Part shown: positions 1 through 64,000 of the stretch, one piece after another
How the letters are laid out: every line of letters starts with the position of its first letter
How positions within the stretch are numbered: the stretch's first letter is position 1
From: Apostichopus japonicus
Lineage: Eukaryota > Echinodermata > Holothuroidea > Aspidochirotida > Stichopodidae
DNA: 64,000 nt
Direction of reading: 5' to 3'
NCBI RefSeq assembly: GCF_037975245.1
Contig: NC_092566.1
Location: forward strand, 2,420,001-2,484,000
Notes under the pieces: generated by a model
The model's input: the letters and a program-made list of their open reading frames with translations, nothing else
Told to the model about the DNA's origin: nothing
Databases searched by the model: none
Translations under genes and position numbers: made by a program

Positions 1-2460
1 TAACTCTCTGTTGCTTGCAAGTGACGTTTTGTTTGTGTCGCTACAAAATGCAGACAGTAATGTAATGTGATACCTTAATTGTTATCATAAGCTGGACCTG
101 AGATGTCCATCGCTGTATGGTTTGTATAATGTGCTGTGGGTATTGACCGCAGCTGTATGTACTGACTGTACACTAGTGTCTAATTACCCACAGTAGCAAG
201 CTGTGTGTATTTTCTGGGATCGATGGTGATGTTTAACACTTCTGTTACACCTCATTCGAAACCAGGTCAAATAACCAGCACTAGACGTTTCTTTTTGCAC
301 GAGTCTTCACACCCTTTAATCAGCGTCTGGATAATTTGAAATTTGAATATGAAATAATCTGATTTTGTTCGGCTCAGTGCTTTCTTTGACCTGTATTTAA
401 TAAATATACACAGTATTTATCATCTGCCCATCCACCAACTTCAAGACAACTGGAACTTGACTCTTTCTCAAATTATCACTTTCATTTCTCAAAATGTGTA
501 GATCTATAAGAGAATATATTTGGTGTAATTTTGATGAATTCTACGTGACCTTTCTTTTATCATATGCTGTTCAATAGTTGTATAACTTTCTTTGTGTTGT
601 ACATAGTAAGATAATTAATGCATAGGGTGCTCAAGGAAGATGTGTCACCTTCTTTTCTATGTTATCTTGTGTAAGTGTGATGAACATTCACTATGTTTAC
701 ATAGATACTGCATATGAATGGAACTACAGAACAAATCACATACAACAACAGTTCTGGATTTTTATTACAACATTTATTTTAAAGGAGATGAAAAGGTAAA
801 CATTTTTTGTTCTTTATTTAATTAATGAGTTATGAAAGATCATCATGATATCTAACAAGTCTAATAGCCAATGATAATGCCCAAAAATGAATTTTTGGAA
901 GCCTCAAGGAGGCATCCATTATTTCCCGCACTTTTGATCATCCTCTGACAAAGAAATCTGCTGCACCAATTTACACGCATTTCATCCTTGAATTAAATAA
1001 TAGATTTTTATGTAACTTAAATATAAAAAATAAATTATATAAATATATGAAAATTAAAAAGGTATTTTTCAAGCACAAATTAATAAATCTAATGCATATT
1101 TCAGAGCTTGGTTGTTTAACATCAGGATAGCTTTCACTGGGTCTCAGACTCAGATGTTTGCGACCACGCTGCTTTAAGGAATGTTCCAGTGGTGGTCTTT
1201 AAAATGCTTAGCAAAATGTTGGAAATTTTCTATACATGGAAAACAAAATATCAATTGCATAACATGATGAATGCATTTGACAGTAGCACTGTGAAGATGT
1301 GACCATGGTAACATCAGAAAGTTGCATGGTAATAAAAATATAAATAGAGAGACTACTGACTTTTAAGCACTGAACCGAAATTATAACGAGCTGGAAGATG
1401 AATTTATATTGGAATACATTGCAGATTTAAAATCTTATCATTGTGAAACATAATACGAAAGCAAAATCTACTTGGAAATTAAAGTACTGTGAAGATGGGG
1501 ACATGAGAAAGTTGAATGGTAATAAAATATAAATAGATTGACAGCTAACCAAATGAATAGGTAATATTTCATAGATAAATCAACAAGAAGATAGCAATAG
1601 GAAAAAGTCAAGCTATTAAACAATGTCTACTACCATATAGACCACTGCTGCTCTAAAGGATATTCTGGTGGTAATTGTCATCCTCATTGAAGCAGTGAAC
1701 AGTAATTATAACAAGCTGGAAGATGAATTTATATTAAATTGCAGAATAAAACATCTGTGATTGTGAAATATCATATAAAAGCAAATATCCAAATCTACTT
1801 GTTTACAAATTTGGTCAGTTCCTTGGTATTCATTCAATAACAAATTTACTGTTTCTTAAGTTTAATCTTATCTATTTCTTAAAATTACAAGGCACTGCTG
1901 ATGTGTAATTGACAAACCCGTTCTCGGCACCAATACTTAACATCCCCAACCAACAGATGAGAGAGCATACGTGGACATCTAACCATTTTCTCAAGTACAT
2001 GATAGCATCTCATGCATCAACACTGCAGTGCAGCTATGGTGACAGAGCTTGTGTATAAAGAGAACAGAACCTAATGCAATTTTACCAATTTGCAAAACAG
2101 AAATACCAAACCCATGGAATAACTCCATTCCACAACACTGAACAGCAGCGATTTTTGAATAGGAATAACTTGTGCCTTCACCAAAACAACAAAATTAAAC
2201 AACAAATGATATTTAAAATGCTATTACAAGTGTCACTGGTTTTGTAGTAAGTTTGATATCACTTTACTTAAAGGTTCGTTCTTAAATGGTGAAATTAAAC
2301 AACTGAATCAGCTAAGCAAGTTCACATATCACAACAAATGTACATATCATGTTATGTTTACTAACATGATTGACTTCAGTTCAAGTTGCTATTCTTATTA
2401 TCTCTCTCAGACAAAACAATGGTCAGTTCATAGCTTGAATATTTCTCATCGAAAAAAATG
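1..2460. other. Intergenic, no gene recognised; diverged local duplications
   Basis: I see no convincing coding exon or RNA gene here. The sequence is AT-rich. Between about 1285 and 1790 there are diverged local duplications: a block around GAGCTGGAAGATGAATTTAT occurs near 1390 and, with one change, near 1714, and a block beginning TGTGAAGATG occurs near 1290 and 1489. These look like fragments of one old repeat family. Confidence 0.5.
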
Positions 2461-2464
2461 GCTT

Positions 2465-2600
2465 AACATTACTTATAAAAAAAATAATAATAATAAGGCA
2501 TTTATATAGCACCATGAGTCCATGACTAAAACGATATTCGATGGTGCTTTACAAGGAAGAAATAAAACATGCAAATGAACAAAAACAGCAACAAGACAGA
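2465..2600. mobile_element. Retroposon 3'-tail-like fragment
   Basis: An AATAATAATAAG run is followed by CATTTATATAGCACC and then GGTGCTTTACAAGG. The order 'microsatellite tail, ATTTATATAGCGC-like box, GCGCTTTACA-like box' is common at the 3' ends of SINE/LINE retroposons in many animals. No full-length element can be drawn from this copy, so its family is left open. The open frame on the minus strand through it is low-complexity (F/L-rich) and not a gene. Confidence 0.35.
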
Positions 2601-3192
2601 AAAGAGAAAAAATATGATTACTTCAAATGCCACACTAAAGAGAACTGTCTTCAGAGCTATTTTGAAAGAGAAATAAGTAAGTAAAACATATATATAGTTA
2701 CTATTAATAACTAAAGAAGGTAAGATCAAGTTAAAAAGTAAAAGACAGAGAGCCTACCCATCGAAGGACTAGGCAACCACCTAACGACTCAAATTGCTGT
2801 TGTAAAGTTTTATTGCACGAGGGATAAATGAATTGCGGTGCAGGTTAGTCTTTGGTTGAGGGAGTCTTAGGGCAGGGTCAAGGGAAATGTAACATTTGGG
2901 TTGAAATTGGAAATGTAAAGAGCATGGTCAAATGTGGTATGGCTAGATAGTTAAAGAGAGTTAATGTCAAGAAATGTTTAACCAAGGTGTTAGCTACTTT
3001 TTATGCTAAAGTAAAGAGCAAGTGAACTAGTGTCCCTTCGTTACCAGTAAAGGAGGGATAATTGTTTACTGCTCAAGTTGTGCACAGATTCCTGGGAGTT
3101 TACTTGCTACGTGTTGTGTTCTAAGAATGGAATTGTTGACTTCCTGTTTATGTGAGGAAAACAACAGCTTGACTAGCATTAATAAAATCTGA

Positions 3193-3644
3193 CTATAAAA
3201 TCTGAAAATTAAATGGGTGACTATAGTCGTCCCAAACGGAGTTGAGCTTGGATTGTGGGAGACACTGGTAGACAAAATCAACCACAGACTGAGACCCCCC
3301 TACTAATATTTCAGCTTTTTTAATGATGTTGTCAACACGATCCCTTTCTGTCTTACTAACATAACCACCCCAACAAATGAGGCAGTATCTCCAAACTCCA
3401 CAGATGGTAGCATTATAGAACATATCTAAAATTTCTGTACGCACATCGAAAAGTGAAATGTGGACCGATTAGCAACCAAAGACAACAGGATGGTCCACAG
3501 CCTGGCCCCAGTAACAGAAAATACACAGTTGCCAAAACTGTTTGTGCGGGTGGTGGGAATGTTTAAAGTCGTAGCAGATATACTTCTTATACGGTATGAC
3601 GAAACATGCTTAGTAAACATCTTATTTATCATGTAAATACACAC
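3193..3644 (-). mobile_element. Non-LTR retrotransposon (CR1-like) reverse-transcriptase remnant
   Basis: Two minus-strand open frames carry LINE-type C-terminal protein signatures. The one at 3644-3426 contains TTRTNSFGNCVFSVTGARLW, matching the family pattern 'PRTRTKTYGDRAFSVAGPKLWNSLP' found at the end of CR1-group ORF2 proteins. The one at 3444-3193 contains YCLICWGGYVSKTERDRVDN, resembling the 'LTFCLVCWFGNLS..NRLQKIVK' segment of other LINE reverse transcriptases. The frames are broken and out of the usual order, so this is a decayed, possibly compound remnant. No intact RT catalytic motif is present. Confidence 0.6.
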
Positions 3645-3911
3645 ATAAATGCTATATGTACAGTAACTACAAACACTATCTTTCTGTTATCAGTAAAGTT
3701 AAAATTATGACAATGGAGTGTTGACAAGATTTGGCACCCCCCCCCCAAAAAAAAAAAAATCTTTGTACTAGAGGTGTCATTGGCTCTGTACAGCTGCATC
3801 TGTACTGACAGCTTATTATTAATCATAAAGATTTGCTATGCAATGGTCACCTCTAGCAGATGCCAAGATACCTCTGGGAGAGGGGTCGTACTAGATTGGA
3901 ATATTACATGC

Positions 3912-4078
3912 TTACTTTGAGAGCAATACCTGATGAGTTTCCCCTTTTTTTTCACTTTCATGTTTGGAATACTTTATTATATCATGTCCCTTTTCAGAAG
4001 TTTGGAGTTGAATTATATTTCGTTTGCAACATTTGTATGACCTGTGATATTTTACTGTTAAAAATATACACACCATTA
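3912..4078 (-). pseudogene. Displaced original 3' end of the LRR membrane-protein gene
   Basis: If the hAT-like element at 4087-5113 and one target-site copy are removed in silico, the LRR reading frame joins this segment in frame and stays open for 54 codons to TAA at 3912-3914. The joined residues first complete the membrane span (MVCIFLTV) and are followed at once by a basic stop-transfer region (KYHRSYKCCKRN) and a charged cytoplasmic tail rich in K, E, H and S. That is exactly what a type I membrane protein should have. In the present arrangement the segment is cut off from the gene by the element's stop codon. A plus-strand open frame at 3860-4237 is only its antisense shadow. Confidence 0.7.
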
Positions 4079-4086
4079 CACAGCAT
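4079..4086. repeat. Left 8-bp target-site duplication of the hAT-like element
   Basis: CACAGCAT immediately outside the left inverted repeat; its partner CACAGCCT is at 5114-5121. Seven of eight bases agree. Confidence 0.75.
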
Positions 4087-5113
4087 TAGTGTTTACACGG
4101 GTCCAAAAATCGGGAACCGGGTACCCGAGGGTCGTTACCCGTCGGGTATCCGGGTACCCGGAAAAAAATTTGTTTACCCGCGTGTATCACGATTTTCAAG
4201 AAATTACGTATTGGATGCTGTAATAAATGCATTATAATCTCTACTGACCATGTTTTCATGTTCAAATACGTAGGTGTAAGATAAGGTATAAAACCCCCCT
4301 CAATAATTTTTATTTGCTTCTGTTTCTTTCATTAACTTGTTAATAAATAAATTATTTAATTATAATTAGCATTACTACTAACATCGCACTGCCGCCGCTG
4401 CTTATGCTAGCTCGTGCACGTCTATTGGATCAAACCATATAAATATCCAGTTGAGCTCTTAACCTGTTTTTAATACTACTACTATCTATTATGCAGGCCC
4501 AGGGTTCGCATTAGCCGCGAGATTGCGCGATTCGCGCAATTTGATCACATTTGGAATAAACGATTAGTAAAAAGCCACTTGCGATTACTATTTTTTAGTT
4601 ATCCCGTCTATAATCCATAAACATCGCGTAAAATTCCTTGTCAGCCTTTCCTTCTTTGAAATAATCGAATGAATAAATATTAATTTCTTCCACATGGTAG
4701 CCTATCACCACACTATGTCAATGAGAAATCTAGCTAAGCCTAACTATCTGTTTATTTGCTGGAGTTGTGACGCAGTTATAAGACATCTATGAAATACTTT
4801 CGTTATTGCTGTTACGTTTGACCACATGGTTGCCTAACACCACACTAAGTCAATGGGGGTAGTCTAGCCTAGCCATCTGTTTATTAGCTGAAATTGTGAC
4901 GCAGTTATAAGATATCTATGGAAAGCTTTCGTTATTGCTGTTATCTTCGAACACATGGTAGCCTAACAACACACTAAGTCAATGGGAAATCAGCCTAACC
5001 ATCGGTTTGCAATTTTTTTTTAAACTATCACACTTTGCGTATGATTCGGGTAATAAATTGGAACAGGATAGTACCACATCGGGCGGGTACCCGGGTAACC
5101 CATGCAAACACTA
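4087..5113. mobile_element. Non-autonomous hAT-like DNA transposon, about 1.03 kb
   Basis: The ends are inverted repeats starting TAGTGTTTACACGGGT at the left and, on the complementary strand, TAGTGTTTGCATGGGT at the right; sub-terminal ACCCGGGTACCCG-type motifs occur at both ends. The flanks are CACAGCAT (4079-4086) and CACAGCCT (5114-5121), an 8-bp target-site duplication with one mismatch, as expected for the hAT superfamily. No transposase is encoded. Inside, a tandem repeat of about 130 bp (2-3 copies, starting at CACATGGTAGCC near 4691, 4822 and 4952) makes up much of the right half. Confidence 0.8.
4691..5010. repeat. Tandem repeat, period about 130 bp, inside the hAT-like element
   Basis: Blocks beginning CACATGGTAGCC, CACATGGTTGCC and CACATGGTAGCC near 4691, 4822 and 4952. 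Each has downstream matches such as ACACTAAGTCAATGGG, and the first two also share GTGACGCAGTTATAAGA. The third copy is incomplete. Confidence 0.75.
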
Positions 5114-5969
5114 CACAGCCTATGAAAATACATGATATAATTATAGCTGCGATCGGTGCCAGTTGTGCTGAATTAGGTTTGGCTGATGTATTTGTAGCAA
5201 ATGATGTTGGTGTAGATGTTGGTGTGGTAGAGTGTGTTTCTGAATTTACCTGGTCTATGCAAATAAGTCTGTTTGTAAAATTATTAGTCTGTAACAACAT
5301 TTCCACTGTCTTATTCAAGAAAAAAATTTCTGCTCTTTTGCTTTCAAAAGTCACAATAGCAGACCCTCTGCCACACATCAAATGCACTGCTACAGGGCCT
5401 TCCAATGTAACATTAAAACAATTAGAACATGGACATGGAAGTTTTTTAAGTGGAGTTCCACTAAATCTTACCTGGTTCAATTTATCATTTTTTTCAAATG
5501 CAGCCTCATCTATCGCAAATAGGTTTGGACAATTTTTAACAGACAAGATTTTCAAATTGGGCAAATCAATTGTAGAGTTATTTGAAAATTGTTCTAAGGG
5601 GTTGTCGTTCATTGATAAGAACTCTAAGTCACCATTTATTAACTTAGGCATTACAACAAATTTATTTCCATCTAAGAACACTTCTCTTAGGTTGACAACA
5701 TTCTGGAACACAGTTGGTGACAAGCTTCTCAATCTATTGCCTGTCAAGTTAATAATTTCACAGGTCATATGATGGAATGCATCCTCACAGACGTGTTCAT
5801 AGCCTTGATGACTGAAATCGCATCGCGTACTACCATCAAACAGGGCTCTTTTGACATCATCTGCATCTAAGACTGAGTCTTTTGGACTTCTATCGCCAGG
5901 TGAACAAACCGGTATATCTGCATATGCAGCAGCTGATATGGCAATTAGAAACCCCAGAACTTGAAGCAT
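5028..5969 (-). CDS. Leucine-rich-repeat type I membrane protein, C-terminus replaced by a transposon
   Basis: A single open frame of 313 codons. Residues 1-17 form a signal peptide (hydrophobic, ending ..AAAYA). A cysteine-containing N-terminal part (C22, C50, C61, C70) is followed by about five leucine-rich repeats from roughly 72 to 178 (for example NLTGNRLRSLSPTVF and LPNLKILSVKNCPNL). A short cysteine cluster (C179, C181, C184, C199) resembles a degenerate LRR C-cap. A Ser/Thr/Pro-rich stalk spans about 243-268, with several N-glycosylation sequons, then a hydrophobic segment from about 271. Predicted role: extracellular binding or adhesion; the ligand is unknown. A hAT-like element begins at codon 286, so residues 287-313 and the stop are transposon sequence. 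Without the element the frame continues 54 codons to a stop at 3912-3914. The closest named family is not identifiable by eye. I chose this ATG because it directly precedes the signal peptide. Confidence 0.75.
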   Translation of the reverse strand: MLQVLGFLIAISAAAYADIPVCSPGDRSPKDSVLDADDVKRALFDGSTRCDFSHQGYEHVCEDAFHHMTCEIINLTGNRLRSLSPTVFQNVVNLREVFLDGNKFVVMPKLINGDLEFLSMNDNPLEQFSNNSTIDLPNLKILSVKNCPNLFAIDEAAFEKNDKLNQVRFSGTPLKKLPCPCSNCFNVTLEGPVAVHLMCGRGSAIVTFESKRAEIFFLNKTVEMLLQTNNFTNRLICIDQVNSETHSTTPTSTPTSFATNTSAKPNSAQLAPIAAIIISCIFIGCVVFAWVTRVPARCGTILFQFITRIIRKV

Positions 5970-7790
5970 TTTACCTCCTCGTAGGTTCCTTCCTACAAAT
6001 GATGGGAAGTGAGAAAAAATGTATATATCAGCAACTACAGAGGCTATGAATAGTGAATATTGATTAAAGGTTGATTGTGGGATTGAAAAATATCTGTTAT
6101 CATCAAAAATTTAGCTGATGGATAGCCTGACAACCAACAAACTTCTGCCCTACAGTAGCTAATATATGGCTGGCCTACATACATCTGCATTATGTACTAT
6201 TAATTGGACAACAGTTGTTGTATTGCAAACAAACTGAGCTGCTTTTAACACACAGACAATGAACCAAATAAATGTTATAGGCAATGAATGGGTGCTTTAA
6301 GTTTAACAAATTATTCTTTATCATACCCAATGCAAATACAGACATGTTTTTGTAAAATGCAGAAATAAATACAGAGTACATATCATCAATGATTCTAGCA
6401 TTCAAGTGTGAGAGTTTGATTCAACACTTCCATCTGTACCAGTCAGTATACTGTCTAGGCAAAGCAACCATTTTCTTTTTTTCTCTCTCACAACTCAAAA
6501 TATCCCTTTGACCTATCAAATAGTGCCAATATGTTGTGAGTTGTGACCAATGAAGCCTTGGGTTAAACCTTGCCTTTTTAATGACAGCCCAGTCAATGAA
6601 CTTATGATACGATATCAGTGGTCAAAAATATAATCATATCACAGTGATACCAAATGTAAGGATATGGTATTAGAGAGACTGCCAATTCACAAAACTTGTT
6701 TGTTGATCTGTTGAGCTATAAGTAATGCAAACAACATCAGTGTATGAGACCATTGGCAAACTCTGCAGTCAATACAAAAAATAGTCTGAACTGCCATGTC
6801 TGTAAAAATTGGTTTGCAACATTTTGAATCATTTTGCATGTAAAAGAAAAAACAAACAGATTCAAGCCCCTTGCTTTAATTTTGTTTATATGGCAAAAAT
6901 ATTTTCATTTTGCCTTGAAATGATTACCCGATATACATGATTGGTCTAATGCAGGACTCAAACAAATCCTATGCGCTGGGTGCCTGAAGCTCCTTGTTAC
7001 TGTATTCCCACTACCAAACTTCATTTTCGAAATGCCCATCAAGTAACCAACATTCAAAGTTGCCAACTTTCTTTGTCACGCCGTAACTTTCATTAGTCTA
7101 GCCTAGCTCTGTATTGCCCAAGTGCACACAGCATACATCACAATTAAAACTGAACATACCTTGCCAACAGGTCTTGCGCATGCACAAATTTTCAGTAAGA
7201 ATCCAAGAAACATTTTACAGAATCAAAGTCATGTATAAACATCGCATATATGCAGAGCCTCAAACAATACACCATGGTCACCCACATTTAAAATGAACAG
7301 TAAGAAGGACCATGTGAAATACATTTGATAAAAACTGTGTAGCCTCACTAGCATGCACAGTGCTCCTGGGGCCCCGGTGAGAATAGAAATTTCAACATGT
7401 GGAAAACCCCCACTTTCACCCCGACTCCAAAATTGTGTTTATTTTGAATAGCTGCAAAGAATATTATGGATTGCACTTTTGATGCCTTCAAATATATACT
7501 TAGTGAAAATATAACATTGTTTAATGTGAAATGGGGTGCAATTGCCTACCTCAGTTTTCAGAAAGTGGTCCGATGCTGGGGTATACACTCTCGTCTGTCG
7601 AATGACTTCAAATGGTGGTCCCGGGAGCAGGAATGGGAGCAAATTCACACCTCTGCCTCCTCTATCTGCCTCTGTTATCCTTTGAACACTTTATTTAATT
7701 GAAAAGAGAAGGCTTGAAATTAGCCAGTGTTCATCCACGATATTACACTGATAGGGTCTCAAATAAGCTAATCTAAGGCTTCCTGATCCT
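5970..7790. other. Upstream flank of the LRR gene; no gene recognised
   Basis: No coding exon stands out on either strand. On the minus strand a possible 3' splice site (TTTGTAG then GAAGGAACC) lies about 25 bases before the LRR start codon, so a 5'-UTR intron is possible but unproven. Short open frames here show no recognisable domain. Confidence 0.4.
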
Positions 7791-8170
7791 TGGGTCTCTA
7801 AACTAAACTAATTGTATTACTACTATAGTTTGTATATGGTTGCTGCGGTCATACTAATTAGCGTCAACAGGCCGATTTCATGACAACTCAAGACAACAAG
7901 TGTAAAATACCATCAAATACAATGGTTGTAATCAGAGTGTATCTGGAAACACGTTTAAAACTGACTGAAGCCATCGTGCCCTGGGTCTCTAAACTAACTA
8001 ATTGTATTACTACTATAGTTTGTATATGGTTGCCGCCGTCATACTAATTAGCGTCAACAGGCCGATTTCACGACAACTCAAGACAACAAGTGTAAAATAC
8101 CATCAAATACAATGGTTGTAATCAGAGTGTATCTGGAAACACGTTTAAAACTGACTGAAGCCATGGTGCC
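7791..8170. repeat. Tandem duplication, two copies of about 190 bp
   Basis: Two adjacent copies begin TGGGTCTCTAAACTAA near 7791 and 7982 and end GACTGAAGCCATSGTGCC near 7980 and 8170. They differ by a few substitutions and a small indel, so the duplication is fairly recent. The open frames across the second copy have no recognisable domain. Confidence 0.85.
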
Positions 8171-8850
8171 TTCTTTTTTTCACAGGAAAAAATATGTTTT
8201 TCATAAAAATAGTCAACTTTCTCCGGCCGTAGAATTGGACGACGTGATGCTATTGCGCTTGCGCAATGACTTTGGACCGCACCATTATGATATGGGTTGG
8301 TTTGTGTAAGGGTTTGCGAACTACCTTTGTGTACAGTGTTGGTAAGGTGCAGAGCCGAATATTTAGAATGAACGGCTCTGGTTAGGCGGGTTGACGTAGT
8401 AAGAAAGCACCAAAGTAGTATGATGAATGAACTCCAAATCAAATCATTGAATGTTTTTAAAATAATGAATATTTCTTATTGTTTTTCCATTGTAATTTAC
8501 ATATGTTTTTATTAATTTTTACAGTCTTGCTAACTATTATTTTGTCTGGTTTTATTATTCTCTCCGTGTATTTTCTTCTGTATAAGTCTTTGCTTATTTT
8601 ACTTTTGACGTCTTGTAAAGACATTGACACGAGTTTTGGCAAAGAACACCTTCAATTCAATTCTCTTCTCTTATTTTTAGTAACTTAACAGTTGCACTGG
8701 AGTGACATGCAATATCAGTTTAACATGTTCCAAACAGTTCAGGATTACATTGGGGTATGTCCTGTGGGTCAGTTTGTGAGGAATCTGCTGAGCTAAACAA
8801 AAATAGTTTTCATCACTTTTCAGAGCCAGAGACGAAAAAACCCTCACCGC

Positions 8851-8931
8851 TAACCCTTCTATGGATGATGTTTCTGCAGGTAGGGCAAGCCAGACCAAGT
8901 GGACTGTGATCAGGGATACCAATAATACCTG
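8851..8931 (-). other. Possible small coding exon with hydrophobic (signal-peptide-like) content
   Basis: On the minus strand, a good acceptor (ATTTTCTTGCAG) is followed by about 80 open bases encoding VLLVSLITVHLVWLALPAET and then a donor-like GCG|GTGAGG. The hydrophobic run followed by ALPAE resembles a signal peptide, but there is no ATG in it, so it would need an upstream exon. It could equally be chance; the only nearby gene on this strand is the LRR gene 2.9 kb downstream. Confidence 0.2.
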
Positions 8932-8934
8932 CAA

Positions 8935-9905
8935 GAAAATTGCTCATATGTGTATTTACACACTGCACCGTGCATACTGAAATCTCTAAAAATACATCTT
9001 TATGGACCTAAAATGATAATTGCATATAATTCTGTTGTGGTTTATATTGTGACGACTATGAAAAGTATCATTTTGGTAATAAAAAAAAATTCATCTCTCA
9101 CTTAAGGTGGCATACTCCTATTAGAGTCTATATCAATCCGCTCGATTGTTCTCCTTCAGGAAAAGTGCCAAAAAGCAGCAGGAGAACATCTTTTGTGACC
9201 TGTTATCAATCATAATCTAGTTTTTTGTGGCTTGCATGTTGAAGAGCATGAATGGAAGTACATGTGGTGAGAAAATTGGGTCAATTGAGGCAATTTTAGA
9301 CCCCTTTAGGCCTCCCAGGAGCAGCGTAGGAAATTTGTTTACCACTGAGTGAAGAGGTTTGTTTACAAGTGACGAAAACTTCCGGCTCGGATAGCAAAAA
9401 ATTTTCATGGTCATGGTACGGAAAATTGATGGTGCCATGAAAGGCCAACTTGTCAGCTATCCGGTGATGGGTAGCGTTTAGCTAGTGAAAACTTCTATCT
9501 AGACTTAAAGAGACCACTTTACTTTTGTGATTTAGTGTGTAAGTCAATGGGGCTTTTAATGGGCGTATGCTACCTGAAATATGGCTAGGCTAAGGTTGGC
9601 CTACGGCATATATACGTTTGGCTCGTTAGGTTATGACTTAGCACTTTTACAATAACAAAAAATGTTAAACTTTTATTATGACTATTCAGGTGATAAGTAT
9701 TATTTTTAATCTTACCCAAGTTTTCTCGATATATTTCAATGGGTGAAGAAACTTAATTGTGTTTGTAGCGAAATAAAAAGCAGTAGTGAGTATTCTGATC
9801 TATTCTTCTCTGATTAAACACCTGTTGCCTCTTTCTGTTGAAAAACGATTGAGGTTGAGTTTATATGGAACGCGAAATTTTAGTACTGTTCTGCTGGAAG
9901 GAAGC
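8935..9905. other. No gene recognised
   Basis: AT-rich sequence without a supported exon, RNA gene or repeat with clear ends. Confidence 0.4.
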
Positions 9906-9917
9906 AGGACACTTCGC

Positions 9918-10040
9918 CCAACAACCATTTCGCCCAACTGCCATTTCGCCCAACCTTACCATTTCGCCCAACCAGCCTGGTCATTTCACCCAACCAGCCT
10001 GGTCATTTCGCCCAACCAGCCTGGTCATTTCGCCCAACCT
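9918..10040 (+). repeat. 22-bp minisatellite array, left arm
   Basis: About five units built on CATTTCGCCCAAC with variable CAGCCTGGT spacers; the first units lack the full spacer. The short open frames rich in 'FRPTSLVISPNQPGH' are translations of this repeat, not proteins. Confidence 0.9.
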
Positions 10041-10063
10041 TGATTAAATATAATGATACTTCA

Positions 10064-10800
10064 AAAGGAAACGTTCGGGAATTGTTAACGTTACAGGATA
10101 TGAACCGAATATTAAGGAAACTTGAGGATCGATCAGTGTGTTAGGGGTTAGGTTTGATAGTAAACGTTCGAATATTAAGGAATATTAAGGAAACTTGCAG
10201 TCCTTTACTTTGTATAACTTTAGTAAGGAAACGTTCAGGAATTTTTAACGTTACAGGAATCTTGAGGATGGATCAGTGTTTTAGGGGTTAGGTTTGATAG
10301 GGTTGGTAGTAAACGTTCGGGAATTGTTAACGTTACAGGATATGAACCGAATATTAAGGAAACTTAAGGATGGTTCAGTGTGTTATGGGTTAGGTTTGAT
10401 AGTAAATGTTCGAATATTAAGGAATATTAAGGAAACTTGCAGTCCTTTAATTGTATAACTTTAGTAAGGAAACGTTCGGGAATTTTTAACGTTACAGGAA
10501 TCTTGAGGATGGATCAGTGTTTTAGGGGTTAGGTTTGATAGGTTTGGTAGTAAACGTTCGGGAATTGTTAACGTTACGGGATACGAACCGAGTATTAAGG
10601 AAACTTGAAGTCCGACGGTGGTTAAACTGATTACATATGTGATTACATAAGTGGTTACATTGATAAAGTAGTTACATTGATTAAATATAGTAGGCCTACT
10701 TCAATATTACGGACCGTTTTTTTTTTTTTCCAATTTAATAAGGAAACGTTCGGGAATTGTTAGTCAGTAGGATGGATCAGTGTTTCAGGGGTTAGGTTTG
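10064..10800. repeat. Tandem repeat of about 243 bp inside the element
   Basis: AACGTTCGGGAATTGTTAAC begins near 10,070, 10,312 and 10,555. Between them are matching blocks (TTAGGGGTTAGGTTTGATAG and AATATTAAGGAAACTTG). A truncated copy follows near 10,745. Confidence 0.85.
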
Positions 10801-11040
10801 ATAGGTTTTTATGAAGACCGATTCCCCTGTGTTTGTATAATAATATAACTTCCATTGTATGCGTAGGCTAAACGCCTAAAGTAGTGTAATCCTAAATAAC
10901 TGCTCAGACTCCGATCGATATCGAGTGAATCTCACTTTTTTATTTACCTATTACGAAGTTACCTAACCCAAAATAAATCAAATTGAACTATAGTGGAATA
11001 GAAAAGTAATATTATTCTGACTGAATATTAGTAAAAATAA

Positions 11041-11290
11041 GGTTGGGTGAAATGACCAACACGGTTGGGCGAAATGACCAACACGGTTGGGCGAAATGAC
11101 CATGCTGGTTGGGCGAAATGACTATGATGGTTGGGCGAAATGACCATGCTGGTTGGGCGAAATGACCAGGCTGGTTGGGCGAAATGACTATGATGGTTGG
11201 GCGAAATGACCATGCTGGTTGGGCGAAATGACCAGGCTGGTTGGGCGAAATGACCAGGCTGGTTGGGCGAAATGGTTGTTGGGCGAAGTG
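11041..11290 (-). repeat. 22-bp minisatellite array, right arm (inverted)
   Basis: About eleven units of GGTTGGGCGAAATGACCA followed by a 4-6 base variable piece (ACAC, TGCT, TGAT, GGCT). It is the inverse complement of the left arm and ends with the same terminal CACTTCGCCC motif inverted. Confidence 0.9.
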
Positions 11291-12700
11291 ACTAGAAAGC
11301 AGGCCAACAGTTAGTTCTACAAGAAAAACAAGCAATAAATGAATGGTGGGTAAAGATCATAATCTGTGACTTAACTTTTAGTTTCAAAGTTTTCTTTTGT
11401 ATGGGCCCAATTCATTTAGGTTGGTAGGGGTGGGGTTGTAATGATTTACCCGAAGATTTTTGTGGTACTCAACTGTGCCAACTGTGTAGTTCTCAACTGT
11501 GCCATGTGAAAAGTAAAAGTCAATATGGTGTCTCATTAATGAATGGGTTCCATTTGACCCTACCAGAGATAACAATACATTGCCCATGTTTTCATTGAAA
11601 TATCCCCCCGCCCCTTTGCAATCCACCTGTCCTGCTGCACCTATGGTCACAAGATAGAATCCTTTTTCAAAATGGAGAATGGAGAGGCGAGGTGTGTGAC
11701 GTCATGCATTAATTCAAAGGGATTTGAGCCCAAAATTTAAAATTATACATGGTACAATAGAGTACAGTGGTTGTCACAAGCCTCCTCCTCCTGTAAATTG
11801 ATCATTTAGCTCATTTGTTAAAAACTTGTTGGTGGCTGTTTACTCTTGAGAATTGTGCACCTTGCCATAAAGAGAGAGATCTTGGTATTTTGTTATTAAA
11901 CAGAACAATTAGTTTACCTGCAATGTGGCAGGCAGTACCACCAGAATATACAGTAGGGACTTCAGAACAACTACTAATTATCTTTAGGTATAAAATATGT
12001 CAGCCCAACTTAAACTCTTATGATAAGCAAAGTGCTTTTTCCTGTAGGTCTATACAAACGGTCTTACAAGCCATAAAGACTAAAAACTGACCTGGCACAT
12101 GAAACTAGGCTTAGCCTAGTCAGAGCCTAGAGTTTACTAGGATGGATGCACTCATTTTGGGCATGCATCAAAATGGCATTGCCCCTATATATGCCAGATA
12201 TTCAAATATGGTCACCTTTGGTCAATTTACCTCAGCTCTAGACATCAGTCACCTTGATTGTTCATTGATAATGACTGAGAACAATTGGAAAGTACCAAAT
12301 TTTAAGTGAATACTGATTTTAATTAGGCTCCACCTTGGCTAGGTCACAGCTAGTAAGACCCGGCCTAGCCTCGTAAGTTTAGATAAGTTATTTTTTTGTT
12401 TAACTTGTAATAAACTAATAATAGTAGAAAAGAAATCATGAGGGACAACTACAGACAACGGTCAAATACACATCAATGACCCTATGGCAGAGAAAAAAAA
12501 CCTGAAGGCACAAAAGATCAGAAGAGGTTATAGCACTTACACAGGTTAAATCTCTGACCAAGGTGGCTAAATCCTGACTAGTCCAAAATCACAACATTGC
12601 ACCACGGTGCACACACACAGAAATATTTTCTGAGTTCTCCGTACGCATTGATTTTGCACAGGAATGAGATCTCAAAATAAAATAAAGTTTGTTATATATA
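11291..12700. other. No gene recognised; one possible LINE-tail remnant
   Basis: No supported exon. Around 12,435-12,560 the text 'ATCAATGACCCTATGG..AGAGAAAAAAAACC' weakly resembles the 3' tail of the LINE described at 15,040-15,731 and may be an old copy. Confidence 0.35.
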
Positions 12701-12714
12701 TACAGTCAACCATC

Positions 12715-12885
12715 TCCGTGGGGTGTTGCAAATGTTCAAAGCCCCAGTCCCAAGCCCCCCCACGGTATTGTACTCAAATTTCATGAACACCTAACTGGTA
12801 CATACGAAATTTGGGTCAGGACTTAGTTTGGGTCAAATCCCTATTTTCCTTGGGGCACGGGGCCCGAAACACATGAAAAATATGC
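12715..12885 (-). repeat. Isolated inverted monomer of the 230-bp satellite
   Basis: Reads CCGTGGGGTGTTGCAAATGT, then CCCCCCCACGGTA, then TTTGGGTCAGGACTTAG, then TTTTCCTTGGGGCACGGGGCC: the complement of one satellite monomer from the 23-38 kb array. It is followed (12,885-13,080) by the complement of the sequence that borders the left edge of the big array (22,950-23,155), so it is a dispersed copy of the array's source sequence. Confidence 0.85.
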
Positions 12886-13035
12886 CAATTCTGTTTTGAT
12901 TAACTTGAATATTTCTGTATCGTACGGAAGCGTAGAAAGGACATTGCATAGACTTGTACACTTAATAAAATATATCAATACGTCAAACCTTTGAAAACCG
13001 CGTTTCGCACACTTCGTACAACTTGTCAAAACTAA

Positions 13036-13690
13036 GAGACTGGATGACAAAATATACAAGAGACAAATACAAGCACAGAGTACACACAGGTTAATGAGTA
13101 GGGAGAACACAAAAGAGTAAGGTGAAAGAGGATGAGTAGACAAAGGAAGTGAGAGAACGAAGAAATTTACAGAGGGAGAGGAGAGGTACAGTTGATAAAC
13201 TGTGGAGGGACCAAGGGAGGATTAAAGGAAGAGGGTACGGAATAAACTGCAGAAGGACAAAGACAGGGAGGCGTGGAGAAAAAAGGTGAAAGAGAGGCAA
13301 GAGAGAGGGTAACATAGGGGGTGTGGGAGGGGGGAAAACATGGGGATAACATGGGGGAGAAGGAAAGGGGGAGCAAAAGGTGGTCGAATTGGATTCAACA
13401 ATGTGGTGACTACAGACGATGCATCTCGAAGTACGGTCACGGGTGAATGGGTGTAGGGTTAGAAGTAAGGGATGGAACAGCAGCACGCACATGAAGGTCC
13501 CATAGGTTGCGTGAACGACTGTAGGCAAGGCTGGGTTTTTCAGGAACTGCTCCTTGGAGTCTGTCTGAAGGGAAAAGAATTTTGTGGTGGTTAGAACTGT
13601 TTTGTTTAAGAGGAATCTTTTCCCCTTTCCTTTCCTTCTTTTTTAGCCTATGAAAAAGATCCTGCTAGGATCGAAACGTCAGGCCAACTT
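13036..13690 (+). mobile_element. Penelope-like element terminal-repeat fragment
   Basis: Purine-rich sequence (GGTTAATGAGTAGGGAGAAC..) shared with 21,490-21,720 and, inverted, with 22,040-22,215. It ends with a hammerhead-like motif at 13,646-13,684 and the GATCGAAACGTCAGGCC signature. In Penelope-like retroelements such motifs lie in the terminal repeats. The C/P/S/L-rich open frames on the minus strand are translations of this low-complexity stretch. Confidence 0.6.
13646..13684 (+). ncRNA. Hammerhead-ribozyme-like motif, core mutated
   Basis: GCCT, then the core position, then stem II GATCC-TGCTA-GGATC, then GAAACGTC, then AGGC. The first core box reads ATGAAAA instead of CTGANGA, so two conserved bases are lost and cleavage activity is unlikely. 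Compare the better copy at 22,259-22,297. Confidence 0.5.
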
Positions 13691-13747
13691 ACTTTTACAC
13701 ATTCTATTACACAGGCTCTCTAGTAGATAAGAAGTTTGTTAACAGTT

Positions 13748-14020
13748 TTATTTTATTTTAATTTCCTTTTTTTTAAGAGGAGGAAGGTTTTGGTGGAAAG
13801 TCACAACCAGAGGGAGCTTGTCGTCGCAGTCTCTTCCCTTCTTGACCTTCACTGCCAGTGTAGATGGCCTGGAAAGGTAGCGAACTTTCTGAATGGCTTC
13901 ATGCACCCTTCTGGCACTATGGCCCCTGACAATGAGGTGTTTCTCCAAGCACATCTGAATGACGAATGAACGTAAACATTGAAAGAATTCGCACAAGTAT
14001 TCTTTTTTCATTCGTTTCAT
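13748..14020 (-). mobile_element. Penelope-like element protein fragment between RT and GIY-YIG
   Basis: The minus-strand frame includes HLIVRGHSARRVHEAIQKV followed by KLPLVVTFHQNLPPLKK. The pattern '..RGY....I..AI.KVR.. / ..PLVVTYHP.LPPL..' marks the region after the reverse transcriptase in Penelope-like elements. There is no RT catalytic motif and no intact end, so this is a dead fragment. It lies head to head with the plus-strand terminal-repeat fragment at 13,036-13,690. Confidence 0.55.
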
Positions 14021-14529
14021 TTCATAGAAGGAAGTACTGACAAGGACATTTACGTGATGATAAGATGGATAATAGACAGGATAACTAAATAAGAATTAAC
14101 GCAATTGGCTTTTCCTATACGTTTATTCCAAATACAATCGTTTAGCCATTAATCGCTACACATCCCGAACATCTGTTTCATTGAACTTGAACGCTTAATT
14201 TTTTTGCGGGAAATCCCGTCTTGGTAAATTTTGACATGCGGGATTTGAAATCAAATTGTGTGAAACCCGCGACTAGCTCGAACCCGGGGAGCGGTGGGGG
14301 TCTGGCTCTGTATTACGGTGGGAAGGAATTATATAGCTTAAATGAGGGGGGAAATTGCAATTGCACGAAGATAGCCAATCTGCCTTTGCCTTCGTTTTAT
14401 TTTTCCAAATTATTATTTTAATAATTATGATAAATATTTTGCGTATTTGTGATTCTGCGACATATTTTACGGCTTTTTTAATCACTAAGTTTGGGTGTAA
14501 ATAAAAGTTAAATATCATGCTGCACAGAA

Positions 14530-15035
14530 ACATAATTTTCCAATGTGGGATTAGATAACACATGTATCTGCCTAAGTTCTGCCCTAGTTTGTTCACAGAA
14601 AGTAGTGATGTTACAGTCATGGATAGAAATCGGATGGTGATCGCATGAATACGCCTTTCAAACTATTTCGTAAGTACGAACAGCAGAACAGTGTTAATAA
14701 AGTGATATTGGTAATATGTTACAGGGACGTATTCAGGATTTTCTAATCCGGAGGGGGGGGGGAGTGTGGGGAGGGGTTACTATCTAATCGGAGCGTCACC
14801 ATCGGTTGGCAAGCAGCGTACAAGAACATTTCTGGGTTTGACACCCCCCCCCCCAGATCACCGGAAATGGCACATCTCGGGCTTGAAAATGACCAACTAG
14901 ATGTTCACTTTTGCCTGAGAACCAAGTATTTTCCCAATATCTCTTTTTTTCATCCATAACCTTTTTGAAGATTGTCACCAGTCACACATCATGTTCGACC
15001 TCATCGCATCTCTTGTAGATCATTGCTTTTGTAGG
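14530..15035. repeat. Repeat block with an inverted partner at 22,435-22,950
   Basis: From ACATGTATCTGCCTAAGTTC through ACAGGGACGTATTCAGGATT to AGGTTATGGATG-type sequence (here inverted), the block matches 22,435-22,950 on the opposite strand nearly base for base. It contains long G and C runs (near 14,750 and 14,840). A diverged third copy occurs near 16,000-16,160 (ACTATCTAAGCGGAGCG; CCCAGATCGCCGGAAAT). The element type is not clear. Confidence 0.75.
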
Positions 15036-15039
15036 TGAT

Positions 15040-15731
15040 AGTTTAGTTTAGTTTAGTAGACAAAAAGGATCAGGGGGGACCCTCAAGTCCCCATCAAGGA
15101 CCCTATAGGAGAGAGAAAAACTGAAGAAACAAACACTCAGACCCGATTACAATGCTTAAAGTGCTTGTCCAAAGCATTCTCAAACCCATTGACACTACCT
15201 GCAAGTACAACTTTCTCAGGCAAACCGTTCCACTCATTCACAACCGTATTAGAAAAAAGTTATGCCGAATATTAATCCTACTATGTGACTTTTGAAGTTT
15301 AAGACAATGACCTCTGGTACAACTCCTATTAGCAAACATGAAAAAGTCGGTATAGGATATAAATTGTCAAAACCATATTCACAATCTTGAAAACCTGAAT
15401 CAAGTCCCCACGTAACCTCCTAAGCTCCAGTGTGGTGAGATTCAACAGTTGTAACCGCCTATAATAAGGAACGGTCTTTAAATTAAGGAACTATTCATCG
15501 TATAGTAGCCCTCATCTGGACCTTTTCTAGTACTTCCTTATCCTGAGCAAAATATGGGTTCCAAGCCTGCACAGCATACTCTAGATGATGCCTAACCAAC
15601 TGCTTATAAAGCCTAACTACGATGTCCTCTTTCAGAAAACCCGTTTGAAAATTCTCAGAATCGCTTTTAGAAGAGACCTCAGAATACAATTTGGTGTCAT
15701 CAGCAAACTTCTTAGCTGTAGGCCTACACAA
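15040..15731 (-). mobile_element. CR1/L2-type LINE, 5'-truncated, 3' end of ORF2 and tail
   Basis: The minus-strand frame at 15,731-15,495 contains FADDTKLY (the Y/F-x-D-D catalytic box of reverse transcriptase) and, after a large internal gap, LVRHHLEYAVQAWNPYFAQD and VLEKVQMRAT, both hallmark segments of CR1/L2-group ORF2. Further downstream, broken frames still give LLNLTTLELRRLRGDLIQVF, the usual C-terminal motif. The 3' tail runs to about 15,040 with repeated TTTAG/CTAAA units. The same tail is present at 62,155-62,260. The copy is internally deleted and has several stops. Confidence 0.75.
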
Positions 15732-15739
15732 AACATCTC

Positions 15740-18500
15740 CGTCAATGTCATTTGTGTGATTCTACGTCGCAGCCCACATTACCCGTCAGCCCCACTTTTC
15801 AAGGTTTTTAGCAAATTATTCGTTCAGAATTTGAAAAATCACACTTTTCGTGAAATAAATTCACTTATGGACAACCAATACAGAAAACCTCCTTCAACCC
15901 CCTAACAAACCGGTCAAAATTGCACGAGTAGAGGGAAGTATGCTTAGCAATGTTGGTCAAGGAAATTTCGAAAATTTAGACACAGTTAATTCATTGGTCC
16001 ATGGAAGCAGATCAGTCTTGGATAATGGTGGGGAGGCGTGTCTGTTCTCTGATACTATCTAAGCGGAGCGCGACCATGGGTTCAGGCTTAGCGTACACGA
16101 AATTTTGGCAAATATACCTCCCAGATCGCCGGAAATAACAGTTCCCAGACCCAATGATGCTCCCAAACCTACTTTAGTTTTAGATCTCATGGCTTATAAA
16201 TTTAGTTTGGGAAATGCATGGGTGTCTGCAGAAAAAAAATCATAAAATGAGAACTGAACGTGAAGCTAGTTCAAATTGGCAACACACAGTGTGAGTTGTT
16301 AACGATTGTTTTGTTCGCACTCAGTCTGTTTTGCTGACCACAACTTACCAGTCTCTTGTATAGAGTATGTTTCACATGATTGAATGTGCCCCTGAATTCT
16401 GATGGTCCAAATGTGGACCATTGAAAAACCTTGTTTTTAGAGAATCATTATTCGAGATAGGAATACACTAGAGAGCTTCCCATAGCTTTATTTTGCACAT
16501 AAGACAGCCTGCATCAATAAACAAAATTTTTCCAAGGGGGTCACATGGTCTTTTTTTTTTTTTTTTGTCTTCAAAGATTTGTTTACATTCAAAAAACCGG
16601 TCGTTTTGACCTTTTTTTTCAAAAAATTATTGAGAACAGTGAAAACTTTCAAGTCAACTGCCCCTATCTCATACAACTAGCTAAGACATACAAGGAATCA
16701 AATCAGGAGCCTCACAGGCATATGTAGAGGGATGGCTCTATATTTGGAGAAAATATGTCAAAAAATACATTTAAAAAAATAAATTAGGGCCAAAACACGG
16801 AACATATTCCGGAAGTATTTCCCCAGAATGCCTCACCCTACAGAGTAGATTTTTAGCTCTCCAGAAGCGCCACACTGAAACGCTGGGCTACATAGAAAAA
16901 ATTTAGCAATAGCGCCTCCACTTTGTGAGAAATCCATAGCAATTCAACTTGAGCATTTCTACGGTATAGAATTTCAGTCAGCCACAGTTGATATGCGTCG
17001 CGTCGTTAGGGTCAATGCAATCACTCACGTAATTGAAACGGTAACTATTTAGCACATATTATCATGGCTAAATACTTCTAAGAGGCGTTGGACCTTCTTT
17101 TTATGGGCAATTTGACCATCCAGCCGTTGGAGAAGAAGATTCTGACGATGAAATTCTGAAATTCTGATACGGTAAGCCGCATAGTTGCACACTATGTATT
17201 GTGTATGTAGCGCAATTGGTATATATAGACTTACCGTTACGCGTGGCTACCATTGTATTACAGAATACATTTGTTTGTTTGGAGGGGGTAAAATCAGTCA
17301 TATTCCTCACATTCAAACATCAAATTATATTTTACTTATGAAATAACATGTCTTGAACTCATCAAACTATCAAAAGTCCAGCAAATTTCATCAAAATAAT
17401 TTCAAATGGGCAAAAAAAGTACATTGTTTGTATCATAACCTCATTTGCATATTTACATATCTAATTAGCTTAATTATAAAAAAAAATTAAAAAAATTAAA
17501 ACCTCATTTCAATACCTATCTGTCAATACTAGGGTCCCTATTGACAAAAATGAAAAGATTTTAAGTAATTACAATGTGTAAATATTTTCCCCCAGGGGTC
17601 AATGATATGGGGGGGACATGGTATACAAGGAGTTAATACTTTAGCTGAGAAGTCACGCCTAACAGTGTCAAAAGTAATAATTCTCGTCTTTTATAGCATG
17701 TCATTTGCACAATGCTGGATCAAACTGCGCCAAAGTTGTTACAGGGGCATTTGAAATGCAACGTTTGGTCAAGAAAAATTGGTGGGGACACGGTATATCA
17801 TGTCCCCACCACTGAAAAAGTTGGTGGGGACGCGTCCCGCTGTCCCGCCATGATCTGCGCCCATGTATTGGTGTACAAATATTAAAACCTCTTATAATGG
17901 CTAATATAAAACTTCGTTGAAGGAAATGAAAAAATACCATATATTTCCGAAACCGAACACTACACACATAGACAGTTTGGAGGCTATTCATTCTGAAACG
18001 CCATTTTCATGCTCACTGATATGATGTGATATCTGTTGTTTGCTTTACAAATTCGAATAATAGAAATGAGACTGAAATAAATAACTTTTATATGCTTATA
18101 GGCAATGCCCCACATTCTTTTCATTTCGAGAGACGCACAGTTTTAAGTTCATTACACACTGAAGACTTCGATTCGCTATTTGCCTTCGGTTTAGGGAAGA
18201 TCTTGGGATTTTCATCCCTATAGATATCGCTAGATATTGCTAGATATCCATACAGTACACTGTCTTTGGGATTTTCGGGGCCTGGTCTTGGGAAATTGCA
18301 AAATCGGGAGTGGTCACACTCCATGTAGGTCAGTGTACGACCTCTTGTTGTCACTAATACACAACCCCGATCACTTTTTTATCGATGAAGTGGTGTGTTG
18401 CCGGATTTTGCCAAGGTCTTGGCACTACGGGCGAAGCAGGAACGTCGCTAAAGGGGGGTGTGGGGGTGTCTTACCCTCAATCTTGGTAAAACTGACGATA
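15740..18500. other. No gene recognised; repeat remnants
   Basis: Contains the diverged block near 16,000-16,160, poly-T near 16,543-16,566, and around 17,770-17,860 a GGTGGGGAC..GTCCCCACC-rich stretch typical of DNA-transposon ends. No exon is supported. Confidence 0.4.
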
Positions 18501-18516
18501 GTTGGAAAATTAGAGT

Positions 18517-18556
18517 GAGACAGTCGGAATTTCCGACTGTCGCACTCTCATTTTTT
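18517..18556. repeat. Short perfect palindrome
   Basis: GACAGTCGGAA and TTCCGACTGTC flank one base, with GAGTG/GCACTC outside them; CCGACTGTCGCACTCT is repeated at about 18,559. It may be the tip of a small transposon end. Confidence 0.6.
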
Positions 18557-20236
18557 CCGACTGTCGCACTCTAATTTTCACATATTCTTGTAATTTGTGA
18601 GACACCTAAACTTTTCGGTCAAAATTGACCCTTAATCAGTCATATTTACCACGTTTTCCTTGTCATATTGAGATATTGTATCTCGCGATCCTTATACTCC
18701 ACCATACAAAACTTCGTATGATTTTGAATACCCTAAAAAAAAATGCCTTATAGAACTATTGTACAACGTTCAGCTTCAATTCGGTTAATTTACGTATTAA
18801 TTTTGCTATTGGGTGGGTTGACCCTGTTCGCTAGCTTCAAGTAAGTTTAGGATATACATTTAAAACAATTAAAACACTCAATGCTAATCTATGGAAGTAT
18901 AAAAGTGCCATCGACATAAGAAAAAACTTTGCCCCATAAGTTGACATTTTTCAGTAAATTGTTTAGATAATAAGATAAAATCTTATCAAAAATCAGGAAA
19001 ATGTTGGATTACTCAGTTGCTTTAACTGAGCAATTGAACAACTTTCTGAAAAATGTTTAATTGTCAACTTATCATATCGCATCAATTGGAAATTTTGCTG
19101 CAAAATGTTCAATTGTTCACTTCATTCCATCTGAGCTATTGAAACATTTTCTGCAAAATGTTTAATTGACAACTTATCTTATCTCGTCAATTGGACATTT
19201 TGTGGCAAAATGTTTAATTACTCACCTTATTCCAAATGCTCAGTTGCAATGAAGTGAACAATTGAACATTTTTTTTCATGCGAGTGGTAAATAGCCGCAC
19301 CCACCCACCCCCCCCTCCCCCAAAGGAAAATAATATTGAGCGTGCTAGTAAAAAGCACTGTATTTTTTGGTAATTCACTGTCGTCGAATATAATTTGTTG
19401 AAAAAAAATCCCCTCTGTTACATTAACATAGCTTTTGTAGTAAGTAGTCTATGTAGCCTTCAAGCAGATAACTATACTCAGTTGCTTACTTGCTTAACCA
19501 GAGTGATTAATAAGTTTGTGAAGTGAGTGCCAGTGGTACAAATGTATCGGGGAAAAAAATCCGCGCGCTCCCGTTCAGCATGGGAATGTTGATGAGTAGC
19601 AAACGGGGGGGGGGGGGGTACAAGGCAGCAGTCGGAATTTTCTGGCTCAAAAACCCATCCAGTTGGAATTTCAGCTAATACACCCCCCCCCCCTCCAATC
19701 ATCAGACCTTAGCTATGTCCCTGGGGCGAAGGTCTTTAATTAAGTTTCGTAACTCACCGGGAAGCGATTAGAAGGAGTGGGCGTAGGGCTGTGGGGTGCG
19801 CGTTGTTATGCAGATGGGAACATTCTCAAGAAGTGATGCGTGCGTCCGCCCCCGGCAATGATACGCCTTTGGATCCACTACATGATATTCACAGGAAATG
19901 TGCTCAATTCTCAAATCACATGCGGAATATTTTTAGATTCATTGTATGACTTACGGTACAAGGGGTGGGGTAACAATTAGCATTCAGTCCGCGGTTGTAT
20001 AATCTTCTATCTCTGGATGACAGTGTTGCATCGAAGGACATATGTCTAATGCAGTTCGCATATAGATCTGGTCTAATACCGAAATGTGTCATGTTCCCCG
20101 ACGACTATTTCCCCGACGACTAAGACCAGCCACAGTTGGTTTCATAGCACAATATTACAATTCTTTAAGGCGTCCATACACACGCGTCATGATATTCTAT
20201 ATATAGTATTGTAGTATATATATATATATATATATA
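18557..20236. other. No gene; cryptic AT-rich tandem repeat and TA microsatellite
   Basis: At 19,000-19,275 three diverged blocks of about 120 bp share GCAAAATGTTTAATTG and CAACTTATC motifs. G/C runs near 19,307 and 19,605 look like DNA-transposon sequence. A (TA)n tract occupies about 20,214-20,236. Confidence 0.5.
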
Positions 20237-20278
20237 TTAGGTAAGTGATTGGAAGTAAAACAGCCAATGTTTGGTTTT

Positions 20279-20317
20279 TGCAGAGCTTTCGAGCAAAACT
20301 AGCTCTTCTTCAGTGCA
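20279..20317 (-). ncRNA. Hammerhead-ribozyme-like motif (left arm)
   Basis: On the minus strand: TGCA, CTGAAGA, stem II GAGC-loop-GCTC, GAAAGCTC, TGCA. The invariant CUGANGA and GAAA boxes are intact, stem II pairs fully, stem I is 4 bp, and stem III is the self-complementary AGCT, as in dimer-acting hammerheads. The predicted cleavage is after the C of AGCTC. Confidence 0.6.
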
Positions 20318-20732
20318 TGATCACCGAAAGTGACAAGGAGTAGCAGGAATTGAAACTATTTTATAGAGAAGATGTCGGCATGGTTGTAAATTGAGAATTT
20401 GCGTGTTATTGCCATTGACCAGAACGATTCTTGGACAGATAAATCTAGGAAAGCGAAAGAAAATTTCTGGGAACTAAACCTAAAGACCACGGCACCATTC
20501 GGTTTAAACATCAGAAACGATTTGCCGTCCCAAATAAACCAAAACAATTCCTTTACAATTACGACGGAATCGGATTAAAATAATCCGACGCGGATTAAAA
20601 TAATCCGAATTTCTAAAACTTCTGCTCAATTCAGCAGAAATCAGTAAGTCGCTTTGCCTTTACAACCATAAATATATAAATATCTATAAAATAGTTTCAA
20701 TTCCTGCTACTCCTTGTCACTTTCGGTGATCA

Positions 20733-20771
20733 TGCACTGAAGAAGAGCTAGTTTTGTTCGAAAGCTCTGCA
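20733..20771 (+). ncRNA. Hammerhead-ribozyme-like motif (right arm)
   Basis: Same architecture as the left arm, with one change in stem II (GAGC/GTTC, a G-U pair). CTGAAGA and GAAA are intact. Confidence 0.6.
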
Positions 20772-20954
20772 AAAACCAAACATTGGCTGTTTTACTTCCA
20801 ATCACTTATCTAATTCATTTATTGTATCTCACTCGAGATCCAGCCTTTCGCTAAATGTAGCATAGTTGTTTAACAGTTTTTCCGTTATTCCTATTTATAT
20901 ATATATATAAATGAAAATCGTAACGAGTTGGAAAATCAAGAACAGTGAAAAACT

Positions 20955-20990
20955 TCCAGCCTCCACCGGGATTCGAACCCGGGCCTTCCG
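20955..20990 (-). mobile_element. tRNA-derived 3'-half fragment (SINE-like)
   Basis: The minus strand reads GGAAGGCCCGGGTTCGAATC then CCGGTGGAGGCTGG: a T-arm with a B-box GGTTCGAATCC and a tRNA-like 3' flank. The 5' half with A-box and anticodon arm is replaced by a TA microsatellite, so it is not a functional tRNA; it is probably the broken head of a tRNA-derived SINE. Confidence 0.5.
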
Positions 20991-20991
20991 C

Positions 20992-20992
<1 letters not shown>

Positions 20993-21035
<43 letters not shown>

Positions 21036-21042
21036 CATATAT

Positions 21043-21074
<32 letters not shown>

Positions 21075-21078
21075 ATTT
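20993..21078. repeat. (TA)n microsatellite
   Basis: About 85 bases of TA repeats with short ACATAT interruptions, prone to length change and cruciform extrusion. Confidence 0.9.
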
Positions 21079-21429
21079 AAATAAATTAGTGAGAGAGGAA
21101 AATGTCAAACGTCAAAAATGGAGTGGTCGGTGTAAGGAGTAGGCTGAGGCCCCCCCCCTTTCCGAAATCCTCGATCCGTCACTGGCTACCTTGTGTATAT
21201 TATAGGGATCAGCGCTGTAATTATGTCACTGTTCCTCTTTCTCTTCGCAGTGTCTGGGCGTTTTTCTTCTGTGTCCTCCTCTTCTCCTTTTTCTCTTTCT
21301 TCTTTTTCTTTTCGCCTCCTTCGTCTCCTTTTTTCCTCTTTTTTCTTCTCTCTTTTTTGCTCTCCTCTTTCTTCTTACCCGGGGGGCGCACGTCCCCAAC
21401 GCCCCCAGTGTGTTAAGTACAATGTGTAA

Positions 21430-22032
21430 AAGTTAAGGGCCTGACGTTTCGATTCTAACAGGATCTTCCAGTGGCTGAAGGACAGACAGGTTAATGAGTA
21501 TAGGGAGAACACAAAAGAGTAAGGTGAAAGAGGATTTGTAGACAATGGAAGGATAGAACGAATAAATTTACACAGGGAGAGGAGAGGTACAGGAGACAAA
21601 TTGTGGAGGGACAAAGGAAGTATTAGGGAAGAGGGTATGGAATAAACTGCAAAAGGACAAATACAGGGAGGTGTGGAGAAAACAGGTGGAAGAGAGTCAA
21701 GAGAATGGAGGTTACCTGGGGAGAAGGAAAGGAGGGGGGGGAGCAAAAGCCACTGTTGATCTGTGACCATAGAATCGTCGCTTCTTGAGGGTGGTTTTGG
21801 TTTCACCAAAATACTGGATGCCGCAAACTCTACAAGAGATCTTATCTGCTGTTTTCATTTTAGCTCCACCTATGCATGCTTGAAGCAAACCAGAGTCCGT
21901 GAGGACGCCTAAAAGTGACTCTGTGTTAATCCAGTTCTTTACTCGGTGTAAGTAAAGGTTAAGATTCTTTGAAATCACGGCTCCATAATTTGACTCTGGA
22001 TAGTAATAGATTCCAACAATGGCGACCCTCAA
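21430..22032 (-). mobile_element. Penelope-like element: GIY-YIG endonuclease fragment and terminal repeat
   Basis: The minus-strand frame at 22,032-21,712 includes KISCRVCGIQYFGETKTTLK followed by KR..YGHRS. The spacing C..C....Y.GET...L..R...H is the GIY-YIG nuclease pattern with the zinc-finger-like cysteines usual for Penelope-like elements. Downstream on the same strand come the purine/pyrimidine-biased terminal repeat (21,720-21,490) and a degraded hammerhead-like motif (21,475-21,439), the order expected for GIY-YIG followed by a 3' terminal repeat. The frame is short and lacks RT, so it is a dead copy. Confidence 0.65.
21439..21475 (-). ncRNA. Hammerhead-ribozyme-like motif, degraded
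   Basis: On the minus strand: GCCA, CTGGAAGA (one base longer than CTGANGA), a weakened stem II (GATCC/GAATC), GAAACGTC, AGGC. Probably inactive. Confidence 0.4.
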
Positions 22033-22039
22033 GAAGCCC

Positions 22040-22300
22040 TGTCTTTGTCCTTCTGCAGTTTATTCCATACCCCCTTCTTTTAATCCTCCCTTTGTCCCTC
22101 CACAGTTTATTTGCTGTACCTCTCCTCTCCCCCAGTAAATTTCTTCGTTCTCTCACTTCCTTTGTATATTAATCCTCTTTCACCTTACTCTTTTGTGTTC
22201 TCCCTACTCATTTACAGTACCTGTCTGTGCTTGTATTTGTCACTTATTTTGTCCTTGAGCCTCTGAAGAAGATCCTGCTAGGATCGAAACGTCAGGCCTT
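22040..22300 (+). mobile_element. Penelope-like terminal-repeat fragment, plus orientation
   Basis: The pyrimidine-rich counterpart of 21,490-21,720 (CAGTTTATTCCATACCC; CTCTTTCACCTTACTCTTTTGTG), ending in the best hammerhead-like motif of this family. Together with the minus-strand fragment it forms an inverted pair. Confidence 0.6.
22259..22297 (+). ncRNA. Hammerhead-ribozyme-like motif with intact core
   Basis: GCCT, CTGAAGA, A, stem II GATCC-TGCTA-GGATC (5 bp), GAAACGTC, AGGC. The two invariant boxes are present, stem I GCCT/AGGC pairs over 4 bp, and stem III is the self-complementary ACGT. It matches the minimal hammerheads known in Penelope-like elements, which are thought to work as dimers when stem III is this short. 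Confidence 0.65.
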
Positions 22301-22434
22301 AACATTTACACATTGTACCAAACATATTTCCAATTAATATCACTTTATAAACACTGTTCTGCTGTTCGTAATTACGAAATAGTTTGAAAGGCGTATTCAA
22401 TGCGATCACCATCCGATTTCTTTCCAAGACTGTA

Positions 22435-22950
22435 TAGTAACTATCACCTACAAAGCAATGATCTACAGGAGATGCGATGAGGTCGAACATGATGTGTGAC
22501 TGGTGTCAATCCTCAAAAAGGTTATGGATGGAAAAAAGAGATATTGGTAAAATACTTGGTTCTCAGGCAAAAGTGAACATCTAGTTGGTCATTTTCAAGC
22601 CCGAGATGTGACATTTCCGGTGATCTGGAGGAGGGGGGGGGGTGTCAAACCCAGAAATTTTCTTGTACGCTGCTCGCCAACCGATGGTGATGCTCCGATT
22701 TGATAGTAACCCCTCCCCACACTCCCCCCCCCCTCCGGATTAGAAAATCCTGAATACGTCCCTGTAACATATTACCAATATCACTTTATTAACACTGTTC
22801 TGCTGTTCGTACTTACGAAATAGTTTGAAAGGCGTATTCATGCGATCACCATCCGATTTCTATCCATGACTGTAACATCACTACTTTCTGTGAACAAACT
22901 AGGACAGAACTTAGGCAGATACATGTGTAATGTAATCTCAAATTGGAAAA
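22435..22950. repeat. Inverted partner of the 14,530-15,035 block
   Basis: Near-identical inverse complement of the earlier block, 7.4 kb away. A second, partial copy of its edge (GGCGTATTCAATGCGATCACC) lies at 22,390-22,430. Confidence 0.8.
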
Positions 22951-23155
22951 TTATGTGTGTACTGTGTGTACTCTGTGATTGTATTTTTCCCCTGTATATT
23001 TTGTCATCCAGCCTCTTACTTTTGACTAGTTGTACGAAGTGTGCAAAACGCGGTTTTCAAAAGTTTGACGTATTGATATATTTTATTAAGTGTGCACGTC
23101 AATGCAATGTCCTTTCTACGCTTCCGTACGATACAGAAATAATCAAGTTAATCAA
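22950..23155 (+). repeat. Left-edge sequence of the 230-bp satellite array
   Basis: Shares TTGTACGAAGTGTGC and CGTATTGATATATTTTATTA with the inverse complement of 12,885-13,080. It leads directly into the first satellite monomer, so it marks the non-repeated side of the founder element. Confidence 0.8.
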
Positions 23156-26100
23156 AACAGAATTGGCATATTTTGCATGTGTTCCGGGCCCGTGCGCCAA
23201 GGAAAATAGGGATTTGACCCAAACTAAGTCCTGACCCAAATTTCGTATGTACCAGCTAGGTGTTCATGAAGTATGAGTACCATACCGTGGGGGGCTTGGG
23301 ACTGGGGGCTCTGAACATTTGCAACACCCCACGGAGCTAACACAAAGTCAATGGGAGCTGTTTCATTTTTTGTCTAAGTCCAAAACAAAATTGGCATATC
23401 TGGCATGTGTTCCGGGCCCCGTGCGCCAAGGAAAATAGGGATTTGACCCAAACTAAGTCCTGACCCAAATTTTGTATGTACTAGTTGGACATTCATGAAG
23501 TTTGAGTACCATACCGTGGGGGGCTTGGGACTGGGGGCCTTGAACATTTGCAACACCCCACGGAGCTAACACAAAGTCAATGGGAGCTGTTTCATTTTTT
23601 GTCTAAGTCCAAAACAAAATTGGCATATCTGGCATGTGTTCCGGGCCCTGTGCGCCAAGGAAAATAGGGATTTGACCCAAACCAAGTCCTGACCCAAATT
23701 TCGTGTATACCAGCTAGGTGTTCATGAAGTTTGAGTACCATACCGTGGGGGGCTTGGGACTGGGGGCCTTGAACATTTGCAACACCCCACGGAGCTAACA
23801 CAAAGTCAATGGGAGCTGTTTCATTTTTTTGTCTAAGTCCAAAACAAAATTGGCATATCTGGCATGTGTTCCGGGCCCCGTGCGCCAAGGAAAATAGGGA
23901 TTTGACCCAAACTAAGTCCTGACCCAAATTTTGTATGTACTAGTTGGACATTCATGAAGTTTGAGTACCATACCGTGGGGGGCTTGGGACTGGGGGCCTT
24001 GAACATTTGCAACACCCCACGGAGCTAACACAAAGTCAATGGGAGCTGTTTCATTTTTTGTCTAAGTCTAAAACAAAATTGGCATATCTGGCATGTGTTC
24101 CGGGCCCCGTGCGCCAAGGAAAATAGGGATTTGACCCAAACTAAGTCCTGACCCAAATTTCATATGTACCAGCTAGACGTTCATGAAGTATGAGTACCAT
24201 ACCGTGGGGATCTTGGGACTGGGGGATTTCAACATTTGCAACACCCCACGGAGCTAACACAAATCAATGGGAGCTGTTTCATTTTTTGTCTAAGTCCAAA
24301 ACAAAATTGGCATATCTGGCATGTGTTCCGGGGCCCCGTGCGCCAAGGAAAATAGGGATTTGACCCAAACTAAGTCCTGACCCAAATTTCGTATGTACCA
24401 GTTGGACGTTCATGAAGTTTGAGTACCATACCGTGGGGGGCTTGGGACTGGGGGCCTTGAACATTTGCAACACCCCACGGAGCTAACACAAAGTCAATGG
24501 GAGCTGTTTCATTTTTTGTCTAAGTCCAAAACAAAATTGGCATATCTGGCATGTGTTCCGGGCCCTGTGCGCCAAGGAAAATAGGGATTTGACCCAAACC
24601 AAGTCCTGACCCAAATTTCGTGTATACCAGCTAGGTGTTCATGAAGTTTGAGTACCATACCGTGGGGGGCTTGGGACTGGGGGCCTTGAACATTTGCAAC
24701 ACCCCACGGAGCTAACACAAAGTCAATGGGAGCTGTTTCATTTTTTTGTCTAAGTCCAAAACAAAATTGGCATATCTGGCATGTGTTCCGGGCCCCGTGC
24801 GCCAAGGAAAATAGGGATTTGACCCAAACTAAGTCCTGACCCAAATTTCATATGTACCAGCTAGACGTTCATGAAGTATGAGTACCATACCGTGGGGATC
24901 TTGGGACTGGGGGCTTTCAACATTTGCAACACCCCACGGAGCTAACACAAAGTCAATGGGAGCTGTTTCATTTTTTGTCTAAGTCCAAAACAAAATTGGC
25001 ATATCTGGCATGTGTTCCGGGCCCCGTGCGCCAAGGAAAATAGGGATTTGACCCAAACTAAGTCCTGACCCAAATTTCGTATGTACCAGCTAGACGTTCA
25101 TGAAGTATGAGTACCATACCGTGGGGGGTTTGGGACTGGGGGCTTTGAACATTTGCAACACCCCACGGAGCTAACACAAAGTCAATGGGAGCTGTTTCAT
25201 TTTTTGTCTAAGTCCAAAACAAAATTGGCATATCTGGCATGTGTTCCGGGCCCCGTGTGCCAAGGAAAATAGGGATTTGACCCAAACTAAGTCCTGACCC
25301 AAATTTCGTATGTACCAGCTAGACGTTCATGAAGTATGAGTACCATACCGTGGGGGGCTTGGGACTGGGGGCTTGGGACTGGGGGCTCTCAACATTTGCA
25401 ACACCCCACGGAGCTAACACAAAGTCAATGGGAGCTGTTTCATTTTTTTTTCTAAGTCTAAAACAAAATTGGCATATCTGGCATGTGTTCCGGGCCCCTT
25501 GCGCCAAGGAAAATAGGGATTTGAACCAAACTAAGTCCTGACCCAAATTTCGTATGTACCAGTTGGACGTTCATGAAGTTTGAGTACCATACCGTGGGGG
25601 GCTTGGGACTGGGGGCCTTGAACATTTGCAACACCCCACGGAGCTAACACAAAGTCAATGGGAGCTGTTTCATTTTTTGTCTAAGTCCAAAACAAAATTG
25701 GCATATCTGGCATGTGTTCCGGGCCCCGTGCGCCAAGGAAAATAGGGATTTGACCTAAACGAAGTCCTGACCCAAATTTCGTATGTACCAGCTAGGTGTT
25801 CATGAAGTTTGAGTACCATACCGTGGGGGGCTTGGGACTGGGGGCCTTGAACATTTGCAACACCCCACGGAGCTAACACAAAGTCAATGGGAGCTGTTTC
25901 ATTTTTTTGTCTAAGTCCAAAACAAAATTGGCATATCTGGCATGTGTTCCGGGCCCTGTGCGCCAAGGAAAATAGGGATTTGACCCAAACCAAGTCCTGA
26001 CCCAAATTTCGTATGTACCAGCTAGACGTTCATGAAGTATGAGTACCATACCGTGGGGATCTTGGGACTGGGGGATTTCAACATTTGCAACACCCCACGG

Positions 26101-29100
26101 AGCTAACACAAAGTCAATGGGAGCTGTTTCATTTTTTGTCTAAGTCCAAAACAAAATTGGCATATCTGGCATGTGTTCCGGGCCCCGTGCGCCAAGGAAA
26201 ATAGGGATTTGACCCAAACGAAGTCCTGACCCAAATTTCGTGTATACCAGCTAGGTGTTCATGAAGTTTGAGTACCATACCGTGGGGGGCTTGGGACTGG
26301 GGGCCTTGAACATTTGCAACACCCCACGGAGCTAACACAAAGTCAATGGGAGCTGTTTCAGTTTTTGTCTAAGTCCAAAACAAAATTGGCATATCTGGCA
26401 TGTGTTCCGGGCCCTGTGCGCCAAGGAAAATAGGGATTTGACCCAAACCAAGTCCTGACCCAAATTTCGTATGTACCAGCTAGACGTTCATGAAGTATGA
26501 GTACCATACCGTGGGGGGTTTGGGACTGGGGGCTTTGAACATTTGCAACACCCCACGGAGCTAACACAAAGTCAATGGGAGCTGTTTCATTTTTTGTCTT
26601 AAGTCCAAAACAAAATTGGCATATCTGGCATGTGTTCCGGGCCCCGTGCGCCAAGGAAAATAGGGATTTGACCCAAACTAAGTCCTGACCCAAATTTCGT
26701 ATGTACCAGCTAGACGTTCATGAAGTATGAGTACCATACCGTGGGGGGCTTGGGACTGGGGGCTTGGGACTGGGGGCTCTCAACATTTGCAACACCCCAC
26801 GGAGCTAACACAAAGTCAATGGGAGCTGTTTCATTTTTTTTTCTAAGTCTAAAACAAAATTGGCATATCTGGCATGTGTTCCGGGCCCCTTGCGCCAAGG
26901 AAAATAGGGATTTGACCCAAACTAAGTCCTGACCCAAATTTCGTATGTACCAGTTGGACGTTCATGAAGTTTGAGTACCATACCGTGGGGGGCTTGGGAC
27001 TGGGGGCCTTGAACATTTGCAACACCCCACGGAGCTAACACAAAGTCAATGGGAGCTGTTTCATTTTTTGTCTAAGTCCAAAACAAAATTGGCATATCTG
27101 GCATGTGTTCCGGGCCCTGTGCGCCAAGGAAAATAGGGATTTGACCCAAACTAAGTCCTGACCCAAATTTCGTATGTACCAGCTAGACGTTCATGAAGTA
27201 TGAGTACCATACCGTGGGGGGCTTGGGACTGGGGGCTTGGGACTGGGGGCTCTCAACATTTGCAACACCCCACGGAGCTAACACAAAGTCAATGGGAGCT
27301 GTTTCATTTTTTGTCTAAGTCCAAAACAAAATTGGCATATCTGGCATGTGTTCCGGGCCCCGTGCGCCAAGGAAAATAGGGATTTGACCCAAACCAAGTC
27401 CTGACCCAAATTTCGTATGTACCAGTTGGACGTTCATGAAGTTTGAGTACCATACCGTGGGGGGCTTGGGACTGGGGGCCTTGAACATTTGCAACACCCC
27501 ACGGAGCTAACACAAAGTCAATGGGAGCTGTTCCATTTTTTGTCTAAGTCCAAAACAAAATTGGCATATCTGGCATGTGTTCCGGGCCCTGTGCGCCAAG
27601 GAAAATAGGGATTTGACCCAAACCAAGTCCTGACCCAAATTTCGTATGTACCAGCTAGACGTTCATGAAGTATGAGTACCATACCGTGGGGATCTTGGGA
27701 CTGGGGGATTTCAACATTTGCAACACCCCACGGAGCTAACACAAAGTCAATGGGAGCTGTTTCATTTTTTGTCTAAGTCCAAAACAAAATTGGCATATCT
27801 GGCATGTGTTCCGGGCCCCGTGCGCCAAGGAAAATAGGGATTTGACCCAAACGAAGTCCTGAAACAAATTTCGTGTATACCAGCTAGGTGTTCATGAAGT
27901 TTGAGTACCATACCGTGGGGGGCTTGGGACTGGGGGCCTTGAACATTTGCAACACCCCACGGAGCTAACACAAAGTCAATGGGAGCTGTTTCATTTTTTG
28001 TCTAAGTCCAAAACAAAATTGGCATATCTGGCATGTGTTCCGGGCCCTGTGCGCCAAGGAAAATAGGGATTTGACCCAAACCAAGTCCTGACCCAAATTT
28101 CGTATGTACCAGCTAGACGTTCATGAAGTATGAGTACCATACCGTGGGGGGTTTGGGACTGGGGGCTTTGAACATTTGCAACACCCCACGGAGCTAACAC
28201 AAAGTCAATGGGAGCTGTTCCATTTTTTGTCTTAAGTCCAAAACAAAATTGGCATATCTGGCATGTGTTCCGGGCCCCGTGCGCCAAGGAAAATAGGGAT
28301 TTGACCCAAACTAAGTCCTGACCCAAATTTCGTATGTACCAGCTAGACGTTCATGAAGTATGAGTACCATACCGTGGGGGGCTTGGGACTGGGGGCTTGG
28401 GACTGGGGGCTCTCAACATTTGCAACACCCCACGGAGCTAACACAAAGTCAATGGGAGCTGTTTCATTTTTTTTTCTAAGTCTAAAACAAAATTGGCATA
28501 TCTGGCATGTGTTCCGGGCCCCTTGCGCCAAGGAAAATAGGGATTTGACCCAAACTAAGTCCTGACCCAAATTTCGTATGTACCAGTTGGACGTTCATGA
28601 AGTTTGAGTACCATACCGTGGGGGGCTTGGGACTGGGGGCCTTGAACATTTGCAACACCCCACGGAGCTAACACAAAGTCAATGGGAGCTGTTTCATTTT
28701 TTGTCTAAGTCCAAAACAAAATTGGCATATCTGGCATGTGTTCCGGGCCCTGTGCGCCAAGGAAAATAGGGATTTGACCCAAACTAAGTCCTGACCCAAA
28801 TTTCGTATGTACCAGCTAGACGTTCATGAAGTATGAGTACCATACCGTGGGGGGCTTGGGACTGGGGGCTTGGGACTGGGGGCTCTCAACATTTGCAACA
28901 CCCCACGGAGCTAACACAAAGTCAATGGGAGCTGTTTCATTTTTTTTTCTAAGTCTAAAACAAAATTGGCATATCTGGCATGTGTTCCGGGCCCCTTGCG
29001 CCAAGGAAAATAGGGATTTGACCCAAACTAAGTCCTGACCCAAATTTCGTATGTACCAGTTGGACGTTCATGAAGTTTGAGTACCATACCGTGGGGGGCT

Positions 29101-32100
29101 TGGGACTGGGGGCCTTGAACATTTGCAACACCCCACGGAGCTAACACAAAGTCAATGGGAGCTGTTTCATTTTTTGTCTAAGTCCAAAACAAAATTGGCA
29201 TATCTGGCATGTGTTCCGGGCCCTGTGCGCCAAGGAAAATAGGGATTTGACCCAAACTAAGTCCTGACCCAAATTTCGTATGTACCAGCTAGACGTTCAT
29301 GAAGTATGAGTACCATACCGTGGGGGGCTTGGGACTGGGGGCTTGGGACTGGGGGCTCTCAACATTTGCAACACCCCACGGAGCTAACACAAAGTCAATG
29401 GGAGCTGTTTCATTTTTTGTCTAAGTCCAAAACAAAATTGGCATATCTGGCATGTGTTCCGGGCCCCGTGCGCCAAGGAAAATAGGGATTTGACCCAAAC
29501 TAAGTCCTGACCCAAATTTCGTATGTACCAGTTGGACGTTCATGAAGTTTGAGTACCATACCGTGGGGGGCTTGGGACTGGGGGCCTTGAACATTTGCAA
29601 CACCCCACGGAGCTAACACAAAGTCAATGGGAGCTGTTCCATTTTTTGTCTAAGTCCAAAACAAAATTGGCATATCTGGCATGTGTTCCGGGCCCTGTGC
29701 GCCAAGGAAAATAGGGATTTGACCCAAACCAAGTCCTGACCCAAATTTCGTATGTACCAGCTAGACGTTCATGAAGTATGAGTACCATACCGTGGGGATC
29801 TTGGGACTGGGGGATTTCAACATTTGCAACACCCCACGGAGCTAACACAAAGTCAATGGGAGCTGTTTCATTTTTTGTCTAAGTCCAAAACAAAATTGGC
29901 ATATCTGGCATGTGTTCCGGGCCCCGTGCGCCAAGGAAAATAGGGATTTGACCCAAACGAAGTCCTGAAACAAATTTCGTGTATACCAGCTAGGTGTTCA
30001 TGAAGTTTGAGTACCATACCGTGGGGGGCTTGGGACTGGGGGCCTTGAACATTTGCAACACCCCACGGAGCTAACACAAAGTCAATGGGAGCTGTTTCAT
30101 TTTTTGTCTAAGTCCAAAACAAAATTGGCATATCTGGCATGTGTTCCGGGCCCTGTGCGCCAAGGAAAATAGGGATTTGACCCAAACCAAGTCCTGACCC
30201 AAATTTCGTATGTACCAGCTAGACGTTCATGAAGTATGAGTACCATACCGTGGGGGGTTTGGGACTGGGGGCTTTGAACATTTGCAACACCCCACGGAGC
30301 TAACACAAAGTCAATGGGAGCTGTTCCATTTTTTGTCTTAAGTCCAAAACAAAATTGGCATATCTGGCATGTGTTCCGGGCCCCGTGCGCCAAGGAAAAT
30401 AGGGATTTGACCCAAACTAAGTCCTGACCCAAATTTCGTATGTACCAGCTAGACGTTCATGAAGTATGAGTACCATACCGTGGGGGGCTTGGGACTGGGG
30501 GCTTGGGACTGGGGGCTCTCAACATTTGCAACACCCCACGGAGCTAACACAAAGTCAATGGGAGCTGTTTCATTTTTTTTTCTAAGTCTAAAACAAAATT
30601 GGCATATCTGGCATGTGTTCCGGGCCCTGTGCGCCAAGGAAAATAGGGATTTGACCCAAACTAAGTCCTGACCCAAATTTCGTATGTACCAGTTGGACGT
30701 TCATGAAGTTTGAGTACCATACCGTGGGGGGCTTGGGACTGGGGGCCTTGAACATTTGCAACACCCCACGGAGCTAACACAAAGTCAATGGGAGCTGTTT
30801 CATTTTTTGTCTAAGTCCAAAACAAAATTGGCATATCTGGCATGTGTTCCGGGCCCTGTGCGCCAAGGAAAATAGGGATTTGACCCAAACTAAGTCCTGA
30901 CCCAAATTTCGTATGTACCAGCTAGACGTTCATGAAGTATGAGTACCATACCGTGGGGGGCTTGGGACTGGGGGCTTGGGACTGGGGGCTCTCAACATTT
31001 GCAACACCCCACGGAGCTAACACAAAGTCAATGGGAGCTGTTTCATTTTTTTTTCTAAGTCTAAAACAAAATTGGCATATCTGGCATGTGTTCCGGGCCC
31101 CTTGCGCCAAGGAAAATAGGGATTTGACCCAAACTAAGTCCTGACCCAAATTTCGTATGTACCAGTTGGACGTTCATGAAGTTTGAGTACCATACCGTGG
31201 GGGGCTTGGGACTGGGGGCCTTGAACATTTGCAACACCCCACGGAGCTAACACAAAGTCAATGGGAGCTGTTTCATTTTTTGTCTAAGTCCAAAACAAAA
31301 TTGGCATATCTGGCATGTGTTCCGGGCCCTGTGCGCCAAGGAAAATAGGGATTTGACCCAAACTAAGTCCTGACCCAAATTTCGTATGTACCAGCTAGAC
31401 GTTCATGAAGTATGAGTACCATACCGTGGGGGGCTTGGGACTGGGGGCTTGGGACTGGGGGCTCTCAACATTTGCAACACCCCACGGAGCTAACACAAAG
31501 TCAATGGGAGCTGTTTCATTTTTTGTCTAAGTCCAAAACAAAATTGGCATATCTGGCATGTGTTCCGGGCCCCGTGCGCCAAGGAAAATAGGGATTTGAC
31601 CCAAACTAAGTCCTGACCCAAATTTCGTATGTACCAGTTGGACGTTCATGAAGTTTGAGTACCATACCGTGGGGGGCTTGGGACTGGGGGCCTTGAACAT
31701 TTGCAACACCCCACGGAGCTAACACAAAGTCAATGGGAGCTGTTCCATTTTTTGTCTAAGTCCAAAACAAAATTGGCATATCTGGCATGTGTTCCGGGCC
31801 CTGTGCGCCAAGGAAAATAGGGATTTGACCCAAACCAAGTCCTGACCCAAATTTCGTATGTACCAGCTAGACGTTCATGAAGTATGAGTACCATACCGTG
31901 GGGATCTTGGGACTGGGGGATTTCAACATTTGCAACACCCCACGGAGCTAACACAAAGTCAATGGGAGCTGTTTCATTTTTTGTCTAAGTCCAAAACAAA
32001 ATTGGCATATCTGGCATGTGTTCCGGGCCCCGTGCGCCAAGGAAAATAGGGATTTGACCCAAACGAAGTCCTGACCCAAATTTCGTGTATACCAGCTAGG

Positions 32101-35100
32101 TGTTCATGAAGTTTGAGTACCATACCGTGGGGGGCTTGGGACTGGGGGCCTTGAACATTTGCAACACCCCACGGAGCTAACACAAAGTCAATGGGAGCTG
32201 TTTCATTTTTTGTCTAAGTCCAAAACAAAATTGGCATATCTGGCATGTGTTCCGGGCCCTGTGCGCCAAGGAAAATAGGGATTTGACCCAAACCAAGTCC
32301 TGACCCAAATTTCGTATGTACCAGCTAGACGTTCATGAAGTATGAGTACCATACCGTGGGGGGTTTGGGACTGGGGGCTTTGAACATTTGCAACACCCCA
32401 CGGAGCTAACACAAAGTCAATGGGAGCTGTTCCATTTTTTGTCTTAAGTCCAAAACAAAATTGGCATATCTGGCATGTGTTCCGGGCCCCGTGCGCCAAG
32501 GAAAATAGGGATTTGACCCAAACTAAGTCCTGACCCAAATTTCGTATGTACCAGCTAGACGTTCATGAAGTATGAGTACCATACCGTGGGGGGCTTGGGA
32601 CTGGGGGCTTGGGACTGGGGGCTCTCAACATTTGCAACACCCCACGGAGCTAACACAAAGTCAATGGGAGCTGTTTCATTTTTTTTTCTAAGTCTAAAAC
32701 AAAATTGGCATATCTGGCATGTGTTCCGGGCCCCTTGCGCCAAGGAAAATAGGGATTTGACCCAAACTAAGTCCTGACCCAAATTTCGTATGTACCAGTT
32801 GGACGTTCATGAAGTTTGAGTACCATACCGTGGGGGGCTTGGGACTGGGGGCCTTGAACATTTGCAACACCCCACGGAGCTAACACAAAGTCAATGGGAG
32901 CTGTTTCATTTTTTGTCTAAGTCCAAAACAAAATTGGCATATCTGGCATGTGTTCCGGGCCCTGTGCGCCAAGGAAAATAGGGATTTGACCCAAACTAAG
33001 TCCTGACCCAAATTTCGTATGTACCAGCTAGACGTTCATGAAGTATGAGTACCATACCGTGGGGGGCTTGGGACTGGGGGCTTGGGACTGGGGGCTCTCA
33101 ACATTTGCAACACCCCACGGAGCTAACACAAAGTCAATGGGAGCTGTTTCATTTTTTGTCTAAGTCCAAAACAAAATTGGCATATCTGGCATGTGTTCCG
33201 GGCCCCGTGCGCCAAGGAAAATAGGGATTTGACCCAAACTAAGTCCTGACCCAAATTTCGTATGTACCAGTTGGACGTTCATGAAGTTTGAGTACCATAC
33301 CGTGGGGGGCTTGGGACTGGGGGCCTTGAACATTTGCAACACCCCACGGAGCTAACACAAAGTCAATGGGAGCTGTTCCATTTTTTGTCTAAGTCCAAAA
33401 CAAAATTGGCATATCTGGCATGTGTTCCGGGCCCCGTGCGCCAAGGAAAATAGGGATTTGACCCAAACTAAGTCCTGACCCAAATTTCGTATGTACCAGC
33501 TAGACGTTCATGAAGTATGAGTACCATACCGTGGGGGGTTTGGGACTGGGGGCTTTGAACATTTGCAACACCCCACGGAGCTAACACAAAGTCAATGGGA
33601 GCTGTTTCATTTTTTTGTCTAAGTCCAAAACAAAATTGGCATATCTGGCATGTGTTCCGGGCCCTGTGCGCCAAGGAAAATAGGGATTTGACCCAAACTA
33701 AGTCCTGACCCAAATTTCGTATGTACCAGCTAGACGTTCATGAAGTATGAGTACCATACCGTGGGGGGCTTGGGACTGGGGGCTTGGGACTGGGGGCTCT
33801 CAACATTTGCAACACCCCACGGAGCTAACACAAAGTCAATGGGAGCTGTTTCATTTTTTTTTCTAAGTCTAAAACAAAATTGGCATATCTGGCATGTGTT
33901 CCGGGCCCCTTGCGCCAAGGAAAATAGGGATTTGACCCAAACTAAGTCCTGACCCAAATTTCGTATGTACCAGTTGGACGTTCATGAAGTTTGAGTACCA
34001 TACCGTGGGGGGCTTGGGACTGGGGGCCTTGAACATTTGCAACACCCCACGGAGCTAACACAAAGTCAATGGGAGCTGTTTCATTTTTTGTCTAAGTCCA
34101 AAACAAAATTGGCATATCTGGCATGTGTTCCGGGCCCCGTGCGCCAAGGAAAATAGGGATTTGACTCAAACTAAGTCCTGACCCAAATTTCGTATGTACC
34201 AGTTGGACGTTCATGAAGTTTGAGTACCATACCGTGGGGGGCTTGGGACTGGGGGCCTTGAACATTTGCAACACCCCACGGAGCTAACACAAAGTCAATG
34301 GGAGCTGTTCCATTTTTTGTCTTAAGTCCAAAACAAAATTGGCATATCTGGCATGTGTTCCGGGCCCCGTGCGCCAAGGAAAATAGGGATTTGACCCAAA
34401 CTAAGTCCTGACCCAAACGTATGTACCAGCTAGACGTTCATGAAGTATGAGTACCATACCGTGGGGGGCTTGGGACTGGGGGCTTTGAACATTTGCAACA
34501 CCCCACGGAGCTAACACAAAGTCAATGGGAGCTGTTTCATTTTTTGTCTAAGTCCAAAACAAAATTGGCATATCTGGCATGTGTTCCGAGCCCCGTGCGC
34601 CAAGGAAAATAGGGATTTGACCCAAACTAAGTCCTGACCCAAATTTCGTGTATACCAGCTAGGTGTTCATGAAGTTTGAGTACCATACCGTGGGGGGCTT
34701 GGGACTGGGGGCCTTGAACATTTGCAACACCCCACGGAGCTAACACAAAGTCAATGGGAGCTGTTTCATTTTTTTGTCTAAGTCCAAAACAAAATTGGCA
34801 TATCTGGCATGTGTTCCGGGCCCCGTGTGCCAAGGAAAATAGGGATTTGACCCAAACGAAGTCCTGACCCAAATTTCGTGTATACCAGCTAGGTGTTCAT
34901 GAAGTTTGAGTACCATACCGTGGGGGGCTTGGGACTGGGGGCCTTGAACATTTGCAACACCCCACGGAGCTAACACAAAGTCAATGGGAGCTGTTTCATT
35001 TTTTTGTCTAAGTCCAAAACAAAATTGGCATATCTGGCATGTGTTCCGGGCCCCGTGCGCCAAGGAAAATAGGGATTTGACCCAAACGAAGTCCTGACCC

Positions 35101-38100
35101 AAATTTCGTGTATACCAGCTAGGTGTTCATGAAGTTTGAGTACCATACCGTGGGGGGCTTGGGACTGGGGGCCTTGAACATTTGCAACACCCCACGGAGC
35201 TAACACAAAGTCAATGGGAGCTGTTTCATTTTTTTGTCTAAGTCCAAAACAAAATTGGCATATCTGGCATGTGTTCCGGGCCCTGTGCGCCAAGGAAAAT
35301 AGGGATTTGACCCAAACCAAGTCCTGACCCAAATTTCGTATGTACCAGCTAGACGTTCATGAAGTATGAGTACCATACCGTGGGGATCTTGGGACTGGGG
35401 GATTTCAACATTTGCAACACCCCACGGAGCTAACACAAAGTCAATGGGAGCTGTTTCATTTTTTGTCTAAGTCCAAAACAAAATTGGCATATCTGGCATG
35501 TGTTCCGGGCCCTGTGCGCCAAGGAAAATAGGGATTTGACCCAAACCAAGTCCTGACCCAAATTTCGTATGTACCAGCTAGACGTTCATGAAGTATGAGT
35601 ACCATACCGTGGGGGGTTTGGGACTGGGGGCTTTGAACATTTGCAACACCCCACGGAGCTAACACAAAGTCAATGGGAGCTGTTCCATTTTTTGTCTTAA
35701 GTCCAAAACAAAATTGGCATATCTGGCATGTGTTCCGGGCCCCGTGCGCCAAGGAAAATAGGGATTTGACCCAAACTAAGTCCTGACCCAAATTTCGTAT
35801 GTACCAGCTAGACGTTCATGAAGTATGAGTACCATACCGTGGGGGGCTTGGGACTGGGGGCTTGGGACTGGGGGCTCTCAACATTTGCAACACCCCACGG
35901 AGCTAACACAAAGTCAATGGGAGCTGTTTCATTTTTTTTTCTAAGTCTAAAACAAAATTGGCATATCTGGCATGTGTTCCGGGCCCCTTGCGCCAAGGAA
36001 AATAGGGATTTGACCCAAACTAAGTCCTGACCCAAATTTCGTATGTACCAGTTGGACGTTCATGAAGTTTGAGTACCATACCGTGGGGGGCTTGGGACTG
36101 GGGGCCTTGAACATTTGCAACACCCCACGGAGCTAACACAAAGTCAATGGGAGCTGTTTCATTTTTTGTCTAAGTCCAAAACAAAATTGGCATATCTGGC
36201 ATGTGTTCCGGGCCCTGTGCGCCAAGGAAAATAGGGATTTGACCCAAACTAAGTCCTGACCCAAATTTCGTATGTACCAGCTAGACGTTCATGAAGTATG
36301 AGTACCATACCGTGGGGGGCTTGGGACTGGGGGCTTGGGACTGGGGGCTCTCAACATTTGCAACACCCCACGGAGCTAACACAAAGTCAATGGGAGCTGT
36401 TTCATTTTTTGTCTAAGTCCAAAACAAAATTGGCATATCTGGCATGTGTTCCGGGCCCCGTGCGCCAAGGAAAATAGGGATTTGACCCAAACTAAGTCCT
36501 GACCCAAATTTCGTATGTACCAGTTGGACGTTCATGAAGTTTGAGTACCATACCGTGGGGGGCTTGGGACTGGGGGCCTTGAACATTTGCAACACCCCAC
36601 GGAGCTAACACAAAGTCAATGGGAGCTGTTCCATTTTTTGTCTAAGTCCAAAACAAAATTGGCATATCTGGCATGTGTTCCGGGCCCCGTGCGCCAAGGA
36701 AAATAGGGATTTGACCCAAACTAAGTCCTGACCCAAATTTCGTATGTACCAGCTAGACGTTCATGAAGTATGAGTACCATACCGTGGGGGGTTTGGGACT
36801 GGGGGCTTTGAACATTTGCAACACCCCACGGAGCTAACACAAAGTCAATGGGAGCTGTTTCATTTTTTTGTCTAAGTCCAAAACAAAATTGGCATATCTG
36901 GCATGTGTTCCGGGCCCTGTGCGCCAAGGAAAATAGGGATTTGACCCAAACTAAGTCCTGACCCAAATTTCGTATGTACCAGCTAGACGTTCATGAAGTA
37001 TGAGTACCATACCGTGGGGGGCTTGGGACTGGGGGCTTGGGACTGGGGGCTCTCAACATTTGCAACACCCCACGGAGCTAACACAAAGTCAATGGGAGCT
37101 GTTTCATTTTTTTTTCTAAGTCTAAAACAAAATTGGCATATCTGGCATGTGTTCCGGGCCCCTTGCGCCAAGGAAAATAGGGATTTGACCCAAACTAAGT
37201 CCTGACCCAAATTTCGTATGTACCAGTTGGACGTTCATGAAGTTTGAGTACCATACCGTGGGGGGCTTGGGACTGGGGGCCTTGAACATTTGCAACACCC
37301 CACGGAGCTAACACAAAGTCAATGGGAGCTGTTTCATTTTTTGTCTAAGTCCAAAACAAAATTGGCATATCTGGCATGTGTTCCGGGCCCCGTGCGCCAA
37401 GGAAAATAGGGATTTGACCCAAACTAAGTCCTGACCCAAATTTCGTATGTACCAGTTGGACGTTCATGAAGTTTGAGTACCATACCGTGGGGGGCTTGGG
37501 ACTGGGGGCCTTGAACATTTGCAACACCCCACGGAGCTAACACAAAGTCAATGGGAGCTGTTCCATTTTTTGTCTTAAGTCCAAAACAAAATTGGCATAT
37601 CTGGCATGTGTTCCGGGCCCCGTGCGCCAAGGAAAATAGGGATTTGACCCAAACTAAGTCCTGAACCAAATTTCGTATGTACCAGCTAGACGTTCATGAA
37701 GTATGAGTACCATACCGTGGGGGGCTTGGGACTGGGGGCTTTGAACATTTGCAACACCCCACGGAGCTAACACAAAGTCAATGGGAGCTGTTTCATTTTT
37801 TGTCTAAGTCCAAAACAAAATTGGCATATCTGGCATGTGTTCCGAGCCCCGTGCGCCAAGGAAAATAGGGATTTGACCCAAACGAAGTCCTGACCCAAAT
37901 TTCGTGTATACCAGCTAGGTGTTCATGAAGTTTGAGTACCATACCGTGGGGGGCTTGGGACTGGGGGCCTTGAACATTTGCAACACCCCACGGAGCTAAC
38001 ACAAAGTCAATGGGAGCTGTTTCATTTTTTTGTCTAAGTCCAAAACAAAATTGGCATATCTGGCATGTGTTCCGGGCCCCGTGTGCCAAGGAAAATAGGG

Positions 38101-38115
38101 ATTTGACCCAAACTA
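23155..38115. repeat. Satellite array 1: about 64 monomers of about 230 bp with higher-order structure
   Basis: Monomer landmarks in order: AATTGGCATATCTGGCATGT, CCAAGGAAAATAGGGATTTG, AAGTCCTGACCCAAATTTCG, CATGAAGTTTGAGTACCATA, CCGTGGGG, TTGGGACTGGGGG, AACATTTGCAA, CCCCACGG, AGTCAATGGGAGCTGTTTCA. Copies differ by only a few bases. Fifteen units have an extra 15 bp (CTTGGGACTGGGGG duplicated). Variant patterns repeat at 2,106 bp (for example at 26,710, 28,816 and 30,922, and at 28,343, 30,449 and 32,555), at 473 bp (28,343 to 28,816) and at 3,253 bp (33,160 to 36,413). Neither 230 nor 245 is a multiple of three, so the recurring 60-120-codon frames on both strands are not genes. Confidence 0.97.
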
Positions 38116-38119
38116 ACAC

Positions 38120-38300
38120 AAATTTTTTAATGATACTAACGCACTACACAGATCTCGGACTTAGTTTATTATCGCAGAGATTTAACCCTCGTGAGCGCTA
38201 TAACCCCCTCTCCAAAAGATACAGAACCGATTATAATGCTTAAAGTATTTGTCCAAACATTGTTTAACTCATTCACACTACTTGGAGTTCTAGACTAAGC
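38120..38300 (-). mobile_element. Diverged LINE fragment at the right edge of satellite 1
   Basis: ACCGATTATAATGCTTAAAG followed by TATTTGTCCAAACATTG resembles 15,145-15,185 of the CR1-type LINE (ATTACAATGCTTAAAGTGCTTGTCCAAAGC). The array stops inside a monomer just before it. Confidence 0.55.
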
Positions 38301-38811
38301 TCGTACTGTAGTTCTTGCAATACAACTACAAGTAGGCCTCGGCTAGTGTACTCAGTAGTATTACTATTAGGGCCTAGGCTAGGCCTATGCTATAATACAC
38401 AAAAAATACTGTGATGCCTCAGTGGAACGCACTCCCACCTGATCTAAAATCAGCACCAAACACTGCCTCCTTCAAGTTAATGCTGGGAAGTCAGCAGCAC
38501 CATTAGCCAGCTTGGAGGACTGCACGTCAACAGCCACATCAGGGGCGATTTGTGCAGTATTACACCAAGACCAAGACCTAGATGCGCATGGCTACAAATT
38601 TCGTGGATGCAAAAAATAAACAAAGGCATAGAACCTAGCCTATATCTAAGCTTCCTCAGCATTTAAATCGTTTAGGCCTAACATTTTAAGTAATCTTAAC
38701 TAACGTTTCGACTATGCTTCGCCTAGTATTAGTAAGTTTGTCAAACCTGAAACGAAACAAGGATTGGAGTGATGTGAATGTGATACAGGGCAAGCCTAGG
38801 CTAGATCGCAG
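38301..38811. other. No gene recognised
   Basis: Contains many TAGGCCTAGGC-type words, as elsewhere in this genome, and no supported exon. Confidence 0.4.
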
Positions 38812-38933
38812 GCACTCGTAACGTTATGTAGGAGTATCGTATATAAACTCCGTGTTTATATCACTGATCTGTACACTAACAGTGTACAGTTCAGTGGTTT
38901 ATATACTATACACCTACATAACTTTACGAGTGC
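38812..38933. repeat. 122-base imperfect hairpin (foldback)
   Basis: GCACTCGTAACGTTATGTAG at the left pairs with CTACATAACTTTACGAGTGC at the right. Further in, CTGTACACT pairs with AGTGTACAG around a 3-base loop. The arms match almost throughout; the left arm has one extra stretch of about 14 bases (a bulge). It could be a small foldback transposon or a hairpin RNA precursor. Confidence 0.75.
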
Positions 38934-39540
38934 ATATGGGCTAGAAAGCGTAGCCTAGTTCTAACTAGAAGTTTTAGGCTACATAGCGTAGTGCTCACCT
39001 CTTCAATCAAAAGTCTCTTTTGTACCGTTCTACTTGATCAAAAGGCCGAGACACAAATAAGGGCATTTAATTCCAATTTTAACTTGATAGCGACCAAATC
39101 TTTAGACCAAGGCAAAGTGTTTACAACGATCTGGCTGAAGTTGGCGAACAGTAAGAGCGACCAATAAGGGCGACCAAAAAATGCTAGAAAGTGCAAATGA
39201 TACTATGGAGTTGTCTAGTGGCCTTCGTAATGGGCCATGTGGCAAAAATGATGTGTTTAAAGCAAATTGAATGATCGAATGCTTTCAATCGATTGCAATT
39301 AGGAGGGAAAGACAGGCTTTTGTGACGTTCCATGCATTAAATAATTTATTATAAGAGATTCAAACCCGACAAACTCGTAATTATGGAACGGGGTATAAAA
39401 TATCCCCAAAGTCAGGGTATGGCCTAACTCATTATCGTGGTAAAGCAAAATTATAGCTCTTAAAATATCAGACCTGCCCCGAACATCAGCGAAAAGCGTA
39501 AGTTTAGAGTAAAAGATAACATATTTGGAAACAAAGATTA
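38934..39540. other. No gene recognised; left flank of satellite 2
   Basis: No supported exon. Toward the right end the sequence begins to resemble degenerate satellite 2. Confidence 0.4.
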
Positions 39541-42500
39541 ATGGGAAACATGAAGAAGGGTGGGGTGAACGTTAAAGCTGACATTACACTCTACCAAAGT
39601 ATGTCAACAACCGTGAGGGACGATGTCGGGCAGGGGGTTATTAACAATTAACTCGGCAACTGAAAGTAAAACGTAGCATATATATACTGTTATTCAAAAC
39701 CACATCTGGCAAACAAATCAAATCTGTAACTCAGTATCATTGGGGAGCAAAAACGTAGCTGACGTCACCAGCTATCACCCCATACCAACAAAACCTCGGG
39801 GGACGGTATCAATTAAGGTATTATAACACCCAAACTCAACGCAAAGTCGCATATACAGTTTATATACGTTTTTTCAACACGATTTTTGACTAACAAATCA
39901 AATCTGTAACTCAGTATCATTGGGGTCCCCATGGTAGCTGACGTCACCCTCTACCACCCCATACCAACAAACCTCGGGGGACGGTATGATTTAGGGTGTT
40001 ATTAACACCCAAACTCGACGAAAAGTATCATCTACAGTTTAAATACGGTTTTTCAACACGATTTTTGGCTAACAAATCAAATCTGTAACTCAGTATCATT
40101 GGGGTCCCCATGGTAGCTGACGTCACCCTCTATCACCCCATACCAACAAACCTCGGGGGACGGTATCATTTAGGGTGTTATTAACACCCAAACTCGACGC
40201 AAAGTCTCATTTACAGTTTATATACGGTTTTTCAACACGATTTTTGGCTAACAAATCAAATCTATAACTCAGTATCATTGGGGTCCTCAAAGTAGCTGAC
40301 GTCACCAGCAATCACCCCATACCAACAAACCTCGGGGGACGGTATCATTTAAGGTGTTATTAACACCCAAACTCAACGAAAAGTCTCATTTACAGTTTAT
40401 ATACGGTTCTTCAACATGATTTTTGACTAACAAATCAAATTTGTAACTCAGTATCATCGGGGAGCAAAAACGTAGCTGACGTCACCAGCTATCACCCCAT
40501 ACCAACAAACCTCGCGGGACGGTATCATTTAAGGTGTTATTAACACCCAAACTCGAAGAAAAGTATCATCTACAGTTTAAATACGGTTTTTCAACACGAT
40601 TTTTGGCTAACAAGTCAAATCTGTAACTCAGTATCATTGGGGTCCCCATGGTAGCTGACGTCACCCTCTATCACCTCATACCAACAAACCTCGGGGGACG
40701 GTATCATTTAAGGTGTTATTAACACCCAAACTCAACGAAAAGTATCATCTACAGTTTAAATACGGTTTTTCAACATGATTTTTTGGCTAAAAAATCAAAT
40801 CTGTAACTCAGTATCATTGGGGTCCCCATGGTAGCTGACGTCACCCTCTACCACCCCATACCAACAAACCTCGGGGGACGGTATCATTTAGGGTGTTATT
40901 AACACCCAAACTCGACGAAAAGTATCATCTACAGTTTAAATACGGTTTTTCAACACGATTTTTGGCTAACAAATCAAATCTGTAACTCAGTATCATTGGG
41001 GTCCCCAAAGTAGCTGACGTCACCAGCTATCACCCCATACCAACAAACCTCTTGGGAAGGTATCATATAAGGTGTTATTAACACCCAAACTCAACGCAAA
41101 GTCTCATTTACAGTTTATATACGGTTTTTCAACATGATTTTTGACTAACAAATCAAATCTGTAACTCAGTATCATCGGGGAGCAAAAACGTAGCTGACGT
41201 CACCAGCTATCACCCCATACCAACAAACCTTGGGGGACGGTATCATTTAAGGTGTTATTAACACCCAAACTCGACGAAAAGTCTCATTTACAGTTTACAT
41301 ACGGTTTTTCAACATGATTTTTGACTAACAAATCAAATCTGTAACTCAGTATCATCGGGGAGCAAAAACGTAGCTGACGTCACCAGCTATCACCCCATAC
41401 CAACAAACCTCTTGGGACGGTATCATTTAAGGTGTTATTAACACCCAAACTCAACGCAAAGTCTCATTTACAGTTTATATACGGTTCTTCAACATGATTT
41501 TTGACTAACAAATCAAATTTGTAACTCAGTATCATCGGAGAGCAAAAACGTAGCTGACGTCACCAGCTATCACCCCATACCAACAAACCTCGCGGGACGG
41601 TATCATTTAAGGTGTTATTAACACCCAAACTCGAAGAAAAGTATCATCTACAGTTTAAATACGGTGTTTCAACATGATTTTTTGGCTAACAAATCAAATC
41701 TGTAACTCAGTATCATTGGGGTCCCCATGGTAGCTGACGTCACCCTCTACCACCCCATACCAACAAACCTCGGGGGACGGTATGATTTAGGGTGTTATGA
41801 ACACCCAAACTCGACGAAAAGTATCATCTACAGTTTAAATACGGTTTTTCAACACGATTTTTGGCTAACAAATCAAATCTGTAACTCAGTATCATTGGGG
41901 TCCCCAAAGTAGCTGACGTCACCAGCTATCACCCCATACCAACAAACCTCTTGGGAAGGTATCATATAAGGTGTTATTAACACCCAAACTCAACGCAAAG
42001 TCTCATTTACAGTTTATATACGGTTTTTCAACATGATTTTTGACTAACAAATCAAATCTGTAACTCAGTATCATCGGGGAGCAAAAACGTAGCTGACGTC
42101 ACCAGCTATCACCCCATACCAACAAACCTTGGGGGAAGGTATCATTTAAGGTGTTATTAACACCCAAACTCGACGAAAAGTCTCATTTACAGTTTATATA
42201 CGGTTTTTCAACATGATTTTTGACTAACAAATCAAATCTGTAACTCAGTATCATCGGAGAGCAAAAACGTAGCTGACGTCACCAGCTATCACCCCATACC
42301 AACAAACCTCTTGGGACGGTATCATTTAAGGTGTTATTAACACCCAAACTCAACGCAAAGTCTCATTTACAGTTTATATACGGTTCTTCAACATGATTTT
42401 TGACTAACAAATCAAATTTGTAACTCAGTATCATCGGAGAGCAAAAACGTAGCTGACGTCACCCTCTACCACCCCATACCAACAAACCTCGGGGGACGGT

Positions 42501-43490
42501 ATGATTTAGGGTGTTATGAACACCCAAACTCGACGAAAAGTATCATCTACAGTTTAAATACGGTTTTTCAACACGATTTTTGGCTAACAAGTCAAATCTG
42601 TAACTCAGTATCATTGGGGTCCCCATGGTAGCTGACGTCACCCTCTATCACCTCATACCAACAAACCTCGGGGGACGGTATCATTTAAGGTGTTATTAAC
42701 ACCCAAACTCGACGAAAAGTATCATCTACAGTTTAAATACGGTTTTTCAACATGATTTTTTGGCTAAAAAATCAAATCTGTAACTCAGTATCATTGGGGT
42801 CCCCATGGTAGCTGACGTCACCCTCTACCACCCCATACCAACAAACCTCGGGGGACGGTATGATTTAAGGTGTTATTAACACCCAAACTCGAAGAAAAGT
42901 ATCATCTACAGTTTAAATACGGTTTTTCAACACGATTTTTGGCTAACAAATCAAATCTGTAACTCAGTATCATTGGGGTCCCCATGGTAGCTGACGTCAC
43001 CCTCTATCACCCCATACCATTAAACCTCGGGGGACGGTATCATTTAAGGTGTTATTAACACCCAAACTCGACGCAAAGTCGCATTTACAGTTTATATACG
43101 GTTTTTCAACACGATTTTTGGCTAACAAATCTGTAACTCAGTATCATCGGGGAGCAAAAACGTAGCTGACGTCACCAGCTATCACCCCATACCAACAAAC
43201 CTCGCGGGACGGTATCATTTAAGGTGTTATTAACACCCAAACTCGACGAAAAGTATCATCTACAGTTTAAATACGGTTTTTCAACATGATTTTTGACTAA
43301 CAAATCAAATATGTAACTCAGTATCATTGAGGTCCCCAAAGTAGCTGACGTCACCAGCTATCACCCCATGCCAACAAAAATCGGGGGACGGTATCATTTA
43401 GGGTGTTAACACCCAAACTCGAGGCAAAGTCGCATCTACCGTTAGTATACGGTTTTTCAACACAGTTTTTGGCTTACAAATCAATCTTAC
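39540..43490. repeat. Satellite array 2: 21 monomers of about 179 bp, each with a TGACGTCA site
   Basis: Monomer landmarks in order: CAAATCAAATCTGTAACTCA, GTATCATTGGGG, TAGCTGACGTCACC, CACCCCATACCAACAAACCT, GGACGGTATCATTTA, GGTGTTATTAACACC, CAGTTTAAATACGG, TTTTTCAACACGATTTTTGG. I count 21 copies of GCTGACGTCACC from 39,759 to 43,345. The edges decay: the partial unit at 39,540-39,690 has GACATTAC in place of the palindrome. A five-monomer block repeats at 899 bp (CTTGGGAAGGTATCATATAA at about 41,051 and 41,950). Confidence 0.96.
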
Positions 43491-46101
43491 TTTTGGAATT
43501 TGTCATTAAAATTAAAACCTGCAGGGTTCTCGCCCGCTTTTTTGTCAAACCGGGTGGTCTCAAGTGCCGATGATCAATTCGGATGCCACAGGTATCCGCG
43601 CGATCGCGTAGCGTAGCGATCGCACTCTCGGCGTGTGGTCAAGGGGCAAAGTTCGTTGTGTGGGTCCAGGGGGCTAAGCCCCCGGAAGCTCCACGATTTT
43701 CGTCTTTTCTAAGTAGGCAAACTGCTTGAAATTGACTTTTTCGAGCTATGATTTATAAATGCTCAAATATTTTTCAATAACTTAGAGTTATACATGACTG
43801 CCGAATAATAAAGACAAAACAAACTGGTCTTGGTGATTCTTCCAGCAGCCAAGCCACTTGAAATTCGCGCTACTTTACAAAGCTATGATTTCTTAAATTT
43901 TCAAATGTATGGCAATAACCTGGACATTGCTGTTAGTTATACTCTACAGTATAAAGAAAAATAGTCAGCTGACCATTGACTACAGTCACATTACATAAAC
44001 TGCTACATAAACTGAATGACTATTTTTTTTTTTTTGTGTGTGTCACGGTGATTCAGTTGTGACTTCATTTTTTCCTGCCCTGGTTTAGGTTATGTACGAT
44101 GTTTAAATACAAACATTCTGGCATCTCTCAGTACCCAGAAAACACAAACTTCGTTCGCAACATTTTGCTGTGTAAAAGCAGGGATCGTTTGTGTCGCGAT
44201 ATCACTATACTGAAGCGCTTACGTGATACCTGGAATGTGTTATTTGCCGTGGTTGCAGTTGGGAATAGGAAGAGTGAACTGAAAAGTGTGAATATTTAGT
44301 CGATGGTTTTATTCACATTAAAAATGTCAAAATGTTTCAGTAGTACTTGCTAACGTTGATTATTTATAACAGCTATAAAACCAGGCACCCAACTTTCAAA
44401 CAGCTAGGGCGCACAACTTTCGAACCGATCGGCGAGAGCCAAAATCAAATTCAAACCTGGAGCCCCGCCCGGTTAAATCGGACTGGCGAGAACCCTGGCG
44501 TTATTACCTGGTTAATACATATTCAAAACTCATGAAGGGCAACTTCAGAACATGGAACAAGAGTGATCATCACAACATGGGATAAATAACCTTATCATGC
44601 ATGGATACAAATCTACTAATTGAATTAGTGCTCCTGCTTTTGTATTTTTGATGGTGAGTGTATCTTATCAGATCTGTATTCAGCAGTTGTTAGATCTGTG
44701 GTAGAGAAACATTATCATTGGTTGAGTGCACTTTAAAGGGAACACGCATACACCCTCTGTTCATTATATGACGTTTGTAACTTAAAAAATACAACTTGAT
44801 CGATTCATATCCAATATATGTCTTCTGAAACATCACGAGGGTACCTTTGTTGGAACATAAAAGGAGATTGAAGAATTGAGCCGACGATAGAAAACAAGAT
44901 TTAGGTAACTGAATGCCTGTTGATTATGCCCTTTAAAGGAATTGGTTAACGGTATAGTACGGATTAAACCGATAGTGACTGAAACAAAAAACTTGAGGTT
45001 TCATCGGTTGTTGATTACACAGACTTGTGTAGGTACGTTTTGTTGACCTGGATTCAGGTCTCTCTAAATGATACACCAATAGTTAAAAGTCGAAAGAGCT
45101 ATTTTTTAAATTTTCATTCCAGTGAAGTTAGAGCATGTGTACACATCAATGAAAGATGACCAAACTTGATCATAGTGTCCTTGAGTAGTGGGTCATATGG
45201 GTGTTTAGTAAGTTTATGCCAAAGGTTATACAGAGGTCATCTGGGTTAATTGTGTGAACACACTCAAAATGCTTCTCCTATATGGGTGATCACCATGCTG
45301 GGTCATAGTGTTCACTTAATATGCAGACATAATTATGGTGAGTTCAAAATATGGATGTCAAAGATCATCTACTTATCTTTTGCAGTAATTAAAGTTGTAT
45401 GTAACTACCGAAGGTTCTTTTCGTGCAGTTTGCATTGGATTATGAAGAATGTTGGTCACAGTGTTACTTGAACAGTAGTGGTAAGAATTTGGGGCCAACG
45501 GTCATCCGGGGCCCAAATTTGCGATTTTGTGTACAACACTGTGATTTTCTTCAGCAATAAAAGGTTTTTTTTAAAGAAATATGACTACATTTTTCAATAA
45601 ACTTTCAATTTTTTATAGTTCAAGAAGGTAATCCATAATTAGTATACCCTGTAATTTGCTTAAAAAGTCATGGTCTTTTCTCTTCTCTTCTAGTTAGATA
45701 TTAATTTCATTACTTGTCGTTTGTTGCATGTCTATTGAAGAATTAGGTTCTTATCAGCTTACTGCTGAATGCCGGAAGATCTATGAAGATTCATGTGGAG
45801 TTTGTCTTCGTTTGTTTGTTGTTTGTTTGTTGTGTGTATGTGTAACTAAAAAAGTCAATGCAACTTAAAACTTCATGAAATGTACGTATAACTTGAAAAG
45901 ATATCAGCCCAGCTGCTTTTCACGTAGCTTTGGCCGTTATGCGTTTGATTGCAAAAACTGGTACACAATCAAATAATCATCTTAACATTGTTGAAATATG
46001 AAAATATCTCAACTACTTATACAGTAAGTAAACCTTGATTGAAAGCCATACTTGATATATACAATCCCCTTATTATATACAAGAAACATATTGTATATGT
46101 G
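43491..46101. other. No gene recognised
   Basis: 43,590-43,625 is a GC-rich palindromic patch (GCGATCGC twice). 43,664-43,690 has GGGGGCTAAGCCCCC, a hairpin often seen in dispersed repeats. The rest, to 46,101, is AT-rich with no supported exon. Confidence 0.4.
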
Positions 46102-47124
46102 CACTGGCGGATCCAAGGGGGGCCAAGGGGGGCCATGCCCCCCCAAAGGTGAGCCAAAAAGTGTTTCCAAACATCCGCTAAATCATATGATTGGAAATTT
46201 AAAAAATCGAGAGGAATAGCAGTGGTAGACTAGTCTAAACCTTTTCGTTTTCTGGTTTAAAATTAAATGCAGAGCTCCCAACTGACCCGCAATTCGCGGG
46301 AATTATACCCGCATTCTAACACCCAAACCCGCTGACCCGCACAAGCGTCCGAAAAAAACCGCATTGTAATTGTCAAGTATACATAAAAAAAAATTGCATC
46401 AAATTTTGACTTAGCAACCATCATTTCTTTAGCATTTAGCATAATAGAGTATAAAACCTCCTTTACAGCATCATTTGAACCTCAAATTAGCCTATAATTC
46501 TTTTCATTGGGGCGAGCAGCGAACATTTTCATGCCACGGGAAAGAATGAATTATCACCTATACTATTCAATTTATTGATGTTACACACAAAAAAATGCAT
46601 ATTTCTCAGAAAATTTTGGGTGACAAAAGCCTTTCTAAGTGCCACCATTTTACATGTAGGCATCACCAGGATTCCAAAAAAATTCAAAAGGGGAGGGGGA
46701 CACCCCCTCCCCTTATAACCCTCCCCCAGGACGGCGATTCGTGGCATGGACCAGCATTTGCATTCTCAAGAGTTGGGAGCTATGTAAATGTATGAGCATG
46801 AGGATTTACAGTTTAACACCATTTTACAGTTACAGGCTGGTTGTAAGAAATTTATAACCTATGAGAAATAAAATTTCATGAGAAAGATGATCCCAACTTT
46901 GTTTTATAAATATTTTCGAAAATTACACCTGGGAAACATTTTTTTTAGAAGTAAATTAACATCACCATTGTACACTTTTGTCGCACCAAATTGCATCTGA
47001 GGGCATTCAGCAATAGAAAATTTTCCAAAGGGGAGGGGGGCACCCCCTCCCCTTAGACCCCTCCCCCATATCACTCTAATGCCACTTTGGTCCCTCCCAA
47101 ACAAAGGCCCTGGATCCGCCAGTG
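46102..47124. mobile_element. hAT-like element with CACTGGCGGATCCA ends
   Basis: Perfect 14-bp terminal inverted repeats, CACTGGCGGATCCA at the left and TGGATCCGCCAGTG at the right. The flanking bases do not form a clear target-site duplication. No transposase is present. It contains a second element at 46,271-46,783 and a GGGGAGGGGG/CCCCCTCCCC foldback near the right end. Confidence 0.7.
46271..46783. mobile_element. Second hAT-like element nested inside the first
   Basis: Inverted ends AGAGCTCCCAACT and (complement) ATAGCTCCCAACT, 12 of 13 bases matching. Flanks TTAAATGC (left) and GTAAATGT (right) agree at six consecutive positions, consistent with a worn 8-bp target-site duplication. Non-autonomous. 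Confidence 0.65.
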
Positions 47125-49641
47125 AATAGGAGTATGTCACCTGAAAACTCGAACATATTTGCATTGGCTTCAACGTGACGCTCGGAAGCCTTACTTTGCG
47201 TGCAAAAGGGTGTATTCTTTGTAGTACAGCGGTTCTGGTGAACGTTTTTCATCGTATTTATGTCAGGTTGGATGTAGTTTCGTTGTGACCAGGCAGCGTT
47301 TATGAAACTTAACAGTTCGTCTAGTTAGATTTTTGACTATGACCAATCTCAATGCGAAATAATTGTGTAAAACTGTCTTAGTCTGGCAGTGAGTTCACGA
47401 GCTTTTGTCTGGAAAGGCTGTTGATCTCAATTTGTGTATAGGCTTTTCCACCAGTTTCAGCATAGGCCTTAAAAAATAACGTTCGACTTTCGTCACGTTT
47501 ACGATTATGGGCCAACTTGAACAAACCTGGCTAGGCCTGTGAGCAATTTTTATGTTGTCTAGGCCAGCAACGGTTGGGTAGAATAGGGTTCGTTAATACA
47601 ACAACGTGAAGAATACCAGTCAGAATACCAAAACACTTAGGATGGCAAAACATCTCCTTAATTATTTCTTAAGGCATTTTCCTACTTGCTATCAGTCATA
47701 ATTCGCAAAGGATAGCACAATTTAAGGAGTTTTGAGATACGTTTGCTGCTAAGATTTTTGGAAGATAAATGCTTTCTCGGATTTCCATTGCGTAAAAGAT
47801 CGCTTTGATGTAGGCAGTGTAATTGAGTAATATCGATATTTTTCGCGCTTCAATCTGCAGCTAAAAGACAAGATAAATAACGGGGCAAATGTACGAAGTC
47901 GCGCTAATCGAGTAGCGGTTCAAAGTAGCAGCAAGGTACTGCATAGGCTTAGGACTCGCGCACACCTATAGCTACTGTATATAGTATATACCTAGTAATT
48001 AATATAGGAGCCATAATGTAACAGAAGCCAAGCTTTCTTAGTAGGTGTTTTTACAGGCGTTTTACTTTTAATTGTTTAAGACATTATCATAGGCCTAGCT
48101 GCTAATTTATGATTCTGCGACATGTTTTACTTTGTTCAACACTAACTTTTGGTGGGAAAAGGTTAAATTTCATACTGCAAAGAAACATGACTTTCCATAT
48201 GTGCTGTCAATGTTAAATGCCAGATATCGAGTCAATATATTAGGTTAATTTATGTATTTCGAATCATGGGCCGTTTATTCTTTTTTATTCACTTTAACCA
48301 GTCATTTATAAAATAAGTTTTTTTCGGCACAATTTGAACAAGGAGGTCAGATACGTTATATCCTGTGACGGAATTGATGCTTTAACGCAAACGTATTTGA
48401 GAGAAATAACCAAAAACCATGGATTTGATCATCGTGTTTGCAACTCGGTGGTCCAACGTCTTAAAACAATTCACATGCTTATATGCAACTAGGTTGATTG
48501 AAGACAATTTGAGAAAAATGCCATGATAACATTTATCGCTAACCAATTTATATATGTTTTGTCTAAACCAAATTTACAGTTGGATCATTGTCATTAGACT
48601 ACCCATCACATGTTATCTCAAATTGGTTCTATGGATCCCATTTTAGGAAAATCGGGCCTGAACTTTCACAATTTGCTTATACTGTCGACATGATTTTGTT
48701 GTCTGTCAAATAAATCCATCTTTAGTTCACGGCGATTAATTCCTTTGGTATTTAAAAGGAATACAACATCGCTAAGCCTTCTATTCTCCATTGCGGTTGC
48801 ATATCGATAAACTTCTACACACATACTGAATGAAGTTTGGAGACATATTAACTATATTTTGACTAACTCTTGTAATACGGTGAAATGTGACTGTACACTG
48901 ACACTACAATCTATTCCGAATTGGTCCGGATATACTGATCGGGGAAGTTTCTTGTTATTTCATTTCAACGATACTATATGAGTAGGGTCATTTTAAGTTT
49001 ACTTATGTATCTTTGTATATAATAAACGGTATTCCGTAAAAAAATCATAGCTTTCCTAATAGCTTCATTTTAATTTACGGCTTTCTCAATTAATTTCTCT
49101 TCTTTCTATAATGTAAGACACTTTCTCTCTACACTGAATATAAATCGGATATTTTGATGAATACTGCATCAAATTGGTTAATTCAACCACTAAATAGGGT
49201 ATAAATAATCCAGCTAAGACTCTTAAAATATTAAAACGATCATCAAACGTAAAAATTATGTTTAATTTGCGTGCATGGCTAAGGTGAATCACGCTACTTG
49301 AGAGGGAAATAGTTACGTAATATACAAGCTCACTTTCCAAACTAATAACCTTGAATGGTGCAGAGACGGCCAGTGTCCGTCCATCAGTGAACGTCCGTGC
49401 TATCATGGAGCTATAAACTGTTTATAGCTCCATGGTGCTACTAAAGGGCGGATTCTCACATGTATCCAATCAGAATGATGTGATACTAGATCGAGTGGTA
49501 TACTCCGAAAGTTACAGTGTTGCAGCATTTTTATAACCTATATATGCAATGCGTGTTATCAGTGAGGGTTGCTGTACCCAGGAATTCTGACTGTTGGAGA
49601 TCACCAACAATTCAAGGAGGGCACACATAGTTGAAGGAGGG
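47125..49641. other. No gene recognised; one dispersed-repeat copy
   Basis: 48,108-48,205 (GATTCTGCGACATGTTTTAC) is a diverged copy of 14,450-14,545. No supported exon on either strand. A short palindrome around 49,405-49,434 (CATGGAGCTATAAAC / GTTTATAGCTCCATG) is noteworthy. Confidence 0.4.
49403..49433. repeat. Perfect palindrome
   Basis: CATGGAGCTATAAAC is followed at once by its complement GTTTATAGCTCCATG: a 30-base inverted repeat with essentially no loop. Confidence 0.7.
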
Positions 49642-49963
49642 CAAGGGCGTAGGAACCGGGGGGGGGGCCCAGTAAAAAATGTGGAGGGGCGGAAGTATCA
49701 TTCCGCCCCCCCCCCCGCTTCGCAAGTCAGAAAACCCCTTTTTCATTTCCAAATGAGAAAAAAAATCTCATTTGGAGCACCAAATTGCATCTAAGGCCAG
49801 GTGAAAATACAAAATTAAGTTTACAAAATGGAGTGGGTGTTGAAGTGTGCTATATTGCACCAAATTGCATCTGAGGCCACCTGGAAATGCAAAAAAATCC
49901 CCCCAGGCCGGCAATCAGTCTTCAGCCCCCCCCCCCACTCAAGAGTACCTTCCTACGCCACTG
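49642..49963. mobile_element. hAT-like element with perfect 8-bp target-site duplication
   Basis: Left end CAAGGGCGTAGGAA, right end (complement) CAGTGGCGTAGGAA. Flanks 49,634-49,641 and 49,964-49,971 are both AAGGAGGG. The length is 322 bp with no coding capacity. The word CACCAAATTGCATCTGAGG is shared with the element at 46,102-47,124, so the two families are related or exchange segments. Confidence 0.85.
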
Positions 49964-49971
49964 AAGGAGGG

Positions 49972-50756
49972 GCACTATACTCGTGTTCTGTCTCTTGTGA
50001 AGTTAGTACACCGAGATGGTGGCTCAAATAGGGAGGGGACAGTAGCCTGCAAGGGGATGGGGTGGGACGGTGAGGCCCCGCTGTGCCCGTTCGGGCTACG
50101 GGCCTGAAATAATATAATTTATTTAGTAGAAAACTGTAATCAAAACTTAGTAACATATCATGCAAGATTTGTTACTTATGAAGTTTTCAAGGTCATCTAT
50201 GTTGGTCCCAAATATAAGCACGCTTGATAATGCTATAGAAGTTCTATAATGTAATTTCCTGATATATAGGCCTACGTTGTTACTCTCCAAATTATTCTCA
50301 AAAATTAGGGGTTGTATATCTCAGTGTCGGGACATCTATATTTGTGGCACGGTCGCGACTGCCACAATTATAGAATTTGAGGATGGGGGACCATTATCCG
50401 ACATTCTAACCTTCTGGGGAGGGGTGGTAGGGGTGAAAATGACATTTCGTCATAGTGTAAAGATATTAAGTTTGGTAATTTCTAGTGCTATTTACTGAAA
50501 CTTGATCACAGCAGCAACACTTTTCAGTGGTATCACACAATTAGTACTCAATCATAGCCAAATAATTGAGAATCTTATATTGTCCGTCAAAAGCCTTTAG
50601 ATCATGACATGTGTCAGAACTCGGTATTTTCAACAAGCTTTTGTTCAACTTGCTCTTGTTCAAAATTGAAAAAGTTGCCATTGTACAATCCGTTAGAGAT
50701 GTAAACGTAAGGATGTTTTAACAATTGCTACGAAGAAAATAAATCTTGCAAAAGGT
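49972..50756. other. No gene recognised
   Basis: The sequence between the hAT-like element and the tRNA gene has short frames without recognisable domains. Confidence 0.4.
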
Positions 50757-50829
50757 AGCCTCCAGGGAGATTTGAACTCCCGACCCCTGGTTTACAAGAC
50801 CAGTGCTCTAACCACTGAGCTATAGAGGC
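50757..50829 (-). tRNA. tRNA-Thr (anticodon UGU)
   Basis: On the minus strand the sequence folds as a standard 73-base cloverleaf. The acceptor stem GCCTCTA/TGGAGGC has one G-U pair; the D-arm region AGCTCAGTGGTTAGAGC gives the A-box; the anticodon stem CTGGT/ACCAG encloses the loop CTTGTAA, with anticodon TGT, so it reads ACA (Thr). The variable loop is GGGTC-like, and the T-arm GGGAG-TTCAAAT-CTCCC contains the B-box. There is no intron. A TTTT run follows within a few bases, a normal Pol III stop. It is expected to be expressed, as no invariant base is lost. Confidence 0.93.
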
Positions 50830-52977
50830 AATGATACCAGGGGAGATCTGTAATATTATATAGACCTAACGTAATATATTATACATTTAGTATCAGTATA
50901 GTACACATTGCACAATTGGAAATATATCATTCCAATACATTTTGCTTCAATCACATATATCAAACAATTTGTCAAGTTTTACTTGCAACAATGTCATATT
51001 TTTTTATGCAAAAAGGTAAATAAGTAGATATCTTCCTTCGACACAGTGGGCCTAGGCCTTACAGTAACACTGAAGAGCTTTGTTATCAAGCTACGTGCAC
51101 ACTGTGCATAGGTTTGTACCGCGGACTACAACGTAAACGTCGTTGTAAAGATATTTAGCGTACGCATACAAACCTATGTAACATACACAGCTTTATAATT
51201 TCAATACGAACTCGACTTGTCAAGGCCTAACGTTATACACTGGTGCTTACACTAGTTAGATAAGTGGACACGGCAACAAAACTCGGTTCTCAACTCAAAA
51301 ATTCAGAACGACTTTACATTTGTGTTATAGTCCCTTGTCAACTGACTGAAGTTAAATATTCGGTACCGTATAAATTTTAATTTCAACTGTTACTGATTTC
51401 GAATTTGATAAGCCTGTAGTGTAAGGTAAGATATGTACATGATGGTGTTCCGTTTGGCATAGGAATAACATGTCAGAATTAACGTTAGGATACTGCACTT
51501 AAACACTGTTGTGAACTGCAACCGATAACATTAGGCTAAGCCTAGGCCATGTAACTTAGGTAGGACTAATACTGATTACTAGTGTTCAGCCTAATCCAAG
51601 TTTTGTTTTCAGGAGCGAAGTTTTGTTTGCAGATATTCCTTTCCATGAAAAGGGAGATGTCAGATTACTTGCAAACAATCACAGCATCAGCCTTTGCACC
51701 TCCTTACAAACATGTAGGCCTAGCATAGACTTATTGCTAGAATAAATTTAGAGAATGTATTTGACAAATGGACCTAGGCTAGTTGATGTATGAGCCTATT
51801 AGTACATAATGCTATTTAGTCTAGCCATTTCTTAAAGAAAACAGACTTCTCCTCAGATTATCACTGTAAATTTGGAGGTCATTTTGTTCCTCTACACTAC
51901 AGAAACACAGAAATTGCAAGCGTAAATATACAACACATTGAGCCCCTTATATGATGTAGAAAATAATACGTAGAGCCCCTTAAAGTCCTAGTACTTGTTC
52001 ACAGCTTTTATGAAATCCCTGTTGTAAGTTACCATTAACAGTTGCCCAATGCAAGTTTATTCATAACTTTTATTCAAATTTTCCCTTTTCTAAAACCATT
52101 ATGTCAAGTCAGCCCAATCCCATAAAGTTCCGACCCCTTCCTAACCAATATAGTATAAATAAATTTGTATGCAATATAATTAATATAATAAGTTCAAGCT
52201 TCAATGGCTGCATGTTTACACAAGAACGTAACAAACACAAAAACTTGACTGATGGATGTGGTCAAAGGGACAGCAAAATTTACTGTGGTATGACAACTTT
52301 GTACCATGAGCGCATGTTGTTGAACCATAGTTGAACCATACAAATAGTTGCTGTTGAACAACATACTTTTGTGTTCATTGAGTACTGAAGATGCAAGAAA
52401 TATTTGCAGACAATGGGTAAGGGACTATCAGCCAATCAAATCATGGGAAATTTGGAAAAACATCATTGTCTATTTGAAAATCTCTGTAATGGAAATTTTG
52501 CTAGTTGATTGTTATTATTTTTATTTTTTATCAAGTAATGATCTTTGGGAATGGAAGAAATTTTGATTCTTTTGAGAAGTTGTGGTTTTTGAAAAGAAGG
52601 AAAGATGTTCATTGATATTTTGTATTCTTATGTTTTGCATACATAGGCCTAGTTGTGTGTGTACATTGCGATTTGTTTTCTCAAAAACAAAAAAATGCAA
52701 TTTTAAAGATGGATAAACCATTGCATCCTGGACGGACTATCCTGCATTCGTAACAATGCTGTTCTTCTCTGGTTTCTTGCAATGTATAACAATGTTGGGT
52801 AGAGTCCCAGGGTCTATATTTATCGTTTTCTACCTTAACGTCTGTTGCACTCTAAGCTGTTTACTTTTATAACAATTCATTAAACAGTCCTGTCAGTGTT
52901 GTATTCTGATATAATGTAATGTAGGCCTAATATGAATTGCGTATGTATGATTTGTATATTGTCCTCTCTTATTACAG
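50830..52977. other. Upstream region of WAPL; promoter and first exon not resolved
   Basis: The acceptor at 52,977 implies an upstream non-coding exon, which probably lies here. I see no clear TATA box or CpG-rich block that fixes it. AAAAGGGAGATGTCAG-type sequence near 51,645 is not supported as an exon. Confidence 0.35.
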
Positions 52978-54251
52978 CATAACAGGTCAGAATGCAGTCC
53001 TGAAGGCATTGGGGTATCATTTCAGATAGCGTTACTTTCAACATGCCTCGATACGGGGCAAAAACCTACGGAGGGAAAAGCCATCGCAAAGATGACAAGA
53101 ACAATCAATTTGACGAAGTTTGGGCGAAAAGCCAAGGTTCAAAGATTGCTCCACCAGAATTTTCGCCAGTGAAGCCATCACCTGTTAAAGCCGGAAGAGG
53201 TAATCCAAATTTGGTGAACACTGGGCCAACTTCTCCTGGTAGGCATTACCACACTCGCTCTTCACCTGTCAAACCAGGACCTAACAGTCCTGGAGCTGGT
53301 ATGAGACGTACCAGAAGCAACAGTAGTGCAGAAGACCCATTTTCTTTTGGTATCGACGATGAGTCCGATAAGTCTCCAGCCAGGAAGTCCTCCAGACTAA
53401 CTAGGAATTCCTCCACAGAGGTCAAGATGCCCCCGGACGTAGATGGCAGCAGCCGTTCGAGAAGAACGCCAGTTATAAGTGCTAAGAATAAGTCTAAATC
53501 AAGTGCCTCAAATTTAGATGATAATAAGGACTCCAAAGGCAAGAAGCAAGCTACAATTTTAAAATACACTACCAAAATGTCTCCTTCTAGTGATAAAGAG
53601 ACTCACAAGGAAAACTCTTCAATAGGTAGTAAGGAAGGTGGATCTGTTTCGGATTCAAGCTCTGCCACTGGGCTCTTTACCGATGGGTTTGGTAGTCCAT
53701 GTGCCTCTGCTGTGTCTTCTCTATCGGATGATGTTGTCTTACTCTCCTCCCCGGATCTTCCAAGTTCGGCTAACCACACATCCCAGGGCGTGCACTCTTA
53801 TGCAAAGTCCCCAGAAAGACAAAACTCTGCAGCTATCTCACATCACAAACGGACCGGTGATAAACCAGTCGACAGTTTAGTTGTTAAAAGAAAATCAAGA
53901 GATTTGAGAACTAATGGGGACTTGAAAGCTATACCCGAGACTTCCAAATCCTCAGATGATAATTTCGACTTTGAAGAGCCATCAGATGCAAAAGTGGGAT
54001 CACAGACCGAGTCTAAAACAGATCTTAGAGCGAAGAAGACATTACAAGTTGTCGGTAAAAAAGTTGCCGTTGACAACAAAGATGAATTTGAATTTGACTT
54101 TGATGAGGGGCTAGCAGATAACGCTAGCACAAAACGAAGTTCATCACTGGTTTCAGAGGCTGGTAGACCAAGGAATCAAGCAGGCATAGTCAAGGCACGA
54201 TCAAAGGAGCTCACTGGAATCACTCGTAGAATATTTAACAGTCCAAAGAAG
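52978..54251 (+). CDS. WAPL: WAPL exon with start codon (coding from 53,043)
   Basis: A pyrimidine-rich acceptor (CCTCTCTTATTACAG) ends at 52,977; 65 bases of 5' UTR precede ATG at 53,043. Encodes residues 1-403, disordered and rich in S, K and D, with repeated 'SPVKP' motifs (41-77) that are possible CDK sites. It ends RRIFNSPKK just before donor AAG|GTAAGT, phase 0. The human equivalent is RKIFSGPKR. Confidence 0.93.
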
Positions 54252-57200
54252 GTAAGTTGGTATCGAATAGAAACTTATTCCGGTTGGACCACAGATTAAT
54301 GTAGGATGGCCAGCAACTTTAAACATGTCCACTGAGACATTATATAGTATTATATGTGCTGTACTAGTTATGACAAAATTTGTTTAGTTGATGGCTGGCA
54401 AGTTGAGATTAACTAACGTAAGTCCATCGTTAGTTTATAGGTGAAACATTTTGAAACCGCATCACATACCTTTAGTTTCATCTTCCCTGTGACTCATTCA
54501 TCACTGTAGCAGTTACTGTTAGTAATTTTGAAAATCTCTGGTAAAATAGCATCAGAATATTTTACACAGCATCATTTTACTTCTGAGGTACAGTCAAACA
54601 TCTGGGAAACCCTGCAACTCCCTATCCCAGGTTTGTCCTTAACAGTGTAGCTGCAAACTTGTGTGAATTTGAGAGGAAATTGTTTGTATTAGTGATGGTA
54701 AGGTGACATTAATATGTTCACATTTTCATTTACATATGTCATTACGTTTCATCAAAATTTGTTGGTTTTCCGATGCATAACTTTGTGAATTGATGTTTGC
54801 ATTTTGAAATGGGTCATATTAAGCTTTGTGTCATGATTTTCACCGTGTTGACCAAACTATGTAATATTTCATACATAGTTGTATGTAAGGGTTCTATGTG
54901 GTTGCAACCATTTGGTTACTCTTGATTTGGTAATAAATTAATAATAATAAACTATTTAATCCAAACTTTTTTGTTTACATGTACCATGTTATTCCTCTAG
55001 CTGCCAAAGTCTACTAGATTGTTCTAAATTCAACACAAGAGTTCGGTTTAAGAGATTTATAATTAAAGTAACATCACATTCAGTCCGTGAAGTTTCTTAT
55101 AATTTTTTGTGTTGGTGTTGTTATTTCCACAGTCGCCGGTTAAAGCACGCTACAATGCAAGGTCGTGGGCAATGTCTGACAACATGGAAATTGATGAGGT
55201 AGGAAAATATACATATTAGTTTGTAATGTGTTCAGTGGTCACTTCTATAGCAGCGGTCCGCTAATCCACCCAGGATCTTCCGTGAGGACTGAGCCGTGAC
55301 CCCACCAGACCCATACCACTCAGAATCAAATGTTCAGAATGCATAAAAGCTAACTTGGACTAGGGACTTCAAAAAGTAACTTAATCGATCACTGTTGGCA
55401 CGCTGTGAAAACTTTTGCTATTAGTATACTTAGACCTACCAAATAATTTTCGTCACCCACTTGTGGGTGGTACCCTACAAATATAGCTTGCAGACTGTCG
55501 TTCTGCAGAGGGGGCAGACCTTTGCTCACCTGCCTTGCTCTTTAACAGCCTAGGTATCATAGGACTGTGTTATGGAATACACTGAGAGTGACTTTGAAAG
55601 TATGGAGAACAAAAATGTCTGTTGGAAGAATTACAATCATTACACACATATCTTGCCCAACAATCAAAACTTGCCATTCGTATATCCTGAAAGATAACCA
55701 GCATTGTCCGAGGGAGAAGTTGCCAAATTTGTTAAAATCATCCCTTTTGGCAAACTTGTACGATTATAGCCCATGCATATGTCATTGTTCCTAACAACAC
55801 CAATAGCAAGATATACCAAAAGATCACCTTTGATGCTAAACAGCAAGAAAGAATACACATCAATCAGCAATGATTCAAACTTCATAATATCGTCTGCTGT
55901 GTAATTATTTACATAGGCAAAAGTGGCCTCTCATTCCCGCTCAAATGACCAAATTTCCTTCCAATGCCTCATTTTTCAGTATCAATTATCATACATGTAC
56001 CCTGGTTTGTGAAGGCAGAAGTTCAATGAAATTGACTTTGTTTATATTGATAATAATGCACAGGATTTTGCTTGAGAGAGATGATCCTTTAAAGTGTTTC
56101 AGTTTGTAACTCGCTACATAGTTCCTTGATTCGTCTTGTTAGACTTTGGCGGGCCCTTTTAACTATTATATGAAGGTGGTGTATAATGTTAACAAAAGAC
56201 TCATAGTGAATCTGTATGCTCACTTATATTCCATAGCATGGTTGTCTGTACTAGTACTTGCCCCCATGTATAATGACAGAAGGGGAACTTTTATGAAAAT
56301 GATGTACTAGAGCCCTTTGCTAGTACTTGTAATAATGACAGGGAGAGCTCTACTTGGATTCATTCTCCTGTTGTTATACTCATGCTGGACAAGTCTCATT
56401 TTCCAGAGCCTTGTAAACAGAGGGGGAAAAAGTTATGTTTTTTGGGTTGTGAAGAGGGCTTTGGGGAAGGAGAGGGAAGAGGAGGTTAGTCTTGTCAGGG
56501 TGAAGAGTTTGCAATATGTTGCTTTGAACTCATATTTTTAAAGTGGTGTTCCATTGTAACTTGCTCACTTTTCAAGGAATTTGGTGTATATATTTTTGTA
56601 ATTTAGTGATAAGATGTAGAACTCCTTGACTCTACTCTGTTAAGTATATCCTGTACAGTAATAAAATAGCTTGAGTGTATTTTGTTAATGTTGATATTTG
56701 TACATAGTCCATTTACCCTATTCAGTTATCATTTATAATTTTGTAAGTGTTTCATTACTTTATGTAGTGTATTCGGTGTCTTCTAGTGGGGTTTTGTGAT
56801 CTTGCAATTATGCCCTAGATGATAAGTAAACAGAACTGCTGAGTAGCATAACTGATGCAGCCTAGATCAGTTAGAGGGTCCTTAATTTTAGCTTGGCAAC
56901 AGACAAGTCCTCTCTTAAGTGTCATTTCTGAATGTCAAATATCCACACATTGATACCCACATGTACAGAAACAAGTGTCTTTGTACTTTGAAGTACACTA
57001 CTGTACTACTGATGCTATAAACCAACTGTTGGGTTCTGTAGCAAACATGTGTGCAAATGTTGTTGTAAACCTTGCGACTGATGATTAGGGCATTGACCTA
57101 ATCCTAGACTGAACTGAAAAGGGATAGGGGTGTGGGGGCAGGGGGACCCTGGGGGGGGAACTGTTACTACACTGTACTCGCAAATTGTCCTGTCAATAAA

Positions 57201-60200
57201 CTGTTACTCCTATTATTACACCTTATAGCTTCACTTTGAATAACAAACACTCTCTTAACTTATATTTTCCTTCTACATTCAGTCAAATGAAGCACCTGAG
57301 TTAATCAGCAAGCGTTGTGTCACTTGTATGATAGTTTGAGGCACCGTAAGGCTTTTTCATTGCTTCTTTATTTATTTCTTGTTAGTAAACAGGAAATTTA
57401 TGTTGAAGCAAGTTTTGCCATTAAGCTGGGTTACAAATGGAATTTTACAGTAAAGTCTTTCATCTCTTCAAGGAGTCCTCGATTGAAGAAAGTGAGAGCC
57501 AGTCCTCGACAATATCTTCCTCGTCATCCGGCGTCTCCTCAAGTTCTCGTAAGCCAGTCCCATCGACGTCCAAGTCTCTCCAGAAAGGAAAGATGCCATC
57601 ACTGACCCGCTCTGTTAATTATCCAAAGAAGACCAATCATTCCATTGTGACGTCTCTTAAATGTCAAAAACAAGATAAGAAGGTAGGCTTATGTTTTCCT
57701 TTCACGAGAAGAAACATTACAACAAATATCTTTTTCCATAATCTTTCACAAAAACGTCCCTATGTGTGTGTTGCTTGTGTGTGTTTCTTGGACTAAGATG
57801 AATTTAGTGAAACTGCTTTCGATGCTCAATGTATGTAGAGTTAGATTTTGATTCTGCCATTTTCTTTGCTCTTCAATCGATGTGTTTCTCTGGCCCCTCA
57901 CAGAAAATGAATAGAGAAGCCCTAGCAAAGAGTATCTGTTAGATATCTGAGTTAAATCAAGCTTATGAATATTCATATATTCTGTTTCACAGTATTTTAT
58001 GGTTGTTAAACATTTCAAACAGGCCAGAGTCTGTTGGGAGCCAATAAAACTGCCATGTCATAAAAGTAACTGTGTAGATAGCTGAATTATATCAAGGTTA
58101 TGAATATTCATATCTTCTGTTCAACAGTATTTTATGGTTGTTAAACATTTCAAGCAGACCAGAGTCTGGTTAGAGCCGGTTAAACTGCTATGTCATAATC
58201 TGAGTAACTGTGTAGATAGCTGAATTTTATCAAGGTTACAAATATTCATATCTTATGTTCCACAGTATTTTATGGTTGTTTAACATTTCAAGCAGACCAG
58301 AGTCTGGTGAGAGCCAGTTAAACTGTCATTTCATAAGAGTAACTGTGTAGATAGCTGACTTATATCAAGGTTATGAATATTCATATCTTCTGTTCAACAG
58401 TATTTTACGGTGGTTAAACATGTCAAGCAGGCCCACCAATGTCAGGAGTCTGGTGAGAGCCAGCAGTACTCTGATGACATCGAGTATCTTTTAGATGGGC
58501 TCAAGTCTACGTCAGGGAATGCTACCAAATGCCTCAGGTAGGTGTCCTTCAATCACAGACAACAGATGATCTGTTCTTACGCTTCTGTTATAACCATTAC
58601 CTTGTGGTTTGGCCATGCAGGTGTGTAGGCTACTAACGAACTGATATAAATGGATGTAATGATTTGGCATAAGAAGTTTGTCAAGGTTCATTTTGGTTAC
58701 ACAAGTCGAAATACCCTTGTCAGGGTTTCCCCTGGGATTTCTCGTGTGAGAGGCAGTAACTGGTTTGTGACACTGGAGGGCATGAGCATACTGGGGGGGG
58801 GATGGGGCCATGGTCACATGGGGCATTGTCACCTTGAAAATGTTAAACAATGTAATGTCAATCATCCTAACAATAAATTAGATAGAAATGCTACGTTTAA
58901 TATTCAAAAGAACTTTTAATTTGATGCTATTATTCAGTGTTCACAGCCAAATTTTCAATGTCAGCTGCTGGCATAGAAAGTTGGATTGCATTTTTGATTC
59001 CTTCTCTGAAACAGTGAGGTGGCAATGATGTAATATTTTTGTGAGGCGGTGGCCAAAACCAGAGAGGTGGCCAATTCACAAGATGAATACCAGAGGAAAC
59101 CTTGCTTGCAGGAGAGTTTTGTTGACTATCACATTCCGGTTACACCTTAGTTGTCAAAGCGCTCTCATCAACTTTACTCTTTTTTTCTTTGAAATAATTC
59201 CATATTGACCACAAATTTAAAACCTTTTTTAAATCAATATGATTATCCATGGACAATATTTGTCATGAAATCATGTCTTTGGAAAATTCTCTGTGGATAA
59301 TTACAATTGGTTGTATATTTTAATACATATGGTCCAAAAAGACCTGTAAATTTTCCTGTAAATTTCCTACTATTGTATCTTTGTTGTTTGTGTTTTAACG
59401 TTGTCTCCTTTTTACGATCTGCAGTACCATCAGCCTGGTGGAGAAAAGTACGGTGCCATCATTCCGGATGCATCTACGAGCACACAATACCATATCAAAG
59501 ATATTTACTGCTTTGAAAGACGCTGCAAAAGATCCTGTAAGTTTAAATCTCACAAGTTTAAATTCGTTAGCAATTAGCAACAAAACTGAATTTTCTACAA
59601 AATCCTTCTTATGTCGCAAATCCTTAGGTAGCTTGGTTGTGTTCGCTTTTCCATTTGTAAAACATCAGAAGAAGAAGAAGAAATTTGTGTTAGAAAACTT
59701 ACAAATGTCTTGTAATATCCTAAGATAACAGATCCCCTATTTAAAAACAAAAATTCTACTAGTTTTTTCCATTTTTGTTGGATCAGTGTAATTGAAATGA
59801 TACTATAACCATCTGTTCCATGGACAAGCTTGCTATAGATCTTAAATATCAGCCTTGAGGTCAATTTAATTTGGAAATTTATTCCTACATGTGGATACTG
59901 TATATATATATTCCGTGAAAGTTAGTCGTATAATATAACCTAGCAAATCAATGTTTGAAGTAACGTCTGTTTTGTTTTCAGTGCGTGGCCCTTTGTACCT
60001 CTGGTTTGATGTACATGTTAAGCAAGGACCGTCTCAACATGGACCTGGACCGGAGCAGTCTCAATCTGTTGGTCCAACTACTGAGCATCGATAGCGAGAG
60101 TGTCGTCTCCCAGAGAAACAGTGAAGAGAAAGAAGAGTACGATAAGACCAGAGCCAGACTCTGGAATATCGTAAAGAACTCGGCCAAGGGCAGCAGCTCA

Positions 60201-63200
60201 AACCAACTGTTTGGAGTCACGGAGGAAACGTTATCAGTGAGTTATATAGTTTGCCAACTTGAGATAAGAACTCTTGATTTGCTGCAGCAAACCTTACACA
60301 CATGTCTCCTCGCGTCTTCCGCACTTCTATCACACAAAATGTACGTGTAATGAAGGAACACTGGATGTGACATTTTATCAGTCACCTGGATGATTGTGAA
60401 AAGAGATATTACAAAAAAAATGGATGAAAGCTTAATATAATTGAAGAGAGTAATTCCAGTGTAATATGTTTTTGAAGCATTTTACTTTTTAGTGCGTTCA
60501 ATAATTCTTGCATAATTATCTGGCATAGAGCAAGAAGTATTATATTCTGTAGTATATAACTTTAAACCTATCTTGCATTTTATCAAGAAATAAGACTTCT
60601 AAAATTTGGGAGGGAAGAGTAGGAGGGAGGGGGTGAGGTGCCTTGGTTTTGTATACTTGCATATTTCGCTATAATTTTTCAATCTCAGTAATGTCAAGTG
60701 TTCTGTTTAAAGATCCATAACAAAGTAAACTTCAATGTATTAACTTGTGAGAGCAGAATCTTTTCAATTGAATCACTCATCTCTCTTTCATCTGTTAAAC
60801 ATCAACAAGTTAAGAGTAACTAAGGTATGGGCATTGAGGGCATCATGTTGTTTTTTAAAAGTTTTATCTAATAGTTCCAGTAAACTATCTACACTAGACA
60901 ACATGTAATGTTTGTTTTTACTTTCATTTTCAGAGCGGTTTCTTTGCAATGGAGTCTCTCCTCTCCCTTACGTCTAAGAGGTCAGGGGAGTGGTTTAAAG
61001 AAGAGCTAAGGTTTGCCGGTGGATTAGAGCATATGGCAAACACAGGTAGGTTTATCAATGCAAGAACCAAATGTGTCAGCAAAGGCAAAACAAAAATCCC
61101 CCCCACAAAAAATGTGTTAATGATACTTGTATCTGATTTATTGTGAAAACATCCTGACCATTATAAAATACCCCCCCCCCCCCTTGCCTATTGAAAACTA
61201 TGATGGCCTCTCTAAATGATCTACTTGGCATTCATAAGATCTAGTCATTGGGACCCTGCTTCAGGGATATATTTTGGACAATAAATCTATTGATATGCAA
61301 AGAGATTAGAAGAATTTTCTACAGTACAAAGCTCTCTTCTGTCTTCCGTTGAGCTACTAAGCCAGATATACAGTAATGGACACCGTGCAATGAGGACATC
61401 ATGATGTTAAACCCCAGTATAATGAACACAATGTAATGAACTCAATATAATGACATGTTAATGATATTCATTCGAATGTGTTTGCAGCATTTTCTGTTTC
61501 CCTGATCTCATTTCGTATACTCATTTATCCTGCCTAGTCGTCACGGTTACAAGTAGTTAACAATCTATCAAAGTCACCCCACACAGATGTGGAAGTAAAG
61601 ATTCAAAGAATGCATTTTCATTTAGTAGATATGTTATCTTACAACAAATCTTTTGACACAAAGAGACTTGGAGAACCCTACAGGGCAAAAAAAATATGTT
61701 AAACCTTCCCACCTTTCTACTCTAGTTTCAATATTACTCTCATACCATATTACCTTTTCTACGAATATCTCTTATCTCTTGACTAGTTGCCAAGGTAACA
61801 GAAGCAGTGACAGCAGCTCATACAGACCCCACACAGATCGAACTGGTCCATATCCGTACACTCAACAGATGCGTCAGAGTTCTGGAAAACGTCACCTTCA
61901 TGAACACAGATAACCAACAATACCTACTAGAACTAAGTAACCTTACGTTAATCAAAGCCTTGGCCAGGTAATTCCCTTTCTCATCCTTATATTGTTTTGT
62001 ATGTTAGACACTTATTTTTCCTTTTGTCTATGACAGTATTGCTGATAGATGATTATCAAAGCTGATGTTAACATGTCCTGTTTTTCATTTGTCGATTGAT
62101 TTGTGATACAAGGTGTTAAGATGTTTTGTTCTATCTGAGTGATTCTTGAATCTGAGTAAAGGCCCCACTATAGGGTCTTAGATGGGGACTTTGATGGTGT
62201 CCCTCCTGATCCTTTTTTTCTACTAAACTAAACTAAAATAAACTAAACTTCCTCTCTTAACTCAAACCACAGTTTTTCATAGCCAAACCAATCAAGTCTG
62301 GAATTCCGAAATACGACCATGCATATATGGCAATCTCCAAGAACAAATTTGAAAACAGTCATTGTCGTAAAAAAAGTTAAAAATGAAAGGACACCCAGAC
62401 TTGAAGAAGTATGTTCCTTCCCTTTGGTTTCTTCTCCAGTTTCCTTTCACTCTGTGAGAAACACATCGAAGTTAGTCCGGCCGACTCTACAGATCCAGAC
62501 GGCCAAGATGCAAACCTCTCGAAACTTGTCATCCAGGGTCTGCTCGCTAATCTCAGATTGCTTCTAAATTTAACCCACAATAATGGTGAGTTGCCGTGGT
62601 GATATAGGCTGCCGTTCTCTTTCTCTATTTCTCTAGAAATCACATACTTTAAACAGAGCAAAGTTTCTGTGTTAATTCTTAAATGGCTACATGCTCTCAT
62701 TTGGATGAAGCATTTGGATTATTTTGTACCATCAAGAATCATATGATGTAACTTTTGTTGTATTACAAGTTGTAATTTAATTTTTTTTGGGGTGGGGTTG
62801 GGAATTTGAGGACATATTTTGATTTATTGATCTGCTTTCATGGTGAGTTTAAGTAAGCTACATTGTGTTGATTCTATAAGGTGATGGTTTGCAAACTATG
62901 GGGCAACACCCAAAAAGCTTTTGTGGTTCACGGGATATCTACAGTTTTCAGAGTCTGTTATGTTTTAGTCAAATCTAATCACGCTTCAGAGGGGTGCGGT
63001 TTGCTGGATTTTGACTCAGTCCTCACGAAAGATCCTGGGTTTTGGTTCTAAAAGTTTGCGGACCGCTGCTCTAAAGCAGGGTCGACCAACATGTTACTGA
63101 GTGGCCTCGTTCTGTCTCCTAGGAGTACCTATATGACACTCAGAACATCCTCTGTGACCCCACAGACCATTGTTTGTTGCTTTCTGATCAGCCTTAATAT

Positions 63201-63969
63201 TTTTACCTGCCACAACTGATAGGTACACACTTTCATGCTGTTGTGTACATTGCTAAAGAATTATGGGCATGTTATTAACAAAACTTTTTGGTCGCTGAGT
63301 TTCTTAATTCAACATCCTTCAGAATTACAACGAAGAATCACACACTTCTTAAATTTATTTTTCTTTTCCCTTCCTATCCCAGAATGGGGTAGCATGAAGA
63401 TTGGGGAGCAGGACGGGCTCATGTTTACCGTGTTACAGTGCGTACTTCAGTTACCACAGTTCATTCCAAAAGATCAAAGATTTGATCTCTTGGTACTGGT
63501 AAGTGGGTGTTTTATTCTCCTTTTCTAGCTAGAAATAGTTGAATTTTATTTGAACTATTTTGGTGCTATGTTTGAAAAAATTTCCTTTTTTCCCCCCACC
63601 CCCTTCTATGTATGATAAACAATGTGTTCTCACCTGTGGAGTTATGTTTCATTGTGATGTTTGGGTCAAGTTTGGGTCAAGTTTGGCAAACCTTTGTGAA
63701 CCCAAACTCTTGCCTTTTGGCCCATATTAATGTGACAAGGTATAATGAACCTTTGGGATTGTGAAAAGCATGCAAGTTTGAACTATTGCCATATTGATTG
63801 TCCACAGAGCCTGGGTTTGCTGATCAACTTGGTTGAACACAATGTGACCAATGCAAGAATACTAACATTGATGAAAACCAACCACTCGTACGACTCTCAG
63901 GCAGAGGCGGACCAGACAAAATCTGAGGGCAGTGTTGGGGAAGTCTCGTCAATAAGTGCTCTCACAGAA
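53043..63969 (+). CDS. WAPL: WAPL, cohesin-release factor (Wings apart-like), 5' and central part, cut by window end
   Basis: WAPL binds PDS5 and the cohesin subunits RAD21 and STAG and opens the ring so that cohesin leaves chromatin. It acts in the nucleus and sets loop size and sister-chromatid cohesion. Eleven coding exons (listed separately) join in phase to 902 codons and continue past the window. Residues 1-425 are a disordered Ser/Lys-rich N-terminal region with three acidic F-x-F patches (98-108, 308-314, 349-355). From about 480 onward the HEAT-like WAPL domain is strongly conserved: [59 protein letters not shown]. Vertebrate WAPL is about 1,190 residues; here the N-terminal region looks shorter, and the missing C-terminal part should lie downstream. 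The start is the first ATG after the 52,977 acceptor and gives the expected N-terminus ([13 protein letters not shown], matching human FGKTYSRK..FDEVF). Confidence 0.95.
55133..55198 (+). CDS. WAPL: WAPL exon, 22 codons
   Basis: Acceptor TTATTTCCACAG, donor GAG|GTAGGA, phase 0 to 0. Encodes [16 protein letters not shown] and NMEIDE (residues 404-425); human has SPTKAVYNARHW at this point. Too short to stand out as an open frame; found by conservation. Confidence 0.92.
55199..57472 (+). other. WAPL intron with a hAT-end-like patch
   Basis: Around 55,247-55,300 the text GCAGCGGTCCGCTAA..CCCAGGATCTTCCGTGAGGAC matches the inverse complement of 63,001-63,072 in another WAPL intron, so both are copies of one small element. 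Nothing else coding is seen. Confidence 0.5.
57473..57682 (+). CDS. WAPL: WAPL exon, 70 codons
   Basis: Acceptor CATCTCTTCAAG (an AAG acceptor; the earlier TTTTACAG at 57,450 would begin with an in-frame TAA and is excluded). Residues 426-495: a Ser-rich linker, then [16 protein letters not shown], matching human YQDIVTALKCRREDKE. Donor AAG|GTAGGC, phase 0. Confidence 0.88.
57955..58340 (+). repeat. Three tandem decoy copies of the next WAPL exon's 3' splice site
   Basis: Units of 135-138 bp repeat GTTATGAATATTCATATCTT, then CTGTTCAACAG, then TATTTTATGGTTGTTAAACA, with AG ends at 57,992, 58,127 and 58,265. The fourth is the real acceptor at 58,400. Each decoy repeats about the first 60 coding bases of the true exon (with a 13-14-base gap), then TAACTGTGTAGATAGCTGA. 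A GTAACT donor-like site lies 73-76 bases after each decoy acceptor. All decoys lead to an in-frame stop (TAA in the third, TGA in the first two), so they cannot encode WAPL. Confidence 0.9.
58401..58537 (+). CDS. WAPL: WAPL exon (HEAT-like domain start)
   Basis: Acceptor TGTTCAACAG, donor CAG|GTAGGT, ending phase 2. Encodes [13 protein letters not shown] and [19 protein letters not shown]; human has YTVVQHVKHFND and TDDIEYLLSGLKST..NTRCL. This is the beginning of the folded WAPL domain. Confidence 0.95.
58721..59104. mobile_element. hAT-like short element in a WAPL intron
   Basis: Inverted ends CAGGGTTTCCCCTGG and (complement) CAAGGTTTCCTCTGG, 13 of 15 matching. No target-site duplication is readable. 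It contains G-rich and GAGGTGGCC motifs and no coding capacity. Confidence 0.6.
59425..59536 (+). CDS. WAPL: WAPL exon
   Basis: Acceptor TTACGATCTGCAG, donor CCT|GTAAGT. Encodes [20 protein letters not shown] and [17 protein letters not shown]; human [20 protein letters not shown] is near-identical, making this one of the best anchors for the gene. Confidence 0.96.
59982..60236 (+). CDS. WAPL: WAPL exon, 85 codons
   Basis: Acceptor TTTGTTTTCAG, donor TCA|GTGAGT, phase 0 on both sides. Residues 579-663: [34 protein letters not shown], then a variable charged linker and a short conserved end. Confidence 0.96.
60934..61045 (+). CDS. WAPL: WAPL exon
   Basis: Acceptor TTCATTTTCAG, donor ACAG|GTAGGT, ending phase 1. 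Encodes [20 protein letters not shown] and [17 protein letters not shown]; human has [20 protein letters not shown]. Confidence 0.96.
61787..61967 (+). CDS. WAPL: WAPL exon
   Basis: Acceptor ATCTCTTGACTAG, donor CCAG|GTAATT, ending phase 2. Encodes [20 protein letters not shown] and [20 protein letters not shown]; human shows [20 protein letters not shown]. Not visible as a long open frame in this register. Confidence 0.93.
62155..62260 (+). mobile_element. LINE 3'-tail copy in a WAPL intron
   Basis: CACTATAGGGTCTTAGATGG, GTCCCTCCTGATCCTTTTTT and CTACTAAACTAAACTAAA match the inverse complement of the CR1-type LINE end at 15,050-15,110. A severely 5'-truncated insertion with the element's TAAAC repeat tail. 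Confidence 0.8.
62440..62585 (+). CDS. WAPL: WAPL exon
   Basis: Acceptor TTTCTTCTCCAG, donor AATG|GTGAGT, ending phase 1. Encodes [16 protein letters not shown] and [20 protein letters not shown], matching human LQHCEELIQQY and the IGVLLNLTNDNE region. Confidence 0.94.
62880..63075. mobile_element. Small hAT-like element in a WAPL intron
   Basis: TGGTTTGCAAACTATGGGG at the left and (complement) CGGTCCGCAAACTTTTAGAA at the right form diverged inverted ends like those of hAT elements. The right half matches, inverted, 55,247-55,300. No clear target-site duplication. Confidence 0.5.
63383..63498 (+). CDS. WAPL: WAPL exon
   Basis: Acceptor CTTCCTATCCCAG, donor CTG|GTAAGT, ending phase 0. Encodes [13 protein letters not shown] and [13 protein letters not shown]; human EWGSTKTGEQDGL and YLPQEQRFDIRVL. 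Confidence 0.97.
63808..63969 (+). CDS. WAPL: WAPL exon, last one in the window
   Basis: Acceptor GATTGTCCACAG, donor GAA|GTAAGT, phase 0. Encodes [20 protein letters not shown], then a variable acidic insert (human [20 protein letters not shown]). The remaining C-terminal exons are outside the window. Confidence 0.95.
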
Positions 63970-64000
63970 GTAAGTAGAATGCCATATATGAACAACACCA

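Follow-up and report, generated by a model that had tools for sequence, protein, structure and literature searches.

A well-delimited hAT-like transposable element sits in the coding frame of a single-copy LRR receptor gene in a 64,000-nucleotide stretch of Apostichopus japonicus DNA (here called the window). We judge it about 80% probable that this insertion has swapped the inner tail of the receptor while its membrane anchor was kept. Under this reading, a non-autonomous element belonging to a large family would have been pasted by a transposase acting in trans into the codons of the membrane span, duplicating 8 bp; translation would now pass through the end of the element for 28 codons before it stops; and the product would stay a type I membrane protein, its 21-residue basic tail replacing a native cytoplasmic region at least 46 residues long. 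Signaling that depends on that native region would be lost. The features on which this reading is built are collected in Table 1.

Table 1. Positions of the host gene, the inserted element and the sites associated with them (window coordinates)
Feature	Position	Strand	Basis
LRR gene, 285 codons plus one base	5114-5969	-	Translation; Pfam LRR_8; one strong genome match
C terminus of the current protein encoded by the element, VVFAWVTRVPARCGTILFQFITRIIRKV, with its stop; one base of the first codon is from the host	5028-5113	-	Translation
Non-autonomous hAT-like element, 1,027 bp, of a high-copy family	4087-5113		Inverted ends, genome copies, end pattern, target duplications
Terminal inverted repeat, left	4087-4102	+	Arm comparison, 16 nt, 88%
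Terminal inverted repeat, right	5098-5113	-	Arm comparison, 16 nt, 88%
Target-site duplication copy, CACAGCAT	4079-4086		Flank comparison
Target-site duplication copy, CACAGCCT, one mismatch	5114-5121		Flank comparison
Minisatellite in the element, 129-bp unit, 2.3 copies	4690-4986		Tandem-repeat scan
Pair of polyadenylation-like AATAAA motifs within the element, starting at 4885 and 4756	4751-4885	-	Motif scan
Probable displaced native continuation: 54 open codons, span completion, basic stop-transfer, charged tail, TAA	3912-4078	-	Joined translation, hydropathy; one genome match; codon usage not supportive
Splice-donor-like AAA|GTAAGC at the native stop, which it overlaps (7/9 of the consensus)	3910-3918	-	Donor scan

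A hAT-like element in the coding frame of an LRR receptor gene

Up to the element, the LRR frame runs without a stop or a frameshift, and its codon 286 is split, 285 codons and one base preceding the insertion. The octamers on either side of the element agree at seven of eight positions. An initial annotation, made from the letters of the window alone, had described an element with inverted ends and a 7/8 duplication inside this codon; its coordinates proved to be right, and the borders are backed by other copies of the family. The window copy contains no ORF of more than 80 amino acids (aa), even when frames that extend one base past its ends are counted, and the copies of the family vary in length.

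The LRR protein begins with a signal-peptide-like stretch and continues through an LRR domain and a stalk rich in Ser and Thr into the initial half of a membrane span (start, stalk and span judged by eye), with the Pfam family LRR_8 matched at residues 58 to 104 (E = 8e-9; 35.6 bits against a cut-off of 27). Its likeness to extracellular LRR proteins of solved structure (IGFALS, LRRC15, LRRTM and lamprey VLR) consists of a sequence match within residues 44 to 183; no close relative or orthologue was found in the sequences searched. A protein search of the 671.6-Mb genome (671,581,487 bases in 35 contigs) returned one strong match, the four others being LRR matches at 27 to 30% identity, and thus no close paralogue.

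Just downstream of the LRR gene, at positions 2781 to 3468 on the minus strand, lies what looks by eye like the degenerate reverse-transcriptase end of a LINE; two frames searched in this remnant, which lies within window positions 1 to 3900, had no reverse-transcriptase match in Pfam. Elsewhere, the window holds tandem repeats. A 15-kb array at 23153 to 38116 consists of 64 copies of a 229-bp unit (also read as a 459-bp unit) with 93 to 95% matches, and most of the ORFs listed there look by eye like unit repeats; a second array (39707 to 43484) holds 21 copies of a 180-bp unit, and related units of a 22-bp minisatellite lie in opposite orientation about 1 kb apart (11041 to 11274 and 9960 to 10039). 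Other genes are those for a tRNA (50757 to 50829, minus strand; 73.9 bits), the only Rfam match in the window at gathering scores, and for the cohesin release factor WAPL (53004 to 60350, plus strand), for which Pfam WAPL is matched at 59964 to 60347 with an E value of 2.3e-9. The frame at 53004 appears by eye to be the N-terminal part of WAPL, and no Pfam family matched it.

Family membership and age of the element

Among the best 40 of 1,689 candidate matches in the genome, the window copy included, at least 39 other long copies of the element were found at 93 to 97% identity, and a 29-mer of its right end (5085 to 5113) recurred at 463 genomic sites with up to three mismatches, compared with none for the reversed control. 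Target sites were compared in 48 copies, 28 of them taken from the 40 long matches (window copy included) and 20 from sites of the end pattern. For the latter sample, 20 sites were fetched; one (L017) was dropped for want of a second end, which was also absent from its extension L035 (one end present, no second end within 6 kb), another (L020) was replaced by its extension L037, a 1,366-bp copy of the element, and L036 was one further listed end. No frame longer than 110 aa was present at L035, L036 or L037. At positions 4002 to 5901 of L036, a 1.9-kb sequence related to the element has similar ends, an 8/8 duplication and pieces at 81 to 89% identity; it perhaps belongs to a subfamily that is older or longer.

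The same ends are flanked by perfect 8-bp duplications in 46 of the 48 copies; the exceptions were the window copy (7/8) and L026 (2/8), the latter probably mispaired. Outside the duplications, the flanks differed between copies (eight copies viewed). The target pattern nTnnnnAn (T second, A seventh) was present in 37 of the 46 perfect duplications, compared with an expectation of about 10% if A and T are each assumed to make up 31%; in the first 24 copies, 17 cases were seen and 2.3 expected. At the window copy's own target site, T occupies position 2 in one of the two duplication copies, and there is no A at position 7.

Hermes is a member of the Ac-like group of the hAT superfamily. The marks of that group, as given in excerpts of the sources cited, are an 8-bp target duplication and inverted ends of 10 to 25 bp (PMC3942097, PMC8961557), together with the nTnnnnAn target preference, which is stated for Hermes (PMC10368747) and treated as an Ac-family mark in hobo (PMC8961557). 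Our element shares the duplication, the preference and short inverted ends, those of the window copy (16 nt, 88%) falling within the hAT range; in contrast to hobo, Hermes and their group, no transposase was found for its family, and it is by ends and targets that it is placed there. Transposase domains of this kind are common in the genome (at least 150 hAT dimerization domains scored, of 633 candidates), but when the 150 scored domains were compared by eye with the best 100 of the 463 end sites, none lay within 5 kb of an element end. Because ends and targets fit, because there is no transposase-sized ORF and because no genomic transposase could be tied to the ends, we classify the element as non-autonomous and hAT-like, with Ac-like as our best guess; high-copy members without a transposase-sized ORF are likewise found among the non-autonomous or MITE members of hAT.

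The insertion had also been proposed to be recent or polymorphic, on the grounds that the frame survives across the gap. In a comparison with 25 other copies over 1,026 positions, 16 substitutions were private to the window copy (1.56%), and all of them stayed private against 47 others on 916 columns (1.75%), the eighth highest rate of the 48. The 48-copy alignment contained eight gap runs found in the window copy only, along with the 916 scored window columns; since 1,026 columns of that copy were scored in the comparison with 25 others, and since it is equal in length to L005, these runs were taken as alignment faults and not used. On the basis of its private rate and its imperfect duplication (the only one of the 48 apart from L026), the window copy is older than most sampled members of the family and not among the youngest, which leaves the proposal of recency weak. 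Heterozygosity in A. japonicus is given in the part of PMC5638244 drawn on here as 1.59% by k-mers and 0.73% by mapping, the latter called an underestimate. Set against these values, the private rate, which makes the insertion look too old if its source is missing from the sample, puts the upper bound on age at about within-species diversity or somewhat beyond, so that a fixed and a polymorphic insertion are both possible.

The survival of the frames is not very informative either: at 1.56% divergence, frames free of constraint would stay open with a probability of about 0.69 for the native tail and about 0.20 for the LRR frame (indel share of 0.09, derived from the SNP and INDEL counts in the same part of PMC5638244; frameshift share assumed to be 0.85). 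These figures bear on the most serious competitor of our reading, namely, that the allele is dead: with the same anatomy, its transcript or protein would be degraded, the gene would be decaying, and the element-coded tail would have no role. An open reading frame need not be in use, given that a neutral 285-codon frame has that chance of being intact, and neither selection nor excess conservation is apparent in the captured codons, with 3 of the 16 private substitutions falling in the first 85 element positions, where 1.3 would be expected if they were evenly spread. However, the LRR frame is uninterrupted and a run of membrane length is preserved; we regard a dead allele as a substantial possibility, appreciably less probable than an altered but membrane-anchored receptor.

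The probable displaced and the present carboxyl termini

Removal of the element in a script confirmed the earlier proposal that the LRR frame joins 54 further codons: VMVCIFLTV is followed by KYHRSYKCCKRN, the joined part amounting to 55 codons when codon 286 is counted, with TAA at 3912 to 3914. The membrane span is thereby completed to a run of 22 residues that contains none of D, E, K, R, N, Q, H and P, and the next 12 residues, forming a basic stop-transfer, have a net charge of +5. At 121,602 other overlapping offsets on both strands of the rest of the window, an open frame as long was found in 5.8% of cases and a run as long in 2.0%; run and basic charge coincided at six offsets, and all three features (run of at least 22, net +5, at least 55 codons) at one. 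The features of this test had been chosen with the tail already in view, and offsets that neighbor each other are not independent. The tail DNA (3880 to 4078) had one match in the 671.6-Mb genome, and the tail protein also had one, besides one at E = 6.2, so that neither search revealed a second close copy. No Pfam family reached its cut-off in a search of the tail for cytoplasmic domains, with nothing better than E = 0.16, which again sets the protein apart from the extracellular LRR proteins named above.

By codon usage, the tail does not stand out as coding sequence. Its score is equalled or exceeded in 66% of background windows and is surpassed by both of its shifted frames; for five LRR-frame blocks, the background share was 4 to 20%. 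We consider this weak evidence against coding, since the training set was small, consisting of the LRR frame and a single long frame that by eye seemed to be a WAPL exon, and since Lys and membrane-type residues abound in the tail. The reading of these codons as the native tail draws on the hydrophobic completion and the stop-transfer and finds no backing in codon usage. A different origin of the frame at 3915 to 4076, with the original exon stopping inside the membrane span and the remainder located elsewhere, would be compatible with the background-like codon usage, with the frequency of open frames of this length (5.8%) and with a donor-like ATG|GTGTGT at 4074 (7/9). We consider it unlikely, given that hydrophobic completion and then basic stop-transfer follow in the right phase, and we take the frame at 3912 to 4078 to be probably the displaced native end. 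Because a donor-like site overlaps its stop (Table 1), the native gene may extend past 3912 to 3914 into another exon; no such exon could be named, ORFs of at least 90 aa having been listed for the next 10 kb beyond the window (L058).

As it stands, the ORF encodes 313 aa. The initial annotation attributed residues 287 to 313 and the stop to the element, and translation agrees, adding two of the three bases of residue 286. It also held that the membrane segment was altered and the native tail lost; the element does replace the C terminus, but a span of 20 residues is still predicted. This span, IAAIIISCIFIGCVVFAWVT, is free of the same eight residues and has a best 19-residue Kyte-Doolittle mean of 2.82, compared with a run of 13 and a mean of 2.04 for the host part alone and a run of 22 and a mean of 3.02 for the joined form. 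Its residues VVFAWVT come from the element, and the 21 residues after it include five basic and no acidic ones. Secretion of the present product, which had been suggested as possible, was rejected as the default and is not favored, the element-coded residues keeping a run of membrane length (20, compared with 22 when joined). We predict a type I membrane protein with a basic tail, a topology that follows from hydropathy and from a signal peptide judged by eye.

Keeping the anchor was mild luck, as a run of 20 or more is reached at 5.0% of other window offsets. At the position of the tryptophan in VVFAWVT, 21 of the 26 copies compared have arginine (VVFAR), 17 of them reading VVFARVIR, and an arginine there would cut the run to 17. 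The tryptophan need not postdate the insertion, since the window copy shares it with four others (L019, L022, L023 and L026). That selection has kept the end of the element, in the VVFAWVT frame, as a working C terminus, providing anchor and basic tail for a possibly fixed receptor with altered signaling, seems to us a very slim prospect.

Transcripts could end at the two AATAAA signals of Table 1, which lie 143 and 272 nt past the stop encoded by the element; there is a third such signal, starting at 4314. If, in contrast, the element were removed from the mRNA as an intron, or as a portion of one, the native tail would still be made. Acceptor-like sequences are available, one in the native tail just past the element (ATTTTTAACAG, with 9 of 14 pyrimidines, below the set cut-off of 10) and others at 5119 and 4844, and a weak GT can be discerned by eye at the 5' junction. 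However, a scan from 5230 to 3900 found donors of at least 7/9 at 4249, 4074 and 3916 only, with none in the end of the LRR part or, read in the sense of the gene, in the element's initial 860 bp, and use of the weak GT at the junction would leave a shorter membrane span. We therefore hold removal by splicing to be highly improbable and retain translation into the element as the preferred reading.

Meaning for the receptor

The mutation is of an ordinary type, a known kind of event that happens to be preserved neatly. A parallel comes from human IFNAR2, for which an exonized transposon is described, in the part of PMC10680173 drawn on here, as yielding a truncated decoy receptor isoform; what is shared is that a mobile element ends a receptor early. 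In IFNAR2, however, an exonized element gives rise to a decoy isoform, whereas the insertion in the LRR gene lies in the coding frame and would alter every transcript of the allele unless it is spliced out, and the LRR product, unlike the truncated decoy, is predicted to keep its membrane span. Besides this parallel, we found no precedent for such rewriting of a receptor in the literature searched, which is not to claim that there is none.

The locus thus offers a clean case in which a cut-and-paste element would have rewritten the cytoplasmic end of a single-copy surface receptor, with the outer part and the anchor still readable. If the insertion segregates, it would provide a natural comparison, with and without the element, for the tail of this receptor in a probably farmed echinoderm.
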